A program made the position numbers and the translations under genes. Shown in pieces: positions 1 through 64,000 of a stretch of DNA of 64,000 bases. This DNA is from Streptomyces sp. DG2A-72. GTDB lineage: Bacteria; Actinomycetota; Actinomycetes; Streptomycetales; Streptomycetaceae. The stretch's first letter is position 1, and each line of letters starts with the position of its first letter. The notes under the pieces are model-generated. The model saw nothing but the letters and a program-made list of their open reading frames with translations, was not told the origin of the DNA and did not search any database. The DNA lies in contig NZ_JASTLC010000001.1 of assembly GCF_030499575.1 (NCBI RefSeq), positions 6,162,001-6,226,000 of the forward strand, given 5' to 3'.

Positions 1-280
1 CGTCTCCGGCGTCATCGAGGGCGAGAGCCCGTCGACGAAGGCCGCGAAGACGCTCTTCGGCAAGATCAGCGAGCGCAAGAACCTGCTGCTCGTCATCGAC
101 CGTGCCGACGAGGCCGCGTGGCTGTCCGCCCGCAACCTGCCCCAGGTCCACATCCTGGAGCCGGGCCAGCTGAACACGTACGACGTTCTCGTCTCGGACG
201 ACGTGGTCTTCACCCAGGCCGCCTTCGAGTCCTTCGTGTCCGGCCCGAAGGCCAATGACACCGAAGGGAGCGAGGTCTGA
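1..280 (+). CDS. rplD: 50S ribosomal protein L4, C-terminal part
   Basis: The window opens inside this gene. The reading frame starts at base 2 and runs 92 codons to TGA at 278-280. The translation ([20 protein letters not shown] ... [20 protein letters not shown]) matches the C-terminal half of L4, an early-assembling 23S rRNA-binding protein whose loop lines the exit tunnel. The last residues (about 10) form a hydrophilic tail. The stop overlaps the rplW start in an ATGA arrangement, so translation is probably coupled. In the S10 operon order rplD is expected directly before rplW, as seen here. Confidence 0.95.
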
Positions 281-699
281 TGGCCATCCGTCACCCCGCC
301 ATTGCCTCCAAGGCCGCCAAGAAGGCCAAGGCCGCGCGCGTCGCCAAGGCGCGTCGCCACGCCACCGAGGGCAAGAACACCGTCGTCACCCCGGCGAGCA
401 AGGCGTACACGGACCCCCGTGACGTCCTGCTGAAGCCGGTCGTGTCCGAGAAGAGCTACGCGCTCATCGACGAGAACAAGTACACGTTCCTGGTCGACCC
501 GAGTGCCAACAAGACCCAGATCAAGCAGGCCGTCCAGGCGGTCTTCTCGGTCAAGGTCACCGGGGTCAACACGATCAACCGCCAGGGCAAGCGCAAGCGG
601 ACCCGCACCGGCTTCGGCCAGCGTGCGGCGACCAAGCGCGCGATCGTGACCCTCGCTGAGGGCGACCGTATCGACATCTTCGGCGGTCCGACCGCGTAA
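280..699 (+). CDS. rplW: 50S ribosomal protein L23
   Basis: This is a 139-residue L23, a protein at the peptide exit tunnel that forms the docking site for trigger factor and SRP. The conserved core begins near residue 50 ([20 protein letters not shown]). About 45 Ala/Lys/Arg-rich residues precede it, an extension typical of streptomycete L23 and absent from the roughly 100-residue E. coli protein. The ATG overlaps the rplD stop. rplB follows after 38 bp. The gene belongs to the S10 operon. Confidence 0.97.
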
Positions 700-737
700 G
701 CGGGTCGGATCGTCCGATATCGGACGAGGACTGAGAA

Positions 738-1574
738 ATGGGAATCCGCAAGTACAAGCCGACTACGCCGGGCCGCCGTGGCTCCAGCGTCGCCGACTTC
801 GTCGAGGTCACGCGGTCCACGCCGGAGAAGTCGCTGGTCCGCCCGCTGCACAGCAAGGGCGGCCGTAACAATTCCGGTCGTGTGACCGTGCGCCACCAGG
901 GTGGTGGCCACAAGCGCGCCTACCGCGTCATCGACTTCCGTCGCCATGACAAGGACGGCGTGCCGGCGAAGGTCGCGCACATCGAGTACGACCCCAACCG
1001 CACCGCGCGCATCGCGCTGCTGCACTACGCCGACGGCGAGAAGCGCTACATCCTCGCCCCGCGCAACCTGCAGCAGGGTGACCGCGTCGAGAACGGTCCC
1101 GGGGCCGACATCAAGCCGGGCAACAACCTGGCGCTCCGCAACATCCCGGTCGGTACCACGATCCACGCGATCGAGCTCCGTCCGGGTGGCGGCGCCAAGT
1201 TCGCCCGCTCCGCCGGTGCCTCCGTGCAGCTGCTCGCGAAGGAGGGCCAGATGGCCCACCTCCGTATGCCGTCCGGTGAGATCCGCCTGGTCGACGTGCG
1301 CTGCCGCGCCACCGTCGGCGAGGTCGGCAACGCCGAGCAGTCCAACATCAACTGGGGCAAGGCCGGCCGCAAGCGCTGGCTGGGCGTCCGCCCGACCGTT
1401 CGCGGTGTGGCGATGAACCCGGTTGACCACCCGCACGGTGGTGGTGAGGGCAAGACCTCCGGTGGTCGCCACCCGGTCAGCCCCTGGGGTCAGAAGGAAG
1501 GACGTACTCGTTCGCCCAAGAAGGCGTCGAACAAGTACATCGTCCGCCGCCGCAAGACGAACAAGAAGCGCTAG
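738..1574 (+). CDS. rplB: 50S ribosomal protein L2
   Basis: This 278-residue protein is L2, a primary 23S rRNA-binding protein needed for subunit association and the peptidyl transferase centre. Characteristic segments are visible: an N-terminal [13 protein letters not shown], a [13 protein letters not shown] block near residue 60, and the C-terminal [18 protein letters not shown] motif that carries the conserved histidine near the peptidyl transferase centre. Length is normal. It lies between rplW and rpsS with 12 bp to the latter. Confidence 0.98.
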
Positions 1575-1586
1575 GAGCGGGTTTAG

Positions 1587-1868
1587 ATGCCGCGCAGTCT
1601 CAAGAAGGGGCCCTTCGTCGACGACCACCTGATCAAGAAGGTGGACGCCCAGAACGAAGCCGGTTCCAAGAACGTCATCAAGACCTGGTCCCGTCGCTCG
1701 ATGATCGTCCCGGCCATGCTCGGCCACACGATCGCGGTGCACAACGGCAAGACCCACATCCCGGTGTTCGTCACCGAGTCGATGGTCGGCCACAAGCTCG
1801 GCGAGTTCTCGCCGACGCGCACCTTCCGGGGTCACGTCAAGGACGACCGGAAGTCGAAGCGCCGCTAA
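1587..1868 (+). CDS. rpsS: 30S ribosomal protein S19
   Basis: A 93-residue S19, which binds the 16S 3' domain in the head of the 30S subunit and contacts S13. Family-typical sequence includes [14 protein letters not shown] at the N-terminus and [20 protein letters not shown] in the middle. The start ATG sits 12 bp after the rplB stop. Length is normal. It is part of the S10 operon and presumably co-transcribed with rplV, 41 bp downstream. Confidence 0.97.
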
Positions 1869-1909
1869 CGCGGATCGCATTCAGACAAAGAAACCTGAAA
1901 GGGACAACC

Positions 1910-2257
1910 ATGGAAGCCAGGGCCCAGGCGCGGTACATCCGCGTCACGCCCATGAAGGCCCGCCGCGTGGTGGACCTCATCCGTGGCATGGACGCCACGG
2001 AGGCCCAGGCGGTCCTGCGATTCGCTCCGCAGGCCGCCTCCGAGCCGGTCGGCAAGGTGCTCGACAGCGCCATTGCCAACGCCGCGCACAACTACGACCA
2101 CACCGACGCCGACAGCCTCTTCATCTCCGAGGCGTACGTCGACGAGGGCCCGACCCTGAAGCGGTTCCGTCCGCGTGCCCAGGGCCGTGCCTACCGGATC
2201 CGCAAGCGGACCAGCCACATCACCGTGGTCGTCAGCAGCAAGGAAGGAACCCGGTAA
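1910..2257 (+). CDS. rplV: 50S ribosomal protein L22
   Basis: A 115-residue L22. Its long beta hairpin lines the exit tunnel and is a known site of macrolide resistance changes. The sequence shows the family start ([20 protein letters not shown]) and the hairpin region [20 protein letters not shown] near residues 88-107. A good AAAGGGA ribosome binding site lies before the ATG. The stop TAA overlaps the rpsC ATG (TAATG), which implies translational coupling. Confidence 0.97.
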
Positions 2258-3090
2258 TGGGCCAGAAGGTAAACCCGCATGGGTTCCGCCTCGGTGTCAC
2301 GACCGACTTCAAGTCGCGTTGGTACGCCGACAAGCTGTACAAGGACTACGTCAAGGAAGACGTCGCCATCCGTCGGATGATGACGTCCGGCATGGAGCGC
2401 GCCGGTATCTCGAAGGTGGAGATCGAGCGCACCCGTGACCGCGTGCGTGTGGACATCCACACCGCTCGTCCGGGCATCGTCATCGGCCGCCGTGGCGCCG
2501 AGGCCGACCGCATCCGCGGTGACCTGGAGAAGCTGACCGGCAAGCAGGTCCAGCTGAACATCCTCGAGGTCAAGAACCCGGAGACGGACGCTCAGCTGGT
2601 GGCCCAGGCCGTCGCCGAGCAGCTGTCCTCCCGCGTCTCCTTCCGCCGGGCCATGCGCAAGAGCATGCAGTCCGCCATGAAGGCCGGCGCCAAGGGCATC
2701 AAGATCCAGTGCGGTGGCCGTCTCGGCGGCGCCGAGATGTCCCGCTCGGAGTTCTACCGCGAGGGCCGCGTGCCCCTGCACACGCTCCGCGCGAACGTGG
2801 ACTACGGCTTCTTCGAGGCCAAGACGACCTTCGGCCGTATCGGTGTGAAGGTCTGGATCTACAAGGGCGACGTCAAGAACATCGCCGAGGTCCGCGCCGA
2901 GAACGCTGCAGCCCGTGCGGGTAACCGCCCGGCTCGCGGTGGCGGCTCCGACCGCCCGGCCCGTGGTGGCCGCGGTGGCGAGCGTGGCGGGCGCGGTCGT
3001 AAGCCGCAGCAGGCTGCCGGCGCCGAGGCCCCCAAGGCCGAGGCTCCCGCTGCCGCCGCTCCGGCTGAGAGCACCGGAACGGAGGCCTGA
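2257..3090 (+). CDS. rpsC: 30S ribosomal protein S3
   Basis: S3 forms part of the mRNA entry tunnel with helicase activity. The 277-residue product begins [13 protein letters not shown] and carries the KH domain with the [11 protein letters not shown] loop near residues 73-83. After about residue 212 a 65-residue tail follows, first rich in Arg/Gly ([13 protein letters not shown]) and then in Ala/Pro. It makes this S3 longer than the 233-residue E. coli protein. Such tails are common in actinobacteria and are probably disordered RNA-contacting segments. The start overlaps the rplV stop. Confidence 0.97.
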
Positions 3091-3095
3091 CCGAC

Positions 3096-3515
3096 ATGCT
3101 GATCCCCCGTAGGGTCAAGCACCGCAAGCAGCACCACCCGAAGCGCTCCGGCATGTCCAAGGGTGGCACGCAGGTTGCGTTCGGCGAATACGGCATCCAG
3201 GCGATGACCCCGGCGTACGTCACGAACCGCCAGATCGAAGCGGCTCGTATCGCCATGACCCGTCACATCAAGCGTGGCGGCAAGGTCTGGATCAACATTT
3301 ACCCGGACCGCCCCCTGACGAAGAAGCCCGCCGAGACCCGCATGGGTTCCGGTAAGGGTTCTCCCGAGTGGTGGGTGGCCAACGTCAAGCCCGGACGTGT
3401 GATGTTCGAGCTGTCGTACCCCAACGAGAAGATCGCGCGCGAGGCCCTGACCCGTGCGGCTCACAAGCTGCCGATGAAGTGCAAGATCGTCAAGCGCGAG
3501 GCAGGTGAAGCGTGA
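3096..3515 (+). CDS. rplP: 50S ribosomal protein L16
   Basis: A 139-residue L16, located near the A-site tRNA elbow of the large subunit. The N-terminus [19 protein letters not shown] and the internal motif [20 protein letters not shown] are characteristic. It starts 5 bp after rpsC, and its TGA overlaps the rpmC ATG. Length is normal for the family. Confidence 0.97.
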
Positions 3516-3739
3516 TGTCGGCCGGTACCAAGGCGTCAGAGCTGCGCGAGCTGGGCAACGAGGAGCTCCTCAACAAGCTCCGCGAGGCCAAGGAAGAGCT
3601 GTTCAACCTCCGCTTCCAGGCGGCGACCGGACAGCTCGAGAACCACGGTCGGCTGAAGGCCGTCCGTAAGGACATCGCGCGGATCTACACCCTGATGCGT
3701 GAGCGCGAGCTGGGCATCGAGACGGTGGAGAGCGCCTGA
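3515..3739 (+). CDS. rpmC: 50S ribosomal protein L29
   Basis: A 74-residue L29, the small helical-hairpin protein next to L23 at the tunnel exit. It is recognised by [20 protein letters not shown] and the [15 protein letters not shown] segment. I chose the ATG at 3515, which overlaps the rplP stop, over the GTG one codon upstream at 3512. The 3' end overlaps the rpsQ ATG (TGATG), so rplP-rpmC-rpsQ form a coupled run. Confidence 0.94.
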
Positions 3740-4026
3740 TGAGTGAGAGCAACGTGACTGAGCAGACCGCAGAGGCGCGCGGCTTCCGCAAGACCCGTGA
3801 GGGTCTCGTCGTCAGCGACAAGATGGACAAGACCGTCGTCGTCGCCGTCGAGGACCGCGTCAAGCACGCGCTGTACGGCAAGGTCATCCGCCGTACGAAC
3901 AAGCTCAAGGCGCACGACGAGCAGAACGCCGCGGGCGTCGGCGACCGGGTTCTCCTGATGGAGACCCGTCCGCTGTCGGCGACCAAGCGCTGGCGCGTCG
4001 TAGAGATCCTCGAGAAGGCGAAGTAA
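3739..4026 (+). CDS. rpsQ: 30S ribosomal protein S17
   Basis: A 95-residue S17, a primary 16S rRNA-binding OB-fold protein. The core reads [20 protein letters not shown] and continues with [14 protein letters not shown] short polar N-terminal extension (about 14 residues) precedes the usual start region. It is the last gene of the classical S10 set. A 292-bp non-coding spacer with a tetraloop hairpin follows before rplN. Confidence 0.97.
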
Positions 4027-4318
4027 TCAAGCGGGGGTTCGCCCCCGGGCCCCGGCCCGGCCGGGCGCTCCCGGCGAGGTTTCGCCCGACCGAAGAAGAC
4101 CGCCGCCCGGCGAGCTCCGTGAAACGACTTACGGAGCCGCCGCCGGGTAGCCCGGCCGAGGTGCGTGAGGCACTCGCGCTCGTCGCGAGAGCGGCCCGCG
4201 GCCCGGCCGGGTCGGCAAGTAATTCCTGCGGGGGTATCCCGGCAGGACGGTTCCGCCAGGCTCGCAGGGTCGCCCCGAAAAGGCACTGCGGGAACCGGCA
4301 GACAAACAGGAGATAGAC
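4027..4318 (+). other. 292-bp intergenic spacer at the S10/spc operon boundary
   Basis: No credible gene lies here. The spacer is very GC-rich. It begins with a perfect UUCG-loop hairpin and continues with several overlapping GC-rich inverted segments. It ends with a purine-rich AACAGGAGATAGAC stretch, a strong ribosome binding site for the GTG of rplN. In E. coli the S10 and spc operons separate at this same gene pair, so a terminator and a new promoter are expected here. I could not identify a clear -10/-35 pair. Confidence 0.7.
4032..4047 (+). terminator. UUCG-tetraloop hairpin after rpsQ
   Basis: CGGGGG (4032-4037) pairs perfectly with CCCCCG (4042-4047) around the extra-stable loop TTCG. 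It starts 5 bp after the rpsQ stop codon. There is no T-run after it. It may act as a GC-rich streptomycete-type terminator, an attenuator or an RNA-stability element at the S10/spc boundary. The stem is seen directly; the function is inferred. Confidence 0.5.
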
Positions 4319-4687
4319 GTGATCCAGCAGGAGTCGCGACTGCGTGTCGCCGACAACACTGGTGCGAAGGAAATCCTTTGCATCCGTGTGCTCGGTGGCT
4401 CCGGTCGCCGCTACGCGGGCATCGGTGACGTCATCGTCGCCACCGTCAAGGACGCGATCCCCGGTGGCAACGTGAAGAAGGGTGACGTCGTCAAGGCGGT
4501 CATCGTTCGCACCGTCAAGGAGCGCCGCCGTCCGGACGGCTCGTACATCCGCTTCGACGAGAACGCCGCCGTCATTCTGAAGAACGACGGCGACCCTCGC
4601 GGCACCCGTATCTTCGGCCCCGTCGGCCGTGAGCTGCGCGAGAAGAAGTTCATGAAGATCATCTCGCTCGCGCCGGAGGTGCTGTAA
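4319..4687 (+). CDS. rplN: 50S ribosomal protein L14
   Basis: A 122-residue L14, part of bridge B8 on the large subunit. The whole protein matches the family: [17 protein letters not shown] at the N-terminus, [20 protein letters not shown] in the middle and [20 protein letters not shown] at the end. The start is GTG, preceded by AGGAGA. It heads the spc-type gene run and is separated by 2 bp from rplX. Confidence 0.97.
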
Positions 4688-4689
4688 GC

Positions 4690-5013
4690 ATGAAGATCAA
4701 GAAGGGCGACCTGGTCCAGGTCATCACCGGTAAGGACAAGGGCAAGCAGGGCAAGGTCATCGCGGCCTTCCCCCGTGAGGACCGTGTCCTGGTCGAGGGT
4801 GTCAACCGGGTCAAGAAGCACACCAAGGCCGGTCCGACCGCTCGCGGTTCGCAGGCCGGCGGCATCGTCACGACCGAGGCGCCGATCCACGTCTCCAACG
4901 TCCAGCTGGTCGTTGAGAAGGACGGCAACAAGGTCGTCACGCGTGTCGGTTACCGCTTCGACGACGAAGGCAACAAGATCCGCGTTGCCAAGCGGACGGG
5001 TGAGGACATCTGA
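4690..5013 (+). CDS. rplX: 50S ribosomal protein L24
   Basis: A 107-residue L24, an assembly initiator of the 50S subunit. It contains the KOW motif near the N-terminus ([20 protein letters not shown]) and the typical [12 protein letters not shown] stretch. It lies between rplN and rplE, and its stop overlaps the rplE ATG (TGATG). Length is normal. Confidence 0.97.
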
Positions 5014-5570
5014 TGACTACCACCACGACTCCGCGTCTGAAGCAGAAGTACCGCGAGGAGATCGCGGGCAAGCTGCGTGAGGAGTTCTCCTACGAGAACG
5101 TCATGCAGATCCCCGGCCTCGTCAAGATCGTGGTCAACATGGGTGTGGGCGACGCCGCCCGCGACTCCAAGCTGATCGACGGCGCGATTCGCGACCTCAC
5201 CACGATCACCGGTCAGAAGCCGGCCGTCACCAAGGCCCGCAAGTCCATCGCGCAGTTCAAGCTGCGTGAGGGTCAGCCGATCGGTGCCCACGTCACGCTC
5301 CGTGGCGACCGCATGTGGGAGTTCCTGGACCGCACCCTGTCGCTCGCGCTGCCGCGCATCCGCGACTTCCGCGGTCTGTCCCCCAAGCAGTTCGACGGCC
5401 GTGGCAACTACACCTTCGGTCTCACGGAGCAGGTCATGTTCCACGAGATCGACCAGGACAAGATCGACCGCGTCCGGGGTATGGACATCACCGTGGTCAC
5501 CACGGCGACCAACGACGCTGAGGGCCGCGCGCTCCTTCGTCACCTCGGCTTCCCCTTCAAGGAGGCGTGA
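5013..5570 (+). CDS. rplE: 50S ribosomal protein L5
   Basis: A 185-residue L5, which binds 5S rRNA and contacts P-site tRNA. Diagnostic segments are [16 protein letters not shown], the [20 protein letters not shown] block, and [20 protein letters not shown]. The start is coupled to rplX and rpsN follows after 5 bp. The length agrees with bacterial L5 proteins. Confidence 0.97.
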
Positions 5571-5575
5571 GCGAG

Positions 5576-5761
5576 ATGGCGAAGAAGGCTCTGATTGCCA
5601 AGGCTGCTCGTAAGCCCAAGTTCGGTGTACGTGGCTACACGCGCTGCCAGCGCTGTGGTCGTCCGCACTCCGTGTACCGCAAGTTCGGCCTGTGCCGCGT
5701 GTGCCTTCGTGAGATGGCTCACCGTGGCGAGCTGCCGGGCGTGACCAAGAGCTCCTGGTAG
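5576..5761 (+). CDS. rpsN: 30S ribosomal protein S14, zinc-binding type
   Basis: A 61-residue short S14 of the type Z form. Two CxxC pairs (CQRC near residue 24 and CRVC near residue 40) should bind one zinc ion. I chose ATG 5576 ([20 protein letters not shown]), the family's usual start, not an in-frame codon three residues upstream. Streptomycetes also encode a zinc-independent paralogue elsewhere that replaces this one under zinc starvation. That is known biology and is not visible in this window. Confidence 0.96.
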
Positions 5762-5971
5762 TCCCGTACTTCGGGATTCCAGAGGCTCTCGGTAAGTAAA
5801 GGGCAGTGTCAGGGGCCCACCTCTCCATGGCTTAGGCTTGGAGGGTTGGGCGCCTGACGCCCATACGACTTACTACGCCGTAGGTCCACCGCGCCGCACC
5901 CGTCCCGTCTCGGATCGGGGAGAGGGATGGCGCACCAGGAAACCCCGGCGAGAGAGGCCGAAGGCCAATTC

Positions 5972-6370
5972 ATGACCATGACTGATCCGATCGCAGACAT
6001 GCTTACGCGTCTGCGGAACGCGAACTCGGCGTACCACGACACCGTGGCGATGCCGCACTCGAAGATCAAGTCGCACATCGCGGAGATCCTCCAGCAGGAG
6101 GGCTTCATCACGGGCTGGAAGGTCGAGGACGCCGAGGTCGGCAAGAACCTCGTCCTGGAGCTGAAGTTCGGCCCCAACCGTGAGCGCTCCATCGCGGGCA
6201 TCAAGCGGATCTCCAAGCCCGGTCTCCGGGTTTACGCGAAGTCCACCAACCTGCCGAAGGTGCTCGGCGGCCTCGGCGTGGCGATCATCTCCACGTCGCA
6301 CGGGCTTCTCACCGACAAGCAGGCCGGCAAGAAGGGCGTAGGCGGAGAAGTTCTCGCCTACGTCTGGTAA
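5972..6370 (+). CDS. rpsH: 30S ribosomal protein S8
   Basis: A 132-residue S8, a central-domain 16S rRNA-binding protein and, in E. coli, the spc translational repressor. The family start [20 protein letters not shown] supports ATG 5972. An in-frame ATG at 5927 has a better ribosome binding site (GGGGAGAGGG) and would add 15 residues, so the true start deserves N-terminal sequencing. The 210-bp gap after rpsN contains a 6-bp hairpin (TGGGCG 5847-5852 with CGCCCA 5858-5863) but no gene. Confidence 0.95.
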
Positions 6371-6394
6371 CGGAAGGGAACGGAGGAAACAGCT

Positions 6395-6934
6395 ATGTCG
6401 CGCATCGGCAAGCTCCCCATCGCGGTTCCCGCCGGCGTGGACGTCACCATCGACGGCCGCACGGTTTCGGTGAAGGGCCCCAAGGGCTCGCTCTCCCACA
6501 CCGTGGCGGCGCCGATCGAGATCGCCAAGGGTGAGGACGGCGTTCTGAACGTCACCCGCCCCAACGACGAGCGTCAGAACAAGGCCCTGCACGGCCTGTC
6601 CCGCACGCTGGTGGCGAACATGATCACCGGCGTGACCCAGGGTTACGTGAAGAAGCTCGAGATCAGCGGTGTCGGTTACCGAGTGACCGCGAAGGGCTCG
6701 AACCTCGAGTTCGCGCTCGGCTACAGCCACCCGATTCTGGTCGAGGCCCCCGAGGGCATCACCTTCAAGGTGGAGGCCCCCACCCGTTTCTCGGTCGAGG
6801 GCATCGACAAGCAGAAGGTCGGCGAGGTTGCGGCCAACATCCGCAAGCTGCGCAAGCCCGACCCGTACAAGGCCAAGGGCGTCAAGTACGAGGGCGAAGT
6901 CATCCGCCGCAAGGTCGGAAAGGCGGGTAAGTAA
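6395..6934 (+). CDS. rplF: 50S ribosomal protein L6
   Basis: A 179-residue L6 located near the factor-binding centre. It shows the two-domain family pattern: [20 protein letters not shown] at the N-terminus, [15 protein letters not shown] in the middle and the C-terminal signature [29 protein letters not shown] ribosome binding site precedes ATG. It is 3 bp from rplR. Confidence 0.98.
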
Positions 6935-6937
6935 GCC

Positions 6938-7321
6938 ATGGCATACGGACAGAAGATCCTTAAGGGCGACGCCTACAAGCGCGCCGCGATCAAGCGCCGT
7001 CACATCCGGATCCGCAAGAAGGTCTCGGGTACCGCGGAGCGTCCCCGTCTGGTCGTTACCCGCTCCAACCGCCACATCGTGGCCCAGGTGATCGACGACA
7101 TCAAGGGTCACACCCTGGCGTCGGCGTCCACCCTGGACACCTCGGTGCGCGGTGGCGAGGGCGACAAGTCCGCACAGGCCAAGCAGGTCGGCGCCCTGGT
7201 CGCCGAGCGCGCCAAGGCCGCGGGCGTCGAGGCCGTCGTATTCGACCGTGGTGGTAACCAGTACGCCGGGCGCATTGCCGCTCTGGCGGACGCCGCCCGC
7301 GAAGCCGGACTCAAGTTCTGA
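6938..7321 (+). CDS. rplR: 50S ribosomal protein L18
   Basis: A 127-residue L18, the 5S rRNA-binding protein. The family is recognised from [19 protein letters not shown] at the start of the globular domain and the C-terminal [20 protein letters not shown]. It has the usual Lys/Arg-rich N-terminus. It is transcribed with rplF upstream and rpsE 43 bp downstream. Confidence 0.97.
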
Positions 7322-7364
7322 GTCCTGGTTCCGTAGCTAGCGGAGACAGAGAGAGGTAATTCCA

Positions 7365-7973
7365 ATGGCTGGACCCCAGCGCCGCGGTGGCGGTGCCGGT
7401 GGCGGCGAGCGGCGGGACCGGAAGGGCCGTGACGGCGGCGCAGCTGCCGCCGAGAAGACCGCGTACGTTGAGCGCGTTGTCGCGATCAACCGCGTCGCCA
7501 AGGTTGTGAAGGGTGGTCGTCGCTTCAGCTTCACCGCGCTGGTCGTGGTGGGCGACGGTGACGGCACCGTGGGTGTCGGTTACGGCAAGGCCAAGGAGGT
7601 GCCGGCCGCCATCGCCAAGGGTGTTGAGGAGGCCAAGAAGCACTTCTTCAAGGTCCCCCGTATCCAGGGCACCATCCCGCACCCGATCACGGGTGAGAAG
7701 GCTGCCGGCGTCGTTCTCCTCAAGCCGGCTTCGCCGGGTACCGGTGTTATCGCCGGTGGTCCCGTGCGTGCCGTTCTGGAGTGCGCCGGTATCCACGACG
7801 TGCTGTCGAAGTCGCTCGGCTCGTCGAACGCGATCAACATCGTGCACGCGACCGTGGAGGCCCTGAAGGGCCTGCAGCGTCCCGAGGAGATCGCGGCCCG
7901 CCGTGGTCTGCCGCTCGAGGACGTCGCTCCCGCGGCTCTGCTGCGTGCGCGTGCCGGGGCTGGTGCTGCGTAA
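7365..7973 (+). CDS. rpsE: 30S ribosomal protein S5
   Basis: A 202-residue S5 involved in decoding fidelity and mRNA unwinding at the entry site. An approximately 30-residue Gly/Arg-rich N-terminal extension precedes the double-stranded RNA-binding fold ([20 protein letters not shown]). The C-terminal domain has [19 protein letters not shown]. The stop TAA overlaps the rpmD ATG (TAATG). Confidence 0.97.
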
Positions 7974-8155
7974 TGGCTCAGCTCAAGATCACGCAGACGA
8001 AGTCGTACATCGGCAGCAAGCAGAACCACCGTGACACCCTGCGCTCCCTTGGTCTCAAGGGCATCAACACGCAGGTCGTCAAGGAGGATCGTCCCGAGTT
8101 CCGCGGCATGGTGCACACCGTCCGCCACCTCGTGACGGTCGAGGAGGTCGACTGA
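7973..8155 (+). CDS. rpmD: 50S ribosomal protein L30
   Basis: A 60-residue L30, a small protein absent from many bacteria but usual in actinobacteria. The sequence [20 protein letters not shown] followed by [15 protein letters not shown] matches the family. The start is coupled to the rpsE stop, and rplO follows 2 bp after the stop. Confidence 0.96.
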
Positions 8156-8157
8156 TC

Positions 8158-8613
8158 ATGGCGGAGCAGAACCCGCTCAAGATCCACAACCTCCGTCCCG
8201 CCCCGGGCGCCAAGACCGCCAAGACCCGTGTGGGTCGTGGTGAGGCGTCGAAGGGTAAGACGGCCGGTCGTGGTACCAAGGGCACGAAGGCCCGCTACCA
8301 GGTTCCGGAGCGCTTCGAGGGTGGGCAGATGCCCCTCCACATGCGTCTGCCGAAGCTGAAGGGCTTCAAGAACCCGTTCAAGACCGAGTACCAGGTCGTG
8401 AACCTCGACAAGCTGGCCGCGCTCTACCCCGAGGGTGGCGAGGTCACCGTCGAGGGTCTGGTGGCCAAGGGGGCCGTTCGCAAGAACAGCCTCGTCAAGG
8501 TGCTCGGCCAGGGCGAGATCTCCGTGGCGCTGCAGGTGACGGTCGACGCCGTCTCCGGCTCCGCCAAGGAGAAGATCACCGCCGCCGGCGGCACCGTCAC
8601 CGAGCTCGTCTGA
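8158..8613 (+). CDS. rplO: 50S ribosomal protein L15
   Basis: A 151-residue L15, a late-assembly 23S-binding protein. It has the basic Gly-rich N-terminal arm ([20 protein letters not shown]) and the [20 protein letters not shown] core. It is the last ribosomal gene before secY. A strong hairpin follows within 40 bp, so secY probably has partly independent expression. Confidence 0.97.
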
Positions 8614-8648
8614 ACACCTCAGGTGTCTCGATGACTTGAGCGATCCCG

Positions 8649-8681
8649 ACCGGGGATACCCACAAATGGGGTATCCCCGGT
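8649..8681 (+). terminator. strong hairpin between rplO and secY
   Basis: A perfect 13-bp stem: ACCGGGGATACCC (8649-8661) pairs with GGGTATCCCCGGT (8669-8681) around a 7-nt loop, starting 36 bp after the rplO stop. The following TGGTCGTTC is only modestly T-rich. It is a likely terminator, partial terminator or RNase-processing stem separating the ribosomal genes from secY. Confidence 0.65.
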
Positions 8682-8738
8682 TGGTCGTTCCAAGGGTGGC
8701 AGTCCCGCGGGTAAGGTGGCCTGCACTGCCAACTTTTA

Positions 8739-8764
8739 CTGAGTGCTGCACGTGGGGCACTCAG
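8739..8764 (+). promoter_or_regulatory. inverted repeat upstream of secY
   Basis: CTGAGTGC (8739-8746) is an exact inverted match of GCACTCAG (8757-8764) with a 10-nt loop, about 90 bp before the secY start. It may be an operator for secY or an RNA hairpin in its leader. No known consensus is recognised. Confidence 0.35.
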
Positions 8765-8855
8765 AGCGGCAGTTGACCGTTACCTATGTCGTTATCCATC
8801 GGAATCTCACAACCGTCACCCTTGACGCAGAAGCGCGGGGGTCGCAGGAGGCACC

Positions 8856-10169
8856 GTGCTCACCGCGTTCGCCCGGGCGTTCAAGACGCCCGACCTGCGC
8901 AAGAAGCTGCTCTTCACGCTCGGCATCATCGTGATCTACCGGATCGGTACGCATATCCCGATCCCCGGTGTCGACTATCAGAACGTCCAGACCTGTATCG
9001 ACGTGGCCAAGGGCAACCAGGGCCTGTTCGGTCTGGTCAACATGTTCAGCGGCGGCGCGTTGCTGCAGATCACGATCTTCGCGCTCGGCATCATGCCGTA
9101 CATCACGGCGAGCATCATCCTGCAGCTGCTGACGGTGGTGATCCCACGGCTCGAGGCTCTGAAGAAGGAGGGCTTGGCCGGCACAGCGAAGATCACGCAG
9201 TACACCCGTTACCTGACGGTCGCGCTCGCCGTTCTCCAGGGCACCGGCCTGGTCGCCACCGCCCGCAGCGGCGCGCTCTTCCAGGGCTGCCCCGTGGCCT
9301 CCGAGATCGTTCCGGACCAGTCGATCTTCGTGACCATCACCATGGTCATCACCATGACCGCCGGTACGGCCGTCGTGATGTGGCTCGGTGAGCTCGTCAC
9401 CGACCGCGGCATCGGCAACGGCATGTCGATCCTGATGTTCATCTCGATCGCCGCGACCTTCCCGTCCGCGCTGTGGGCCATCAAGACGCAGGGCTCCCTG
9501 GCCGGCGGCTGGATCGAGTTCGGCACCGTCGTCCTCGTCGGCCTGTTCATGGTCGGCCTGGTGGTCTTCGTCGAGCAGGCACAGCGCCGCATCCCCGTTC
9601 AGTACGCGAAGCGGATGATCGGCCGCCGGTCCTACGGCGGCACGTCCACGTACATCCCGCTGAAGGTGAACCAGGCGGGTGTGATTCCCGTCATCTTCGC
9701 CTCGTCACTGCTCTACATCCCGGCATTGATCGCGCAGTTCTCGAGCGGTAACTCCAGCTGGAAAACGTGGATCGAGTCACACCTGGTGAAGGGTGACCAT
9801 CCGATTTACATCACTCTGTACTTCTTGCTCATCGTTTTCTTCGCGTTCTTCTACGTGGCTATCTCCTTCAACCCCGAAGAAGTAGCCGACAACATGAAGA
9901 AGTATGGTGGCTTCATCCCGGGCATCCGGGCTGGCCGGCCGACCGCTGAGTACCTGTCGTACGTGCTCAACCGGATCACCTGGCCGGGTTCGCTGTATCT
10001 GGGTCTGATCGCTCTCGTCCCGACAATGGCGTTGGCTGGTTTCGGGGCAAACCAGAACTTCCCGTTCGGCGGCACCAGCATCCTGATCATCGTGGGTGTC
10101 GGTCTCGAGACGGTGAAGCAGATCGAGAGCCAGCTTCAGCAGCGCAATTACGAAGGGTTCCTCCGCTGA
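8856..10169 (+). CDS. secY: preprotein translocase subunit SecY
   Basis: A 437-residue SecY, the channel subunit of the SecYEG translocon in the plasma membrane. The sequence shows the expected ten hydrophobic segments. Family landmarks are GTHIPIPGVD in the plug region, MFSGGALLQITIFALGIMPY, and the C-terminal EGFLR end. The start is GTG 8856 after GGAGGCACC. The secY stop overlaps the adk ATG (TGATG), so export and adenylate kinase are co-translated, as in many bacteria. Confidence 0.97.
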   Translation: MLTAFARAFKTPDLRKKLLFTLGIIVIYRIGTHIPIPGVDYQNVQTCIDVAKGNQGLFGLVNMFSGGALLQITIFALGIMPYITASIILQLLTVVIPRLEALKKEGLAGTAKITQYTRYLTVALAVLQGTGLVATARSGALFQGCPVASEIVPDQSIFVTITMVITMTAGTAVVMWLGELVTDRGIGNGMSILMFISIAATFPSALWAIKTQGSLAGGWIEFGTVVLVGLFMVGLVVFVEQAQRRIPVQYAKRMIGRRSYGGTSTYIPLKVNQAGVIPVIFASSLLYIPALIAQFSSGNSSWKTWIESHLVKGDHPIYITLYFLLIVFFAFFYVAISFNPEEVADNMKKYGGFIPGIRAGRPTAEYLSYVLNRITWPGSLYLGLIALVPTMALAGFGANQNFPFGGTSILIIVGVGLETVKQIESQLQQRNYEGFLR

Positions 10170-10831
10170 TGCGAATCGTCCTCGTCGGGCCGCCGGGCGC
10201 CGGTAAGGGTACGCAGGCCACGCGCCTTGCCGAGAAGCTGTGCATCCCGCACATCTCCACGGGCGACCTGTTCCGCGCGAACATCAGCCAGCAGACGGAA
10301 CTCGGCAAACTCGCGAAGTCCTACATGGACGCCGGCAACCTGGTCCCCGACGAGGTCACCATCGCGATGGCCAAGGACCGCATGGAGCAGCCCGACGCGG
10401 AGAACGGCTTCCTGCTCGACGGCTTCCCGCGCAATGTCTCGCAGGCCGAGGCGCTGGACGAGGTGCTGGAGACCGAGGACGTCAAGCTGGACGCGGTGCT
10501 GGATCTCGAGGCACCCGAGGAAGAGGTCGTCAAGCGGATCGCCGGCCGGCGGATCTGCCGCAGGGACTCTTCGCACGTCTTCCATGTGACGTACAGCCCG
10601 CCGAAGAAGGAGGGCGTCTGCGACGTCTGCGGCGGTGAGCTGTACCAGCGGGACGACGACTCCGAGGAGACCGTCCGCAAGCGGCTCGAGGTCTACCACA
10701 CGCAGACCGAACCGATCATCGACTACTACAAGACGCAGGGCCTGGTCGTGACGATCAACGCGATGGGCCCGGTGGACGAGGTCACCGGTCGTGCGCTGGA
10801 GGCGCTGAAGCGCGAGGGCGACGAGAAGTAG
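10169..10831 (+). CDS. adk: adenylate kinase
   Basis: A 220-residue adenylate kinase converting ATP and AMP into two ADP in the cytosol. The P-loop GPPGAGKGTQ is at residues 7-16, the AMP-binding region follows, and DGFPRNVSQAEAL is the NMP-kinase signature. The lid (about residues 125-162) keeps three cysteines, including a CDVC pair, so it resembles the zinc-lid form in part. The start is coupled to secY. A strong hairpin follows 16 bp after the stop. Confidence 0.97.
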   Translation: MRIVLVGPPGAGKGTQATRLAEKLCIPHISTGDLFRANISQQTELGKLAKSYMDAGNLVPDEVTIAMAKDRMEQPDAENGFLLDGFPRNVSQAEALDEVLETEDVKLDAVLDLEAPEEEVVKRIAGRRICRRDSSHVFHVTYSPPKKEGVCDVCGGELYQRDDDSEETVRKRLEVYHTQTEPIIDYYKTQGLVVTINAMGPVDEVTGRALEALKREGDEK

Positions 10832-10847
10832 TCGTTCGTACGTCGCC

Positions 10848-10882
10848 GTAGCCGCGGTTCCCTGTCGGGGGACCGCGGCTAC
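10848..10882 (+). terminator. hairpin terminator after adk
   Basis: GTAGCCGCGGT (10848-10858) pairs with ACCGCGGCTAC (10872-10882). The inner TCCC/GGGG bases extend the stem. No T-run follows, as is common for streptomycete terminators. It separates secY-adk from map. Confidence 0.65.
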
Positions 10883-10965
10883 TGCGTGAGAGCGGACGCA
10901 GGCCGCGCACGTATGGTTGTGGAAGCAGCCCCATTCCTCCCCGTTCCAGAAAGGCCACCGCCGCC

Positions 10966-11802
10966 ATGGTGCAGATCAAGTCCCCTGAGCAGATCGCCAA
11001 GATGCGTGAGGCGGGGCTGGTCGTTGCCGCCATTCACGCGGCGACGCGGGAGGCGGCCGTGCCGGGTGCCTCCACCAAGGACTTGGACGAGGTCGCGCGG
11101 AAGGTGATCGCGGAGCACGGGGCCAAGTCGAACTTCCTCGGGTACGGCGGCTTCCCGGCCACCATCTGCACATCCGTGAACGAGGTCGTGGTCCACGGCA
11201 TCCCGTCCGACGACGTCGTCCTCAAGGACGGCGACATCATCTCCGTCGACGCCGGCGCGATCATCGACGGCTGGCACGGCGACGCGGCCTACACCGTCTT
11301 CGTGGGCTCCGGTCATGCTCCTGAGCTGATCGAGCTCTCCCGGGTGACGGAGGAGTCGATGTGGGCGGGCATCGCGGCGATGAAGCAGGGGCATCGCCTC
11401 GTCGACGTCTCCCGTGCCATCGAGACGTACATCCGCCGCCAGCCGAAGCCCGGGGGCGGGCGCTACGGGATCATCGAGGACTACGGCGGCCATGGCATCG
11501 GCACGGAGATGCACATGGATCCGCATCTGCTGAACTATGTCGAGAAGCGGCGCGGCAAGGGGCCGAAGCTGGTGCCCGGGTTCTGCCTTGCGATCGAGCC
11601 GATGGTGTCGCTGGGTACGCCGAAGACCGAGGTTCTCGCGGATGACTGGACGGTTGTCACCACGGACGGTACGTGGTCGTCGCACTGGGAGCATTCCGTT
11701 GCACTGACTGAGCAGGGGCCGTTGGTGCTTACGTCTCCCGACGGGGGTAAGGCGAAGTTGGCGGAGTACGGCGTCGTTGCTGCTCCGGATCCCTTGGCTT
11801 GA
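10966..11802 (+). CDS. map: methionine aminopeptidase, type I
   Basis: A 278-residue enzyme that removes the initiator methionine from nascent proteins. The five metal ligands of the family can be placed: two Asp in SVDAGAIIDGWHGDAA, His in YGGHGIGTEMHMDP, and Glu residues in CLAIEPMVS and near WEHSVALTE. No N-terminal zinc-finger extension is present, so it is the short type Ia form. Adjacency to secY-adk and infA is the usual actinobacterial arrangement. Confidence 0.96.
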   Translation: MVQIKSPEQIAKMREAGLVVAAIHAATREAAVPGASTKDLDEVARKVIAEHGAKSNFLGYGGFPATICTSVNEVVVHGIPSDDVVLKDGDIISVDAGAIIDGWHGDAAYTVFVGSGHAPELIELSRVTEESMWAGIAAMKQGHRLVDVSRAIETYIRRQPKPGGGRYGIIEDYGGHGIGTEMHMDPHLLNYVEKRRGKGPKLVPGFCLAIEPMVSLGTPKTEVLADDWTVVTTDGTWSSHWEHSVALTEQGPLVLTSPDGGKAKLAEYGVVAAPDPLA

Positions 11803-11850
11803 GCGCCTACCGGGGAGCGTGGTCCTGCTCGGTTGGCGGCTGCGGGTGTG

Positions 11851-11892
11851 TGGGGGCTTGTCGCGCAGTTCCCCGCGCCCCTTACGGGGCGC
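11851..11892 (+). repeat. GC-rich intergenic repeat, copy A
   Basis: This copy contains the core GCGCAGTTCCCCGCGCCCC and ends in a 7-bp hairpin: GCGCCCC 11875-11881 with GGGCGC-type arm 11886-11892, loop TTAC. The core is shared with the copies at 15437 and 24003. It lies in the 250-bp gap between map and infA. From general knowledge this kind of element is very common between Streptomyces genes. It may act as a terminator here. Confidence 0.75.
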
Positions 11893-11941
11893 TCCACTCC
11901 CGAGCGCTTAAGGATCTGCCTGTTGGGGCAGACTTTCTCGA

Positions 11942-11971
11942 TTCGTCTTTCCGGGTGCGCTGACGTAGACT
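11942..11971 (+). promoter_or_regulatory. candidate infA promoter
   Basis: TAGACT (11966-11971) is an excellent streptomycete vegetative -10 hexamer. The best -35 at 18 bp spacing is TTCGTC (11942-11947), a weak match to TTGACN. The predicted transcript would start about 75 bp before the GTG of infA. The assignment rests mainly on the -10. Confidence 0.35.
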
Positions 11972-12052
11972 GACTCGTCGGCTCTTGTGTACCCGCATGT
12001 CTGCATGCGCTCGCACAGGGTCGATCAAGGTAGTCGATTCGAAGGGCGAAGC

Positions 12053-12274
12053 GTGGCCAAGAAGCAAGGTGCCATCGAGATCGAGGGCACTGTCGTCGAG
12101 TCTCTTCCGAACGCCATGTTCAAGGTCGAGCTCCAGAACGGCCACCAGGTCCTGGCACACATCAGCGGCAAGATGCGAATGCACTACATCCGCATCCTCC
12201 CTGACGACCGGGTCGTGGTGGAGCTGTCTCCGTACGACCTGACGCGTGGCCGGATCGTCTACCGGTACAAGTAG
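12053..12274 (+). CDS. infA: translation initiation factor IF-1
   Basis: A 73-residue IF-1, an OB-fold protein that occupies the 30S A site during initiation. I chose GTG 12053 ([20 protein letters not shown]), which gives the universal family length, instead of the ATG 66 bp upstream. The C-terminus [20 protein letters not shown] is diagnostic. It heads the infA-rpmJ-rpsM-rpsK-rpoA-rplQ run, the usual order in Gram-positive bacteria. Confidence 0.97.
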
Positions 12275-12332
12275 ATCTTGCCTGTGCCCCGCTCCCGCGG
12301 GGTGGTGGCACTGACCCGGAGAACCTCACCCA

Positions 12333-12446
12333 ATGAAGGTCAAGCCGAGCGTCAAGAAGATCTGCGACAAGTGCAGGGTGATCCGCCGTCACGGTCGGGT
12401 CATGGTCATCTGCGAGAACCCGCGCCACAAGCAGCGCCAGGGCTGA
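12333..12446 (+). CDS. rpmJ: 50S ribosomal protein L36, zinc-binding type
   Basis: A 37-residue L36 with the zinc ligands of the C-plus form: CDKC at residues 11-14, Cys27 and His32. The complete product starts [20 protein letters not shown] and ends RHKQRQG. It lies 58 bp after infA and is followed by a 191-bp gap before rpsM. Streptomycetes often carry a cysteine-free paralogue elsewhere. Confidence 0.96.
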
Positions 12447-12637
12447 CGCACGACCGACTCTCTGCATCCGCAGAACTTCGCGCGACGCAAGCAGTACATG
12501 TTCATACGCGGAATCCAGGGCTGAGACTCATCAGGCCTGACACCCCCGGTCGGAGGCTGGGGACCCAGTTCGTACCTCGTACGGCGGCTGGGAATCGGTT
12601 CCGCGTCAGACCTCCGAACGACAACTGGAGCCATTGA

Positions 12638-13018
12638 ATGGCACGCGTTTCCGGTGTCGACATCCCGCGCGAAAAGCGTGTGGAAGTCGCCCTGACCTAC
12701 GTGTTCGGCATCGGCCGGACCCTTTCGCAGCTGACGCTGGCGGAGACGGGCATCGACCCGAACACCCGTGTTCGCGACCTCTCCGAGGAGCAGCTCGTCG
12801 CGATCCGCGAGTACGTGGACAACAACATCAAGACCGAGGGTGACCTCCGTCGTGAGATCCAGGCCGACATTCGCCGCAAGGTGGAGATCGGCTGCTACCA
12901 GGGTCTCCGTCACCGTCGTGGCCTGCCCGTCCGCGGTCAGCGCACCAGCACGAACGCTCGTACCCGCAAGGGCCCGCGTCGCGCCATCGCCGGTAAGAAG
13001 AAGCCGGGCAAGAAGTAG
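12638..13018 (+). CDS. rpsM: 30S ribosomal protein S13
   Basis: A 126-residue S13 in the 30S head that contacts the P-site tRNA and bridges to L5. [20 protein letters not shown] at the N-terminus and the basic C-terminal tail with [18 protein letters not shown] are characteristic. The stretch between rpmJ and rpsM (12447-12637) contains no gene that I can support. Confidence 0.97.
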
Positions 13019-13087
13019 TCCGCAGCGGACAACGCTTCATCAGCGGTCTTCGCTGTAGGACCGACCACCTCCCCGTAGGAGTTATAG

Positions 13088-13492
13088 ATGCCCCCCAAGG
13101 GTCGTCAGGGCGCTGCCAAGAAGGTGCGCCGCAAGGAAAAGAAGAACGTCGCTCACGGCCACGCGCACATCAAGAGCACGTTCAACAACACGATCGTCTC
13201 CATCACGGACCCGTCCGGCAACGTGATCTCCTGGGCCTCCGCCGGCCACGTCGGCTTCAAGGGCTCCCGGAAGTCCACGCCGTTCGCCGCGCAGATGGCC
13301 GCCGAGTCGGCTGCCCGCCGCGCCCAGGAGCACGGCATGCGCAAGGTCGACGTGTTCGTCAAGGGCCCGGGTTCCGGTCGTGAGACCGCCATCCGTTCGC
13401 TCCAGGCGACCGGTCTCGAGGTCGGCTCCATCCAGGACGTCACCCCGACCCCGCACAACGGCTGCCGTCCGCCGAAGAGGCGTCGCGTCTGA
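13088..13492 (+). CDS. rpsK: 30S ribosomal protein S11
   Basis: A 134-residue S11 of the 30S platform near the E-site mRNA. The family sequence [20 protein letters not shown] and the C-terminal [18 protein letters not shown] are complete, so the gene is intact. What is unusual lies just downstream: the last eleven codons and stop reappear, with synonymous differences, at 13561-13596. Confidence 0.97.
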
Positions 13493-13494
13493 CG
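13459..13494 (+). repeat. rpsK 3' end, copy 1 of a duplication
   Basis: This is the functional end of rpsK ([10 protein letters not shown] and stop). 33 of 36 bases match the segment at 13561-13596. All three differences are silent (AGG/CGC and CGT/CGC arginine codons). Confidence 0.85.
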
Positions 13495-13527
13495 CACCGG
13501 CTCACGGTGGCGCGGCTTCCGGCTGGG

Positions 13528-13551
13528 AGTGTGGGGGTTGTCCCCCACACT
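13528..13551 (+). terminator. hairpin between the two rpsK-end copies
   Basis: A perfect 10-bp stem, AGTGTGGGGG (13528-13537) with CCCCCACACT (13542-13551), has loop TTGT. It is placed like a terminator or processing site after rpsK and lies wholly within the segment between the two copies of the rpsK end. No T-run follows. Confidence 0.5.
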
Positions 13552-13560
13552 GTCGCAGTA

Positions 13561-13596
13561 CGGCTGCCGTCCGCCGAAGCGCCGCCGCGTCTGACG
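13561..13596 (+). pseudogene. orphan copy of the rpsK C-terminal codons
   Basis: Reading TAC GGC TGC CGT CCG CCG AAG CGC CGC CGC GTC TGA from 13558 gives [11 protein letters not shown] and a stop, the S11 C-terminus. The copy is 102 bp after the real one, in the same frame, with no start or preceding S11 sequence. It is a non-functional remnant. Silent-only divergence suggests that it was once under protein-level selection. Confidence 0.75.
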
Positions 13597-13747
13597 TTCG
13601 GCTGCTTCGCGCAGGCTTTGGTTTCGGGCGGTACGGCTCTTCGGGGGCGTATCGCCCGTACCCTTGCAGTACCCGTCCCTTTTGCCGGGGGCGGTTCCGT
13701 CGGACGTCAAATAGCGGGCGTCCACGAAAGAAGGATCTGATCCACAC

Positions 13748-14770
13748 ATGCTGATCGCTCAGCGTCCCTCGTTGACCGAAGAGGTCGTCGACGAATTCCG
13801 CTCCCGGTTCGTGATCGAGCCGCTGGAGCCGGGCTTCGGCTACACCCTCGGCAACTCCCTCCGCCGTACCCTCCTGTCCTCGATCCCCGGCGCGGCTGTC
13901 ACGTCGATCCGGATCGACGGCGTGCTGCACGAGTTCACCACCGTGCCGGGCGTCAAGGAGGACGTCACCGACCTGATCCTCAACATCAAGCAGCTGGTCG
14001 TGAGCAGTGAGCACGACGAGCCGGTCGTGATGTACCTGCGCAAGCAGGGCCCGGGTCTGGTCACCGCCGCCGACATCGCGCCCCCGGCCGGTGTCGAGGT
14101 GCACAACCCCGACCTCGTCCTCGCCACGCTCAACGGCAAGGGCAAGCTGGAGATGGAGCTCACGGTCGAGCGCGGCCGTGGTTATGTCTCCGCCGTGCAG
14201 AACAAGCAGGTGGGCCAGGAGATCGGCCGTATCCCGGTCGACTCGATCTACTCGCCGGTTCTGAAGGTCACGTACAAGGTCGAGGCCACGCGTGTCGAGC
14301 AGCGCACCGACTTCGACAAGCTGATCGTCGACGTCGAGACCAAGCAGGCGATGCGTCCGCGTGACGCTATGGCCTCCGCCGGTAAGACGCTGGTCGAGCT
14401 GTTCGGTCTCGCCCGTGAGCTGAACATCGACGCCGAGGGCATCGACATGGGTCCGTCCCCGACGGACGCCGCCCTTGCCGCCGATCTGGCGCTGCCGATC
14501 GAGGAGCTGGAGCTCACCGTCCGGTCGTACAACTGCCTCAAGCGCGAGGGCATCCACTCCGTGGGTGAGCTGGTCGCGCGCTCCGAGGCGGACCTCCTCG
14601 ACATTCGTAACTTCGGTGCGAAGTCGATCGACGAGGTCAAGGCGAAGCTGGCGGGCATGGGCCTGGCGCTCAAGGACAGCCCGCCCGGATTCGACCCGAC
14701 TGCTGCGGCGGACGCGTTCGGCGCGGACGACGACGCGGATGCGGGCTTCGTGGAGACCGAGCAGTACTGA
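13748..14770 (+). CDS. rpoA: RNA polymerase alpha subunit
   Basis: A 340-residue alpha subunit that dimerises to start RNA polymerase assembly and contacts UP elements and activators through its C-terminal domain. The N-terminal domain includes [20 protein letters not shown] (residues 23-42). The C-terminal helix-hairpin-helix domain includes [17 protein letters not shown] sequence near residues 262-275, followed by an acidic tail. Length is normal. It is preceded by the 255-bp gap that contains the rpsK-end duplication. Confidence 0.97.
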
Positions 14771-14887
14771 TCGGTTCCACCTCCGGGGTTCGCGTCAGCG
14801 GACCCCGGATCTCCGACAGACGACCGTCTGCTCGGATACTGACTCCGGTACCTGATACGGCCGGGGCAGACACCTAGGAGAAACATC

Positions 14888-15397
14888 ATGCCGAAGCCCG
14901 CCAAGGGTGCCCGTCTGGGCGGCAGTGCCGCGCACGAGAAGCTGCTTCTTGCGAACCTCGCGAAGGCGCTTTTCGAGCACGGCCGGATCACCACCACCGA
15001 GGCGAAGGCCCGCCGTCTGCGGCCGTACGCCGAGCGTCTGGTCACCAAGGCGAAGAAGGGCGACCTTCACAACCGCCGTCAGGTGCTCCAGGTCATCACG
15101 GACAAGAGCGTCGTCCACACGCTCTTCACCGAGATCGGTCCGCGCTACGAGAACCGTCCGGGTGGTTACACCCGTATCACCAAGATCGGTAACCGTCGTG
15201 GCGACAACGCGCCCATGGCTGTCATCGAGCTGGTCGAGGCGCTGACGGTTGCGCAGGAGGCGACGGGTGAGGCCGAGGCTGCGACGAAGCGCGCCGCCAA
15301 GGACGCCGACGCCGCGGTGGAGACCAAGGTCGACGTGACCAAGGCCGAGGAGGCTCCCGCCGAGGAGACTGTCGCCGAGGAGTCGAAGGACGCGTAA
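14888..15397 (+). CDS. rplQ: 50S ribosomal protein L17
   Basis: A 169-residue L17 at the subunit surface near the tunnel exit. The first 118 residues match the family ([20 protein letters not shown] and [20 protein letters not shown]). The last 50 are an Ala/Glu/Lys/Val-rich acidic tail, lengthening it beyond the 127-residue E. coli protein, as in other streptomycetes. It ends the alpha operon and is followed by a repeat and an intrinsic terminator. Confidence 0.96.
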
Positions 15398-15436
15398 GCG
15401 TTCTGCCGGGGGCTGTGTGGTTTGCGGCTGCGGCGC

Positions 15437-15478
15437 CGTCGTGGCTTGTCGCGCAGTTCCCCGCGCCCCTTTGGGGCG
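15437..15478 (+). repeat. GC-rich intergenic repeat, copy B
   Basis: This copy is identical over 42 nt to the one at 24003-24044. It ends with the hairpin CGCCCC-TTT-GGGGCG (15464-15478 region). It lies between the rplQ stop and the rplQ terminator. Confidence 0.8.
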
Positions 15479-15481
15479 ATT

Positions 15482-15518
15482 GCGGGCCCGATCCTTTCGA
15501 GGAGCGGGCCCGTTCTTG
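15482..15518 (+). terminator. intrinsic terminator of the alpha operon
   Basis: A two-part stem: CGGGCCCG (15483-15490) pairs with 15505-15512, and inside it TCCT (15492-15495) pairs with AGGA (15500-15503) around a TTCG loop. TTCTT follows directly. Placement after rplQ and before truA fits an intrinsic terminator, probably with truA expressed from its own weak promoter. Confidence 0.8.
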
Positions 15519-15539
15519 TGTTGCTGAGAGGATCTGTAC

Positions 15540-16397
15540 GTGAGTGATGAAGCGGCACCCGGATACGTACGCGTTCGTCTTGACCTGTCCTACGACGGCA
15601 GCGCGTTTCACGGCTGGGCCAAGCAGGCCGGCGGGAAGCGGACCGTGCAGGGAGAGGTTGAGGACGCGCTGCGTACGGTCACGCGGTCCCGGGAGACGTA
15701 TGAGCTGACCGTGGCCGGGCGGACCGATGCCGGGGTGCATGCGCGGGGGCAGGTTGCGCATGTCGATCTGCCTCGGGAGGTGTGGGGGGAGCATCACGAG
15801 AAGTTGCTGAAGCGGCTTGCCGGGCGGTTGCCGAAGGATGTGCGGGTGTGGGCGCTCAGGGAGGCGCCGGCCGGGTTCAACGCGCGGTTCTCGGCTGTCT
15901 GGCGGCGGTATGCGTATCGCGTCACCGACAATCCGGGGGGTGTTGATCCGTTGCTGCGGAGTCATGTGCTGTGGCATGACTGGCCGCTCGACGTCGATGC
16001 CATGAACGAGGCGGCTCAAGGGCTGCTGGGGGAGCATGACTTCGCCGCCTACTGCAAGAAGCGGGAGGGGGCGACGACCATTCGCACGCTGCAGGAGCTG
16101 AGCCTGGTGCGGGGTGAGGACGGGGTCGTCACGGCGACCGTGCGGGCCGATGCGTTCTGCCACAACATGGTGCGGTCGTTGATCGGGGCGTTGTTGTTCG
16201 TGGGGGACGGGCATCGAGGGCCGGACTGGCCGGGGAAGGTGCTTGCCGCCGGTGTGCGTGACTCCGCCGTGCATGTCGTACGGCCGCATGGGCTGACGTT
16301 GGAGGAAGTCGGTTACCCCGCCGACGAGTTGCTGGCCGCGCGGAACAAGGAGGCGCGGAACAGGCGGACGTTGCCGTCGGCGGGGTGCTGCGGGTAG
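15540..16397 (+). CDS. truA: tRNA pseudouridine(38-40) synthase
   Basis: A 285-residue TruA, which isomerises uridines 38-40 in tRNA anticodon arms. The N-terminal [19 protein letters not shown] and the catalytic motif [14 protein letters not shown] (Asp near residue 63) are clear. [17 protein letters not shown] near the C-terminus is also typical. The start is GTG 15540. The codon choice is markedly G-ended compared with the ribosomal genes, as expected of a weakly expressed gene. TruA directly after rplQ is normal for Streptomyces. Confidence 0.96.
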
Positions 16398-16402
16398 CGG
16401 GG

Positions 16403-18430
16403 TCAGCCGGCCAGGGCCTCTTTCAGGGTCGGCTGGAGATAGGGGATCAGCGACTTCGCGTAGCCGGCCGTGATGTGGCTGGAGTCGTAGTAGACGATCT
16501 GGTCGGCGATCACCGTCGGGCACACGTTGCTCGCACAGAATGCGGGCAGGGTGTCGATGATCTCGGCGCCGTGGCGCTTGGCCACCTGCTGCTCCATCTC
16601 CCGGTATTCGGGGTACTCGATGGCCTGGTCCTGTGCGGGATTGCAGGCCGAGATGTCGTCGGTGTGGGTGGCAAGACAGTCCGGTACGTTCCTGCCGGGC
16701 TGCGGGCTGTCGGTGAGGTAGACCAGCTTGGCGCCGGTGTCCTCGAAGACCTGGAAGGCCTTTTCGGCGCCGGCCTCCCGCGCCTCGCGGCGGACGCGGT
16801 TGGTGACGACGATGACATCCGGCTTGACCTTCTCGAGTTCCTTGAAGGCCGATTCCCGCCAGCTGTCGCACTCGGAGTACTCGCGGTTCAGCTCGGGGTT
16901 CTTGATGGAGTAGACCTCGGGGGAGCAGCCGCCCTTCGCCATGGTGATGATCCTGGCGTTGAGCTTCTGCCCGATCTCATGGAAGGCGTCGCCCCACTGC
17001 CAGGCGTGGGAGTCCCCGATGACGACGATCGACGTCTTCCCTTCCGGGTCTCCGATGACGCAGTTGTCGCGCATGACGAACTCGGTGACATCGGTGTTGT
17101 CGATGCAGCCGTAGTGGGTCTTGTCCTCGGGAGACTTGGGCAGAGCGCTCTGCGCGACGTTGGAGAGTTTCGTCTGGAGCACGGACTTCTGCACCGAATC
17201 CGGGCCGGAGTAGCCGACCTCTCCATCCGCTGCGACGGCCGTGGTCGAGAGGTTCAGCGGGAGCGCGGTCATGGCGAAGGCCGCGGCAGCGGCGGTGCCC
17301 GCGACGGCTGTGCCGCCGGCGAAGATGCCCTTCCAGGGGCGGGCCACCAGTTGCGCGTTGTTCCGGAAGCGGGCCTCGACCATGTAGTACATGGCGTAGG
17401 CCAGGATCAGCGACAGCGAGGCGACGCGGAAACGGTCCGAGTAGGAGAGTTCGTGGCCCGTGAAGTCCGGCCAGAGGATGAGGACCGGCCAGTGCCAGAG
17501 GTACCAGCCGTAGCTGACGTTGGCGACGGAGTTGAACACCGGGTTGTTCAGCAGCCATTCCGCGCCGAGGCGGGGAGCGGCGCATCCGCCGGCGATGATC
17601 ATGGAAGCGCCCAGTACGGGGCCGGCCACCGCGTATCCCGGCAGCGGGGTTTCCGGGGTGATGAGGAGCGCGGTGCCGATGGCGATGGCGAGTCCGGCCC
17701 AGGACATGAACGCCGCCAGCCCGTGGTTCATGCGGGAGAGAAGCGGGGCACCGAGCGCGAGCAGGATGCCGAAGGCGAGTTCCCAGATGCGGGTGTGGGT
17801 GCCGAAGTATGCGAGGGGCTGATTCGACGCGGTCTGCTGGATGGACAGATACAGTGACCCGCCCACCACGGCCGTGAGGAACAGTCCCACGAGGACGCGG
17901 TTGCGGAAGAGGGCGCGGCTGAGCCAGGCCGTGACGAACAGGACGATCGGCGCGGCGACGTAGAACTGCTCCTCGATGCCCAGCGACCAGAAGTGCTGGT
18001 ACGGGGACTGGGTCCCGTCGTTGGCGAAGTAGTCGGTGCCCGTCTCGACGAGCCGCCAGTTCATGACGCTCAGCGCGGAGGCGAGACCGTCCTCCATGTA
18101 GTCACGGAACCTGAGCGGGCTGCCGTAGACCCACGCCAAGGCCGCCGTAGCGAGGATGACGACTGCCATGCCGGGGGCGAGTCGGCGCATACGACGCGCC
18201 CAGAACTTGCTCAGTGACACCTTGCCGGTCTTGTCGATCTCGGCGAGGAGCTGGCTGCCGATGAGGAAGCCGCTGAGGACGAAGCTGACGTCCACGCCGC
18301 CGTGGATGTCGAGTATGCCGACGTGCATGCTGACCACCATCATGATGGCCACGGCGCGCAGGCCCTGAATGTCCGGCCGGTACTTGCGAAGACGCTCTGT
18401 CTGCGTGGCCGTTGAACGATGGCGGGTCAC
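16403..18430 (-). CDS. OafA-type membrane acyltransferase with C-terminal SGNH domain
   Basis: This 675-residue protein probably transfers acyl (often acetyl) groups to an extracellular glycan. The N-terminal acyltransferase-3 domain (about residues 15-380) begins with YRPDIQGLRAVAIMMVVSMH and has about ten membrane segments. The C-terminal half is an external SGNH domain with GDSHAWQW and DSSHITAGYA. I chose GTG 18430, which follows a GGAGAACC site and leaves 35 bp after the preceding gene. The longer frame would overlap that gene. It is the last gene of the minus-strand polysaccharide operon and is convergent with truA. Confidence 0.88.
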   Translation of the reverse strand: MTRHRSTATQTERLRKYRPDIQGLRAVAIMMVVSMHVGILDIHGGVDVSFVLSGFLIGSQLLAEIDKTGKVSLSKFWARRMRRLAPGMAVVILATAALAWVYGSPLRFRDYMEDGLASALSVMNWRLVETGTDYFANDGTQSPYQHFWSLGIEEQFYVAAPIVLFVTAWLSRALFRNRVLVGLFLTAVVGGSLYLSIQQTASNQPLAYFGTHTRIWELAFGILLALGAPLLSRMNHGLAAFMSWAGLAIAIGTALLITPETPLPGYAVAGPVLGASMIIAGGCAAPRLGAEWLLNNPVFNSVANVSYGWYLWHWPVLILWPDFTGHELSYSDRFRVASLSLILAYAMYYMVEARFRNNAQLVARPWKGIFAGGTAVAGTAAAAAFAMTALPLNLSTTAVAADGEVGYSGPDSVQKSVLQTKLSNVAQSALPKSPEDKTHYGCIDNTDVTEFVMRDNCVIGDPEGKTSIVVIGDSHAWQWGDAFHEIGQKLNARIITMAKGGCSPEVYSIKNPELNREYSECDSWRESAFKELEKVKPDVIVVTNRVRREAREAGAEKAFQVFEDTGAKLVYLTDSPQPGRNVPDCLATHTDDISACNPAQDQAIEYPEYREMEQQVAKRHGAEIIDTLPAFCASNVCPTVIADQIVYYDSSHITAGYAKSLIPYLQPTLKEALAG

Positions 18431-18465
18431 GGTTCTCCAGTAACTGTCCGGGCTGGCCGGCGACT

Positions 18466-19563
18466 TCAGTGGACCGTCGGGCAGGCGACAGCCGTACCGC
18501 TGACGCGCACCCCCTGGGCGGGAATGCGGATGCCGCACGACAGCCGCAGCTGGGCGGGCAGCTCGTTCTGGGCGCCGACGTGCGCATGGCAGCCCACCAC
18601 GACCTCGCGAAGGAACGATTCGCTGCCGATCGAGGAGTCGTGGTCCACCACGGACTCGTGGATCTGGGCGCCCTCGGCCACGGTGACGTTCCCGCCGATG
18701 ATCGAGCGGTCGACGACCACGTGTGCGCCGATGACGGCGTCCGCGCCGATCGTCGAGCCGCCCGTGATGCGGGCGGTCGGGTCGACGGTGGCTGTGGGAT
18801 GGATCAGGGCCTCGGTCGGCCGCTCCACCAGGGGAGACGTCGCCTTGCCGGTGATCAGGTCGGCCGAGCCGTGGACGAAGGCCAGCGGTGTGCCGAGGTC
18901 ACGCCAGTAGTCGTCGGTCGTGTGACCGTAGACGCGCCGCCCCTGGGCGACGAGCTGCGGGAAGGTCTCCTGCTCGACCGAGACCTCGCGGTCGGCCGGG
19001 ATGGCGTCCAGCAGGGACCGGCGGAAGACGTAGCAGCCGGCGTTGATCTGGTCGGTGACGCACTCCTCCTGGGTCTTGGGCTTCTCGAGGAAGGACAGGA
19101 CCCTTCCGGACTCGTCGGTGGGTACGAGGCCGAAGGCGCGCGGGTCCAAGACGCGGGTGAGATACAGAGTCACGTCCGCTTCCCGCGCCTCGTGCTGCTC
19201 CAGGACGTCCCGCAGGTCGAGGCCGGACAGGATGTCGCCGTTGAGGATCAGGACAGGCGCGTCCGCCGGTCCGCGCAGCAGGCGGGCCGCGTTGCGGATG
19301 GCGCCGCCCGTGCCGAGCGGGACGCTCTCGACGGCGTAGGAGATTCGCAGCTCTTGGGAGAAGTCCTTGAACTCCTCCTCGAAGAGGCTGGCGAGATACG
19401 AGGTGGCGAACACCACGTGCTCGACGCCCGCGTCCATCAGCTTGGCTATCTGGTGCCGGATGAAGGACGAGCCGGCGACGTTGAGCAGCGGCTTCGGGGT
19501 GTGGTTCGTCAGGGGGCGCAGGCGGGTTCCCTTGCCGCCCACCAAAATGATGGCTTCTTGCAT
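18466..19563 (-). CDS. mannose-1-phosphate guanylyltransferase (GDP-mannose pyrophosphorylase)
   Basis: A 365-residue sugar nucleotidyltransferase. The N-terminal catalytic domain starts QEAIILVGGKGTRLRPLTNH with the conserved GGxGTRL signature and has PKPLLNVAG and FLEKP blocks. The C-terminal part (about 265-365) is a hexapeptide-repeat left-handed beta helix. Sequence and two-domain layout closely resemble actinobacterial ManB/ManC enzymes such as M. tuberculosis Rv3264c. It should supply GDP-mannose to the neighbouring glycosyltransferase. Spacing of 15 bp to the upstream gene and 35 bp to the downstream one indicates an operon. It is likely a dedicated extra copy. Confidence 0.85.
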   Translation of the reverse strand: MQEAIILVGGKGTRLRPLTNHTPKPLLNVAGSSFIRHQIAKLMDAGVEHVVFATSYLASLFEEEFKDFSQELRISYAVESVPLGTGGAIRNAARLLRGPADAPVLILNGDILSGLDLRDVLEQHEAREADVTLYLTRVLDPRAFGLVPTDESGRVLSFLEKPKTQEECVTDQINAGCYVFRRSLLDAIPADREVSVEQETFPQLVAQGRRVYGHTTDDYWRDLGTPLAFVHGSADLITGKATSPLVERPTEALIHPTATVDPTARITGGSTIGADAVIGAHVVVDRSIIGGNVTVAEGAQIHESVVDHDSSIGSESFLREVVVGCHAHVGAQNELPAQLRLSCGIRIPAQGVRVSGTAVACPTVH

Positions 19564-19578
19564 GATGGCCTCGCTCGG

Positions 19579-20805
19579 TCAGCTGGCGGTGTCGGTACCG
19601 GGGCCTGCGTAGTCAGAGGTGAAGCAGGACTTGATGGCCTTCTCGGTCAGGGGGCGTCCGGCGAAGTCGAGCCGGGAGGCGACCTTGTCGTCGGGCTTGG
19701 AGTTCGGGTCGTCGTCGAAGTAGATCGACCACCAATAGACGCCGCTCATCTGCCGTTCCTGGACGACCTGGCAGACGGCCTCATACCAGTTGGCCTGCAC
19801 CTTGGGGTTGACGGCGCGCTTGGTGTAGAAGTCACCGGGCGCCTTGTAGGCGCCCTTCATCGCGCCGATGCCGGCCTCGGCGATGGTGAGGTTGGGCAGC
19901 GGGCCGGTGGCCTTCTTGTCCAGCCAGTCGTTCCAGCCCTCGACCAGCGTCTCGACGGGTGCGGTGTCCGCCACCTTCACGGGGAAGTAGGCGTCGACGC
20001 CGAGGTGGCTGACCGGCATGTCGATGCGGCCGGAGACGTAGTTGTCCCAGTTGGCGTCGTACGCGACCTCGCCGGAGAAGGCCTTCTCGGCGGAGGCGAC
20101 CAGGGCGTCCCAGCGGGTGTCGCCCTCCATGGAGTTCAGCTCGGTGCCGATGACGAAGGTCGCCGCCTGCTCACTGTCCGCCGCCTTCAGGTACGGCGTC
20201 AGGAACTTCTTGTACGAGGCGAACCAGGCGTCGCGGTCGGCGGGGTCGATGTTGCCGCGCCAGCCGCCGTTGTCCACATCGAGGGACGTCTCGTCCATCA
20301 GCGGCCGTACGGTCGTACGCAGCCCGGCCTCGTGGAAGATCTGCAGGACGCGGGCGAGCCGCTCGGCGGTGGGTGTCTTGCCGCCCCCGCTGATCTTCGT
20401 GGAGTCGAGGTCGCCGGTGAAGAAGGGGAAGCTCACGCTGACGGAGTTGGCGTGCAGGCCGACGAGATAGTCGGAGTGCAGTTTCGCCTGTTTCTCCACG
20501 TAGTCGAGGGCATGCTTGGGGTTGTCCTCCCAGTAGAGCTGGACGCCCCACTGCGGCATGCCCTCCTTCCACTCCTTGTCCACCTTGGCGATCTCCGCCG
20601 TGGCCGGGGTCGACGTACCTGCGGCGGTGCCGGCCGAGGGGGCCTTCGACTTTCCGGCGTCCTCGCCCTTCAGCACGACGTCGGGCAGGAGTGAACCGGA
20701 CTCCCAGCGCAGCGGGTGGTCACCGGCAACGAAGGGGACCGCGATCACGAAGGAGATGACGGATACGGGCAGCACGGCAAGCAGAGGCAAGCGGGCGCGC
20801 TTCAT
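19579..20805 (-). CDS. membrane-anchored GH113-type glycoside hydrolase
   Basis: A 408-residue protein with an N-terminal hydrophobic anchor or signal (residues 5-26), a 50-residue Ala/Thr/Ser-rich linker, and a TIM-barrel hydrolase domain resembling GH113 beta-mannanases. Likely catalytic residues are Glu222 in FVIGTELNSMEG (acid/base) and Glu310 in NLTIAEAGIGAM (nucleophile). GVYWWSIYFD near the C-terminus is also family-like. It acts outside the cell, probably trimming or releasing the polymer made by the glycosyltransferase 21 bp upstream. Specificity for mannan is inferred from family and context. Confidence 0.75.
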   Translation of the reverse strand: MKRARLPLLAVLPVSVISFVIAVPFVAGDHPLRWESGSLLPDVVLKGEDAGKSKAPSAGTAAGTSTPATAEIAKVDKEWKEGMPQWGVQLYWEDNPKHALDYVEKQAKLHSDYLVGLHANSVSVSFPFFTGDLDSTKISGGGKTPTAERLARVLQIFHEAGLRTTVRPLMDETSLDVDNGGWRGNIDPADRDAWFASYKKFLTPYLKAADSEQAATFVIGTELNSMEGDTRWDALVASAEKAFSGEVAYDANWDNYVSGRIDMPVSHLGVDAYFPVKVADTAPVETLVEGWNDWLDKKATGPLPNLTIAEAGIGAMKGAYKAPGDFYTKRAVNPKVQANWYEAVCQVVQERQMSGVYWWSIYFDDDPNSKPDDKVASRLDFAGRPLTEKAIKSCFTSDYAGPGTDTAS

Positions 20806-20826
20806 GAGGTGTCGGTCTCTTCCGGG

Positions 20827-22278
20827 TCAGGCGGGCTTGGCGATGACGACGAACTTGTTCTCCTCGCGGCGGATGAACTTCCACAGGCCCTTGATGCCGC
20901 CGATCCCCTCGATGAGGGAGAAGAGGGGGAGCATGAGGATCACCGCGAAGGGCTCCCACCACTTGCGCCTGCCGTTCGCGGAGGCGATCGCGTTGAGCCG
21001 CAGCCCTTCCCAGTAGGCCCAGATCACATAGGCGAAGCTGATCGACCACAGCACGACCACCGACTGGGTCACGGGCGAGGTGTTCATGTCGCCGATGAAC
21101 CAGGCCAGGAAGAGCACCGTGCCGACGTGCTGCAGCGGGCCGAGGATCCAGCTCGTCACGCAGATGGTGAGGAACCAGCGGTAGCGCAGCGGCACCTTGC
21201 GGTTGAAGCAGAGGGCGACCAGGCCCCAGGCCCAGCGCTCGCGCTGCTTGATGAAGTCCTTGGAGTTGGCCGGCGAGGCGCCGTAGCAGCGGCCGTTGAA
21301 CCAGTCGCTGCGGCCCGGGTAGATACGGCAGAAGGTCAGGGCCAGCCGGGCGTCCTCGACGATCTCCTTGGGGCCGAAGTCCCAGCCGATCTCGGCCTCG
21401 ATGGAGGCGCGGATGACGAGGAGTTCGCCGTGTACGCCGGCGGCCGGTGTGCCGAGTCCCGTGAAGGCGCGGAACCGCGCGATGTCGTCCGCCGGGCGGA
21501 TGGCGTCGGCGAACCAGGTGAACATGCTCACCGCGTTCTCGCGCGGGTAGGTCAGGATGCCCTGCGCCATGTGCTTGACCTCTTCGGGGGTCGCGCGCCG
21601 CTGGCGGTTGATGAACTGGGCGAGGGACGCCGCGGTGTCCGGGCCGACGCCCGTGTCGTCGTCCATGTGCAGCACCCAGACGTTCTCCAGCGCCTCGCCC
21701 TCCTCGATGCGCAGCTCGTGGGCGTAGTTGTTGGCGCGGGCCTTGAACCGGGTGCCGTTCTGGGTCTCGTAGGCCTTCGGGACCGTGACCACACGGATGA
21801 GGGGGCTGGTCGCCGCCAGTGCGTCGATCCGCTCGGCGGCCTCGCAGCCCTCCTCGGTGAGGACGTCCACCCGCATGTACGGGAACCACTCGGGGAGGTG
21901 TTCCACATAGGACAGGACGGAACGTTCCAGCGCGGGGTAGGTGTCGTGCCGGCCGATGGTGGGCACGAGCGTGATCAGGAAATCCTGCTCCACCAGGGCG
22001 GGCGGGGTCATCAGATGCGCCTTGCGGGCCCGGCGGCGGATCAGGATGAAGCCCTGAATGGACACGAGTACACCCGGGACGGGCAGGGCCCAGGCGATGG
22101 TGATCAGCCAGGCCAGCGGTGAGTCGGAGGGTGTGTACGACCAGAGACTGAAGGCGAGCAGCCCTACCAGCGGGATGAGGAACGGCAAAATCCCCGGCCG
22201 CCAAGCCGCGGTGCGCTTGGCCAGTTTCTGATTGTGCCGCGAGTGCGGCACACCCCCGTCGACCAGTGTCGATGCCAT
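20827..22278 (-). CDS. Egh-type membrane glycosyltransferase, family GT2
   Basis: A 483-residue processive-looking glycosyltransferase with two N-terminal membrane helices (about residues 25-75), a cytosolic GT2 domain and three or more C-terminal helices. Motifs are PTIGRHDTYPALERSV, GTRFKARANNYAHELR, the metal-binding LHMDDDTG, QGILTYPREN, the ED acceptor region EIVEDARLAL and the QRERWAWGL equivalent of Q/RxxRW. This arrangement matches the Egh/BRE-3 type beta-1,4-mannosyltransferase family. I chose ATG 22278 with GGGGAG upstream; an in-frame GTG at 22359 would add 27 residues. It heads the tight minus-strand operon. Confidence 0.82.
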   Translation of the reverse strand: MASTLVDGGVPHSRHNQKLAKRTAAWRPGILPFLIPLVGLLAFSLWSYTPSDSPLAWLITIAWALPVPGVLVSIQGFILIRRRARKAHLMTPPALVEQDFLITLVPTIGRHDTYPALERSVLSYVEHLPEWFPYMRVDVLTEEGCEAAERIDALAATSPLIRVVTVPKAYETQNGTRFKARANNYAHELRIEEGEALENVWVLHMDDDTGVGPDTAASLAQFINRQRRATPEEVKHMAQGILTYPRENAVSMFTWFADAIRPADDIARFRAFTGLGTPAAGVHGELLVIRASIEAEIGWDFGPKEIVEDARLALTFCRIYPGRSDWFNGRCYGASPANSKDFIKQRERWAWGLVALCFNRKVPLRYRWFLTICVTSWILGPLQHVGTVLFLAWFIGDMNTSPVTQSVVVLWSISFAYVIWAYWEGLRLNAIASANGRRKWWEPFAVILMLPLFSLIEGIGGIKGLWKFIRREENKFVVIAKPA

Positions 22279-22533
22279 GACGACTGCGGAACTCCCCGTG
22301 AGATGGGTGGTGCGTTGAGGCAGCGACAGATCTCGGCCGCGGCGCGACGAGCGCACCACGGCACCTTCCCTATGGGATCCCCACCCCTCAACGCCCTGCT
22401 GGCGTAAAAATCGGCCAATCGCCGCTCAGATGCCCCCCCAGGCGTCCAGAACCATTGGCCGAACAGGAGCACGATCCTGGCATACGTGCCCGAGGCATGG
22501 AACCATTGTGAGGAAGATGTGTTTAAAAGTTAA
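22279..22533. other. 255-bp spacer between GH26 gene and GT2 operon
   Basis: No gene is supported here. It should hold the promoter of the glycosyltransferase operon on the minus strand. It includes an unusually A+T-rich patch at 22519-22533. Read on the minus strand the patch is ATTAACTTTTAAAC, which resembles a patch upstream of the HAMP-protein gene at 26303-26319. Confidence 0.5.
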
Positions 22534-23907
22534 TCAAGCGAACTCTTGTGCCGTGATCACGCGGGAGGAGTGGTACGTCCGTTTCACGTCGTCTGTGGTG
22601 TTCTTCTTCCGCGGCTCGGACACGTTGTCGTACGACAGCGCCTGCCCCCACACCGTCCACAGCACCCACGGCGTCCTGACCAGGGTCTTGGGCTGTGCGG
22701 CGTTGAGCGGGACATGGAAGGACTCGGAGACGATCCGGGGCCTTCGGTACTTTTCCAGACCGCGGTACCACACCTCGGTCCAGGCTCCGCCGCCGAACGG
22801 CTCGGCCGGGGTGTCGCTGTAGTCGTCGACGCCGACGATGTCGACGTGACGTCCGCCGGGGTAGTAGGGCCCGGGGGTGCGGCCGTAGGAGCCGTTCCAG
22901 GAGTTCGGGGACCAGACGAAGATCAGGTTGTGCAGGCCGCGGCGGTGTACGAGGTAGTCGTATGTCACATGCCACAGCTTGCGGAAGGCCGCCGGGTCCT
23001 GCCCGGCCCACCAGAAGCCACGACCCGGTGCGGTGTTCATCTCGTGGTACGGCCGCAGCAGCACGGGTACGCCCTGGTCGGCGAGGTAGCCCAGGTGGTC
23101 CGCGAGATAGGCGAGGTCTCGCAGCAGGGCCCGGTGCTCGGTGGTGCCCCGGCTGACCACCCGGGCGAACCAGCGGGGGTCCTGCGCGGCGGGCGAGTTG
23201 CGGTGCAGGGTCTGCGGGAAGCCCTTGACGGGGCTGCCCGGGTAGGGCTGGTGGAAGGAGAACCCGACCAGGCCCGCCGGGGCACCGCCGTTGTGCGGCA
23301 GGGACACCTCGGCTCCGGTCGCGCACTCCTGATGCGTGCCCGAGGGGCGGTACGAGCCGTCGGCCACCCTGGGCAGGCCCGCCCACACGCCGACGGCGAG
23401 GTCCACGGCGTCCTCGACGTACCCCCAGTGGCGGCGGCAGCCCGGCCAGTCGCCGGAGTAGGAGCGGGACTGACCCACCGCCCAGCCGGGCTGGCCGTAG
23501 CCGGGGCCGAGGTCCAGCTCCACGAAGCCGGGCAGGCGGCCGGTGATGTCGCGGGCCTTGCGGTAGTAGTAGCCCGGAGGCTTGGTGCCCCGGTAGTCGC
23601 CGTACTGGGCGTTGTACCGCTCGTTGTGCAGCTCCACGTGCTGGCCGATCACCGTGCGGCTCGGCCGGCCGCGGCGGGCGGTGTTCTCCAGGTTCGCGAG
23701 CATCGCGTACACCCGGCGTGCCTCGGGGGTGGCCTTCGGGTCACGGTCCCGCAGATCGGTCGGCACCGGCCGGGGCGCGGCCTCGCCGTCCTCCTGGTCG
23801 GGCCAGGCCCACACTGCCAGCGGGGCCAGCACGGCGGTGCCTGCGGCGGCCCCTATCAGCTGGATCCGGCCTCGCATTCGCACGGCCCTCGTCCCCCTCC
23901 CCGACAT
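22534..23907 (-). CDS. secreted GH26-type beta-mannanase
   Basis: A 457-residue protein with an N-terminal hydrophobic signal or anchor (about 14-34) and a GH26 catalytic domain. Glu289 in LLRPYHEMNT is the expected acid/base. Glu395 in RIVSESFHVP is the expected nucleophile, and the spacing of about 106 residues fits the family. HNLIFVWSPNSW and YYPGGRHVDIVGVDDY are also GH26-like. ATG 23877 is an alternative start, ten residues in. It lies 255 bp upstream of the glycosyltransferase on the same strand, and probably edits or degrades mannan at the cell surface. Confidence 0.8.
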   Translation of the reverse strand: MSGRGTRAVRMRGRIQLIGAAAGTAVLAPLAVWAWPDQEDGEAAPRPVPTDLRDRDPKATPEARRVYAMLANLENTARRGRPSRTVIGQHVELHNERYNAQYGDYRGTKPPGYYYRKARDITGRLPGFVELDLGPGYGQPGWAVGQSRSYSGDWPGCRRHWGYVEDAVDLAVGVWAGLPRVADGSYRPSGTHQECATGAEVSLPHNGGAPAGLVGFSFHQPYPGSPVKGFPQTLHRNSPAAQDPRWFARVVSRGTTEHRALLRDLAYLADHLGYLADQGVPVLLRPYHEMNTAPGRGFWWAGQDPAAFRKLWHVTYDYLVHRRGLHNLIFVWSPNSWNGSYGRTPGPYYPGGRHVDIVGVDDYSDTPAEPFGGGAWTEVWYRGLEKYRRPRIVSESFHVPLNAAQPKTLVRTPWVLWTVWGQALSYDNVSEPRKKNTTDDVKRTYHSSRVITAQEFA

Positions 23908-24002
23908 GACGTGGGGTGATTGTCTCCCGGTGCGGGGACCTCCGGCGGGCGGGGCAGGCGCTACTCGTTTGCCGGGGACTGTTTCGTTGGCGGGTGCGGG
24001 TT

Positions 24003-24044
24003 CGTCGTGGCTTGTCGCGCAGTTCCCCGCGCCCCTTTGGGGCG
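24003..24044 (+). repeat. GC-rich intergenic repeat, copy C
   Basis: A 42-nt perfect match to copy B at 15437-15478, including the terminal CGCCCC-TTT-GGGGCG hairpin. It lies between the GH26 gene and the lipoprotein gene, both on the minus strand. Confidence 0.8.
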
Positions 24045-24072
24045 TTGTTCGCCGCCGGTGTGCATGTCGTAC

Positions 24073-25038
24073 TCAGTCCTGCGACCAGGTCCTCAGGAGA
24101 TCGCCGAGGGCGTCCGCGGTTTCGTCGGCGTCGGGGCCGTCGTCCCGGGCGTCGGGGGCCAGTTCCACGTGGAGGAACGTGGCGTGCCGGCGCTCCGCGG
24201 ACCTGCCCTGGACGTTCGAGGTGCCCTCCAGCGGGCAGCGTGCCGACCAGCCCCGGCAGACGCGCAGACCTTCCGCCTCCAGACGGTCGGCCAGCGCCGA
24301 TGCCTCGCCTGACGTGCTCTGCGCCGCGCCGCCGGAGACGATGGCCTCGTAGGGGCGCTCGGACGTCTCGGCGAAGCCGTGGAGTTGGAGACCGGGCACA
24401 CCGCGCTTCTGGAGCTCGACGACGATGGAGTGGAAGGCGCTGTCCTCGCGGTGGGCGACGTCCGCGGCGTCCGCACGGCCGGCGCGGCGGTGGGCGCCGG
24501 CCACGACGAGTGCGCCCGAGGGGGCGTCCTCCAGCAGCCGGACGCCGAGTGCCTCGGTGTCGCGGTCGGAGACCGGGTGCGGCACCTGTACGTTCCAGCG
24601 CACCGCGGAGTCCGCGGTCAGGTAGAGGCGGCCCCAGCTCGCGGCCTCGCCGTCCGGCCGCAGGGCGGCGACCTCGTCGTAACGGCGGCCGGAGTCGGTG
24701 TCGGTGAGGCGGGTGACGCCGAGGCCGAGGGGGGCGAGCAGGCGCTCGGCCTTCTCCGCGTCGCCGTCCAGCAGACGACCTACGCCGCGCGCCAGCTGTT
24801 CGCGTCGGGCTGCGCCGGGCGGTGTGTAGGAGGCGTCGGGCTCGAGGTCGGCCGTATACGTGAGGATCCGGCTGCGGAGGTCCACCAGCTCCCGAGCCTG
24901 CGGAACCGAACCTTCAGTGGCCTCGGGTGTTGTCGTCTGGCAGCCGGCCAGCGCCACGATCAAAACCCCTTGGGTAAGAATGCGAGCGAAACGTGACTGT
25001 CCTGTGACGGCAATGACCGATTGAGCTGTGAGGCCCAT
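24073..25038 (-). CDS. putative lipoprotein of unknown function beside the PGA genes
   Basis: A 321-residue protein with an N-terminal lipoprotein signal ending in LIVALAGC, so it is probably anchored outside the membrane. The rest has no domain I can name with certainty. Two conserved-looking blocks, VPHPVSDRDTEAL and FHSIVVELQKRGVPGLQLHG with a later YEAIVSGG, faintly recall phage-type poly-gamma-glutamate hydrolases or N-formylglutamate amidohydrolases. That is speculative. I chose ATG 25038. ATG 25059 would run into the divergent capA-like gene, whose start lies only 14 bp away. Confidence 0.6.
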   Translation of the reverse strand: MGLTAQSVIAVTGQSRFARILTQGVLIVALAGCQTTTPEATEGSVPQARELVDLRSRILTYTADLEPDASYTPPGAARREQLARGVGRLLDGDAEKAERLLAPLGLGVTRLTDTDSGRRYDEVAALRPDGEAASWGRLYLTADSAVRWNVQVPHPVSDRDTEALGVRLLEDAPSGALVVAGAHRRAGRADAADVAHREDSAFHSIVVELQKRGVPGLQLHGFAETSERPYEAIVSGGAAQSTSGEASALADRLEAEGLRVCRGWSARCPLEGTSNVQGRSAERRHATFLHVELAPDARDDGPDADETADALGDLLRTWSQD

Positions 25039-25052
25039 GTGAGTATGGCGCG

Positions 25053-26255
25053 GTGACATTCCGTAAGTCTCTCCGTATAGGCCGCTCGGTGGTGGTTCTG
25101 GGAGCTCTGGCCGGCCTGGTCGCCTCCTGTGCCTCCGAGCCGTCCGGGGCGCAGGTGAAGCCGGGCGGGCGCTCGTTCACCGTCGCCGCCGCGGGTGATG
25201 TGCTCATCCACCCCGAACTGGTCGAACAGGCGGCCAAGGACGCCAAGAAGACCGATGAGGGGCAGGCCGGGCTGGACTTCGGACCGCTCATGGCCGGGGT
25301 GAAGCCGGTCATCAGCAAGGCCGATCTGGCCATCTGTCACATGGAGACTCCGGTCGGCACGCCCAAGGGCCCCTTCGAGGGGTACCCGGAGTTCCTCGTC
25401 CCCCCGCAGATCCTCACGACTCTCAAGGACGTGGGTTACGACACCTGCTCCACGGCCTCCAATCACACCTACGACCACGGCCTCAAGGCCGTGAAGCGCA
25501 GCCTGGACACGATGGACGAGGTGGGCCTCGGCCACACCGGGTCCGCGCGTACGCCCGAGGAAGCAGAGCAGATCAACATCCGGGACGTCAACGGCGTCAA
25601 GGTCGCCCATCTCTCCTTCTCCTGGGAGTCCTTCCTCAACCCCACGCCCGAGAAGGAGCGTTGGGCCCTCAACCGGATCGGCATCGACCCCATCAAGAAG
25701 GCCGAGGCCCGGGCCCGCGAGAAGGGCGCCGAGGTGGTGATCCTCTCGGTCCACTGGGGCCTGGAGCACTACAACGAGCCGAGCGTCCCGCAGCTGGAGC
25801 TGGCCGAGCGGATCACCAAGGAGACCGGGATCGACCTGGTGATCGGTCACCACTCCCACGTGGTGCAGCCCATCCAGAAGCTCAACGGCACCTGGATCGC
25901 CTACAGCCTCGGCAACCAGGTGGCCCGCCACTCCTCGCCGACCGGCCTCACCGAGGAGGGGGCGATCGGCTGGTTCGAGTTCAGGGAGACGACCGACGGC
26001 TGGGACGTCGGCGCCCGCTACCGGACCACGCTGGTCGACATCCCGCCGGAGGTGGAGGCCGGGGAGAAGGCGCCCGAGGGAGCGGTCGAGGACCATCGCG
26101 TGGTGGACGTGCGGCAGCTGCTCGACCGTCCCGGAGATCTGTCCGAGGACCGGCTCGCCCGCTACCGGCTGGCCGACGACCGCACCCGCGGCTTCCTCTA
26201 CAACCGGGGCGCCCCAGGTGGCGACGGTCTGGAGCAGCTCCGGCTGGGGACGTGA
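25053..26255 (+). CDS. CapA/PgsA-type poly-gamma-glutamate synthesis protein
   Basis: A 400-residue lipoprotein (signal ending LAGLVASC) with a PGA_cap metallophosphatase-like domain: AAAGDVLIHPEL near residue 46, ASNHTYDHGL at Asn137-His138, SVHWGLEHYNEP and GHHSHVVQPI at His266/267/269. CapA/PgsA proteins are needed for export or elongation of poly-gamma-glutamate at the cell surface. Family members also occur without a PGA role, but pgsB- and pgsC-like genes lie just downstream. The GTG 25053 start leaves little room for a leader, so the transcript may be leaderless. Confidence 0.85.
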   Translation: MTFRKSLRIGRSVVVLGALAGLVASCASEPSGAQVKPGGRSFTVAAAGDVLIHPELVEQAAKDAKKTDEGQAGLDFGPLMAGVKPVISKADLAICHMETPVGTPKGPFEGYPEFLVPPQILTTLKDVGYDTCSTASNHTYDHGLKAVKRSLDTMDEVGLGHTGSARTPEEAEQINIRDVNGVKVAHLSFSWESFLNPTPEKERWALNRIGIDPIKKAEARAREKGAEVVILSVHWGLEHYNEPSVPQLELAERITKETGIDLVIGHHSHVVQPIQKLNGTWIAYSLGNQVARHSSPTGLTEEGAIGWFEFRETTDGWDVGARYRTTLVDIPPEVEAGEKAPEGAVEDHRVVDVRQLLDRPGDLSEDRLARYRLADDRTRGFLYNRGAPGGDGLEQLRLGT

Positions 26256-26302
26256 CGAGTGACACAGGCAGCGGTTGCCCGCCGAAACCCAACCCCGGCG
26301 CG

Positions 26303-26319
26303 TTTTAACTGTCTTTTAA
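26303..26319 (+). promoter_or_regulatory. A+T-rich direct repeat upstream of the HAMP-protein gene
   Basis: TTTTAA occurs at 26303-26308 and again at 26314-26319, an 11-bp period, inside otherwise high-GC DNA. It lies in the 117-bp gap between the capA-like gene and the HAMP-protein gene. CTTTTAAA also occurs on the minus strand upstream of the GT2 gene. It could be an operator or promoter element. Confidence 0.3.
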
Positions 26320-26372
26320 AGTGACGGCGTCTCATGTCCGCGTCAGCGGTGGCTCCTGCGAGCGCCTGAGTA

Positions 26373-28718
26373 GTGAAGAGGCGAAGGAAACCACCGGTGA
26401 TTTCGACACAAAGCGCGCCACGCCCAGGACGGGGCGGGCGGCGGCGTATGCGCAGACGCGCGGACATGCCGCTCCTGGGCGGTATACGACCGCCGATCGC
26501 GCTGCTGTGCCTGCTGATCCTCGCCCTGGCCGGGCTGACCGCCAAGGTGCTGGGCCCCGCCGGTGAGCCGGCCGTGCCGAAGGCGGTGCTGAGTTCCCAG
26601 CAGTACTTCGCGCAGGACGGCGCCATCGCCCTGCGTGCGTCGATCGACGAGCGGGTCACCGACCTGAACCGCACCGCGGCCGCGCTGAAAGCGGGGGAGC
26701 CCGCCGATCCGGAGCGAGTGCTGTCGGACCTGAGCAGGACGTACCAGAAGTGGACCGGCACCACCGTGCTGGACCTGGAGAGCGGCAAGGTGCTCGCCGC
26801 GAGGGGTGAAACGATTCCGCTCGCCTGGTTGGACAAGGACGTCCTGACCGGTGAGAACGCCCTCACCCCCCGCATGGTCCGGCTGCAGACCGGTGACGTG
26901 CGGCTGATGACCATGGCCCTCCTCGACTGGAAAGACCGTCCGCAGCAGCTGCTGATCGCCTCCAACAGCCTCTCCGTGCCCGCCATCAACCTGGGCCCGT
27001 TCCGCTCGATGGCAGTCGTGGCCCGGGGCGGCGAGGTCCTCGCCACGGCCGGCTTCGAGCGGGCCGAGGCGCTCAACTCGGACGCGGAGCGCAGCGAACT
27101 CTCCTTCCTGCAGAAGCAGATGACCCGGCTGTCCGAACAGGCGGCCAAGGAGACCGAGCAGGACCCCGTCAGCGCCAGGGAGCCCGGCTCGCGCGGCTAC
27201 CCGGGCGTCAGCGGAACCCTGCTGGGCGACTCCTACAACGGCCGTATCGCCACCGCCGGATACGCCTCCCTCGCCTCCGCCGACCCCGAGCAGCGCCAGA
27301 GCGTCGGCGCGGGCCTCGGGCTGACGGTCGTGGCCATGCTGCCCGTGGTGCAGGAACAGGCCGCCGGTCAGGAGCGGGAGCTGTACGGGCTGGTGGCGGC
27401 CGGCGTCCTGGTGATCTTCGGGCTGGTGGCGGCGGCCCTGCTGTGGATGGCCGTGCAGCGGCCCCTGCTGGGGCTCTTCCTGGAGTCCCGCCGACTGGCC
27501 CGCGGCGATCTGACCCGTCCCGTGGCCGTGCCCCGCTGGGGCGAGGCCGCCCGCGTGGGCGCGGCCTTGGAACGGCTGCGCGGGCAGCTGTCGGACGGGC
27601 GGGCGGAGACCTCCTCCGGCAAGGCCACGGGCCGTAGGGGCCGGCTCGGACTGCGGGTTCCACTGGCGCTGACCGCCGCCCTGCTGTTGCTGTGGTGCGT
27701 GCCGGTCGGTCTGCTGCTCAACCGCACGGACGCCTCGGTGAGTGTGCCGAACACCATGGTCAACGACCAGCGCGACCGCACCGACCTGGTCGCCGACCGC
27801 GTCCGCCGGGCCCTCAACGAGGCCCAGGCCGACCTCGTCTCCATCTCCCGGCTGATCGACGCGGACGACCCCGACGCCACCAGGGGTGTGCTCGACGACG
27901 CCCTGCGCAAGCACACGCGCTACGGCTCCCTGTACGTCGTCGACGAGGGCGACGTCGTCGCCCGCGCCGGGGCGGAGCCCGACTCCGCCTGGAGTGAGGA
28001 CGAGGAGGGCGACTCGCTCGTCCGCGTGTCGGGTGAGGGCGGCAAGAAGCCGGTGATCCAGGCCGGGGCCGCCGTACCGGACCACAAGGGCATGACCCTG
28101 GTCGGCGAGGTACGGGTGGAGTTCCTGAACTCGCTGCTGAACCGGCCCGGTCTCGGCGAGGTCCGCGTGGTCGACACCAAGGCCCGGACCATCGCCGCCA
28201 GCGACGGCTTCCTGGCCTTCGAGGGACTGCCGCGCGAGTCGCTCACCGACCTTGTGCGGGCGGGCAGCGTCAGGGTGGGCGCGGGCCCGGTGGAGAACGG
28301 CCTGCTGATCCGCGAGGGGCGCTCGGTCACCGTCGCCGCCGCGGCACCCTTCTCCGGCGGCGGCGTGGCCGCCGACATCGGCTGGACCGTGGTCAGCTGG
28401 CAGAACGCCAAGCACTTCGAGATCGCCCCGTACGAACGCGAGGACCGCAGCGTGCTCGCCGGAATGCTCGGGCTCGCGCTGATCGTGGTCTGCCTGGGCT
28501 GGATCCACCTGGTCGTGGTCCGGCCCCTGCGCGCGCTGGCGAGCAGCGCCGAGAAGCTGGCCGACGGCGACCTCAAGACCGTGCTGTACCCCCGCTACCA
28601 CGACGAGGTCGGGGCCGTCGTCCGCAGCCTCGAACTGGTCCGCCAGCAGTTGCAGGCCCGCAGGCAGAACCAGGCGCGCCGGAGTGCCGAGCCCCGGCTC
28701 GGCGCCGGAGGAAGGTGA
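26373..28718 (+). CDS. membrane protein with two sensor-HAMP modules and no output domain
   Basis: A 781-residue protein with two similar halves. Each has a membrane helix (about 40-60 and 430-450), an extracytoplasmic sensor-like domain, a second helix (about 335-357 and 690-715) and a HAMP-like linker. The first linker ends RLARGDLTRPVAVPRWGEAA and the second KLADGDLKTVLYPRYHDEVG. No kinase, cyclase or methyl-accepting domain follows. It may be a structural partner or regulator of the PGA synthase. GTG 26373 is used; GTG 26397 is an alternative with a GAAGGA site. pgsB follows after 6 bp, so the genes are co-transcribed. Confidence 0.75.
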   Translation: MKRRRKPPVISTQSAPRPGRGGRRRMRRRADMPLLGGIRPPIALLCLLILALAGLTAKVLGPAGEPAVPKAVLSSQQYFAQDGAIALRASIDERVTDLNRTAAALKAGEPADPERVLSDLSRTYQKWTGTTVLDLESGKVLAARGETIPLAWLDKDVLTGENALTPRMVRLQTGDVRLMTMALLDWKDRPQQLLIASNSLSVPAINLGPFRSMAVVARGGEVLATAGFERAEALNSDAERSELSFLQKQMTRLSEQAAKETEQDPVSAREPGSRGYPGVSGTLLGDSYNGRIATAGYASLASADPEQRQSVGAGLGLTVVAMLPVVQEQAAGQERELYGLVAAGVLVIFGLVAAALLWMAVQRPLLGLFLESRRLARGDLTRPVAVPRWGEAARVGAALERLRGQLSDGRAETSSGKATGRRGRLGLRVPLALTAALLLLWCVPVGLLLNRTDASVSVPNTMVNDQRDRTDLVADRVRRALNEAQADLVSISRLIDADDPDATRGVLDDALRKHTRYGSLYVVDEGDVVARAGAEPDSAWSEDEEGDSLVRVSGEGGKKPVIQAGAAVPDHKGMTLVGEVRVEFLNSLLNRPGLGEVRVVDTKARTIAASDGFLAFEGLPRESLTDLVRAGSVRVGAGPVENGLLIREGRSVTVAAAAPFSGGGVAADIGWTVVSWQNAKHFEIAPYEREDRSVLAGMLGLALIVVCLGWIHLVVVRPLRALASSAEKLADGDLKTVLYPRYHDEVGAVVRSLELVRQQLQARRQNQARRSAEPRLGAGGR

Positions 28719-28724
28719 CCGGCT

Positions 28725-30449
28725 GTGCTGTACCTCTACTTCGTGCTGCTGATCGGCGGGGTGTTCCTGCTGATCGCGGGCATCATCGAGCAGCGCAGGC
28801 ACTACGCCGCCCTGCACACCATCCCCTCCCGGGTGCTGGTCAACGGCATCCGCGGCAAGTCCTCCATCACCCGGCTGTGCGCGGGCGCCCTGCGCGGCGG
28901 CGACCTGGTCACCGTGGCCAAGACGACGGGCACGGCCGCGCGCTTCATCCACCCGGACGCCACGGAGGAGCCGGTCTACCGCAAGTTCGGCATCGCCAAC
29001 GTGGTGGAGCAGATCGGCATCGTCCGCCGGGCCGCGACCTACCGTCCCGACGCCCTCGTCATCGAGTGCATGGCGGTCATGCCTGCCCTGCAGGAGGTCA
29101 ACCAGAGCAAGCTGATCCGCTCGACGATCGGCGTGCTCTGCAACGTCCGTGAGGACCATCTCGCCGAGATGGGGCCCACCCTGGACGACGTGGCCCGCTC
29201 GCTGTGCCGCTCGATGCCGGAGGACGGCATCTGCGTCACCGCCGAGAAGGAGCGCTTCCACATCCTCCAGGAGGAGGCGGACGCCCGTAACTGCAAGCTG
29301 ATCTACGCGGACCCCGAGACCGTCACCGACGAGGAGCTGCGCGGCTTCAGCTGGTTCACCTTCAAGGAGAACGTGGCCATCGCACTGGTCGTGGCGGACC
29401 TGCTCGGCATCGAGCGCAAGGTCGCGTTGCAGGGCATGTACGACGCCCCGCCGGACCCCGGTGTGCTCTCGGTGGAGAAGTACGTCGCCCCCGACGGCAA
29501 GCGGCTCGCCTTCGCCAACGTCTTCGCGGCGAACGACCCCGAGTCCACCCTGATGAACATCAACCAGCTGCTCGACCTCGGCGCGATCCGCCGCCCCCTG
29601 AACGTCGTGATCAACTGCCGCCCGGACCGGGTGGAGCGCAACGGGCAGATGGGCGAGATCATCCCCGACCTGCGGCCGGACAACGTCTTCGTCATCGGGC
29701 ACCCCTCCAAGAGCGCCATCGACGCCATCCCCGCCGACTGGCGCGACCGCGCGGTCGACCTCGGCGGCGAACGCCGCGCGGCGGACGAGTTCATGCCGAC
29801 CCTGCTCGGCCGGATGTCCGACGGCTCCTCCCTGGTCGCCATCGGCAACATCCACGGTCAGGGCGAGGAACTCCTCGAGTATCTGGCCGAGCTCCCGGCG
29901 GACGAGAGCGACGCCGACGAGGCGGGGCAGTCGGCCGCCGCCGCACCGCACCAGCCGCAGCGCCTGGACCCGTACGCCTCGTACCCCACGGCCTACGAGG
30001 AGCGGTACCAGGCCTCGCAGACCCAGGAGATCCCGGTGATCAGCATCCCGGCCCAGGCGCCGGGGCGGTACGCCGAGGCCCCGGGCGCCTATGCCGGGGC
30101 CGTGCCGGGCGGGGATCACGGCATGGGGCAGCCGTACGGCGAGAGCCGGCAGTACCCAGGAGCTCAGCAGCGGTACGCCGAGGCACAGCAGTACGGCCAG
30201 GCCGGGCCGCAGGCCCCGGCGCAGTTGCCGCCCGGGGCCGGGCAGGCGGAGCTCTCGGCGTGGTTCCGCACCGCGCGTCAGTCGTCGCCGGAGCCTGATC
30301 AGGGTCAGGCTCCCGGCCCGGGAGCGCGCGGTTCGCAACCGTCGTACGGCGCCGGGCCCGTGCCGCAGCCGTACGCCGACGATCCCTTCGGCCGGCCGCT
30401 GCGGCAGCCGACGGACGACGACGGAGGGGGACACCCGCCGCGCGCCTGA
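28725..30449 (+). CDS. poly-gamma-glutamate synthase PgsB/CapB
   Basis: A 574-residue Mur-ligase-like amide ligase that should polymerise glutamate at the membrane using ATP. One N-terminal helix (residues 2-20) is followed by P-loop NGIRGKSSITR (about 39-49), VIECMAVMPALQEVNQSK and NCRPDRVERNGQMG blocks typical of CapB. The recognisable core ends near residue 390, close to the roughly 393-residue length of B. subtilis PgsB. The remaining 180 residues are a Pro/Gln/Tyr/Ala/Gly-rich tail with repeated YAEA/QY-type units, apparently disordered. The start is GTG. Confidence 0.88.
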   Translation: MLYLYFVLLIGGVFLLIAGIIEQRRHYAALHTIPSRVLVNGIRGKSSITRLCAGALRGGDLVTVAKTTGTAARFIHPDATEEPVYRKFGIANVVEQIGIVRRAATYRPDALVIECMAVMPALQEVNQSKLIRSTIGVLCNVREDHLAEMGPTLDDVARSLCRSMPEDGICVTAEKERFHILQEEADARNCKLIYADPETVTDEELRGFSWFTFKENVAIALVVADLLGIERKVALQGMYDAPPDPGVLSVEKYVAPDGKRLAFANVFAANDPESTLMNINQLLDLGAIRRPLNVVINCRPDRVERNGQMGEIIPDLRPDNVFVIGHPSKSAIDAIPADWRDRAVDLGGERRAADEFMPTLLGRMSDGSSLVAIGNIHGQGEELLEYLAELPADESDADEAGQSAAAAPHQPQRLDPYASYPTAYEERYQASQTQEIPVISIPAQAPGRYAEAPGAYAGAVPGGDHGMGQPYGESRQYPGAQQRYAEAQQYGQAGPQAPAQLPPGAGQAELSAWFRTARQSSPEPDQGQAPGPGARGSQPSYGAGPVPQPYADDPFGRPLRQPTDDDGGGHPPRA

Positions 30450-30512
30450 GCCGCCTGCCGGCCACCGCCCGCCTCGCCCCCGAACCCGCATCCCCCTCGT
30501 CCGGAGACCCCC

Positions 30513-30995
30513 TTGACCACCGCCGCCCTGACCCCCGAGATGGCCGCCCTGGGCATCGCCATAGGCCTGTTCTTCTCGCTGCTCTGCTATCTCACGACCA
30601 ACCTGTCGCCCGGCGGCATGATCACACCTGGCTGGCTCGCGCTCACCCTCATCGAGGACCTGCAGCGCGCCGCCATGGTGGTGGGTGTCACCGCCCTGAC
30701 CTACGGCGGTACCAAGATCATGCAGCGGCTGGTGATCCTGTACGGCAAGCGGCTGTTCGCAGCGGTGGTGCTGCTGGGTGTGCTGTTGCAGGCCACGGTG
30801 ATGATCGTGCTCTCGATCGAGTTCCCGCTGCTGTACGGCAACCAGACCCTCGGCTTCATCGTGCCGGGCCTGATCGCCTACCAGATGGTGCGCCAGCCCA
30901 AGGGAGCCACCCTGCTGGCCACGGGCACCGTCTCCCTCATGGCCTACATCGTCGTCGCCGCCGGCCTGCTGCTCGGCGTCATGCCGACCGTCTGA
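30513..30995 (+). CDS. poly-gamma-glutamate membrane protein PgsC/CapC
   Basis: A 160-residue integral membrane protein with four to five helices. LTTNLSPGGMITPGWLAL near residue 30 and FPLLYGNQTLGFIVPGLIAY near residue 110 match the PgsC/CapC family, the membrane partner of PgsB. The start is TTG 30513 after a GGAGACCCCC site. It is preceded by a 63-bp gap after pgsB and followed by the NlpC/P60 gene after 18 bp. Confidence 0.87.
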   Translation: MTTAALTPEMAALGIAIGLFFSLLCYLTTNLSPGGMITPGWLALTLIEDLQRAAMVVGVTALTYGGTKIMQRLVILYGKRLFAAVVLLGVLLQATVMIVLSIEFPLLYGNQTLGFIVPGLIAYQMVRQPKGATLLATGTVSLMAYIVVAAGLLLGVMPTV

Positions 30996-31013
30996 GAACC
31001 GAGGAGCAAATTG

Positions 31014-32093
31014 ATGGCAGGGAAGAAGAAGTCGCGGCCCGTCGTCACGGGCCTGGTGCTGCTGGCGCTCGTCGGCACCTCCGGCTACCTCACGGTCGAA
31101 CTGCGGGGGCAGGAGGAGGCAGGCGTCACCGAGGTGCGCAACGTCGGGGTCCTCGAGGGCGGCCGCAGCACCGGGGCCGCCTCGACGGACACGGGGAAGG
31201 AGACCTGGTCCCGGCTGGAGAACCCGGCGCGGTCCGTGCTGCGCGGGGGCGACGGCCAGATCAAGGCCGTGTTCACGGACGACGCGCGCACCGCGACCCT
31301 GACCGGCCCGGCCCGCACCTTCCAGGAGCCGACCTCGACCGCGTCGAAGGTCAGCACGACGGAATGGGTACGGCTGATGCCGGAGCCCTGGTCCAAGGGG
31401 GCGGAGCAGAAGAAGTGGTTCAAGGACTGGTACGCCGAGTACCAGGACAGCAAGGAGGACGACCTCTTCGCCTTCGCCTTCCAGTACGTGGCCGGCACGC
31501 CGGAGAAGAAGGACGAGCAGGGCACCGTCTACGCCGGTGACGCGAACTTCGGTCCGCTGAACACGGCCGGGGCCGAGGGCGGCGACCTGCGCCTGGAGGA
31601 GTCCGACTTCTACGACTACCTCGGGGTCCAGTACCCCTTCCGGGACGGGGTCGTCGGGCAGCCGGAGAGCATGCGGGCCAGATCCCTGGACTGCTCGGGC
31701 TTCATTCGCATGGTGCTGGGCTACCGGGCCCGTTACCCCCTGATGTCCTCGGACACCTCCGGCGACGGACTGCCCCGTACCGCCAACGGCATGGCCCGCT
31801 CCAAGGAGGGCGTCGACATCCTGCCGCTCGCCGGGATCTCGGCGAAGGACCGGCCCTCCGCCATCGACCAGCTCCAGCCGGGCGACCTCGTCTTCTTCAA
31901 GCTCGACACCCGTACCGGTCAGCGACTCGACCACGTCGGCATGGTCCTCGGACATGACACCGAGGGGCACCTGATCTTCGTCTCCAGCCGTGAGGAGGTC
32001 AACGGGCCGACGATCGGTGACGTGGGTGGTGTCTCCCGGCTGGACGGCAACGGCTACTACGCCAAGACGCTGCGCAGCGCCAAGCGCCTGTGA
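31014..32093 (+). CDS. secreted NlpC/P60-family hydrolase
   Basis: A 359-residue protein with an N-terminal signal/anchor (about residues 8-26), a 190-residue middle region without recognised domains, and a C-terminal NlpC/P60 domain. The catalytic Cys227 is in RSLDCSGFIRMV and His307 in RLDHVGMVLGH. Such enzymes cut gamma-glutamyl bonds in peptidoglycan stems. PgdS of Bacillus uses the same fold to cut poly-gamma-glutamate, which fits the position directly after pgsC. ATG 31014 follows GAGGAG at 7 bp. Confidence 0.82.
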   Translation: MAGKKKSRPVVTGLVLLALVGTSGYLTVELRGQEEAGVTEVRNVGVLEGGRSTGAASTDTGKETWSRLENPARSVLRGGDGQIKAVFTDDARTATLTGPARTFQEPTSTASKVSTTEWVRLMPEPWSKGAEQKKWFKDWYAEYQDSKEDDLFAFAFQYVAGTPEKKDEQGTVYAGDANFGPLNTAGAEGGDLRLEESDFYDYLGVQYPFRDGVVGQPESMRARSLDCSGFIRMVLGYRARYPLMSSDTSGDGLPRTANGMARSKEGVDILPLAGISAKDRPSAIDQLQPGDLVFFKLDTRTGQRLDHVGMVLGHDTEGHLIFVSSREEVNGPTIGDVGGVSRLDGNGYYAKTLRSAKRL

Positions 32094-32252
32094 GTCGGCC
32101 GGCTCCGGCCGTCTCCGGTCGGTCCGGGTGGCACCCGGGGCATGGCGTCCGAAGACGCGGCTGGGGTCGGCAGTCGTACCGATGCGGCTGCGTCTTCAGG
32201 CGTCAGGCGCCGGGGAGCCGGCTGCTACTGAAGCGCGGGTGAGTCCGAGGGT

Positions 32253-32277
32253 GGCGGCCGGCTGATCGTCGGCCGCC
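32253..32277. terminator. hairpin between convergent genes
   Basis: GGCGGCCG (32253-32260) pairs with CGGCCGCC (32270-32277) around a 9-nt loop, between the convergent NlpC/P60 gene and the membrane-protein gene. It could terminate both transcripts. The rest of the 202-bp gap has further short GC-rich stems but no gene. Confidence 0.45.
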
Positions 32278-32295
32278 GTCATGCGTCGGTTGCCG

Positions 32296-33186
32296 CTACT
32301 CGTTCGCCGCCGCCGACGCCTGGGCCTCGCCGCGCCGGCGGATCTGCCGGAACGTGAACTCCTGGAGGTCGTCGCCCGTGCTGAAGACCTCCGTGTTCTT
32401 GTCCGTCACGTCATTGCCGTTGATGAAGCCGGCCACGGTGAAGTAGGCGTAACGGCCGTAGGAGTTGGTGGTCGTGCGGCAGGTGGCGGCATTGCAGAAG
32501 GGCTTGACGCCGCCGCCGGACAGGGACGCGACGATGCTCTTGTCGTCGGCCTGTCCCTTGGCCTTCGTCGCCTGTGCCTCGGTGTTGAAGACGGCCACGC
32601 CGACCGTCACCGCGATACCGCTCCTGGTGTAGGTGACGCGCAGGAAGCGGCTGCAGTCGTTGGCCTCGAGGACCTTGCCGAGGGTGCCCTGTGCGTTGGC
32701 GGCCGAGGCGCAGTTCTTCGTGTCGGCCGTCGGACCCTTCTTGTACAGGGTCTCGCCCATGGTCAGCTGGGTGCCCGGGAAGAGGATCTCCGGGCTGAGC
32801 GGAGCCTTGTCCTTCTTCACGCTGGCCACGAAGTCCTTCGGGTCCAGCGGCGGCGGCGCGCTGGTCGGCGCGAAGGACGGGTCAGCGGCGCCGGACGCGC
32901 TCGGGATGTCCGCGGTCGACGGCAGCTGGGAGGACCCGTTGCCGGACGCCTCGCTGTCACCGTTCGCCGACACCACGGCCACGGCGACGGCGGCACCTAT
33001 CGCCACGGTGGCCAGCGCGCCGCCGCCGACGAGCAGCAGTCGGCGGCGTTTGTTGCGGGTCTCCGACGCCTCGGCGAGAGCGGCCCAGTCCGGAGTCTCG
33101 CCGTCGCCGCTGCTCCACGGCTGCTGCTGCGAATTCGGTTTCCAGGGGTCCCACTGGGACTGAGGACCCCCCTGCCCAAAGCTCAT
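32296..33186 (-). CDS. hypothetical membrane protein with Ser/Pro-rich linker
   Basis: A 296-residue protein. Residues 1-50 are polar (SFGQGGPQSQWDPW), followed by an RRR-flanked membrane helix (about 56-76), a 50-residue Ser/Pro/Ala linker, and an external domain with four cysteines (NCASAANA, NDCSRF, FCNAATC). It is probably a type II membrane protein with disulfides. I recognise no domain name. ATG 33186 is preferred, though no clear ribosome binding site is seen. It lies next to rplM and transcribes away from it. Confidence 0.75.
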   Translation of the reverse strand: MSFGQGGPQSQWDPWKPNSQQQPWSSGDGETPDWAALAEASETRNKRRRLLLVGGGALATVAIGAAVAVAVVSANGDSEASGNGSSQLPSTADIPSASGAADPSFAPTSAPPPLDPKDFVASVKKDKAPLSPEILFPGTQLTMGETLYKKGPTADTKNCASAANAQGTLGKVLEANDCSRFLRVTYTRSGIAVTVGVAVFNTEAQATKAKGQADDKSIVASLSGGGVKPFCNAATCRTTTNSYGRYAYFTVAGFINGNDVTDKNTEVFSTGDDLQEFTFRQIRRRGEAQASAAANE

Positions 33187-33268
33187 GGGCCGCATCTTAG
33201 ACGGGGCGGCAACCCGTGCGTCGGCCCGTCTCACAGGTCACGGTGGCATCAGCGGGCCCGAGGTCGTT

Positions 33269-33298
33269 TTGACCCGTCCGGGGCGCCGCAGGTACTCT
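33269..33298 (+). promoter_or_regulatory. candidate rplM-rpsI promoter
   Basis: TTGACC (33269-33274) and TACTCT (33293-33298) are separated by 18 bp, a good match to the vegetative streptomycete consensus. The start point would be near 33305, giving a leader of about 175 nt before the GTG of rplM. The leader holds no gene. Confidence 0.55.
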
Positions 33299-33479
33299 TG
33301 CAGTTCGTTATGTGTATTGGCTTGCTCATTCTCACGTGAGGGGCCCTTACACCGGTCCACCGGGCCGATGACCAGCGACCAGCACGCGGTTTGCGTCACC
33401 GCAGTGCGGTCAGGGCTGTCGTGATCGTCTTCGGTGACCTTGTCAGGACCATTCACTGAAGAAGCGAAGGCTACGAACC

Positions 33480-33923
33480 GTGCGTACGTACAGCCCCAAG
33501 CCCGGCGATGTCACGCGCCAGTGGCACGTCATCGACGCCCAGGACATCGTCCTGGGTCGTCTGGCCTCCACTGCGGCGTCCATCCTGCGCGGCAAGCACA
33601 AGCCGATCTACGCGCCCCACGTCGACACCGGTGACTTTGTCATCATCATCAACGCCGACAAGGTGCACCTGTCCGGCAACAAGCGGACCCAGAAGATGGC
33701 GTACCGCCACTCCGGCTACCCGGGTGGTCTGCGCTCCGTCCGTTACGACGAGCTGCTCGCCAAGAACCCCGAGAAGGCCATCGAGAAGGCCGTCAAGGGC
33801 ATGCTCCCCAAGAACACCCTGGGCCGTCAGATGCTCACGAAGCTGAAGGTCTACTCGGGCGAGAACCACCCGCACGCTGCCCAGCAGCCGGTTCCGTTCG
33901 AGATCACCCAGGTCGCGCAGTAA
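33480..33923 (+). CDS. rplM: 50S ribosomal protein L13
   Basis: A 147-residue L13, an early-assembly 23S-binding protein. [20 protein letters not shown] at the start, [20 protein letters not shown] and the C-terminal [16 protein letters not shown] are diagnostic. The start is GTG. It forms the usual two-gene operon with rpsI, 42 bp downstream, and marks the return to conserved core order after the first accessory island. Confidence 0.97.
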
Positions 33924-33965
33924 GTCCGGCCACCCCCTAAGACTGAAGAGAATCTGAGGAGAATC

Positions 33966-34487
33966 GTGGCCGAGACCACCGTCGAGACGCCCGTCGAGGG
34001 CGAAGAGATCGTCGACATCGAGAGCTACACCACCGAGTCCGAGGTCCCCGTCGAGGGCGAGTACACCTCGGAGTCGCTGGCGTCCCGCTTCGGCGACCCC
34101 CAGCCGGCCGCCGGCCTGGGCCGCCGCAAGAACGCCATCGCCCGCGTCCGGATCGTCCCGGGCACCGGCAAGTGGAAGATCAACGGTCGCACCCTCGAGG
34201 ACTACTTCCCGAACAAGGTGCACCAGCAGGAAGTCAACGAGCCGTTCAAGGTCCTCGAGCTCGAGGGTCGCTACGACGTCATCGCCCGCATCGCGGGTGG
34301 CGGCGTCTCCGGCCAGGCCGGCGCCCTGCGCCTCGGTGTGGCCCGCGCGCTGAACGAGGCCGACGTGGACAACAACCGCGGCGCCCTCAAGAAGGCCGGC
34401 TTCCTCCGCCGCGACGACCGTGCGGTCGAGCGCAAGAAGGCCGGTCTGAAGAAGGCCCGCAAGGCTCCGCAGTACAGCAAGCGCTAA
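33966..34487 (+). CDS. rpsI: 30S ribosomal protein S9
   Basis: A 173-residue S9, whose C-terminal tail ends in the invariant YSKR that touches P-site tRNA. The core starts near residue 47 ([20 protein letters not shown]) and is preceded by about 45 acidic residues typical of actinobacterial S9. The start is GTG after GAGGAGAATC. A very strong terminator follows. Confidence 0.97.
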
Positions 34488-34511
34488 TCACGGCGGCGTC
34501 TGTTCGTACCC

Positions 34512-34558
34512 CGAACGCCCCGACGGCACGCCACAGTGCCGTCGGGGCGTTCGTTTAT
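34512..34558 (+). terminator. intrinsic terminator of rplM-rpsI
   Basis: A perfect 18-bp stem pairs 34512-34529 with 34536-34553 around the 6-nt loop GCCACA. TTTAT follows immediately. It is 25 bp after the rpsI stop and is the clearest intrinsic terminator in the window. Confidence 0.93.
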
Positions 34559-34697
34559 CCCAGCCACAGGCGTATAACGGCACAAGGCGCTCAGCAGCTG
34601 GCGTGATCGGATGCTTTCCAAACAGAGCTTTCATCAGATTCTTGGAGGGCTTCAGGATTCGAGCCCCTTCCGGGAACTGTGAACGTATGGAGGACAA

Positions 34698-36056
34698 GTG
34701 GGACGACTCTTCGGCACGGACGGCGTGCGCGGCGTCGCCAACGCGGATCTGACGGCCGAGCTGGCACTCGGCCTCTCCGTCGCCGCGGCGCACGTACTGG
34801 CCGAGGCGGGCACGTTCACGGGGCACCGGCCGACCGCCGTGGTCGGCCGTGACCCGCGCGCGTCCGGGGAGTTCCTGGAGGCCGCCGTGGTCGCGGGTCT
34901 GGCCAGCGCGGGTGTGGACGTCCTGCGCGTCGGTGTGCTGCCGACGCCCGCGGTGGCGTACCTGACGGCGGAGCTGGGCGCCGACCTCGGTGTCGTGCTC
35001 TCCGCCAGCCACAACGCCATGCCTGACAACGGCATCAAGTTCCTCGCCCGCGGCGGCCACAAGCTGGACGACGAGTTGGAGGAGCGAATCGAGGCCGTCT
35101 ACGAGGAGCACCGCACCGGTGCGCCGTGGGACCGGCCGACGGGTGCGGGCGTCGGGCGGGTGCGGTCGTACGAGGAAGGGTTCGACCAGTACGTCGCCCA
35201 TCTCGTCGGCGTGCTGCCGAACCGGCTGGACGGGCTGAAGATCGTGCTGGACGAGGCGCACGGTGCGGCTTCCCGGGTCTCGCCGGAGGCCTTCGCGCGT
35301 GCCGGTGCCGAGGTCGTCACGATCGGTGCCGAGCCGGACGGGCTCAACATCAACGACGGCTGTGGTTCCACGCATCTGGGCCTGCTCAAGGCCGCGGTTG
35401 TCGAGCACGGGGCCGACTTCGGTATCGCGCACGACGGGGACGCGGACCGGTGCCTGGCAGTGGACCACACCGGTGAGGAAGTCGACGGCGACCAGATCCT
35501 GGCCGTGCTCGCGCTGGCGATGCGGGAACGCTCCGCGCTGCGTGCCGAGACGGTGGTGGCGACCGTGATGTCCAACCTCGGGTTCAAACTGGCCATGGAG
35601 CGTGCGGGATTGACGCTCATTCAGACTGCCGTCGGTGACCGGTATGTGCTGGAGGAGATGAAGGAGCACGACTACGCCCTCGGCGGTGAGCAGTCCGGGC
35701 ACGTCATCATCCTCGACCACGCGACGACCGGTGACGGCACGTTGACCGGGCTGCTGCTGGCGGCGCGGGTCGCGGAGACGGGCCGTACGCTGCGGGACCT
35801 CGCTTCTGTCATGGAGCGGTTGCCTCAGGTGCTCATCAATGTGCCGGATGTCGACAGGTCCCGTGTCGGGAACTCGGCCGAGCTTGCCGTTGCCGTTGCT
35901 GAGGCGGAGCGGGAGTTGGGGGCGACTGGGCGTGTGTTGCTCCGGCCGTCCGGTACCGAGCCGTTGGTGCGGGTGATGGTGGAGGCGGCGGATATCGAGC
36001 AGGCTCGGTCTGTGGCCGGGCGGCTGGCTGATGCGGTGAAGTCGGCGCTCGGGTAG
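34698..36056 (+). CDS. glmM: phosphoglucosamine mutase
   Basis: A 452-residue enzyme converting glucosamine-6-phosphate to glucosamine-1-phosphate for peptidoglycan precursors. The N-terminus [20 protein letters not shown] and the phosphoserine loop [16 protein letters not shown] (Ser near residue 102) are diagnostic, as are the metal-binding [12 protein letters not shown] and the C-terminal [14 protein letters not shown]. The start is GTG after ATGGAGGACAA. glmS later in the window supplies its substrate. Confidence 0.97.
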
Positions 36057-36070
36057 ATCCTCGCGCCGGG

Positions 36071-36093
36071 CAGCCCCGCGCCCCTTCGGGGTG
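36071..36093 (+). repeat. short copy of the GC-rich repeat after glmM
   Basis: CAGCCCCGCGCCCCTT (36071-36086) is the exact reverse complement of 44241-44256 in the esterase gene. It folds as a CCCC-TTC-GGGG hairpin (36081-36091) 25 bp after the glmM stop and may act as its terminator. Confidence 0.6.
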
Positions 36094-36226
36094 CTGTGCT
36101 TCCGGTCTCTTGTCACAGCCGGATGAAAGGGCGTCGCCGAGGACTCAAATCCCCCACACGCCACCGTGATTCGCCCGGTTGCCCGCTCTCGCGCTGCCAT
36201 ATTCGACAACCACTTCGGAGGTGGTT

Positions 36227-37771
36227 GTGACGAATGAAGCGCACGTGGCCGGAGGCACCGCTGGGCGCATCGCTGATCTGGGCCGTCGCGAGGATCGGGC
36301 GGTGCGGGGTGGCGGGCCGAGCAGGCGAGGGGAGTTCGGGGCCCGGGAGCGGATCGAGCGGCTGGTGGACAAAGGTTCCTTCAGCGAGACCGGGCTGTTC
36401 GTGCGGGCACGGCCGACCGGTGACGGCGGCCGACGCCCCTACGGCGACGGTGTCGTCACCGGGTACGCCACCGTCGACGGGCGCCGGGTCTGCGTGTTCG
36501 CCCAGGACTCCGCCGTGTTCGGCGGGAGCATGGGCGAGGCGTTCGGCGAGAAGACCGTCGCCCTGATGGACCTCGCCCTCAAGACCGGCTGCCCGGTCGT
36601 CGGGCTCAACGACTCCGGCGGCGCCCGCATCCAGGAGGGCGTCGCCTCGCTCGCCCTCTACGCCGAGCTGGTGCGCCGCAATGTGCAGGCGTCCGGAGTC
36701 GTCCCGCAGATCTCCGTGGTGCTGGGGCCGTGCGCGGGCGGGGCCGCCTACTCGCCCGCGATCACCGACTTCACGGTGATGGTCGACGGCGCCTCGCACA
36801 TGTTCGTCACCGGCCCCGACGTCATCGAGGCGGTCACCGGCGAGCGTGCCAGCGCCGAGGAGCTGGGCGGCGCCCGCACCAGCAACGCCGTCAACGGCAA
36901 CGCGCACTTCCTCGCCGCCGACGAGGAGGAAGCGCTGGACGTCGTACGCGATCTGCTGTCGTATCTGCCCGCCAACAACCTGGAGCGCCCCCCGGAGTAC
37001 GCACCCGGGGATGCCCCGGACGGGGTCCGGCTCGACTCCGTCGTCCCGGACCGGACCGGACAGGCCTACGACATGCGGGAGATCGTGCGGGCGGTCGTCG
37101 ACGACGGTGAACTGCTCGATGTCCAGGAGCTGTTCGCGCCGAACATCATCTGTGCCCTGGCCCGCGTCGAGGGCCAGTCGGTCGGTGTCGTCGCGAACCA
37201 GCCGTTGCACGCCGCCGGTGTCCTCGACATCGACGCCTCGGAGAAGGCCGCACGCTTTGTGCGGTTCTGCGACGCGTTCGGGATCCCGCTGCTGACCTTC
37301 GCCGATGTGCCGGGCTATCTGTCCGGCGTACGGCAGGAGCGGGGCGGCATCATCCGGCGCGGCGCCAAACTGCTGTACGCGTACGCCGAGGCGACCGTCC
37401 CCAAGGTCACGGTCGTGGTGCGCAAGGCGTACGGCGGGGGGTACGCCGTGATGGGCTCCAAGCACCTGGGGGCCGACATCAACCTCGCCTGGCCCACCGC
37501 CCGTATCGCGGTGATGGGCGCCGAGGGCGCGGTGGGCGTCCTGCACCGGCGTGAACTGGCCGCCGCCGACGACCCCGAAGCGCTGCGGGCGCGCCTGGTC
37601 GCCGCCTACGAAGAGACCCACGGCACGCCCTACCTCGCCGCCGAACGCGGCTACGTCGATGCCGTCATCGCGCCGCACGACACCCGCGACCACATCTGCC
37701 GCGCGCTGCGCACCCTGCGCGGCAAACGCGCGCCTCTGCCGCAGCGCCGGCACGGCAACATCCCGCTCTGA
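36227..37771 (+). CDS. acyl-CoA carboxylase carboxyltransferase (beta) subunit
   Basis: A 514-residue AccD/PccB-type subunit that transfers CO2 from biotin to an acyl-CoA. Both crotonase-like halves are present, with GLNDSGGARIQEGVASL near residue 130 and DVPGYLSGVRQERGGIIRRG near residue 367 forming oxyanion regions. Position 407 (Ala in GGGYAVMGSK) corresponds to the residue that sets acyl-chain choice in PccB (Asp) and AccB (Ile). GTG 36227 has GGAGG five bases upstream. The genes that follow suggest it makes a carboxyacyl-CoA extender for the adjacent PKS, with a biotinylated alpha subunit encoded elsewhere. Confidence 0.88.
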   Translation: MTNEAHVAGGTAGRIADLGRREDRAVRGGGPSRRGEFGARERIERLVDKGSFSETGLFVRARPTGDGGRRPYGDGVVTGYATVDGRRVCVFAQDSAVFGGSMGEAFGEKTVALMDLALKTGCPVVGLNDSGGARIQEGVASLALYAELVRRNVQASGVVPQISVVLGPCAGGAAYSPAITDFTVMVDGASHMFVTGPDVIEAVTGERASAEELGGARTSNAVNGNAHFLAADEEEALDVVRDLLSYLPANNLERPPEYAPGDAPDGVRLDSVVPDRTGQAYDMREIVRAVVDDGELLDVQELFAPNIICALARVEGQSVGVVANQPLHAAGVLDIDASEKAARFVRFCDAFGIPLLTFADVPGYLSGVRQERGGIIRRGAKLLYAYAEATVPKVTVVVRKAYGGGYAVMGSKHLGADINLAWPTARIAVMGAEGAVGVLHRRELAAADDPEALRARLVAAYEETHGTPYLAAERGYVDAVIAPHDTRDHICRALRTLRGKRAPLPQRRHGNIPL

Positions 37772-38002
37772 CCGGAGGGAGGGAAGGGACCCCGGGGCGT
37801 GCGCAACGCCCCGTGACGGCCCGCCTGGCCTGCGCAGGCCCGCCGCAGCACGGTGAGCACGGCGCGATCGCACGGCTTCGGCCGCACCACCCGCACGAGT
37901 CCCGTATCCGACCCATCCGCCCGCACAGTCCCCCACGCATCTGACCCGCCTGGACCGGCAGTTGCTCGCCCAGCCGATCCCGGACGTGAGGAGCCACGCC
38001 AG

Positions 38003-39970
38003 ATGGACAGTCGTCGCCCCCCGCTCGCGCCCGCCTGCCGGACTCTGCCCCAGTACGTGCGGCACTGGGCCGAAGTCGCCCCGGATCGCCGGGCGTTCAC
38101 CTTCGTCGATCACCCCGTGCCGCACTCGCGCGGCGTCCACCGCACACTGACCTGGCGGCGCCTGGACCTGCGCGTGCGCGCGCTCGCCGCCCGGCTCGCC
38201 GAGGTGGCGGAGCCGGGGGCGCGGGTCGCGTTGCCGTGTCCGCAGGGGGTGGAGTACGTCACCGGGTTCCTCGGGGTGCTGGCCGCCGGGATGGTGGCCG
38301 TACCGCTGTATCCGCCGGGCCTGCCGGGGCACGCGGACCGGCTCGCGGGAGTGCTGGCCGACGCGCGCCCGGCCGCCGCGGTGACCACGAGCCGTGCCCG
38401 GCAGGAGGTGCGGGACTTCCTGACGGGGGTGGCGGGCCGGCCGGGCCGGACGCCGGTCGTCTGCGTCGACGAGGTGGCCGACGACGACGCCCGGGGGTGG
38501 CGCCCGGTCGACCCGGACGACGCCGGGGCCACCGCCTATCTCCAGTACACCTCCGGTTCGACCCGCGCTCCGGCCGGCGTGGAGATCACCCACGCCAATG
38601 TCGTCGCCAACGCCCGCCAGGCGCTGACCGCGTACGGCGCCGACGCCCATCCGGTGACGTGTGTGGGGTGGCTGCCGCTCTACCACGACATGGGACTGGT
38701 GCTCAGCGTGGCCGCGCCCGTGGTGCGCGGGCTGCTGTCGGTGCTGATGGATCCGGTCGCGTTTCTGCACGAGCCCGTGCGCTGGCTGAGGCTGCTCGCC
38801 GCGCATCCGCGTGCCGTGAGCGCCGCGCCCAACTTCGCGTACGACTACTGCGCGTCCGCCGTCACCGACACCCAGAAGGCGGACCTCCGGCTCGACGGGG
38901 TCACCGCGCTGATCAACGGCAGCGAACCGGTGCGCCCCGGTACCGCCGACCGCTTCCACGCCGCCTTCGCCGGCCAGGGGCTCGCGCCCACGACGCACTG
39001 CCCCTCATACGGGCTCGCCGAGGCCACCGTCTTCGTCAGTGCCGCCCGGCCCGGTGTACCGATCGGCCGTTTCGCCCTGGACCGTGACGCGCTCGCCGCC
39101 GGGAAGGCGTTGCCCGCGCGGCCCGACGACCCCAGGGCCGTGCTGCTGGCCGGCTGTGGGACCCCGGCGGGGCAGCGCGTGCGCATCGCCGACCCCGCGG
39201 GCCGAGCCGTCCTGGCCGAGGGCGAGGTCGGCGAGATATGGGTGCAGGGTCCCAATGTCGGCCGCGGCTACTGGAACCGGGCGGAGGAGAGCGAGCGGGT
39301 CTTCGGGGCCGGGTTCGCGGACGCCGGGGGCGCGCCGGACGGCCGTTGGCTGCGTACGGGGGACCTGGGGGCGGTGCTGGAGGGGCAGCTGCTCGTCACC
39401 GGCCGACTGAAGGACCTCGTCATCGTCGACGGCCGCAACCACTACCCACAGGACCTGGAGGCCACGGCTCAAGAGGCGCACCCGGCCGTACGACGGGACC
39501 GGCTCGCCGCGTTCGCCGTGCCCGGCGGGGCGGGGGAGCGGGTCGTGATCGTGGCCGAGCATGTGCGCACCGCGGTCCTGGCCGCACTGGACGTACCGGC
39601 CGTGGCACGTGCCGTACGCGGCGCCGTCTCCGCCCGGCACGGCCTACGGCTGGACGACGTCGTACTCGTCCCGCCGGGGACGGTCGCACGCACCTCCAGC
39701 GGCAAGGTGTCGCGTGCGCTGACGCGGGGTCGGTATCTGGAGGGGGCGTATTCGGGGACTGCCGAGGCGGTGGCGGGCGGCGCGGCCGGGGGTGGTGCGG
39801 TGGTGGCGGGCGGCAGATCAGCGGATGGTGCGGTACCGGTCGGCACGACGGCAGGCGACACGGCCCCCAGCGACACGCGTCCCACCCGCCTGCCTGCCAC
39901 CGACCCGACCACGCAGCACACTCCACCACCCCCCACAGCCCTCGACGACGCCACGGAGGTCGCAGGATGA
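38003..39970 (+). CDS. fatty-acyl-AMP ligase (FadD32-like FAAL)
   Basis: A 655-residue adenylating enzyme. The ATP-binding loop YTSGSTRAPAGVEITHAN is near residue 183, YGLAEATVFVSA near 335, and GRNHYPQDLEATAQEA, a hallmark of FAALs, near 475. The C-terminal lysine lies in TSSGKVSRAL near 563. The last 70 residues are Ala/Gly/Thr/Pro-rich and probably flexible. FAALs load fatty acids as acyl-AMP onto an ACP rather than CoA. ATG 38003 has GAGGAG upstream. The stop overlaps the PKS ATG, so the two are coupled. Confidence 0.9.
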   Translation: MDSRRPPLAPACRTLPQYVRHWAEVAPDRRAFTFVDHPVPHSRGVHRTLTWRRLDLRVRALAARLAEVAEPGARVALPCPQGVEYVTGFLGVLAAGMVAVPLYPPGLPGHADRLAGVLADARPAAAVTTSRARQEVRDFLTGVAGRPGRTPVVCVDEVADDDARGWRPVDPDDAGATAYLQYTSGSTRAPAGVEITHANVVANARQALTAYGADAHPVTCVGWLPLYHDMGLVLSVAAPVVRGLLSVLMDPVAFLHEPVRWLRLLAAHPRAVSAAPNFAYDYCASAVTDTQKADLRLDGVTALINGSEPVRPGTADRFHAAFAGQGLAPTTHCPSYGLAEATVFVSAARPGVPIGRFALDRDALAAGKALPARPDDPRAVLLAGCGTPAGQRVRIADPAGRAVLAEGEVGEIWVQGPNVGRGYWNRAEESERVFGAGFADAGGAPDGRWLRTGDLGAVLEGQLLVTGRLKDLVIVDGRNHYPQDLEATAQEAHPAVRRDRLAAFAVPGGAGERVVIVAEHVRTAVLAALDVPAVARAVRGAVSARHGLRLDDVVLVPPGTVARTSSGKVSRALTRGRYLEGAYSGTAEAVAGGAAGGGAVVAGGRSADGAVPVGTTAGDTAPSDTRPTRLPATDPTTQHTPPPPTALDDATEVAG

Positions 39971-42900
39971 AGGCCGTCGACGCGGACGTGCTGCGGCGGG
40001 TGATCGCCGAGCGGGCGGCCTCGTGGCACGGTTCGGCGCCCGAGGACGTTCCGATGGACCGGCAGCTGGCCGAGCTCGGCATGTCGTCGCGGGACGCGGT
40101 CGCGCTGGCCGGGGAGCTGTCCCGGGTCACGGGCTGCGAGCTGCCGCCCACGCTGCTGTGGGAGACGCCGACCGGTGACGCGTTGGTGGCGCGGCTGTGC
40201 GGTACGGCCCTCGGCCCCGCGCCGCTGGTCATGGCGCCCGGTGCGCCCGGCGAGCCCTTGGCGGTCATCGGCGTCGGCTGCCGGCTGCCGGGCGGGGTGC
40301 ACGCCCCGAGTGACTACTGGCGGCTGCTGTGTGAAGGCGGGGACGCGATCCGGCGCGTGCCGGAGGACCGGTGGCGCGACTTCACCGCCTTCCCGCCCGC
40401 CGACGCGCATCCGTACGGCGGCTATCTCGACGACATCGCCGGGTTCGACGCGGACTTCTTCCGCATCACGCCGCGCGAGGCCGCGGTGATGGACCCCCAG
40501 CAGCGGATCCTGCTGGAGGTCGTCCACGAGGCGCTGGAACACGCCGCCGTGCCGGCCGCGTCCCTGGCGGGTACGGCCACGGGCGTCTTCGTCGGCGTCT
40601 CCGCCCCGGAGTACGGCCAGCTCACCGGCGCCGACCCGGCCGCTGTCGACCCCTGGGCACCGGCCGGCGCTGCCCTCAGCGTCACCGCGGGCCGGCTGGC
40701 GTACGTCCTGGACACGCGCGGGCCGTGCCTGGCCGTGGACACCGCGTGCTCCTCCTCGCTGGTCGCCGTGCACCATGCCTGCGTCAGCCTGCGGGCCGGT
40801 GAGAGCGAGACGGCGATCGCCGCCGGGGTCAACCTGCTGCTGTCACCGGCCGTCACCGTCGCCTTCGAGCGGGCGGGTGTCCTCGCGCCGGACGGGCGCT
40901 GCAAGCCGTTCTCGGCGGCGGCCGACGGCATCGGGCGCGGCGAGGGCTGCGCGGCCGTGGTCCTGAAGCTGCTGTCGCACGCCGAGCGGGACGGCGACCG
41001 GGTGCTGGCGGTGATCCGTACGACGGCCGTCAACTCCGACGGGCGGTCGAACGGGCTCATGGCGCCCAACCCCGCCGCCCAGCGCGCCCTGCTGGAGACC
41101 GCGTACGCACGAGCCGGACTCACCCCGGGACAAGTCGACTTCGTCGAGGCGCACGGCACCGGCACCCCGCTCGGCGACCCGATCGAGGCAGGCGCGCTAG
41201 CCGCGGTGCTCGGCGCCGCCCGCGACCCCGACCAGCCGCTGCTGCTCGGCTCCGTCAAGGGCAACCTCGGTCACCTGGAGTCGGCCGCGGGCATCGCCGG
41301 CCTGGTCAAGACGGTGCTCGCCCTCCATCACGACGTCATCCCGCCCTCCCTGCACTGCACACACGGCAGCGCGCTCGGCGACGACCGGCTGCGGGTGGTG
41401 ACCGAGCCCGAGCAGTGGCCCCGTTACGGCGGCACGGCCACCGCCGGGGTCTCCGGATTCGGCTTCGGCGGCACCAACGCCCATGCCGTCCTGGAGGAAT
41501 GGCGGTCTGTCGGCCCCTCGCCGACCCCGGCCGACGAGCCCGCCGTCCGGCTTCACCTGCTCTCCGACGCCGACGCCGAGCGGGTGCGCGACACCGCCGC
41601 CCGGATCGCCGACTGGCTGGACACCAGCGCCGCACACCCGGCCGACATCGCCCGCACCCTCGCCGGACGCACTGCCCGGGGACCCGTACGCGCCGCCGTG
41701 GCCGCCCGTGACCGGGCCGAACTCGCCGACGCGCTCCGTGCGTTGGCGGCGGGACGGCCGGACGAGCGCGTCGTCACCGGCGACCGCGACCTCGTCGGAC
41801 GAGGCGGCACGGTGTGGGTGTTCTCCGGCTACGGCTGCCAATGGCCCGGCATGGGACGCCGGCTCCTGGAGGAGGAGCCCGCGTTCGCCGCCGCCGTGGA
41901 GAAGCTCGACCCGCAGCTCGCCGCGGAGTGCGGCGGTCTGTCCCTGTACGACCACCTGGCATCCGGCACCGGCCTGGACCGTCTGGAAACCGCCCAGCCC
42001 CTCCTCTTCGGCCTCCAGCTGGCGCTCGCGGAACTATGGCGTTCGTACGGTGTCGAGCCCGCGGCCGTGATCGGTCACTCCATGGGCGAAGTGGCCGCCG
42101 CGGTGTGCGCGGGCGCCCTCGGCGTGTCGGACGGCGCCCGCGTCATCGCCGTACGCGCCCGGCTGCTGAGCGGACTGCGGGGCGGGGCGATGGCCGTCGT
42201 CGACCTCGACGACTGCGAACTCGGGCGCCTGGCACAGGACTTCCCGGGGGTCCACGTCGCCGTGCACTCCTCTCCCCGGCAGAAGGTCGTCACCGGAGAG
42301 GGGGCGGCGGTGGGCCGCCTGGTGCGGCGGCTTGAGAAGGAAGGCCGGGCGGCCCGGGCCATGCGGGTCGTCGGCGCCGGGCACTCTCCGCAGGTCGACG
42401 CGCTGCTGCCGGAGCTGGCCGACGGGCTGGCCCGCGTGACGGGGCGCCGGCCGCGCCTGCCCGTCTACTCCACCGTCCTCGACGACCCGCGCGGCGCGAG
42501 CGCCTTCGACGCCGCCCACTGGGTTGCCAACCTGCGGCGGCCGGTTCGCCTGGACCGTGCCGTCGCTTCGGCCGTGGCCGACGGACACACCGCCTTCCTG
42601 GAGATCTCCCCCCACCCGGTCCTCACGGGCGCCGTCACCGACTCCGCGCCCGGCTGTCTCGCCCTGGCCACGCTGCGCCGCGACGCCGACGGACCGGCCG
42701 CGTTCGCCGCGCAACTGGGCGCGCTGTACACGGCCGGGCAACGGCTGCCGCTGCCGCCCGGCCGGGTCGTCGACGTACCCCGGCCGCGCTGGCGCCATGT
42801 GCGGCACTGGTGGACGGACGGGAGGACGAGGGCGGGGACTCCGTCGACGGCGGGGCTGACGGGTGCCCGGGCCGACGGCCCCGCGCACGGGGCTGGCCCC

Positions 42901-44001
42901 GCCGCCGACGGCACCGCCGAGGGCGCCGCGCATCCGGGGGCGGCCCTCTCCCCGGTCCTCACCCGTCTCAGCCACCACATCGCCGCCGTCAGCGGCCATC
43001 CGCCGACCCGGGTCACGCCGGACACCGCCCTCGCCGACCTCGGCCTCGACTCGCTGATGGCCGTCCGCGTCCGCACGGCCCTGGAGCGCGAGTTCCGTAT
43101 CGAGCTGCCCCTGCGCGACCTGCTCGGCGCCGCCACCGTCGCCGAGGCCGCCGCCCGCGTCGAGCGGGCCCTTCCCCAGTCGGCCGGTGGTGTGTGGCCG
43201 CGTCCCCTGCGCGCCACCGGCTCCCGTCCTCCCCTCTTCCTCGTGCACGCGGCCGGGGGACCGACCACCGTGTACCGGCCGCTCACCGAGCGACTCGGCG
43301 CCGACCAGCCGGTGTTCGGACTCGACCGGATCGAACAGGCCCGCACGGTGGCGGACAAGGCACGGCGGTACGCCGAGGCCGTCACCACCGCACACCCCGA
43401 CGGGCCCGTCCTGCTGGGCGGCTGGTCCTTCGGCGGCTTCGTCGCCCAGGAGACCGCGCGGCAGCTGGCCGACGCGGGACGGGACGTACGGCTGCTGGTG
43501 CTCATCGACTCCGTACGCCCGCTCGTCGATCCCGGCCCGGCGCCGGCGGACCGGATCCGGGCGCACTTCGAGGGCTTCGCCGCCCACGTGGCCGACACCT
43601 ACGGGGTCCGGCTGGAGCTGCCGTACGACGACCTCGTGGTCATGGACGACGACGAGCACCGTATCGACGCCGTGCTGAAGGCGCTGAGCGCGGTCGCCGA
43701 CGTGCCGGCCGCCTCGTTGGAGCACCAGCGCGCCTCCTACCTGGACCTGACGATCGGCGAGGCGCACCGCCCAGGCCGGTACGACGGCCGCGTGGTCCTC
43801 TACCGGGCGGCCGAACCCGCCCCGCACACCGTGCGCGACCCCGTCTACGAGCGAGACGACGAGGCGCTGGGCTGGGACGAGGTGTGCCCGGACCTGGAGG
43901 TCGTCCGGGTCGCCGGACACCATCTGGCGCTGCTCGACCCGCCGTACGTCGACGAGATCGCCGCCCACCTAGGGCCCGTTCTGAGTTCCCCGTCCCCCTG
44001 A
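39967..44001 (+). CDS. Pks13-like polyketide synthase, ACP-KS-AT-ACP-TE
   Basis: A 1344-residue condensing enzyme. Domain order: N-terminal ACP with Ser41 (ELGMSSRDAVAL); ketosynthase about 96-515 with Cys261 (VDTACSSSL), His396 (EAHGTGT) and His436 (GNLGHLES); acyltransferase about 610-900 with Ser705 (GHSMGE) and His806 in the motif GAGH; a second ACP with Ser1029 (LGLDSLMAV); and a thioesterase from about 1080 with Ser1154 (GGWSFGG) and His1319. No ketoreductase is present. The layout equals mycobacterial Pks13, which condenses a FAAL-loaded acyl chain with a carboxyacyl unit. ATG 39967 overlaps the FAAL stop. Confidence 0.9.
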   Translation: MKAVDADVLRRVIAERAASWHGSAPEDVPMDRQLAELGMSSRDAVALAGELSRVTGCELPPTLLWETPTGDALVARLCGTALGPAPLVMAPGAPGEPLAVIGVGCRLPGGVHAPSDYWRLLCEGGDAIRRVPEDRWRDFTAFPPADAHPYGGYLDDIAGFDADFFRITPREAAVMDPQQRILLEVVHEALEHAAVPAASLAGTATGVFVGVSAPEYGQLTGADPAAVDPWAPAGAALSVTAGRLAYVLDTRGPCLAVDTACSSSLVAVHHACVSLRAGESETAIAAGVNLLLSPAVTVAFERAGVLAPDGRCKPFSAAADGIGRGEGCAAVVLKLLSHAERDGDRVLAVIRTTAVNSDGRSNGLMAPNPAAQRALLETAYARAGLTPGQVDFVEAHGTGTPLGDPIEAGALAAVLGAARDPDQPLLLGSVKGNLGHLESAAGIAGLVKTVLALHHDVIPPSLHCTHGSALGDDRLRVVTEPEQWPRYGGTATAGVSGFGFGGTNAHAVLEEWRSVGPSPTPADEPAVRLHLLSDADAERVRDTAARIADWLDTSAAHPADIARTLAGRTARGPVRAAVAARDRAELADALRALAAGRPDERVVTGDRDLVGRGGTVWVFSGYGCQWPGMGRRLLEEEPAFAAAVEKLDPQLAAECGGLSLYDHLASGTGLDRLETAQPLLFGLQLALAELWRSYGVEPAAVIGHSMGEVAAAVCAGALGVSDGARVIAVRARLLSGLRGGAMAVVDLDDCELGRLAQDFPGVHVAVHSSPRQKVVTGEGAAVGRLVRRLEKEGRAARAMRVVGAGHSPQVDALLPELADGLARVTGRRPRLPVYSTVLDDPRGASAFDAAHWVANLRRPVRLDRAVASAVADGHTAFLEISPHPVLTGAVTDSAPGCLALATLRRDADGPAAFAAQLGALYTAGQRLPLPPGRVVDVPRPRWRHVRHWWTDGRTRAGTPSTAGLTGARADGPAHGAGPAADGTAEGAAHPGAALSPVLTRLSHHIAAVSGHPPTRVTPDTALADLGLDSLMAVRVRTALEREFRIELPLRDLLGAATVAEAAARVERALPQSAGGVWPRPLRATGSRPPLFLVHAAGGPTTVYRPLTERLGADQPVFGLDRIEQARTVADKARRYAEAVTTAHPDGPVLLGGWSFGGFVAQETARQLADAGRDVRLLVLIDSVRPLVDPGPAPADRIRAHFEGFAAHVADTYGVRLELPYDDLVVMDDDEHRIDAVLKALSAVADVPAASLEHQRASYLDLTIGEAHRPGRYDGRVVLYRAAEPAPHTVRDPVYERDDEALGWDEVCPDLEVVRVAGHHLALLDPPYVDEIAAHLGPVLSSPSP

Positions 44002-44040
44002 ACCGGAACCCGAGTCCAACCGGATCCCCGAGGAGCCGCC

Positions 44041-45171
44041 ATGCCCCGCCGTACCACCGGAATCACCGGAATCACCAGAATCACTGAAGCCACCGGAGTG
44101 TCCCGGCGTACCGCCGCCAAGGCGACGGCCGCCACCGGTCTGGCCGTCCTGTTCGGCGCGGCGACCGGCACGACCCGCGCCCGGGCGGCCACCCGGCTGA
44201 GCGGACCTGGTGAAGCCGGCTGCGGTTCGCCAGCGCCGCCAAGGGGCGCGGGGCTGTGTCGATCAGCGGCTTCGCCGCGGGGCGCGACCAGCAACGACGG
44301 CGCCGCAGACGAACGACGGCGCAACGCGGCACTTCCAGCGGAGCGCTTGGCGCCGCGCACCCTGGACCTCGCCGTGCCCTCCGCCGCCCTGGGCCGCAGC
44401 GCGCCGGTGCGGCTGATCCTGCCGTCCGGCTTCGACACGGCCGCCGGGCGGAGGTATCCCGTGCTGTATCTGCTGCACGGCGCCCACGACGACTACACGT
44501 CCTGGACCCGGGAGACGGACATCGAGTCCTTCACCGAGGGCCGGGACCTGATCGTGGCGATGCCGGACGCGGGCCCCACGGGCATCCCCAGTGCCTGGCG
44601 CGACGGCCCGGACTACGAGACGTTCCAGGTCGAGGAGGTTCCGGCGCTGCTCGCGCGGGACTACCGGGCCTCCGGCGTACGGGCCGTCGCCGGCGTGTCG
44701 ACGGGCGGCTACGGCGCGATGGCGCACGCGGCCCGCCATCCGGGCGTCTTCACCGCCGCCGCCTCCTACAGCGGTGTCCTCGACACCACCGCGCCCGGGG
44801 TGCCGGCCATCGTGGACGCGATCGTCGCCCGCGAGGGACTGTCACCGGCCTCACTGTGGGGCAACCCGCTCCTCAACCTCCTCACCTGGCGGGCCTTCAA
44901 CCCGCGCGCCCGCGCCGACGGACTGCGCGGCACGGCCCTGTACGTCTCGCAGGGCAGCGGACTGGCCGGCGGCATCGGCGACTGGCTGCCCGAGGCACTG
45001 GAGAGCGCCCTGTGGCCCTCGGCCCGCGGCTTCGCCGCCGCGCTCGCGCGCAGGGGTATCCCGGCCACCACGCACTTCTACGCGGGAGGGGGACACAGCT
45101 GGGCGTACTGGAAGGGGGAGTTCACAGCGTCGTGGCCGATCCTCGCCCACGCTCTGGGCGTGCCGGAGTGA
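44041..45171 (+). CDS. secreted esterase, antigen 85/esterase D-like
   Basis: A 376-residue protein with a Tat-like signal (SRRTAAKATAATG, then a hydrophobic stretch to ARA near residue 57), a 45-residue low-complexity linker and an alpha/beta-hydrolase domain. LYLLHGAHDDYTSWTRE, the nucleophile loop GVSTGGYGAM and GGHSWAYWKGEF near the C-terminus match the esterase family that includes mycolyltransferases. The linker is encoded by an inverted copy of the GC-rich repeat. The N-terminus has a 9-bp tandem repeat (GITGITRIT). GAGGAG supports ATG 44041; GTG 44098 is an alternative. It follows the PKS by 39 bp, so an acyl-transfer role is possible. Confidence 0.8.
   Translation: MPRRTTGITGITRITEATGVSRRTAAKATAATGLAVLFGAATGTTRARAATRLSGPGEAGCGSPAPPRGAGLCRSAASPRGATSNDGAADERRRNAALPAERLAPRTLDLAVPSAALGRSAPVRLILPSGFDTAAGRRYPVLYLLHGAHDDYTSWTRETDIESFTEGRDLIVAMPDAGPTGIPSAWRDGPDYETFQVEEVPALLARDYRASGVRAVAGVSTGGYGAMAHAARHPGVFTAAASYSGVLDTTAPGVPAIVDAIVAREGLSPASLWGNPLLNLLTWRAFNPRARADGLRGTALYVSQGSGLAGGIGDWLPEALESALWPSARGFAAALARRGIPATTHFYAGGGHSWAYWKGEFTASWPILAHALGVPE
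44241..44308 (-). repeat. GC-rich repeat embedded in frame in the esterase gene
   Basis: On the minus strand this reads CAGCCCCGCGCCCCTT at its end and includes the hairpin GCGGC-TTC-GCCGC (44266-44278). It resembles the long form of the intergenic repeat family. It encodes linker residues about 67-90 of the secreted esterase without breaking the frame. Confidence 0.7.
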
Positions 45172-45293
45172 TGTCCGCGCCATGGGGGCACGGAACGGAG
45201 CGGCGAGGACGTCCGTCCTACCCAGGACGTCCCACTCGTCCCACGGGCAACAGCGCGCGGGCGAGTCGCTTCCGGGCGAAAGGAGTGTCCCCG

Positions 45294-46514
45294 ATGGCTG
45301 TTGGCACGCCGCACGAGGTGCCGGAGGCGCGCGGAGCCGTGCCCGCGCCGCCCGGGTTGGTGGAGCTGCTGCGGGCCCGGCTGGAGGAGGTGGCCGATGG
45401 GGTGGACGAGGAGGTACGCAGCCGGGTTCCCGAGTACGCGCGGCTCGGCGACGACACCGACCGCAAGCGGCTGCGGGACGGCGTGGTGCAGGCGCTCACC
45501 CTGTTCGTCGACCACATCGCCGACCCGCGCAACAACGGGGAGTCGATCGCGGCGACGTACTACGAACTCGGGCGCGGCGAGGCCCTGGAGGGCCGCGGTC
45601 TGGACCCGCTGCAGTCCGCGCTGCGCGTCGGCGGCATGCACGCCTGGCGGCAGCTGTGCCGCACGGCGGAGGAGCTGGGGCTGGACTCGACGGTCATGGC
45701 CGCGCTGGGCGAGCTCGCCTTCCGCACGGTGCACGAGGTCGCGGAGGCGGCTGCCGCCGGTTACGCGGAGGCCCAGCTGCGCAGCACGGACGAGGTGGAG
45801 CGGCGCCGCAGGCGCCTGCTGGACCTGCTCCTGGGCGAGGGCCCGGTGGCCTTGGAGGCCGTGCAGGACCTGGCGCACCAGGCCCGGTGGCCGGTGCCGC
45901 GGCAGGTCGCCGTCGTCGCCCTCGCGGCCACTCCCGAACAGCGCGAGGAGGAGCGGCCGTTATCCATGGCGGACGCGCTGGTGGACATGGAGTCCCGGCC
46001 GCCCCGCATGCTGGTGCCCGACCCCGATCGCCCCGGGCGGTGGGCCGGCCGCGGTTTCGCGCTCGCGCTGCGCGGACGTCCCGCCGCGATCGGCCCGACG
46101 GTCCCGCTCACCGCGGCAGCGCAGTCCCTGCGCTGGGCCACCCGGGCGCTGGGCCTGATGGGGCGCGGAGTCCTGCCCGGGCAGGGTGTGGTGCGGTGCG
46201 CCGACCACCTGTCGACCCTCCTGCTGCACGCCGACGAGCCGCTCCTCGCCGAACTCCGGGCAACCGCCCTGACCCCGCTCGACGAGGTCTCGGCCGGCCA
46301 GCGCGCCCGGCTCGCCGAGACGCTGCTGGCCTGGCTGCTCAGCGGCAGCAACGTGCCCGACGTCGCCGCCCGGCTGCACATCCACCCGCAGACGGTCCGC
46401 TACCGGCTGCGCCAGCTGGACAAGCTGTTCGGCGACACCCTGCACGATCCGGGGGCCCGCCTCGACCTCGTGCTCGCCCTGCGCGCCGAATCGCTGCGCG
46501 CACAACCGGAGTAG
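45294..46514 (+). CDS. PucR/CdaR-type transcriptional regulator
   Basis: A 406-residue protein with a C-terminal PucR helix-turn-helix (about 345-400): SNVPDVAARLHIHPQTVRYR followed by LRQLDKLFGDTLHDP. The N-terminal 170 residues resemble the RsbR/FasR-like regulatory region (YARLGDDTDRKRLRDGV). S. coelicolor FasR, the activator of fatty-acid synthesis genes, belongs to this family, so a lipid-related role here is plausible. I chose ATG 45294 with AAGGAG 8 bp upstream, not the long upstream frame that overlaps the esterase. Its likely targets are the flanking lipid genes. Confidence 0.85.
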   Translation: MAVGTPHEVPEARGAVPAPPGLVELLRARLEEVADGVDEEVRSRVPEYARLGDDTDRKRLRDGVVQALTLFVDHIADPRNNGESIAATYYELGRGEALEGRGLDPLQSALRVGGMHAWRQLCRTAEELGLDSTVMAALGELAFRTVHEVAEAAAAGYAEAQLRSTDEVERRRRRLLDLLLGEGPVALEAVQDLAHQARWPVPRQVAVVALAATPEQREEERPLSMADALVDMESRPPRMLVPDPDRPGRWAGRGFALALRGRPAAIGPTVPLTAAAQSLRWATRALGLMGRGVLPGQGVVRCADHLSTLLLHADEPLLAELRATALTPLDEVSAGQRARLAETLLAWLLSGSNVPDVAARLHIHPQTVRYRLRQLDKLFGDTLHDPGARLDLVLALRAESLRAQPE

Positions 46515-46519
46515 CCCGA

Positions 46520-46551
46520 CTACTCATTGGCTACCCATTGACTACTCATTG
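46520..46551 (+). repeat. three 10-bp direct repeats with 11-bp period
   Basis: CTACTCATTG (46520-46529), CTACCCATTG (46531-46540) and CTACTCATTG (46542-46551) follow each other at one helical turn, just after the regulator stop codon and about 120 bp before the cutinase start. The arrangement suits cooperative binding of a regulator, possibly the adjacent PucR-type protein. Confidence 0.6.
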
Positions 46552-46556
46552 AGCGA

Positions 46557-46580
46557 AGAAAAAGCCGCCGCTTTTCTTTC
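46557..46580 (+). terminator. terminator-like hairpin after the regulator gene
   Basis: AAAAGC (46560-46565) pairs with GCTTTT (46570-46575) around CGCC. Further A/T pairs extend the stem, and CTTTC follows. It is a short intrinsic terminator candidate between the regulator and the cutinase gene. Confidence 0.5.
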
Positions 46581-46672
46581 TTCTGTCCATAACACCCGGC
46601 AGATCCGGGCGAATACTTTCGAGTCCTCCTTTCCCGCAGGCGCGTCATGCGCCCCCACATGGAGGACGGCCC

Positions 46673-47314
46673 ATGCGTATTCGTTCGTGTCTCGCCGCGC
46701 TCTCGCTGCTCGGCGGGGCCTCGGTCGCCACCCTCACGGCGCCCTCGGCGTCGGCCGTGGCCTGCTCGGACATCGAGGTCGTCGCTGCTCGCGGCACCTT
46801 CGAGCCGGGCACGCTCGGCTTCATTGTCGGCGATCCGGTGTACTCCGCACTGCAGAAGAAGCTGACCGGCAAAACCCTTTCCAGCTACAAGGTGAATTAC
46901 CCGGCGGACCTTTCACCCACTTCGGCCGCACGGGGAAACGCGGATCTGGTGAATCACGTCAACAGCCAGGCCTCCGCGTGCCCGAACCAGCGGTTCATTC
47001 TCGTGGGCTATTCACAGGGCGCGAACGTCGTCGACAACTCGATCGGCATCAGCAGCGCCGGCGCGGTGGTCGGCAGCCCGATCGTGGCCACCCTGCCGGC
47101 GGCGGTCGAGCCGAAGGTCGCCGCGGTGCTGCTGTTCGGCAACCCGATCCGGGCCCTCGGCAAGAGCGTCACGGGCACCTACCAGAGCCGCACGATCGAC
47201 TTCTGCGCCAAGGGCGACCCCATCTGTGAGAACGGTGGGAACGACATGGGTGCCCACCTCGGCTACACGGCCGACGCGGACGCCGCCGCCGCGTTCGCGG
47301 CGGGCAAGGTCTGA
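46673..47314 (+). CDS. secreted cutinase-family esterase (Culp-like)
   Basis: A 213-residue protein with a Sec signal peptide (cleavage near SASAVA, residue 29). The cutinase fold is shown by DIEVVAARGTFEPGT at the N-terminus, the nucleophile motif LVGYSQGANVV (Ser near 116) and DFCAKGDPICENGGNDMGAH carrying the catalytic Asp and, further on, His. Four cysteines can form the two usual disulfides. Actinobacterial Culp proteins are lipases or phospholipases. Culp6 (Rv3802c) sits in the mycolate locus of M. tuberculosis. GGAGG lies 7 bp before the ATG. Confidence 0.9.
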   Translation: MRIRSCLAALSLLGGASVATLTAPSASAVACSDIEVVAARGTFEPGTLGFIVGDPVYSALQKKLTGKTLSSYKVNYPADLSPTSAARGNADLVNHVNSQASACPNQRFILVGYSQGANVVDNSIGISSAGAVVGSPIVATLPAAVEPKVAAVLLFGNPIRALGKSVTGTYQSRTIDFCAKGDPICENGGNDMGAHLGYTADADAAAAFAAGKV

Positions 47315-47322
47315 GCCGTACG

Positions 47323-47372
47323 ACACGAACAGCGGCCCGGGGAGGTGCGACTTCCCGGGCCGCTATTCGTGT
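47323..47372. terminator. bidirectional terminator between convergent genes
   Basis: ACACGAA (47323-47329) with TTCGTGT (47366-47372), and AGCGGCCCGGG (47331-47341) with CCCGGGCCGCT (47354-47364), form an 18-bp stem with one mismatch. It lies between the cutinase stop and the end of the minus-strand hydrolase gene. Confidence 0.85.
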
Positions 47373-47391
47373 CTGTACTGCTGTCGTACTG

Positions 47392-49113
47392 CTATCGCGG
47401 GTCCCCGGCGAACCGCGCCAGGTTGGCGGATACCGGCTCGGGCCGGCCGTTGTTCTGTGCCGGCGCCGCGGTCAGCACATCGAGGTGCTGGTAGCCGTCG
47501 GCGACCACGGGGTGCAGGTCGGCCGGGACGCGGCCGGCCAGCAGGCCGTCGCCCGCGAGCACGGTCAGGGTGGGGTTGGCGGTGAGCCCGCCGGGATGTA
47601 CGACGAGCCGCTTCACCTGCGGTGAGGTGGCCAGCTCCAGGTCGGTGACCAGCTTGGTCGGGAAGTACTGCTCGGTGAAGTCCAGCGGCTGCTCGGCCAG
47701 GCTCCGGGCCAGCTCCTGGATGTCGGTGACCTCCTTGCCCGCGTCGGTGAACGGCGTGCCGTCGGCCGACCTGTACCCGGGATCGTCGGCGTCACCGACA
47801 CGGTCGTAATTGCGCCAGGTGTACAGCGGCCCCCCGGGCCGGTCCGGGATGGCCTTGTACTCCGTGCCGAACAGCCCGGGCTGCTCCTGACCGCTGTTGG
47901 CGACGGGGAAGTTCTTGTCGGCGACGGGCCCGCCGTCGAAGAACCCGACGCTGCTCTGCAGGAAGGCGAGCGGTACGGAGTGGTCGTCCAGCAGGGCGCC
48001 CAGTACCGCCTCGTTGGTGAGCCGGAAGTCCTTCACGGCGGGGGAGCCGGTGAGGAAGGCGGCGGCGTCCTTGGAGAACAGGAAGCGGTTGGTGGCCTCG
48101 ATGTTGAGGTCGGACGGCAGATAACGGGGCAGGTCGGCCTCGGTTCCTGGATCGCGTACGGCACCCAGGCCGGCGATGGCGAGCAGCGTCATGGTCTGGG
48201 GGTTGAGCAGCACCGGGGCGGACAACGACCGTGGCAGCACTCCGCTGTCGAGGCCGGCCTGTACGACGCCGTATCCGAGGCCGATGTCGGGCAGGTTGGT
48301 GTCGTCCGGGATGCTGCCGCTGAGGTCGGCGAGTGAGGTGGAGACGGTGGTGTCGAGGGCGAAGTAGCCGGCGCACTGGTTGTAGCCGGCGTCGGCCGTG
48401 GTCGCCGGGTTGCCGTCGAAGTCGGCGGCGGCGAAGTACCCGGTGACGACGCCGCCCAGCGAGTGCCCGCCGCACAGCACCTTGCGCCCTCGCAGCGCCT
48501 GGTCGGGCAACTCGGCGGTGAGCAGGTCGTACTGGTCCCGGACGGTCTGCTCGATGCCGAGCCGCGCCATCCAGCCCAGCTTGTCGTTGCCGGCGAAGCC
48601 CCCGAAGGTCCGGCCGTCGACCTGCTTGCCGCGGTAGTAGTAGTCGACGGCCGTGTGCTGGTCGCCGGAGGCGATGCCGGTGCGGTCCTCCAGGCAGTTG
48701 GAGCGGCGGTCCAGCGCCCAGAACTCGATGTGCCGGCCCTGCTCGGCGGCCGCCGCCACCGTGTTGCGGGCGACGCTGTCGAAGGCCCCGGCGCCCTCCA
48801 GGATGCCCGGCTGGGCGACGAGGATCCGGTCCGCGTCGGCGGAGGCGGCCGGCCCGTCGGCGGCGCGGTAGCGCAGATACGACAGCCAGTCGCACGCGGC
48901 CGGGCGGGGGCCCGCCGACTTGGGCAACGGCACCTTCACCCGCACCACTGACTCGCGCACCCCGGCGACCGCCGACTCCACGGCCACGGGGGTCTCGGTC
49001 CGCGCCTCGTCCGCACGGGCGCCAGGGGCCGCCGCTGTGAGCGTCCCCGCGGTCAACAGCGCCGCCAGCGCGACACCGCGCCACGTTCTTTTCCTGCTGC
49101 GAATCGTGTCCAT
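47392..49113 (-). CDS. secreted alpha/beta hydrolase (lipase-like)
   Basis: A 573-residue protein with a clear signal peptide (basic start, hydrophobic stretch to about residue 34, ARADE). The alpha/beta-hydrolase nucleophile motif is CGGHSLGGVVTG near residue 220. Paired cysteines fit an external enzyme. The C-terminal segment contains a conserved-looking VADGYQHLDVLTAAPAQNN with a candidate catalytic His. The substrate is unknown. The adjacency to cutinase, esterase and a condensing PKS suggests lipid or lipid-ester processing. Confidence 0.75.
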   Translation of the reverse strand: MDTIRSRKRTWRGVALAALLTAGTLTAAAPGARADEARTETPVAVESAVAGVRESVVRVKVPLPKSAGPRPAACDWLSYLRYRAADGPAASADADRILVAQPGILEGAGAFDSVARNTVAAAAEQGRHIEFWALDRRSNCLEDRTGIASGDQHTAVDYYYRGKQVDGRTFGGFAGNDKLGWMARLGIEQTVRDQYDLLTAELPDQALRGRKVLCGGHSLGGVVTGYFAAADFDGNPATTADAGYNQCAGYFALDTTVSTSLADLSGSIPDDTNLPDIGLGYGVVQAGLDSGVLPRSLSAPVLLNPQTMTLLAIAGLGAVRDPGTEADLPRYLPSDLNIEATNRFLFSKDAAAFLTGSPAVKDFRLTNEAVLGALLDDHSVPLAFLQSSVGFFDGGPVADKNFPVANSGQEQPGLFGTEYKAIPDRPGGPLYTWRNYDRVGDADDPGYRSADGTPFTDAGKEVTDIQELARSLAEQPLDFTEQYFPTKLVTDLELATSPQVKRLVVHPGGLTANPTLTVLAGDGLLAGRVPADLHPVVADGYQHLDVLTAAPAQNNGRPEPVSANLARFAGDPR

Positions 49114-49167
49114 GCCACGAACGCTAGGTTCCGGGGACCGCCCCGCTCAGCAGGTGCTGACAGGAAC

Positions 49168-50160
49168 TCAGTTTTCCGGTACGCCCTTGTCCCCGGCGGA
49201 CAAAACGCCCTGCTGGACGCCGCTCGTCTTCACCGGACGCCCACGCTGCCCGGCCCACAGCCATTTCTGTGCCAGGAGTGTGAGGGTGCCGGCCAGGGTG
49301 ATGCCCAGCAGGTTGAGCAGGAGTTGTTCGGTGGAGCCCCAGGTCTGCTTGGTGTCGCCGTAGCTCAGGGCGACCGCCGCGTTGGCTGCCGCGGGGACTG
49401 TCGTCACGGAGATGGCTACGCCTACCAGGGCGCCCGACTTGGCTGAAGTGAGGGAGAGGGTGCCCGCGATGCCGGCCAGGACCGCCACGATGAAGGAGAA
49501 CTCGTCGGGGGCGTAGATGAAGGCGGTGTTGGGCCGTGTGGCGTCCAACTGCTCCCGCGTGAACTCTCCGATCGAGTCCATGAAGAGGCTGAAGGCGACG
49601 GTCACCGCCATCGCCACCGCGAAGCCGACCAGCAGGGCGATCAGTGAGCGCACGGCGAGGCGGGGATGGCGCTGGACGATCGCCGTGGAGAAGCCGGCCA
49701 GCGGGCCGAACTCCGGGCCGACCGCCATCGCGCCCACGATCAGGATCGCGTTGTCGAGCACGACACCGCAGGCCGCGATCATCGTGGCGAGCGTGATGAA
49801 GGCGACGTAGGTGATCGACAGGGTCGACTCCTCGTGCGTCGCTTCGGCGAGGTGCTCCCACAGGACCGCGTCCGCGGCCTCGCCGGGCGCCTCGTCCTCG
49901 GCCTTGTCGGCGCGCTTGGACAGCGACAGGTCGATGTTCTCGACGGCGATGGACCCGAGCTTGTCGAGGTCCAACTCCTGCAGCTTGCTGAGGAGTTCGT
50001 CGCCCGCCTCGCGCGCCACGTCGCACATCACCACGTCCCCCGCCGGGTTGCGGGCCGTGCCCGGCAGCACCACGAGGTGGGTGGTGCCGACGGTCTTCTC
50101 GATCAGGCGGACCACGTCGGCCGTCTTGTCGGACGGCGTGATCAGGCGGAGGTGCAGCAT
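49168..50160 (-). CDS. DUF389-family membrane protein
   Basis: A 330-residue protein. The N-terminal soluble domain (1-115) starts LHLRLITPSDKTADVVRLIE. The membrane part (about 120-310) has about six helices, including DNAILIVGAMAVGPEFGPLA, a strong signature of the DUF389/TIGR00341 family. The function of the family is not established. It lies 16 bp downstream of coaA on the same strand, a pairing probably conserved in streptomycetes. Confidence 0.85.
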   Translation of the reverse strand: MLHLRLITPSDKTADVVRLIEKTVGTTHLVVLPGTARNPAGDVVMCDVAREAGDELLSKLQELDLDKLGSIAVENIDLSLSKRADKAEDEAPGEAADAVLWEHLAEATHEESTLSITYVAFITLATMIAACGVVLDNAILIVGAMAVGPEFGPLAGFSTAIVQRHPRLAVRSLIALLVGFAVAMAVTVAFSLFMDSIGEFTREQLDATRPNTAFIYAPDEFSFIVAVLAGIAGTLSLTSAKSGALVGVAISVTTVPAAANAAVALSYGDTKQTWGSTEQLLLNLLGITLAGTLTLLAQKWLWAGQRGRPVKTSGVQQGVLSAGDKGVPEN

Positions 50161-50176
50161 GGGGGCAGGGTAGCGG

Positions 50177-51175
50177 TCACAACTTGCGCAGACTGAGCCG
50201 CTGCACCTTGTGGTCGGGGCCCTTGCGGATGATCAGGGTGGCGCGGCCCCGGGTGGGGGCCACGTTCTCGATGAGGTTCGGCCTGTTGATCGTGCGCCAG
50301 GTGGTGCGAGCGTAGTCGAGGGCCTCCTCCTCGGAGACCTGGGTGTACTTGCGGAAGTACGAGGACGGGTTCTGGAAGGCGGTGTCGCGGAGTTTGCGGA
50401 ACCGGTTCAGATACCAGCGCTCGATGTCCTCGGGGCGGGCGTCGACGTACACGCTGAAGTCGAAGTAGTCGGCGAGACCGACGCGGGTGCGGCCGTCCTT
50501 GCCGGGGAGGGCGGGCTGGAGGACGTTCAGGCCCTCGACGATCAGGATGTCCGGGCGGCGGACGGTGAGCTGCTGGCCCGGGACGATGTCGTAGATCAGG
50601 TGGGAGTAGACGGGGGCCGTGACCTCGTCCTTGCCCGCCTTGATGTCGGCGACGAAGCGGGTGAGCGCGCGGCGGTCGTACGACTCGGGGAAACCCTTCC
50701 GCGACATCAGGCCGCGGGCCTGCAACTCCTTGGTGGGCAGGAGGAATCCGTCGGTGGTGACCCGCTCCACGCGCGGGTGCTCGGGCCAGCGGGAGAGCAG
50801 GGCCTGGAGGAGGCGGGCGACCGTGGACTTTCCTACGGCCACGGAGCCGGCGACGCCTATGACGAACGGGGTGCCGGACTGGGAGCCCTTCTCGCCGGTG
50901 TCACCGAGGAAGGTGTTCAGGGCGCCGCGGAGGCCGTCGGTGGCGCCGATGTAGAGGTTGAGGAGCCGGGACAGCGGGAGGTAGATGTCCCGCACCTCGT
51001 CGAGGTCGATGACATCGCCGAGGCCGCGCAGCTTCTCGACCTCCTCGGCGGTGAGGGGGAGCGGCGTCTTGTCGCGCAGCGCGCTCCACTGCGTGCGGGT
51101 GAGGTCGACGTAGGGAGTCGCCTCCGGCCTGTGCCGGTGGGCGCTCCGGGGCATCGGGGAGACCGGAGAGATCAC
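50177..51175 (-). CDS. coaA: pantothenate kinase, type I
   Basis: A 332-residue enzyme phosphorylating pantothenate, the first and regulated step of coenzyme A synthesis. The P-loop is [15 protein letters not shown] (about 108-122). [32 protein letters not shown] and [13 protein letters not shown] match CoaA. The start is GTG. CoA supply links it functionally to acpS later in the window, but there is no operon connection. Confidence 0.96.
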
Positions 51176-51317
51176 AGTCCATTGTTACGGGAGTACGAAC
51201 AGTCGGCGGGGTGGGGTCCGTCACGCGGTCGGCTTTCGGGGCGAACCCGGGCAAGACGGGGAATGTCAGTGGCGTGCGTCACAGTTGTGGGAAGGGTGGG
51301 CCCAGGCCGGGGTCCAT

Positions 51318-51351
51318 GAACGTCGAGGGGTGACGAACGTCGAGGGGTGAC
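51318..51351 (+). repeat. perfect tandem 17-bp repeat carrying two Shine-Dalgarno sites
   Basis: GAACGTCGAGGGGTGAC occurs at 51318-51334 and exactly again at 51335-51351, ending 2 bp before the ATG of the ABC ATPase gene. Each unit contains GAGGGG. The first unit also lies inside a five-codon frame ATG AAC GTC GAG GGG TGA (51316-51333). Confidence 0.85.
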
Positions 51352-51353
51352 CC

Positions 51354-52364
51354 ATGACCTATGCGATTGAGGCGGAAGGCCTGGTCAAACGGTTCAAGGG
51401 GACCGAGGCGCTGGCCGGGGTCGATCTGGGGGCCCGTAAGGGCTCGGTGCTCGGGCTGCTGGGTCCCAACGGCGCGGGGAAGACGACCGCCGTGCGGATC
51501 TTCGCGACCCTGCTGCGTCCCGACGCCGGCCGGGCCCATGTGGCCGGTCATGACGTGGTCCGGGACGCCGGGGTCGTCCGCGCCCTGGTCGGGCTGACCG
51601 GGCAGTACGCGGCGGTGGACGAGAACCTGACCGGCACGGAGAACCTGCTGCTCATCGGCCGACTGCTCGGTCTGCCGCGGCGGGAGGCCAAGGCGAGGGC
51701 GGGTGAGCTGCTGGAGCGCTTTCAGCTGACGGACGCGGCCGGACGGGCCGTGAAGACCTTCTCCGGCGGCATGCGCAGGCGGCTGGACCTCGCGGCCAGC
51801 CTGGTGGGCCGGCCCAGCATCCTCTTCCTCGACGAGCCGACCACCGGCCTGGACCCGCACAGCCGCGGTGAGCTCTGGGACCTGCTGCGGGGCCTGGTCG
51901 CTGACGGCGCGACCGCCCTGCTGACCACGCAGTATCTGAACGAGGCCGATGTACTCGCCGACGACATCGTGGTGATCGACAAGGGCCGGGTGATCGCCGA
52001 GGGCACCCCGGACCAGCTGAAGTCGCAGGTCGGCGGGCAGGTGCTGCAACTGCGCCCGGTGCTGGCGCAGGACCTCGCGCGGGCGCATCGGCTGGTCGCC
52101 CAGGCGGCCGGGCCGCAGACCCAGATCGAGGGAGAGGCGATCACGGCCCCGGTGAACGACCCCCAGCTCATGCCTGCCGTGGTGCGCACGCTCGACCGCG
52201 AGGGCATCGCGGTGGGCGAGCTGGCGCTGCGCCGCTCCTCGCTGGACGAGGTGTTCCTGGCCCTGACCGGCCACCGTGCCGAGCCGGGCGAGCCGGAGAG
52301 CGACGGCGGTGCGGCCGTACGAGACTCCGAGGCTGAGCGGGAGAAGGCGGTGAGCCGGTCATGA
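51354..52364 (+). CDS. ABC transporter ATP-binding protein, DrrA-like
   Basis: A 336-residue ATPase. Walker A is GPNGAGKTTAVR (about 37-48), the signature is FSGGMRRRLDLA (about 134-145), Walker B is ILFLDEPTTGLD and the switch His lies in TTQYLNEADVLADD. The C-terminal domain matches drug-resistance (DrrA/daunorubicin) exporters. Its 3' end overlaps the permease start (ATGA), so both are made together. A tandem 17-bp repeat precedes its start. The substrate cannot be deduced. Confidence 0.92.
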   Translation: MTYAIEAEGLVKRFKGTEALAGVDLGARKGSVLGLLGPNGAGKTTAVRIFATLLRPDAGRAHVAGHDVVRDAGVVRALVGLTGQYAAVDENLTGTENLLLIGRLLGLPRREAKARAGELLERFQLTDAAGRAVKTFSGGMRRRLDLAASLVGRPSILFLDEPTTGLDPHSRGELWDLLRGLVADGATALLTTQYLNEADVLADDIVVIDKGRVIAEGTPDQLKSQVGGQVLQLRPVLAQDLARAHRLVAQAAGPQTQIEGEAITAPVNDPQLMPAVVRTLDREGIAVGELALRRSSLDEVFLALTGHRAEPGEPESDGGAAVRDSEAEREKAVSRS

Positions 52365-53170
52365 CCGCGACCACTGCCACAGCCCCGATCACGGCATCGG
52401 GCCGCGTGCGGCCCCTGGCCGGACTCCAGCAGACCTTCACGATGGCCTGGCGCAGCCTGGTCGCGGTCAAGCACAACCCGCTCGAACTGGTCGACTACAG
52501 CATCACGCCGATCATGTTCGTGTTCCTCTTCACGTATGTGCTGGGCGGGCAGATGGCCGGATCGCCCGAGGCGTATCTGAAGTACGCGCTGCCCGGGATC
52601 ATCGTGCAGAACACCCTGTTCATGACGATGTACACGGCCATGGCGCTCAACACGGACCTCACGAAGGGCGTCTTCGACCGCCTGCGCAGCCTGCCGATAG
52701 CCCGCTCCGCCCCACTCATCGGGCGGATCACCGCGGACCTCGCCAAGCACGTCTGGGCGATGCTGCTCATGATCGGCCTCGGCCTGCTGCTCGGCTTCCG
52801 GGTCACCGGCGGCTTCGACGGGTTCCTGCTCGGCATCGTGCTGCTGGTCGTGTTCGCCGCGGCCGTGTCCTGGAGCGCGGTGCTGATCGGAATGCTGGCC
52901 GGCGACGCGGAGAAGGTGCAGGCCTTCGCCTTCACCCTCATCTTCCCCATCACCTTCACCAGCAGCGCCTTCGTCGTCGTCGACACCATGCCCGGCTGGC
53001 TCCAGGCCTTCAGCGACGTCAACCCGGTGACGCATCTGTCCGACGCGTTCCGGGGGTTGTTGCTGGGTGGGGCGGTGGCGGAGCCGGTGTTGTGGTCGTT
53101 GGTTTGGGCTGCGGGGATCGCGCTCGTGTTTTATCCGTTGGCTATGCGGGCTTATCGGGCGAAGACGTGA
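52361..53170 (+). CDS. ABC-2 type permease, DrrB-like
   Basis: A 269-residue membrane protein with about six helices. FDRLRSLPIARSAPLIGRIT near residue 105 is the typical cytosolic loop of DrrB-like permeases, and TSSAFVVVDTMPGWLQAFSD near 205 the conserved late periplasmic region. It pairs with the ATPase upstream to form an exporter, translationally coupled by ATGA. Confidence 0.92.
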   Translation: MTATTATAPITASGRVRPLAGLQQTFTMAWRSLVAVKHNPLELVDYSITPIMFVFLFTYVLGGQMAGSPEAYLKYALPGIIVQNTLFMTMYTAMALNTDLTKGVFDRLRSLPIARSAPLIGRITADLAKHVWAMLLMIGLGLLLGFRVTGGFDGFLLGIVLLVVFAAAVSWSAVLIGMLAGDAEKVQAFAFTLIFPITFTSSAFVVVDTMPGWLQAFSDVNPVTHLSDAFRGLLLGGAVAEPVLWSLVWAAGIALVFYPLAMRAYRAKT

Positions 53171-53320
53171 GGGCGCGGGTCACAGGGGGCGTTGGTCTTG
53201 CCAGGTCAGCGCTTTCAGTTCCACCGTGAGCGTGCTGCTCTGGGTCGGCTTGGAGCCGTGCTTCGCCGCCTCCGCGGCGGCAGAATCAGCACGGTCAGCA
53301 GCACCTGCGTCCGCATGGGT

Positions 53321-53351
53321 GTGGCCCCCGGCTCGAAGGCCCGGGGGCCAC
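53321..53351. terminator. GC-rich hairpin after the ABC exporter
   Basis: GTGGCCCCCGG (53321-53331) pairs perfectly with CCGGGGGCCAC (53341-53351) around a 9-nt loop. GGG/CCC pairs continue outward after one mismatch. It may terminate the exporter transcript. It also lies just beyond the truncated end of the toxin remnant. Confidence 0.55.
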
Positions 53352-53380
53352 CCCCATCCATTCACTCGCCAGGTGAAATG

Positions 53381-53680
53381 TCAGGCCAGCGGATACCTGA
53401 ATGCGGCCGTCACCTCGGTGATCGGGCCTTCTTGGATCTGGAGCATATGGTGAAGATTCAGAGCTTCGTCATTCGCTCCCCGTCCCGGCCCCAGGGGAGC
53501 CTGTCCGTCCCTCATCCGCTCCAGGTTGCTCCGGCCCTTGGGGTCGGCGGGTGACACGTAGTCGGGACGGATGATGTCATCCCGCTGGTGGACAGATAGG
53601 CGTGCGTCAGGGGCATGTAACAGGGGGTAAGTTCGATCACGCCCGGAGCTGGCGCAAAGTCGCACCGCCCGTGGTCGCAC
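53381..53680 (-). pseudogene. remnant of an LHH-type (HNH/EndoVII) nuclease toxin domain
   Basis: The minus-strand frame contains ADPKGRSNLERMRDGQAPLG, then a region with NLHHMLQIQEGPITEVT. This is the pattern of C-terminal LHH nuclease domains of polymorphic toxins (Gly-Arg-x-Asn-Leu-x-Arg-Met, then Asn-Leu-His-His and Glu-Val-Thr). The frame stops about eight residues after EVT, so the usual end of the domain is missing. No secretion or repeat region lies upstream and no immunity gene is seen. It looks like a decayed fragment left by transfer or deletion. Confidence 0.6.
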
Positions 53681-53816
53681 TCCCGGGCATGTAAATGTCG
53701 CCCATGCCTAGGCTTCGGGCAGGTGCTCGTCGGAGCGTTCGTACCGCGGTAGGAATTTCCGAAATCGGGCACGCGGTGACCGTTTCGGGCGCGAGATCGG
53801 TCGTAGGCTGCCGCGC

Positions 53817-55664
53817 ATGTGCGGAATCGTGGGATACGTGGGGTCGCAGTCGGCGCTTGATGTGGTGATGGCCGGGCTGAAGCGGCTGGAGTACCGGGGG
53901 TACGACTCGGCGGGTGTCGCCGTGCTCGCGGACGGTGGGATGGCCGTTGCGAAGAGGGCCGGGAAACTGGTCAATCTGGAGAAGGAACTCCTTGAGCGGC
54001 CGTTGCCGACCGGATCGACCGGGATCGGGCACACGCGGTGGGCCACGCATGGCGGGCCGACCGACGTGAATGCTCATCCGCATCTCGACAACGCGGGGCG
54101 TGTCTCCGTCGTGCACAACGGGATCATCGAGAACTTTGCCCTCTTGAGGGCCGAGTTGGAGGAGCGGGGGCATGAGCTGGCCTCCGAGACCGACACCGAG
54201 GTCGTGGCGCATCTGCTCGCCGAGGAGTTCTCGTCGTGCGCGGATCTGGCTGAGGCGATGCGCATGGTGTGTCGGCGGCTGGAGGGGGCGTTCACGCTGG
54301 TCGCCGTGCATGCGGACGAGCCCGATGTGGTGGTGGGGGCCCGGCGGAACTCGCCGCTCGTGGTGGGGGTCGGGGAGGGGGAGGCCTTTCTCGCCTCCGA
54401 TGTCGCCGCGTTCATCGCTCACACGCGGTCCGCGATCGAGCTGGGGCAGGACCAGGTCGTCGAGTTGCGGCGGGACGGGGTGAGCGTGACCGGGTTCGAC
54501 GGGCGGCCCGCCGAGGTGCGGTCGTATCACGTCGACTGGGACGCGTCCGCCGCGGAGAAGGGCGGCTACGACTACTTCATGCTCAAGGAGATCGCCGAGC
54601 AGCCGAAGGCCGTCGCCGACACGTTGCTGGGGCGCATCGATGCCGCCGGCTCGTTGACCCTGGACGAGGTCCGGATCGCTCCGCAGGTGCTGCGGGAAGT
54701 CGACAAGGTCGTCATCGTGGCCTGCGGTACGGCCTTTCACGCCGGGCTCATCGCCAAGTACGCCATCGAGCACTGGACGCGGATTCCGTGCGAGGTGGAG
54801 CTGGCCAGTGAGTTCCGGTACCGGGATCCGATTCTCGACCCGCAGTCGCTCGTCATCGCGATCTCGCAGTCCGGCGAGACCATGGACACGCTGATGGCCC
54901 TACGGCACGCCCGCGAGCAGGGCTCCAAAGTGCTGGCCATCTGCAACACGAACGGGTCGACCATTCCCCGTGAGTCCGATGCCGTCCTCTACACACATGC
55001 CGGGCCGGAGGTGGCCGTCGCCTCGACCAAGGCCTTTCTGACCCAGCTCGTGGCCTGCTATCTCGTCGCCCTCTATCTGGGGCAGGTGCGCGGGACCAAG
55101 TGGGGTGACGAGATCCGGGACGTGATCCGGGATCTGTCCGAGATCTCCGGTGCGGTCGAGCGGGTGCTGGAGACCATGGAGCCCGTACGGGAGCTTGCGC
55201 GCACCCTCGCCGAGAAGGACACCGTGTTGTTCCTGGGGCGGCACGTGGGGTATCCGGTTGCGCTGGAAGGGGCGTTGAAGCTCAAGGAGCTGGCTTACAT
55301 GCACGCCGAGGGCTTTGCGGCGGGGGAGTTGAAGCACGGTCCGATCGCCCTCATCGAGGACGATCTGCCGGTGGTGGTTGTGGTGCCTTCGCCTCGGGGG
55401 CGGTCCGTTCTCCACGACAAGATCGTGTCCAACATCCAGGAGATTCGGGCTCGGGGGGCGCGGACGATCGTGATTGCGGAGGAGGGGGACGAGGCGGTGG
55501 TGCCGTATGCGGATCACTTGATTCGGATTCCGGCCACGCCGACGTTGCTGCAGCCGCTTGTGGCTACGGTGCCATTGCAGGTGTTCGCGTGTGAGCTGGC
55601 CACCGCCCGGGGGAACGAGGTGGATCAGCCTCGGAACCTGGCGAAGTCGGTGACGGTGGAGTGA
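53817..55664 (+). CDS. glmS: glutamine-fructose-6-phosphate aminotransferase (isomerizing)
   Basis: A 615-residue GlmS making glucosamine-6-phosphate from fructose-6-phosphate and glutamine. The N-terminal nucleophile Cys2 is in MCGIVGYVGS, with the glutaminase residues GHTRWATHG and YDSAGVAV. Two SIS domains follow (ISQSGETMDTLMALRHA and LKELAYMHAEGFAAGELKHG). The C-terminus ends in the usual NLAKSVTVE. It supplies glmM. No glmS ribozyme was recognised upstream, consistent with actinobacteria. Its 3' end overlaps the convergent DUF397 gene by 40 bp. Confidence 0.97.
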   Translation: MCGIVGYVGSQSALDVVMAGLKRLEYRGYDSAGVAVLADGGMAVAKRAGKLVNLEKELLERPLPTGSTGIGHTRWATHGGPTDVNAHPHLDNAGRVSVVHNGIIENFALLRAELEERGHELASETDTEVVAHLLAEEFSSCADLAEAMRMVCRRLEGAFTLVAVHADEPDVVVGARRNSPLVVGVGEGEAFLASDVAAFIAHTRSAIELGQDQVVELRRDGVSVTGFDGRPAEVRSYHVDWDASAAEKGGYDYFMLKEIAEQPKAVADTLLGRIDAAGSLTLDEVRIAPQVLREVDKVVIVACGTAFHAGLIAKYAIEHWTRIPCEVELASEFRYRDPILDPQSLVIAISQSGETMDTLMALRHAREQGSKVLAICNTNGSTIPRESDAVLYTHAGPEVAVASTKAFLTQLVACYLVALYLGQVRGTKWGDEIRDVIRDLSEISGAVERVLETMEPVRELARTLAEKDTVLFLGRHVGYPVALEGALKLKELAYMHAEGFAAGELKHGPIALIEDDLPVVVVVPSPRGRSVLHDKIVSNIQEIRARGARTIVIAEEGDEAVVPYADHLIRIPATPTLLQPLVATVPLQVFACELATARGNEVDQPRNLAKSVTVE

Positions 55665-55858
55665 GCCGACTTCAGGGCGTCGAGGAAGGGGGCGAAGGCT
55701 CCGGTCGGGAAGGTGAGGGTTGCGCTGGCCGGGGCCTTTGAGTCGCGGACGGCGATGTGGGTGGGGGAGTTCGCGATCTCCACGCAATCGTCGCCGTCCC
55801 CGCCGCCGGAGTAGGACGACTTCCGCCAGTTCTCGGAGGTGATCACGGGTTGCCTCAC
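55625..55858 (-). CDS. DUF397 small protein
   Basis: A 77-residue protein with the DUF397 pattern: NWRKSSYSGGGDGDDCVEIA, then VRDSKAPASATLTF and a C-terminal FLDALK segment. Such proteins usually stand beside a WhiJ-like regulator and are thought to modulate it. The GTG start overlaps the stop of the regulator gene, so the two are coupled. The 3' end overlaps the end of glmS on the opposite strand. Confidence 0.85.
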   Translation of the reverse strand: MRQPVITSENWRKSSYSGGGDGDDCVEIANSPTHIAVRDSKAPASATLTFPTGAFAPFLDALKSAHSTVTDFARFRG

Positions 55859-56700
55859 AGCTCTTTCACCAGCCTGTTGATGAAGTCACGCGAACGTTCC
55901 GGTTCGAGCGAAACGGCTTTTACCTTTTGGAAGCGCAGACGGTACGTGGCCAGTTGAGCTTCCGCATCGACGTAGAGCGCACCAACGGGACCATCGCGGA
56001 TCACCGTGTCCAGTTTGGGCACCCGGCCACCCACGTATGTCATCGTGCTTCCACCCCAGGGGAATCCGTCCTGGTCGAAGGGAATGACACGTACGGTGAT
56101 GTGCTCCGCTTCGGAGAGCTCCAGGATGTGGGTGAGCTGAGCTCGTGACGCGGCACGATCGTTGACCCTGATGCGCAGCGCTGCTTCGTGGATCACCGCC
56201 TCACAGGGGATGGGGGAGGGGCCCTCAATGATCACGCGTCGTGCCATGCGGTGTTGCACGCGCAACTCAAGTTCATTTTCGGTGAGTTCGGGGACCCTGC
56301 TGGAGTAAACGGCACGCGCATAGTCCATTGTCTGAAGCAGGCCTGGTACGAACACGATTGCCACGTTGTGCTGAAACCGAGCGTGATGATCTAGCTCGGA
56401 CAGATCCAGGAACGATGTGGGCAGCAGGCCTCGGTACTCCTCCCACCAGCCGCGAGTCCGGTCGGTGGCCATCGAGACCAGGGCGTCGATGAACTCGTCC
56501 TCTTTACAGGCGTAGTGAGATGCGAGGCGGCGAAGTCGCTGCTCGCTCACGCCCGCGAGGCCGGACTCGATGTGAGTGATCTGGGCGGGGCTCACTCCGA
56601 GCAGTGCTGCCGCCTCGCGGGCGTTGAGGCCTGCCGCCTCACGGAGTCTGCGCAGTTCAGTCGCCAATCGTAGCTGGCGTGCTGTTGGTTCGCGCCTCAA
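55855..56700 (-). CDS. WhiJ-type XRE-family regulator (HTH plus DUF5753)
   Basis: A 281-residue protein with an N-terminal helix-turn-helix (about 10-65: GLNAREAAALLGVSPAQITH) and a C-terminal DUF5753 effector-like domain (about 95-275, with VPGLLQTMDYARAV and AVIHEAALR). The family includes WhiJ of S. coelicolor, which affects development. The start appears to be TTG 56700 with GAGGAG ten bases upstream. It is divergent from the ATPase gene by 204 bp, the usual layout of these paralogous sets. Confidence 0.85.
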   Translation of the reverse strand: MRREPTARQLRLATELRRLREAAGLNAREAAALLGVSPAQITHIESGLAGVSEQRLRRLASHYACKEDEFIDALVSMATDRTRGWWEEYRGLLPTSFLDLSELDHHARFQHNVAIVFVPGLLQTMDYARAVYSSRVPELTENELELRVQHRMARRVIIEGPSPIPCEAVIHEAALRIRVNDRAASRAQLTHILELSEAEHITVRVIPFDQDGFPWGGSTMTYVGGRVPKLDTVIRDGPVGALYVDAEAQLATYRLRFQKVKAVSLEPERSRDFINRLVKEL

Positions 56701-56904
56701 TGCTCTCGACCGCTCCTCGCTTCAACGCGCATATGTGCGCGACTCGTTCGGAGTCAGATTACGCGATCGGCTTGCTTCGTCTCTACATTTAGATCTACTG
56801 TCGGTGACGTGCCGTAAGCACCGCGGAAGCGCACCGCTCCGTCCTGCCACGACGGCTGCGGCACTGCCACCGCAACTCCCCACCACCCCGAACGGAGCTC
56901 ACGC

Positions 56905-57315
56905 ATGCCCGAAACCGAACCCTGGGAGTACACGCTCTACATCCCGAACGACGTCCGAGCCGGCACCGTCTCCCGCCGCACCCTCCGCCTCATCCTCACC
57001 ATGCACGGCCTCATCAGCCTCGTCGACACCGCCGAACTCCTCGCCACCGAGCTGGTCGCCAACGCCGTACGCCACACCAAGGGGCCCGCGGCCCTACGGG
57101 TGCGATGGGCTGCCGGTGTGTTGCGGATCGGGGCGTGGGATGCGGATCCCGAACCGCCGGAACCGCCACTGCAGTTGGAGGAACTCGCCGAGTTGGAGGA
57201 GGGGCGCGGGCTGGCCCTCGTGCGGGCCTGCGCCGATGTGTGGGGCTGGCAGCCGCTGACCAGACACGGCAACCGCGGCAAATACGTGTGGTGCGAGCTG
57301 ACCTCGGCGGCGTGA
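56905..57315 (+). CDS. anti-sigma-like histidine-kinase-fold ATPase
   Basis: A 136-residue single-domain protein of the HATPase_c_2/SpoIIAB-RsbW type. LLATELVANAVRHTKGPAAL is the N box, and RGLALVRACADVWGWQ is the later G-box region. Proteins of this kind are encoded beside WhiJ-like/DUF397 pairs across Streptomyces. Their role is probably regulatory, through binding or phosphorylating a partner, but no target is visible here. Confidence 0.8.
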   Translation: MPETEPWEYTLYIPNDVRAGTVSRRTLRLILTMHGLISLVDTAELLATELVANAVRHTKGPAALRVRWAAGVLRIGAWDADPEPPEPPLQLEELAELEEGRGLALVRACADVWGWQPLTRHGNRGKYVWCELTSAA

Positions 57316-57428
57316 ATGTTTCCCCGAGGCTCGAAAGGGTGAACGTATCCAGATCATCTGGATCTTCGGTCCATCACGGCATCAAGGTTGCACACATGGT
57401 CACATCAACTCACGAGGGCAGCTGAGCG

Positions 57429-57929
57429 ATGACGGATCCGCGAGACAACCGAGAAGGCAGCCAACGGGACGAGCCGCCTGAGTTGCCCGCCGTCCTCCAG
57501 TTGCTGCGGGACGGGCCGCCGGAGCTGGCCGACCTGCTCCGGTTCACGATGACGAGCCAAATGCTGGGCATCCCCCAGGAGAAGGTTCAGGGGGACTTCC
57601 TCTTTGGCCTTGAAAGCCTCAGGCAGAGGGGCCTCCTTCCCTTGGAGGACGTGGCCCGGGTGCGCGCAAGAACCTCGGGCTTGGCCCAAGACCACCGTGA
57701 GCAATGGGCCGCAGGCTATGTCGCCGGATATCTCGCAGCATGGGCCGCTGCGATCTTGCGGGTCTTGGACACTCGCGGCGTCGAGTTCGACAAACACCTC
57801 CACCGAGCCCTCAACCTATGCCCCGACACGGATGCGCTCACCCGTTTCCTGGACCGTGCCGTCACCGCGACGCACGAGGCTGATCTGGTCGCCGGGGAAC
57901 CGGGCCTGGCGGGGCCCGGTGGATCGTAG
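57429..57929 (+). CDS. hypothetical protein
   Basis: A 166-residue protein of unknown function with no signal peptide or membrane segment. It looks helical and soluble (FTMTSQMLGIPQEKVQGDFL and YVAGYLAAWAAAILRVLDTR). It lies 113 bp after the ATPase gene and 9 bp before acpS. The lack of a spacer suggests that acpS may be read through from it. The ATG at 57429 has only a weak ribosome binding site. Confidence 0.6.
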   Translation: MTDPRDNREGSQRDEPPELPAVLQLLRDGPPELADLLRFTMTSQMLGIPQEKVQGDFLFGLESLRQRGLLPLEDVARVRARTSGLAQDHREQWAAGYVAGYLAAWAAAILRVLDTRGVEFDKHLHRALNLCPDTDALTRFLDRAVTATHEADLVAGEPGLAGPGGS

Positions 57930-57938
57930 AGTGCCCGA

Positions 57939-58310
57939 ATGAGCATCATCGGGGTCGGTATCGACGTGGCTGAGATCGACCGGTTCGCGGCTTCGCTCAA
58001 GCGGACGCCCGGGCTGGCCGAACGGCTGTTTCTGAAGAGTGAGTTGCTGTTGCCCAGTGGGGAGCGGCGGGGGGTTGCCTCTCTCGCTGCCCGGTTCGCG
58101 GCGAAGGAGGCGGTGGCCAAGGCGTTGGGGGCGCCGGCGGGACTGCACTGGACGGACGCCGAGGTGTACGTCGAGGACAGTGGGCAGCCGCGGTTGCGGG
58201 TGACGGGGACGGTGGCGGCGCGGGCGGCGGAGCTGGGGGTGCGGTGCTGGCATGTGTCGCTGAGCCATGACGCGGGGGTGGCCTCGGCGGTGGTCGTGGC
58301 TGAGGCGTAG
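57939..58310 (+). CDS. acpS: holo-[acyl-carrier-protein] synthase
   Basis: A 123-residue AcpS that transfers phosphopantetheine from CoA to ACPs. Metal ligands are Asp9 ([13 protein letters not shown]) and Glu57 ([12 protein letters not shown]). The C-terminal [16 protein letters not shown] also fits. It serves fatty-acid synthase ACP and possibly the two ACP domains of the PKS at 39967. It starts 9 bp after the hypothetical gene and 40 bp before nnr. Confidence 0.95.
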
Positions 58311-58350
58311 CGACCTGAAGAAGTGACCGTTTCGAGAGAGACTCGACATC

Positions 58351-59781
58351 ATGCGTACTGCGTACAGCGTGGAGACGGTCAGGGGCGCCGAGCGGGAACT
58401 GATGGCACGGCTGCCCGAGGGGGCGTTGATGCAGCGGGCCGCGGCCGGACTGGCCGTCGCCTGCGGGCAGTTGATGGGGCGGGTGTACGGCAGCCGGGTG
58501 GTGCTGCTGGTCGGCAGTGGGGACAACGGCGGCGACGCGCTGTACGCGGGCGCGCGGCTGGCCCGGCGTGGTGCGGGGGTCGCGGCGGTGCTGCTGTCGC
58601 CCGAGCGGGCGCATGCCGGGGGGCTCGCGGCGCTGCGCCGGGCGGGTGGCCGGGGTGTGAGGCTGGGTGACGCCGAGGAGTTGATCGCGTCGGCCGATCT
58701 CGTCGTCGACGGCATCGTCGGGATCGGCGGGAAGGGTGGGTTGCGGGCGGAGGCGGTGGCGTTGGCTTCGCTGGTCACGGATTCGCGGGCTGCCGTTGTC
58801 GCCGTCGATCTGCCCAGTGGCGTCGACGCCGACACCGGTGAGGTGCGGGGTGCCGCGATCCGGGCCGATCTGACCGTGACCTTCGGGACGCACAAGCCGG
58901 GGTTGCTGATCGATCCGGCGCGGGAGTACGCCGGGTCGGTGCGGCTCGTCGAGATCGGGCTCGAACTGCCTGTCGAGGCCGAGTTGGAGGCTTTGCAGCA
59001 CGCGGATGTGGCGGCGCTGCTGCCGGTGCCGGGCGGTGAGAGCGACAAGTACCGGCGGGGCGTCGTCGGGATCGCCGCCGGGTCGGCGCGGTATCCGGGG
59101 GCGGCGGTGCTGGCTGTGGCGGGGGCGTTGCGGGGTGGGGCCGGGGCCGTGCGGTACGTCGGGCCGGCCGCGGATGCCGTGATCTCCCGTTTTCCCGAGA
59201 CGCTGGTGTCGGACAAGGGGCCCAAGCAGGCGGGGCGGGTGCAGGCGTGGGTCGTGGGGCCCGGGGCCGGGGACGACGCGTCGGCTGTGGGGGAGGTGCT
59301 GCGGGCGGATGTGCCGGTGCTGGTGGATGCGGACGGGTTGCGGCTGGCGGATCCGGAGGTCGTACGTCGTCGTAGCGCGCCGACGCTGATGACTCCCCAT
59401 GCTGGGGAAGCCGCCGCGCTGCTGGGGGTTTCGCGGGAGGAGGTCGAGGGGGCTCGGCTGTTCTTCGCGCGGGAGTTGGCGGGGCGGTATGCGGCGACGG
59501 TGTTGCTGAAAGGGTCGACGACGTTGGTCGCGGATGCGGGGGGTGGGGCGGTGCGGGTGAATCCCACGGGGACGGCTTGGCTGGCGACCGCCGGGAGTGG
59601 GGATGTGTTGTCCGGGCTGGCGGGGTCCTTGCTGGCGGCGGGGCTTTCGGCTGTCGATGCGGGGAGTGTGGCGGCGTATCTGCATGGGCTGGCGGGGCGG
59701 TTTGCGGCGGATGGGGCGCCGGTGGGGGCGCATGACGTTGCCGAGGCTATTCCGGGGGCGTGGAGGGATGTACGGGGGTGA
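58351..59781 (+). CDS. nnr: bifunctional NAD(P)HX epimerase/dehydratase
   Basis: A 476-residue fusion repairing hydrated NAD(P)H. The N-terminal YjeF epimerase domain (about 1-210) has LVGSGDNGGDALYAGARLAR. The C-terminal ribokinase-like ADP/ATP-dependent dehydratase (about 220-476) has TPHAGEAAALLGVSREEVEG and the NPTGTAWLATAGSGDVLSGL signature. Position between acpS and alr is typical for actinobacteria. Codons are strongly G-ended. Confidence 0.93.
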   Translation: MRTAYSVETVRGAERELMARLPEGALMQRAAAGLAVACGQLMGRVYGSRVVLLVGSGDNGGDALYAGARLARRGAGVAAVLLSPERAHAGGLAALRRAGGRGVRLGDAEELIASADLVVDGIVGIGGKGGLRAEAVALASLVTDSRAAVVAVDLPSGVDADTGEVRGAAIRADLTVTFGTHKPGLLIDPAREYAGSVRLVEIGLELPVEAELEALQHADVAALLPVPGGESDKYRRGVVGIAAGSARYPGAAVLAVAGALRGGAGAVRYVGPAADAVISRFPETLVSDKGPKQAGRVQAWVVGPGAGDDASAVGEVLRADVPVLVDADGLRLADPEVVRRRSAPTLMTPHAGEAAALLGVSREEVEGARLFFARELAGRYAATVLLKGSTTLVADAGGGAVRVNPTGTAWLATAGSGDVLSGLAGSLLAAGLSAVDAGSVAAYLHGLAGRFAADGAPVGAHDVAEAIPGAWRDVRG

Positions 59782-59830
59782 GGGCGGGCGTGGGCTGTTT
59801 GGCCCCCGCCCGGCGTGGGGCTGGGCGGGG

Positions 59831-59887
59831 GTGGGCCGCGCAACCCGGCGCGGTGGCTGGGGCGGGGTGGGTCGCGCAGCCCGGCGC
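59831..59887 (+). repeat. imperfect 21-bp direct repeat downstream of nnr
   Basis: GTGGGCCGCGCAACCCGGCG and one more base (59831-59851) recur as a close match at 59867-59887, a 36-bp period. They lie in the 272-bp gap between nnr and the L,D-transpeptidase gene. Confidence 0.55.
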
Positions 59888-59894
59888 TTGCGGG

Positions 59895-59932
59895 GTGCCG
59901 CCTGCGCCCACCCGTGCCGACCCAGGCGGCAC
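59895..59932 (+). terminator. hairpin downstream of nnr
   Basis: GTGCCGCCTG (59895-59904) pairs exactly with CAGGCGGCAC (59923-59932) with an 18-nt loop. It is a possible factor-independent terminator of nnr or part of a mobile intergenic repeat. Confidence 0.45.
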
Positions 59933-60053
59933 GACTGCCTGCAGCTTGGCGGGACGGCGGTCCGCAGCTGGGTGGAGAGGTGCAGGCTGCGTACGGGTGA
60001 TGTCTACCGCGCGGCTCCCCGGTGCCGTTGAGGCGGCGCGCTTATCTGAGCGC

Positions 60054-60878
60054 ATGATCAGTGGACGTCTTGTGCGCCGGAGTGTCGCGGTTTTGTTGGC
60101 CGTTGTCACTGTGATTCCTGTGGGGAGCGCCGCTGCGGAACCTGGGCCGAATGCTGCTGGTATGGAAGGGGAGTTGGTGCCGGGGGAGAGTGCGACCGGT
60201 GATGAATTGGATGCCGTCGAGCTGGAACTCAGGGACGCGGCCGACAGGGCGTATGCGTTTCTTGAGGATGTTCCGGTCGACGACGAGATCGTGCCGGACA
60301 GCTGCCCCGACTTCACCGGGCCTTATCAGCGGCAGGTCGAGCGGTACCTGAAGTTGAAGGTGGACGGGAAGCAGTCGGAGAGGGACTGCGAGGCGATCCG
60401 GGCGTTTCAGAAGAAGCAGGGGATCGAGGTCGACGGATATGCCGGGCCCCTTACGTGGGCGTGGACGCAGGTCGCCGCTGCGAAGAAGAACCCCAATGCC
60501 GCGAAGAAGTGCCCGGTACGGACGTATCGCGTCGCCTGTGTCGATCTCAGCCGGCAGCTGACCTGGGTGCAGAAGGGGAAGAAGGTCGTCTTCGGGCCGG
60601 TGCCCATGCGCAGTGGGCGGGCCGGATACCGGACCCGTGTCGGGTGGCACGCGATCTACTGGCGGCACAAGAATCACTATTCGTCGCTCTACAAGTCACC
60701 TATGCCGTACGCCCAGTTCTTCAGCGGCGGTCAGGCATTCCACGCCGTCCACGGCACCATCTTCACCACCGTCGGCTCCAGGGGCTGCGTCAGCATGCGC
60801 CACGGCGACGCCCGCAAGCTGTGGGGCCTGCTGAAGAAGGGCGACCGGGTGTATGTGTGGGGGCGCAGGCCCATCTGA
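60054..60878 (+). CDS. secreted L,D-transpeptidase with peptidoglycan-binding domain
   Basis: A 274-residue protein with a signal peptide (to about residue 27, SAAAEP), an acidic linker, a PG_binding_1-like domain (YLKLKVDGKQSERDCEAIRA and FQKKQGIEVDGYAGPLTWAW) and a YkuD catalytic domain with HAVHGT and Cys245 in VGSRGCVSMRHGDARKLW. It should form 3-3 cross-links in peptidoglycan or attach proteins to it. I prefer ATG 60054 because it gives a proper signal peptide; ATG 60000 is in frame and would add 18 residues. It stands alone between nnr and the M23 peptidase gene. Confidence 0.85.
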   Translation: MISGRLVRRSVAVLLAVVTVIPVGSAAAEPGPNAAGMEGELVPGESATGDELDAVELELRDAADRAYAFLEDVPVDDEIVPDSCPDFTGPYQRQVERYLKLKVDGKQSERDCEAIRAFQKKQGIEVDGYAGPLTWAWTQVAAAKKNPNAAKKCPVRTYRVACVDLSRQLTWVQKGKKVVFGPVPMRSGRAGYRTRVGWHAIYWRHKNHYSSLYKSPMPYAQFFSGGQAFHAVHGTIFTTVGSRGCVSMRHGDARKLWGLLKKGDRVYVWGRRPI

Positions 60879-60899
60879 GCGCGAGGCGGCGGCCGTAAC

Positions 60900-61020
60900 T
60901 CGTGTGCGCGCGTTGTGATTGCGGCCGTCGCCCGCAAACGGTAGAGCGGGAAATTGGCGCTTCCTAGGTGAAGAAACCACCGAAGGGAGCAATCCCGGTC
61001 GGCCGAGTGTGCGGAGCTGA
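60900..61020 (+). ncRNA. structured leader of the M23 peptidase gene, possible c-di-AMP riboswitch
   Basis: Within 120 bp before the M23 gene there are several short stems: CCCGC/GCGGG near 60930-60950, GGTG-AAGAAAC-CACC and GGGA-GCAA-TCCC with a GNRA loop. Between and after them are unpaired-looking A-rich strings and TCCCGGTCGGCC. The succession AGAGCGGG..., AGGTGAA..., and AGCAATCCCGGTCGGC roughly follows the conserved blocks of ydaO-type riboswitches, which in Streptomyces precede cell-wall hydrolase genes. The match is by eye from memory, so the class is uncertain. Confidence 0.4.
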
Positions 61021-61044
61021 AAAGGGGGGTGGTTCGCTGGCGGC

Positions 61045-61689
61045 ATGAGTGAATCAGACATACGTGATGCTACTCGGCGTGAAGTGCTGGGAGGGGCGGC
61101 CGTTGTTCTGGGGGGTGCCGTCCTTGGGAAGCGCGCGAGCGATTCTGATTCGGGTGACTGGGGTGAGGAACCGGCCGGGAGTTGTGGCATCGAGTACGAC
61201 GAGGAATTCGAGGCCCTGCTCGCGGCCGTGGAGGAACCCGAGGACTGGGTGGACCCGGACGAGGACGTGTACCGCGCCCCCAAGAAATGGCGCCGTCCGG
61301 TACGGCGGCGGGTCACGGTCACGGCGCGTTACCGGATGCGGGGGAGGTGGGCGGTCGGGTATCACACCGGAATCGACCTCGCCGTACCGAGGGGAACCCC
61401 GGTCTTTTCGGTGGGCCCCGGTGTCGTGGTACTGGCCCGGTGGTCGGGGTCGTACGGCAAGGCCGTGACGGTGAAGATGAGTGACTCCCGGTACGTCGTC
61501 TACGCCCATCTGTCGCGCATCTCCGTGGCGCGGGGCGCCAAGGTTCGGCCCGGCACGCGGCTCGGCAGCAGCGGCAGCACCGGCCGTGCCACCGGCCCGC
61601 ATCTGCATTTCGAGGTGCGCACCCGCCGCAAGTACGGCTCGGACATCGACCCGGTGAAATATCTGGCCCGGCACGGACTGCGCCTCTGA
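61045..61689 (+). CDS. M23-family peptidoglycan endopeptidase
   Basis: A 214-residue LytM-type metallopeptidase. Zinc ligands are in YHTGIDLAVPRG (HxxxD) and GPHLHFEVRT (HxH). VVYAHLSRISVARGAKVRPG between them is typical. The N-terminus (DATRREVLGGAAVVLGGAVLG) looks like a Tat-type signal with an RR pair, giving export to the wall, followed by an acidic linker. The structured leader upstream may control it. It cuts peptidoglycan cross-bridges or stem peptides. Confidence 0.87.
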   Translation: MSESDIRDATRREVLGGAAVVLGGAVLGKRASDSDSGDWGEEPAGSCGIEYDEEFEALLAAVEEPEDWVDPDEDVYRAPKKWRRPVRRRVTVTARYRMRGRWAVGYHTGIDLAVPRGTPVFSVGPGVVVLARWSGSYGKAVTVKMSDSRYVVYAHLSRISVARGAKVRPGTRLGSSGSTGRATGPHLHFEVRTRRKYGSDIDPVKYLARHGLRL

Positions 61690-61920
61690 CCCGCACGGTG
61701 ACGCGGCGGCAACACGACGACGGGTTCCGGTCGGCGTGGAGGGCCAGGCGATGGCCGGACGCGGACGGCCGCTGCGCGGCGCAAAGGGCCGTTCGGCCCG
61801 GGCACCTCATGCGGGCAGCCGTGGCCAGGATTCCTGCCTCACTCGGCGGGACGCCGTCGCGGCGGCCACCGGCGGCCGGAGAGCTCGACCGTCAGACCCC
61901 TCTGAGACACTGGGGGCGCC

Positions 61921-63096
61921 ATGACTGAGAACGCACCACCGCCGACCGCCCCGCTGCGCGCCCACGCCGAGATCGACCTGGCCGCGCTGCGGGCCAATGT
62001 GCGGGCCCTGCGCGCCCTCGCACCGGGTGCGGAGCTGATGGCCGTGGTGAAGTCCGACGCCTACGGCCACGGCGCGGTGCCGTGCGCCCGCGCGGCCGTG
62101 GAGGCGGGGGCGACCTGGCTGGGTACCGCCACCCCCGACGAGGCCCTCGCGCTGCGGGCCGCCGGTGTCCCGGGGCGGATCATGTGCTGGCTGTGGACCC
62201 CCGGCGGGCCCTGGCGCGAGGCCATCGAGGCCGACCTCGATGTATCCGTCAGCGCTATGTGGGCTCTACAGGAAGTGACCTCGGCCGCCCGGCAGACGAC
62301 GACCCGGACGCCCGCCCGTGTCCAGCTCAAGGCCGACACCGGGCTGGGGCGGAACGGCTGCCAGCCCGGCGGCGACTGGGCCGCGCTGGTCGGCGCAGCC
62401 CTGCGCGCCGAGCGGGACGGACTCATCCGCATCACCGGGCTCTGGTCGCACTTCGCCTGCGCCGACGAGCCCGGGCATCCCTCCATCGACGCCCAGCTCA
62501 CCCGCTTCCGGGAGATGGTGTCGTACGCCGAACAGCAGGGCGTGCGCCCCGAGGTGCGGCACCTCGCCAACTCGCCCGCCACCCTCACGCTGCCCGAGAG
62601 CCACTTCGACCTCGTCCGCACCGGGATCGCCGTCTACGGCATCTCGCCCAGCCCTCAGATCGGCGGCCCGGCCGACTTCGGACTGCGGCCGGTGATGACG
62701 CTGTCGGCGTCCCTCGCGCTGGTCAAGCATGTTCCGGGGGGTCACGGCGTCAGTTACGGGCATCGCTACACCACGTCCGGCGAGACGACCCTCGGCCTGG
62801 TGCCCGTGGGCTACGCGGACGGCATCCCGCGGCACGCCTCCGGGACCGGGCCGGTCATGATCGGCGGCAAGTGGCGTACGGTCGCGGGACGGATCGCGAT
62901 GGATCAGTTCGTCGTGGACCTCGGCGGAGACGAGCCCGGGGCCGGGACCGAGGCGGTCCTCTTCGGGGCAGGCGACCGCGGTGAGCCCACCGCGGAGGAC
63001 TGGGCGCAGGCCGCGGGCACCATCGCGTACGAAATCGTCACCCGCATCGGAACGCGAGTTCCCCGCGTCTATGTGAATGAGGAACAAGCGGGGTAG
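61921..63096 (+). CDS. alr: alanine racemase
   Basis: A 391-residue PLP enzyme interconverting L- and D-alanine for peptidoglycan. The N-terminal HAEIDLAALRANVRALRALA and the PLP lysine Lys44 in AVVKSDAYGHGAV are diagnostic. GVSYGHRYTTSGETTLG supplies the catalytic Tyr, and GRIAMDQFVVDLG is the C-terminal domain motif. It lies 231 bp after the M23 gene; that gap holds no gene. It is followed 72 bp later by an alpha/beta hydrolase gene. Confidence 0.96.
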   Translation: MTENAPPPTAPLRAHAEIDLAALRANVRALRALAPGAELMAVVKSDAYGHGAVPCARAAVEAGATWLGTATPDEALALRAAGVPGRIMCWLWTPGGPWREAIEADLDVSVSAMWALQEVTSAARQTTTRTPARVQLKADTGLGRNGCQPGGDWAALVGAALRAERDGLIRITGLWSHFACADEPGHPSIDAQLTRFREMVSYAEQQGVRPEVRHLANSPATLTLPESHFDLVRTGIAVYGISPSPQIGGPADFGLRPVMTLSASLALVKHVPGGHGVSYGHRYTTSGETTLGLVPVGYADGIPRHASGTGPVMIGGKWRTVAGRIAMDQFVVDLGGDEPGAGTEAVLFGAGDRGEPTAEDWAQAAGTIAYEIVTRIGTRVPRVYVNEEQAG

Positions 63097-63168
63097 ACGC
63101 CAGGAGGCGTGCACCACAGTCAGCGACAGCCATCCGGCGACCAGCAGTACGGCGAAGAGGAGCGATTC

Positions 63169-64000
63169 GTGAGCGAGAGCAGTGCGGAGGCCGTAGCGAA
63201 CGCCGCCTCGGTGGCCGTCGCCTCCGCCACGGGGGCGGCCGGGAACTGGCGCCGGGTGACCGGTATCGCGGGCGCCGCGATCGGCGTGGTCGCCGCGGGT
63301 GCGGCGGCCGGCGTCGCGATAGAGCGCATGACGGTCGGGCGCGGGATGCGGCAGAAGGCCCGCCTCGCCCTGGACTCGGCCGGACCGTACGGCGCCCTGC
63401 GCGGCACCCCCGGCAAGGCGTACGCCGACGACGGCACCGAGCTGTACTACGAGGTCGACGACGTCGAACCCCAGGAAGGGCTCACCCCGCGGCGCCGGCG
63501 GCTCTTCGGGCGTAAGGCCCCCGCTCCCGTCACCGTCGTCTTCAGCCACGGCTACTGCCTGAGCCAGGACTCCTGGCACTTCCAGCGCGCGGCGCTCAGG
63601 GGTGTCGTACGGACGGTGCACTGGGACCAGCGCAGCCACGGCCGGTCCGCGCGCGGGATGTCCCAGACCGAGGACGGCATTCCGGTCAACATCGACCAGC
63701 TGGGCCGCGATCTGAAGGCCGTGATCGACGCGGCCGTCCCCGAGGGGCCGATCGTGCTGGTCGGGCACTCCATGGGCGGGATGACCGTGATGGCGCTGGC
63801 CGCCCAGTTCCCGGAGCTGGTCCAGGAGCGGGTCACCGCCGTCGCGCTGATCGGTACGTCGTCGGGGAAGCTCGGCGAGGTCAACTTCGGGCTGCCGGTC
63901 GCGGGCGTCAACGCCGTACGCCGGGTGCTCCCCGGAGTGCTGAAAGCGCTGGGGCAACAGGCGGCGCTGGTCGAGCGGGGGCGGCGGGCCACCGCCGATC
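63169..64000 (+). CDS. alpha/beta hydrolase, 5' part
   Basis: The first 277 codons of a hydrolase cut off by the end of the window. An N-terminal membrane segment (about 32-52, TGIAGAAIGVVAAGAAAGVA) is followed by an alpha/beta-hydrolase fold with VVFSHGYCLSQDSWHFQR, a WDQRSHGRS loop and the nucleophile elbow LVGHSMGGMTVM (Ser near 204). GTG 63169 follows GAAGAGGAG. In streptomycetes a hydrolase of this kind stands between alr and tsaE. The substrate is unknown. Confidence 0.85.
   Translation, partial: MSESSAEAVANAASVAVASATGAAGNWRRVTGIAGAAIGVVAAGAAAGVAIERMTVGRGMRQKARLALDSAGPYGALRGTPGKAYADDGTELYYEVDDVEPQEGLTPRRRRLFGRKAPAPVTVVFSHGYCLSQDSWHFQRAALRGVVRTVHWDQRSHGRSARGMSQTEDGIPVNIDQLGRDLKAVIDAAVPEGPIVLVGHSMGGMTVMALAAQFPELVQERVTAVALIGTSSGKLGEVNFGLPVAGVNAVRRVLPGVLKALGQQAALVERGRRATAD

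What the first reader, a model, noticed from the sequence alone, without database searches (positions are those of the whole stretch)
36227..49113. Mycolate-condensation-like gene set (AccD, FAAL, Pks13-like PKS, antigen-85-like esterase, cutinase) in a streptomycete
The sequence directly shows an acyl-CoA carboxylase beta subunit, a FAAL and an ACP-KS-AT-ACP-TE synthase in a row, followed by a secreted esterase, a PucR regulator, a secreted cutinase and a secreted lipase-like protein. In M. tuberculosis the genes accD4-pks13-fadD32, culp6 (Rv3802c) and the antigen 85 mycolyltransferases are neighbours and together build and transfer mycolic acids. Streptomyces are not known to make mycolates. 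I infer that this locus makes an alpha-branched beta-keto or beta-hydroxy fatty acid and delivers it outside the cell, perhaps onto trehalose, glycerol or a glycan. No dedicated ketoreductase is visible, so the product may stay a beta-keto ester or use an enzyme from elsewhere.
Basis: partly seen in the sequence, partly recalled or inferred. Interest (0 to 1): 0.93.

Follow-up and report, generated by a model that had tools for sequence, protein, structure and literature searches.

The report
Mycolate-type lipid gene cassette in Streptomyces
Many Streptomyces carry a compact, conserved set of genes related to the machinery that joins two fatty acids into the waxy coat lipids of mycobacteria, which suggests that these soil bacteria make and secrete a related branched lipid of which I found no report.

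Summary
Confirmed. Window 36227-49113 encodes AccD, FAAL, an ACP-KS-AT-ACP-TE synthase, a secreted-type PF00756 esterase, a PucR regulator, a cutinase and a divergent hydrolase-like protein. It is a discrete block of about 13.1 kb: of 62 relative loci of at least 20.6 kb, 62 keep the first five genes in order, 61 add the cutinase and 56 have all seven, in several different neighbourhoods. The AccD shares a clade and a pocket alanine with mycobacterial AccD4. The esterase is nearest to mycolyltransferases. The cutinase is not Culp6, the FAAL is not specifically FadD32, and the PKS misses NCBIfam's Pks13 cut-off and Pks13's DH* region. Sister clusters often carry crotonyl-CoA carboxylase/reductase instead of AccD, and group C keeps a ketoreductase. 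Best reading: a mycolate-like Claisen condensation giving an alpha-alkyl-beta-keto acid that is delivered outside. Branch length, acceptor, exporter and reductase are unknown. New variant of a known kind; eight literature searches showed no report.

The parts
36099..36226 (+). Conserved upstream region of the operon; left edge of the block shared by most relative loci; TTGTCAC at 36110 and CGCTGCCATATTCG at 36192
   Evidence: blastn edges; alignment of 70 upstream regions; positions
36227..37771 (+). AccD: acyl-CoA carboxylase beta subunit (carboxyltransferase), AccD4 clade, GGGYAVMGSKH with Ala at the PccB-422 position
   Evidence: PF01039 606 bits; position 422 by the numbering of the PccB alignment; tree; Ala in 69 of 69 covered cassette loci
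38003..39970 (+). FAAL: fatty acyl-AMP ligase that would load the N-terminal ACP
   Evidence: PF00501; best PDB matches are FAAL-type entries, FadD32 among them; ATG at 38003 with a ribosome-binding-type sequence before it
39967..44001 (+). PKS, 1344 aa, ACP-KS-AT-ACP-TE, Pks13 lineage
   Evidence: Pfam; best PDB matches Pks13; NCBIfam mycolic_Pks13 1154 bits, cut-off 2100 not reached; KS, AT, TE trees
44041..45171 (+). Secreted-type esterase, mycolyltransferase-like; Ser, Glu and His positions conserved in 76 of 76 covered loci
45285..46514 (+). PucR-type regulator with one TTA codon (codon 226)
   Evidence: HTH_30 68 bits; TTA
46673..47314 (+). Secreted-type cutinase (PF01083), the only one found in this genome at E 1e-12
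   Evidence: 146 bits; tree
47392..49113 (-). Secreted-type hydrolase-like protein, 573 aa, CGGHSLGG nucleophile-elbow-like motif, no Pfam, NCBIfam or PDB match at the limits used
   Evidence: GHSLGG in 65 of 65 covered loci; fold prediction failed, pLDDT 38
49114..49213 (-). Upstream region of the hydrolase gene and right edge of the shared block; consensus GGTGACAA, in the window itself GGGGACAA (49187-49194)

Best explanation
The cassette is a mycolate-type condensation and delivery unit. AccD, with a biotin carboxylase from elsewhere in the genome, carboxylates a fatty acyl-CoA longer than propionyl-CoA to a 2-carboxyacyl-CoA. FAAL activates a second fatty acid as acyl-AMP and loads the N-terminal ACP of the PKS. 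AT places the 2-carboxyacyl unit on the C-terminal ACP, KS performs one decarboxylative Claisen condensation, and TE transfers the resulting alpha-alkyl-beta-keto acyl chain to an acceptor. After export the mycolyltransferase-like esterase moves the acyl group between acceptors outside the cell, and the secreted cutinase and hydrolase trim or recycle the product; PucR controls the unit. Shown by sequence: gene content, order, conservation, intact catalytic motifs, phylogenetic kinship to AccD4, Pks13 and mycolyltransferases, secretion-type N-termini (by eye). Inferred: every reaction, the size of the branch, the acceptor, the exporter, and whether an enzyme coded elsewhere reduces the keto group.
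For: Order kept in 62 of 62 loci of at least 20.6 kb. KS: A+B+C+Pks13, 30 of 47 rows, one clade 98/91; A with the modular rows rejected, p-AU 5.9e-6. AT: the same set except the Sciscionella row, 29 of 58 rows, 96 SH-aLRT. TE: same set, 33 of 39 rows, 100/99 against six other TEs. In 296 genomes of the class TE scores fall in steps: cassette type 410-571 bits, sister clusters 178-241, the family that holds Pks13 133-164, then at most 80. N-ACP LGM(S/A)S in 65 of 70 loci, ELGMSSRDAV in the window against ELGLSSRDAV in Pks13. AccD in a 16-row clade with AccD4, 96/95, with the Asp, Cys and Ile forms outside; Ala at the specificity position in 69 of 69 cassette loci and in the AccD beside Pks13 in 3 of 3 genomes read; AccD4 carboxylates long chains only in M. 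smegmatis (PMC5311964, section 6 read). AT motif GAGH in 73 of 73 cassette loci; Pks13 has GASH in five and GAGH in one of six read; the modular ATs read have HAFH, YASH or YAAH. Sister clusters carry crotonyl-CoA carboxylase/reductase in 11 of 18 fetched stretches and AccD in 1 of 18. Esterase near mycolyltransferases and present in 13 of 18 sister stretches although not used to find them.
Confidence: 0.6

Rival explanations
1. Same enzymology with a short extender: AccD makes a unit of about ethyl- to hexylmalonyl-CoA size and the PKS makes a small-branched beta-keto acid that is released or cyclised as a diffusible natural product (signal, pyrone or lactone); the secreted enzymes act on that product or its ester.
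For: xAGH-type AT motif, which I recall from ethylmalonyl- and alkylmalonyl-ATs (one search listed two papers, which I did not open); crotonyl-CoA carboxylase/reductases, which usually make short and medium alkylmalonyl units (recalled), in sister clusters; AccD scores nearest to PccB and to 9j0c, which has Gly at the same position.
Against: AccD belongs to the AccD4 clade, not to the PccB rows; a secreted mycolyltransferase-like enzyme would be odd for a small diffusible product.
Confidence: 0.26
2. The cassette is a scavenging unit: secreted cutinase, esterase and hydrolase break down plant or microbial lipid polyesters, and the FAAL and PKS channel the released fatty acids into a metabolite.
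For: Three secreted hydrolase-type proteins in 56 of 62 loci; the cutinase's best PDB match is 4psc, a family 5 carbohydrate esterase (fungal, as I recall); several hosts are species that I know as plant-associated.
Against: In the 18 sister stretches the esterase is found in 13, cutinase and 573-aa protein in none, so the constant partner is the mycolyltransferase-like one.
Confidence: 0.1
3. An ordinary modular-type PKS cluster with coincidental neighbours.
For: KS-AT aligns in one stretch with MAS and DEBS modules at about 530-641 bits.
Against: KS with the modular rows rejected (p-AU 5.9e-6); TE and AT trees; order kept in 62 of 62 loci.
Confidence: 0.03

Closest known systems
FadD32-Pks13-AccD4 mycolate condensation locus of Mycobacteriales with antigen 85 / PS1 mycolyltransferases
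   Same: AccD4-clade carboxylase, FAAL, ACP-KS-AT-ACP-TE enzyme with KS, AT and TE in one clade, mycolyltransferase-like secreted esterase, a cutinase-family protein near by
   Different: Gene order accD first; PKS 1344 aa instead of about 1750, without room for DH* (54-67 aa between AT and ACP in five group A loci against 175-204 in seven Pks13 loci) and without the ACP-TE insert; PucR and a divergent hydrolase; no Culp6; no exporter or reductase in the cassette; host is a Streptomyces
Sister clusters B (4 loci) and C (14 loci) found here in Streptomyces and in three other family codes (f17, f18, f46) plus Sciscionella
   Same: PKS with the same KS, AT and TE type; FAAL in 15 of 18, esterase in 13 of 18, PucR homologue in 6 of 18 fetched stretches
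   Different: Crotonyl-CoA carboxylase/reductase in 11 of 18; group C has KR and DH-type regions (Pfam on L114 and L118; spacing in 12 loci); no cutinase or 573-aa protein
FadD26/PpsA entry step of phthiocerol synthesis
   Same: FAAL next to ACP-KS-AT; the PpsA-like KS of G082 (my label, from its run of PKS genes behind a FAAL) is the nearest KS outside the family by tree and 57% identical
   Different: Its KS falls outside the clade; AT motif VAPH; no TE of this type found by the search
Lipstatin-type alpha-branched beta-hydroxy acids of Streptomyces (recalled)
   Same: Claisen joining of two fatty acids in a Streptomyces
   Different: Lipstatin uses FabH/OleA-like enzymes, not a FAAL-loaded type I PKS (recalled, no call)

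Membership tests
Pks13 | NCBIfam NF040607 mycolic_Pks13 equivalog score of at least 2100 bits | tested here: not met
   1154 bits, although the best NCBIfam model for this protein
Pks13 | Domain order ACP-KS-AT-ACP-TE with catalytic motifs | tested here: met
   Pfam; ACSSS 72 of 72, HGTGT 72 of 72, GHSxGE 73 of 73, GLDS 75 of 75, GWSFGG 77 of 78, GHH 77 of 77 covered loci
Pks13 | KS, AT and TE in one clade with Pks13 | tested here: met
   the clade also holds groups B and C (in the AT tree without Sciscionella), so it is wider than Pks13
Pks13 | DH* remnant between AT and ACP, and a non-functional ACP before TE (PMC11649247, passages seen) | tested here: not met
   54-67 aa between AT and ACP and 14-38 aa between ACP and TE in five group A loci, against 175-204 and 195-267 in seven Pks13 loci
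Pks13 | Condenses two long acyl chains and transfers the product to trehalose | not testable with these tools
   needs enzymology
AccD4 long-chain carboxyltransferase | Position in the AccD4 clade | tested here: met
   96/95 with AccD4; the Asp-, Cys- and Ile-type AccD rows are outside
AccD4 long-chain carboxyltransferase | Pocket residue at PccB 422 as in AccD4 | tested here: met
   Ala in 69 of 69 cassette loci and in the AccD beside Pks13 in the three genomes read
AccD4 long-chain carboxyltransferase | Carboxylates long-chain but not short-chain acyl-CoA | not testable with these tools
   needs assay
FadD32 | NCBIfam NF038339 score of at least 975 bits | tested here: not met
   522 bits
FadD32 | FAAL tree position with FadD32 | tested here: inconclusive
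   A, B and most C FAALs form their own group (89); FadD32 joins the FAAL beside the PpsA-like KS at 83
Mycolyltransferase (antigen 85 / PS1) | PF00756 fold with Ser, Glu and His of the triad | tested here: met
Mycolyltransferase (antigen 85 / PS1) | Sequence position closer to mycolyltransferases than to ordinary PF00756 esterases of Streptomyces | tested here: met
   100/99 split from four other esterases, three of them from Streptomyces, used as root; A/B/C esterases (87/78) are the sister group of, not inside, the mycolyltransferases
Mycolyltransferase (antigen 85 / PS1) | Transfers mycoloyl groups | not testable with these tools
   needs assay
Culp6 (Rv3802c) | NCBIfam NF050160 score of at least 570 bits | tested here: not met
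   22.7 bits; in the tree apart from the cutinase-family genes near Pks13 (L284, L278, L276)

The most novel reading that the evidence does not exclude
Streptomycetes with this cassette make and deliver to their surface a true mycolate-like lipid: two fatty chains joined to an alpha-alkyl-beta-keto or beta-hydroxy acid, esterified outside by a mycolyltransferase homologue. Mycolic acid synthesis would then not be an invention of Mycobacteriales but one branch of an older actinobacterial family of FAAL-loaded ACP-KS-AT-(DH-KR)-ACP-TE synthases, from which Pks13 and the Streptomyces enzyme lost their reductive domains separately.
Probability: 0.4. Interest if true: 0.92.

Novelty: new variant of a known kind. 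Interest (0 to 1): 0.82.

Why it matters
Mycolic acids are described as exclusive to the order Corynebacteriales (PMC6194230, section 8 read), and the presence of AccD4 as a correlate of mycolate synthesis (PMC5311964, section 6 read). A conserved set of an AccD4-clade carboxylase, a FAAL, a Pks13-lineage synthase and a mycolyltransferase-like esterase in Streptomyces complicates that picture. By its TE alone (70% identity or more) the cassette type is in 24 of 199 sampled Streptomyces genomes, the window's own included. It points to a lipid for which my searches found no report, and it makes the origin of the mycobacterial outer membrane testable: the KR-containing sister clusters look like the state before Pks13, whose DH* remnant would be explained. 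The Streptomyces enzymes would also be harmless relatives for structural work on Pks13 and antigen 85.

Tried and rejected
Rejected: modular PKS origin; cutinase as Culp6; spread on plasmids as far as the collection shows: of 72,556 plasmid records 26 match at E 1e-150, none over 80% of the PKS; a rule that the cassette sits in chromosome arms, because contig origins are unknown and the window's own copy lies in the rpoA-glmM-glmS core. RNA families: none at gathering score in 33000-51500. Defence families: none for four proteins.

Failed or weak: the fold of the 573-aa protein (pLDDT 38), so no fold search was made with it. Papers: searches asked for such a cluster in Streptomyces; no title or abstract in their listings reports one. 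I opened only four papers, by passages or single sections (PMC6194230, PMC5311964, PMC11649247, PMC13118682; the last gave nothing on the pocket residue), and the library lacks most subscription journals. Searches were for the AccD residue and the AT motif. The first KS tree and the TE tree label L113 as B; by spacing it is a group C enzyme, and B means L109-L112 elsewhere. The careful KS tree used 47 rows; ten modular rows of the 57 were left out, the three long-branched ones among them. The first esterase tree held two rows that I take to be read in a wrong frame (L234, L256); re-read the rows and left out L234, which is the same gene as that of L118; it used 28 of the 38 PF00756 matches. 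The AT labels are unreliable where the pattern caught the GHS active site; I use for motifs. L087 gave no covering alignment there. In group C the motif is AGH in all nine loci and in L224-L226, but AAAH in L222 and GGAH in L223. The FAAL tree held two copies of the window's own gene and two distant rows.
Full report
What is there. Seven genes fill 36227-49113: AccD, FAAL, a 1344-aa ACP-KS-AT-ACP-TE synthase, a PF00756 esterase, a PucR regulator, a cutinase, and on the other strand a 573-aa protein without a Pfam, NCBIfam or PDB match at the limits used. FAAL and PKS overlap by four bases and the esterase starts 39 bases after the PKS (coordinates), so the core genes and the esterase look like one operon. 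The esterase, the cutinase and the 573-aa protein begin with secretion-type N-termini (sequences printed; judged by eye, no signal predictor was at hand).

A real unit. A scan of one genome per species with the TE gave 169 encoding stretches, of which the best 80 were kept: L003-L080 of the cassette type and two Sciscionella loci with a FAAL and a longer PKS. In the 62 of these 78 that hold at least 20.6 kb, accD-FAAL-PKS-est-PucR are present in this order in 62, the cutinase in 61 and the divergent 573-aa gene in 56. Median identities of the best aligned piece to the window are 76 to 88% by gene. Except for L003 and L004, which share the window's chromosomal neighbourhood, homology at DNA level starts at 36099 or later and ends at 49213 or earlier; the flanks fall into several recurring types and single cases. 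In a sample of 199 Streptomyces genomes, the window's own included, the TE is found at 70% identity or more in 24 and at E 1e-60 or better in 33. The nearest unnamed relative, G104, has the block beside glmM as well.

Is it Pks13-like? The best PDB matches of the PKS are the Pks13 entries, and the best NCBIfam model is mycolic_Pks13, at 1154 bits, well under its cut-off of 2100. In the careful KS tree of 47 rows the window type (A), two sister types (B, C) and Pks13 form one clade (98/91), the PpsA-like and modular KSs are outside, and forcing A to join the modular rows is rejected (p-AU 5.9e-6). The AT tree unites the same set at 96, except that the Sciscionella row falls outside, beyond the PpsA-like rows. 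The TE tree unites it at 100/99 against six other TEs. A TE search through 296 genomes of the class, 43 of them with a match, shows clear steps: 410-571 bits for the cassette type, 178-241 for sister clusters in three further families, 133-164 for the family that holds Pks13, and at most 80 for all else. Which of A, B and C is nearest to Pks13 is not settled (A+B+Pks13: p-AU 0.50). Against full identity with Pks13: the AT is only 33-39% identical to Pks13 ATs and 44-45% to three PpsA-like ones, and the spacing between domains leaves no room for the DH* remnant and the extra ACP described for Pks13 (PMC11649247, passages seen).

The carboxylase. The AccD lies in a clade with the AccD4 proteins that stand beside Pks13 (96/95, 16 of 30 rows). 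In PccB-type enzymes residue 422 helps to choose the substrate (PMC5311964, passages, which names Cys422 and Cys437); the alignment with PccB puts the window's Ala there. All 69 cassette loci that were covered have Ala, as has the AccD beside Pks13 in the three genomes read; the other AccD rows of that table nearest to PccB have Asp or Cys and the acetyl-type rows Ile (the substrate names are recalled). AccD4 was shown to serve long chains only in M. smegmatis (PMC5311964, section 6 read). The whole-sequence score, on the other hand, is higher to 9j0c and PccB (701 and 699 bits) than to AccD4 (511 bits).

The sister clusters. Groups B (4 loci) and C (14 loci) were found through the TE or the Pks13 model. 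In the fetched stretches 15 of 18 hold a FAAL, 13 of 18 a homologue of the esterase, 6 of 18 one of PucR, 11 of 18 a crotonyl-CoA carboxylase/reductase, one an AccD with the same Ala (L118), and six neither CCR nor AccD. Seven of the CCRs were checked with TIGR01751 and all seven pass its cut-off. No CCR is in the 78 cassette loci at the limit used. CCRs make alkylmalonyl-CoA (recalled), so AccD in group A and CCR in B and C would be alternative suppliers of a branched extender. The AT motif fits: GAGH in 73 of 73 cassette loci, xAGH in the four B loci and in 12 of the 14 C loci (AAAH in L222, GGAH in L223), GASH in five and GAGH in one of six Pks13 read, VAPH in the PpsA-like rows, HAFH, YASH or YAAH in the modular rows. 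Group C enzymes have KR and DH-type regions between AT and ACP (Pfam for L114 and L118; spacing 736-1107 aa in 12 loci), groups A and B 47-67 aa and Pks13 175-204 aa. This suggests that Pks13 and the Streptomyces A/B enzymes lost these domains separately, Pks13 keeping a DH* stub.

How it most likely works. AccD makes a 2-carboxyacyl-CoA and AT loads it on the second ACP; FAAL loads a fatty acid on the first ACP; KS joins them; TE hands an alpha-alkyl-beta-keto acyl chain to an acceptor; the esterase moves it outside. No step has been shown by experiment. The branch may be short (rival 1) or long. No reductase, exporter or acceptor gene is in the block. If the TE merely hydrolysed, the beta-keto acid would lose CO2 and give a ketone, which is a simple thing to look for.

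What is known. Mycolic acids are called exclusive to Corynebacteriales (PMC6194230, section 8 read). Eight literature searches listed no report of such a set in Streptomyces by title or abstract; most listed papers were not opened and the library is limited to open licences. I therefore call it a new variant of a known kind, and not a member of the Pks13 equivalog, since two defining features were tested and not met.

Noticed in passing
738-16397: Ribosomal protein L2 and S3 genes, secY, adenylate kinase, an M24 peptidase, rpoA and a tRNA pseudouridine synthase: the cassette of this strain sits in the core chromosome, next to glmM (34725-36056) and a glmS-type gene (53862-55664).
   Followed up: partly
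25089-32093: Poly-gamma-glutamate capsule-type locus: PGA_cap protein, a HAMP protein, a Mur-ligase-like protein, CapC and an NlpC/P60-type protein.
   Followed up: no
16403-23832: Exopolysaccharide-type locus on the minus strand: acyltransferase-SGNH, sugar nucleotidyltransferase, GH113-type and GH26-type proteins around a family 2 glycosyltransferase; a mannan-like polymer is my guess.
   Followed up: no
36110-36116 and 49187-49194: TTGTCAC upstream of accD and a GGTGACAA consensus (GGGGACAA in the window) upstream of the divergent hydrolase gene are conserved across the cassette loci: a possible shared operator.
   Followed up: partly
45285-46514: The regulator gene is the only one of the seven with a TTA codon (codon 226), so bldA might gate the cassette.
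   Followed up: no
L126:3027-3860: The window's genome has a second esterase of the same side of the tree, with no PKS match in the fetched 7 kb.
   Followed up: partly
L081, L082: Two Sciscionella genomes carry a FAAL plus a longer family PKS, with no esterase, accD or CCR match in the fetched stretch.
   Followed up: partly
L109:6373-7353: A fatty acid desaturase follows the esterase in one group B cluster.
   Followed up: no
L229: One Pks13 (genome G309) has the cassette's AT motif GAGH instead of GASH.
   Followed up: no
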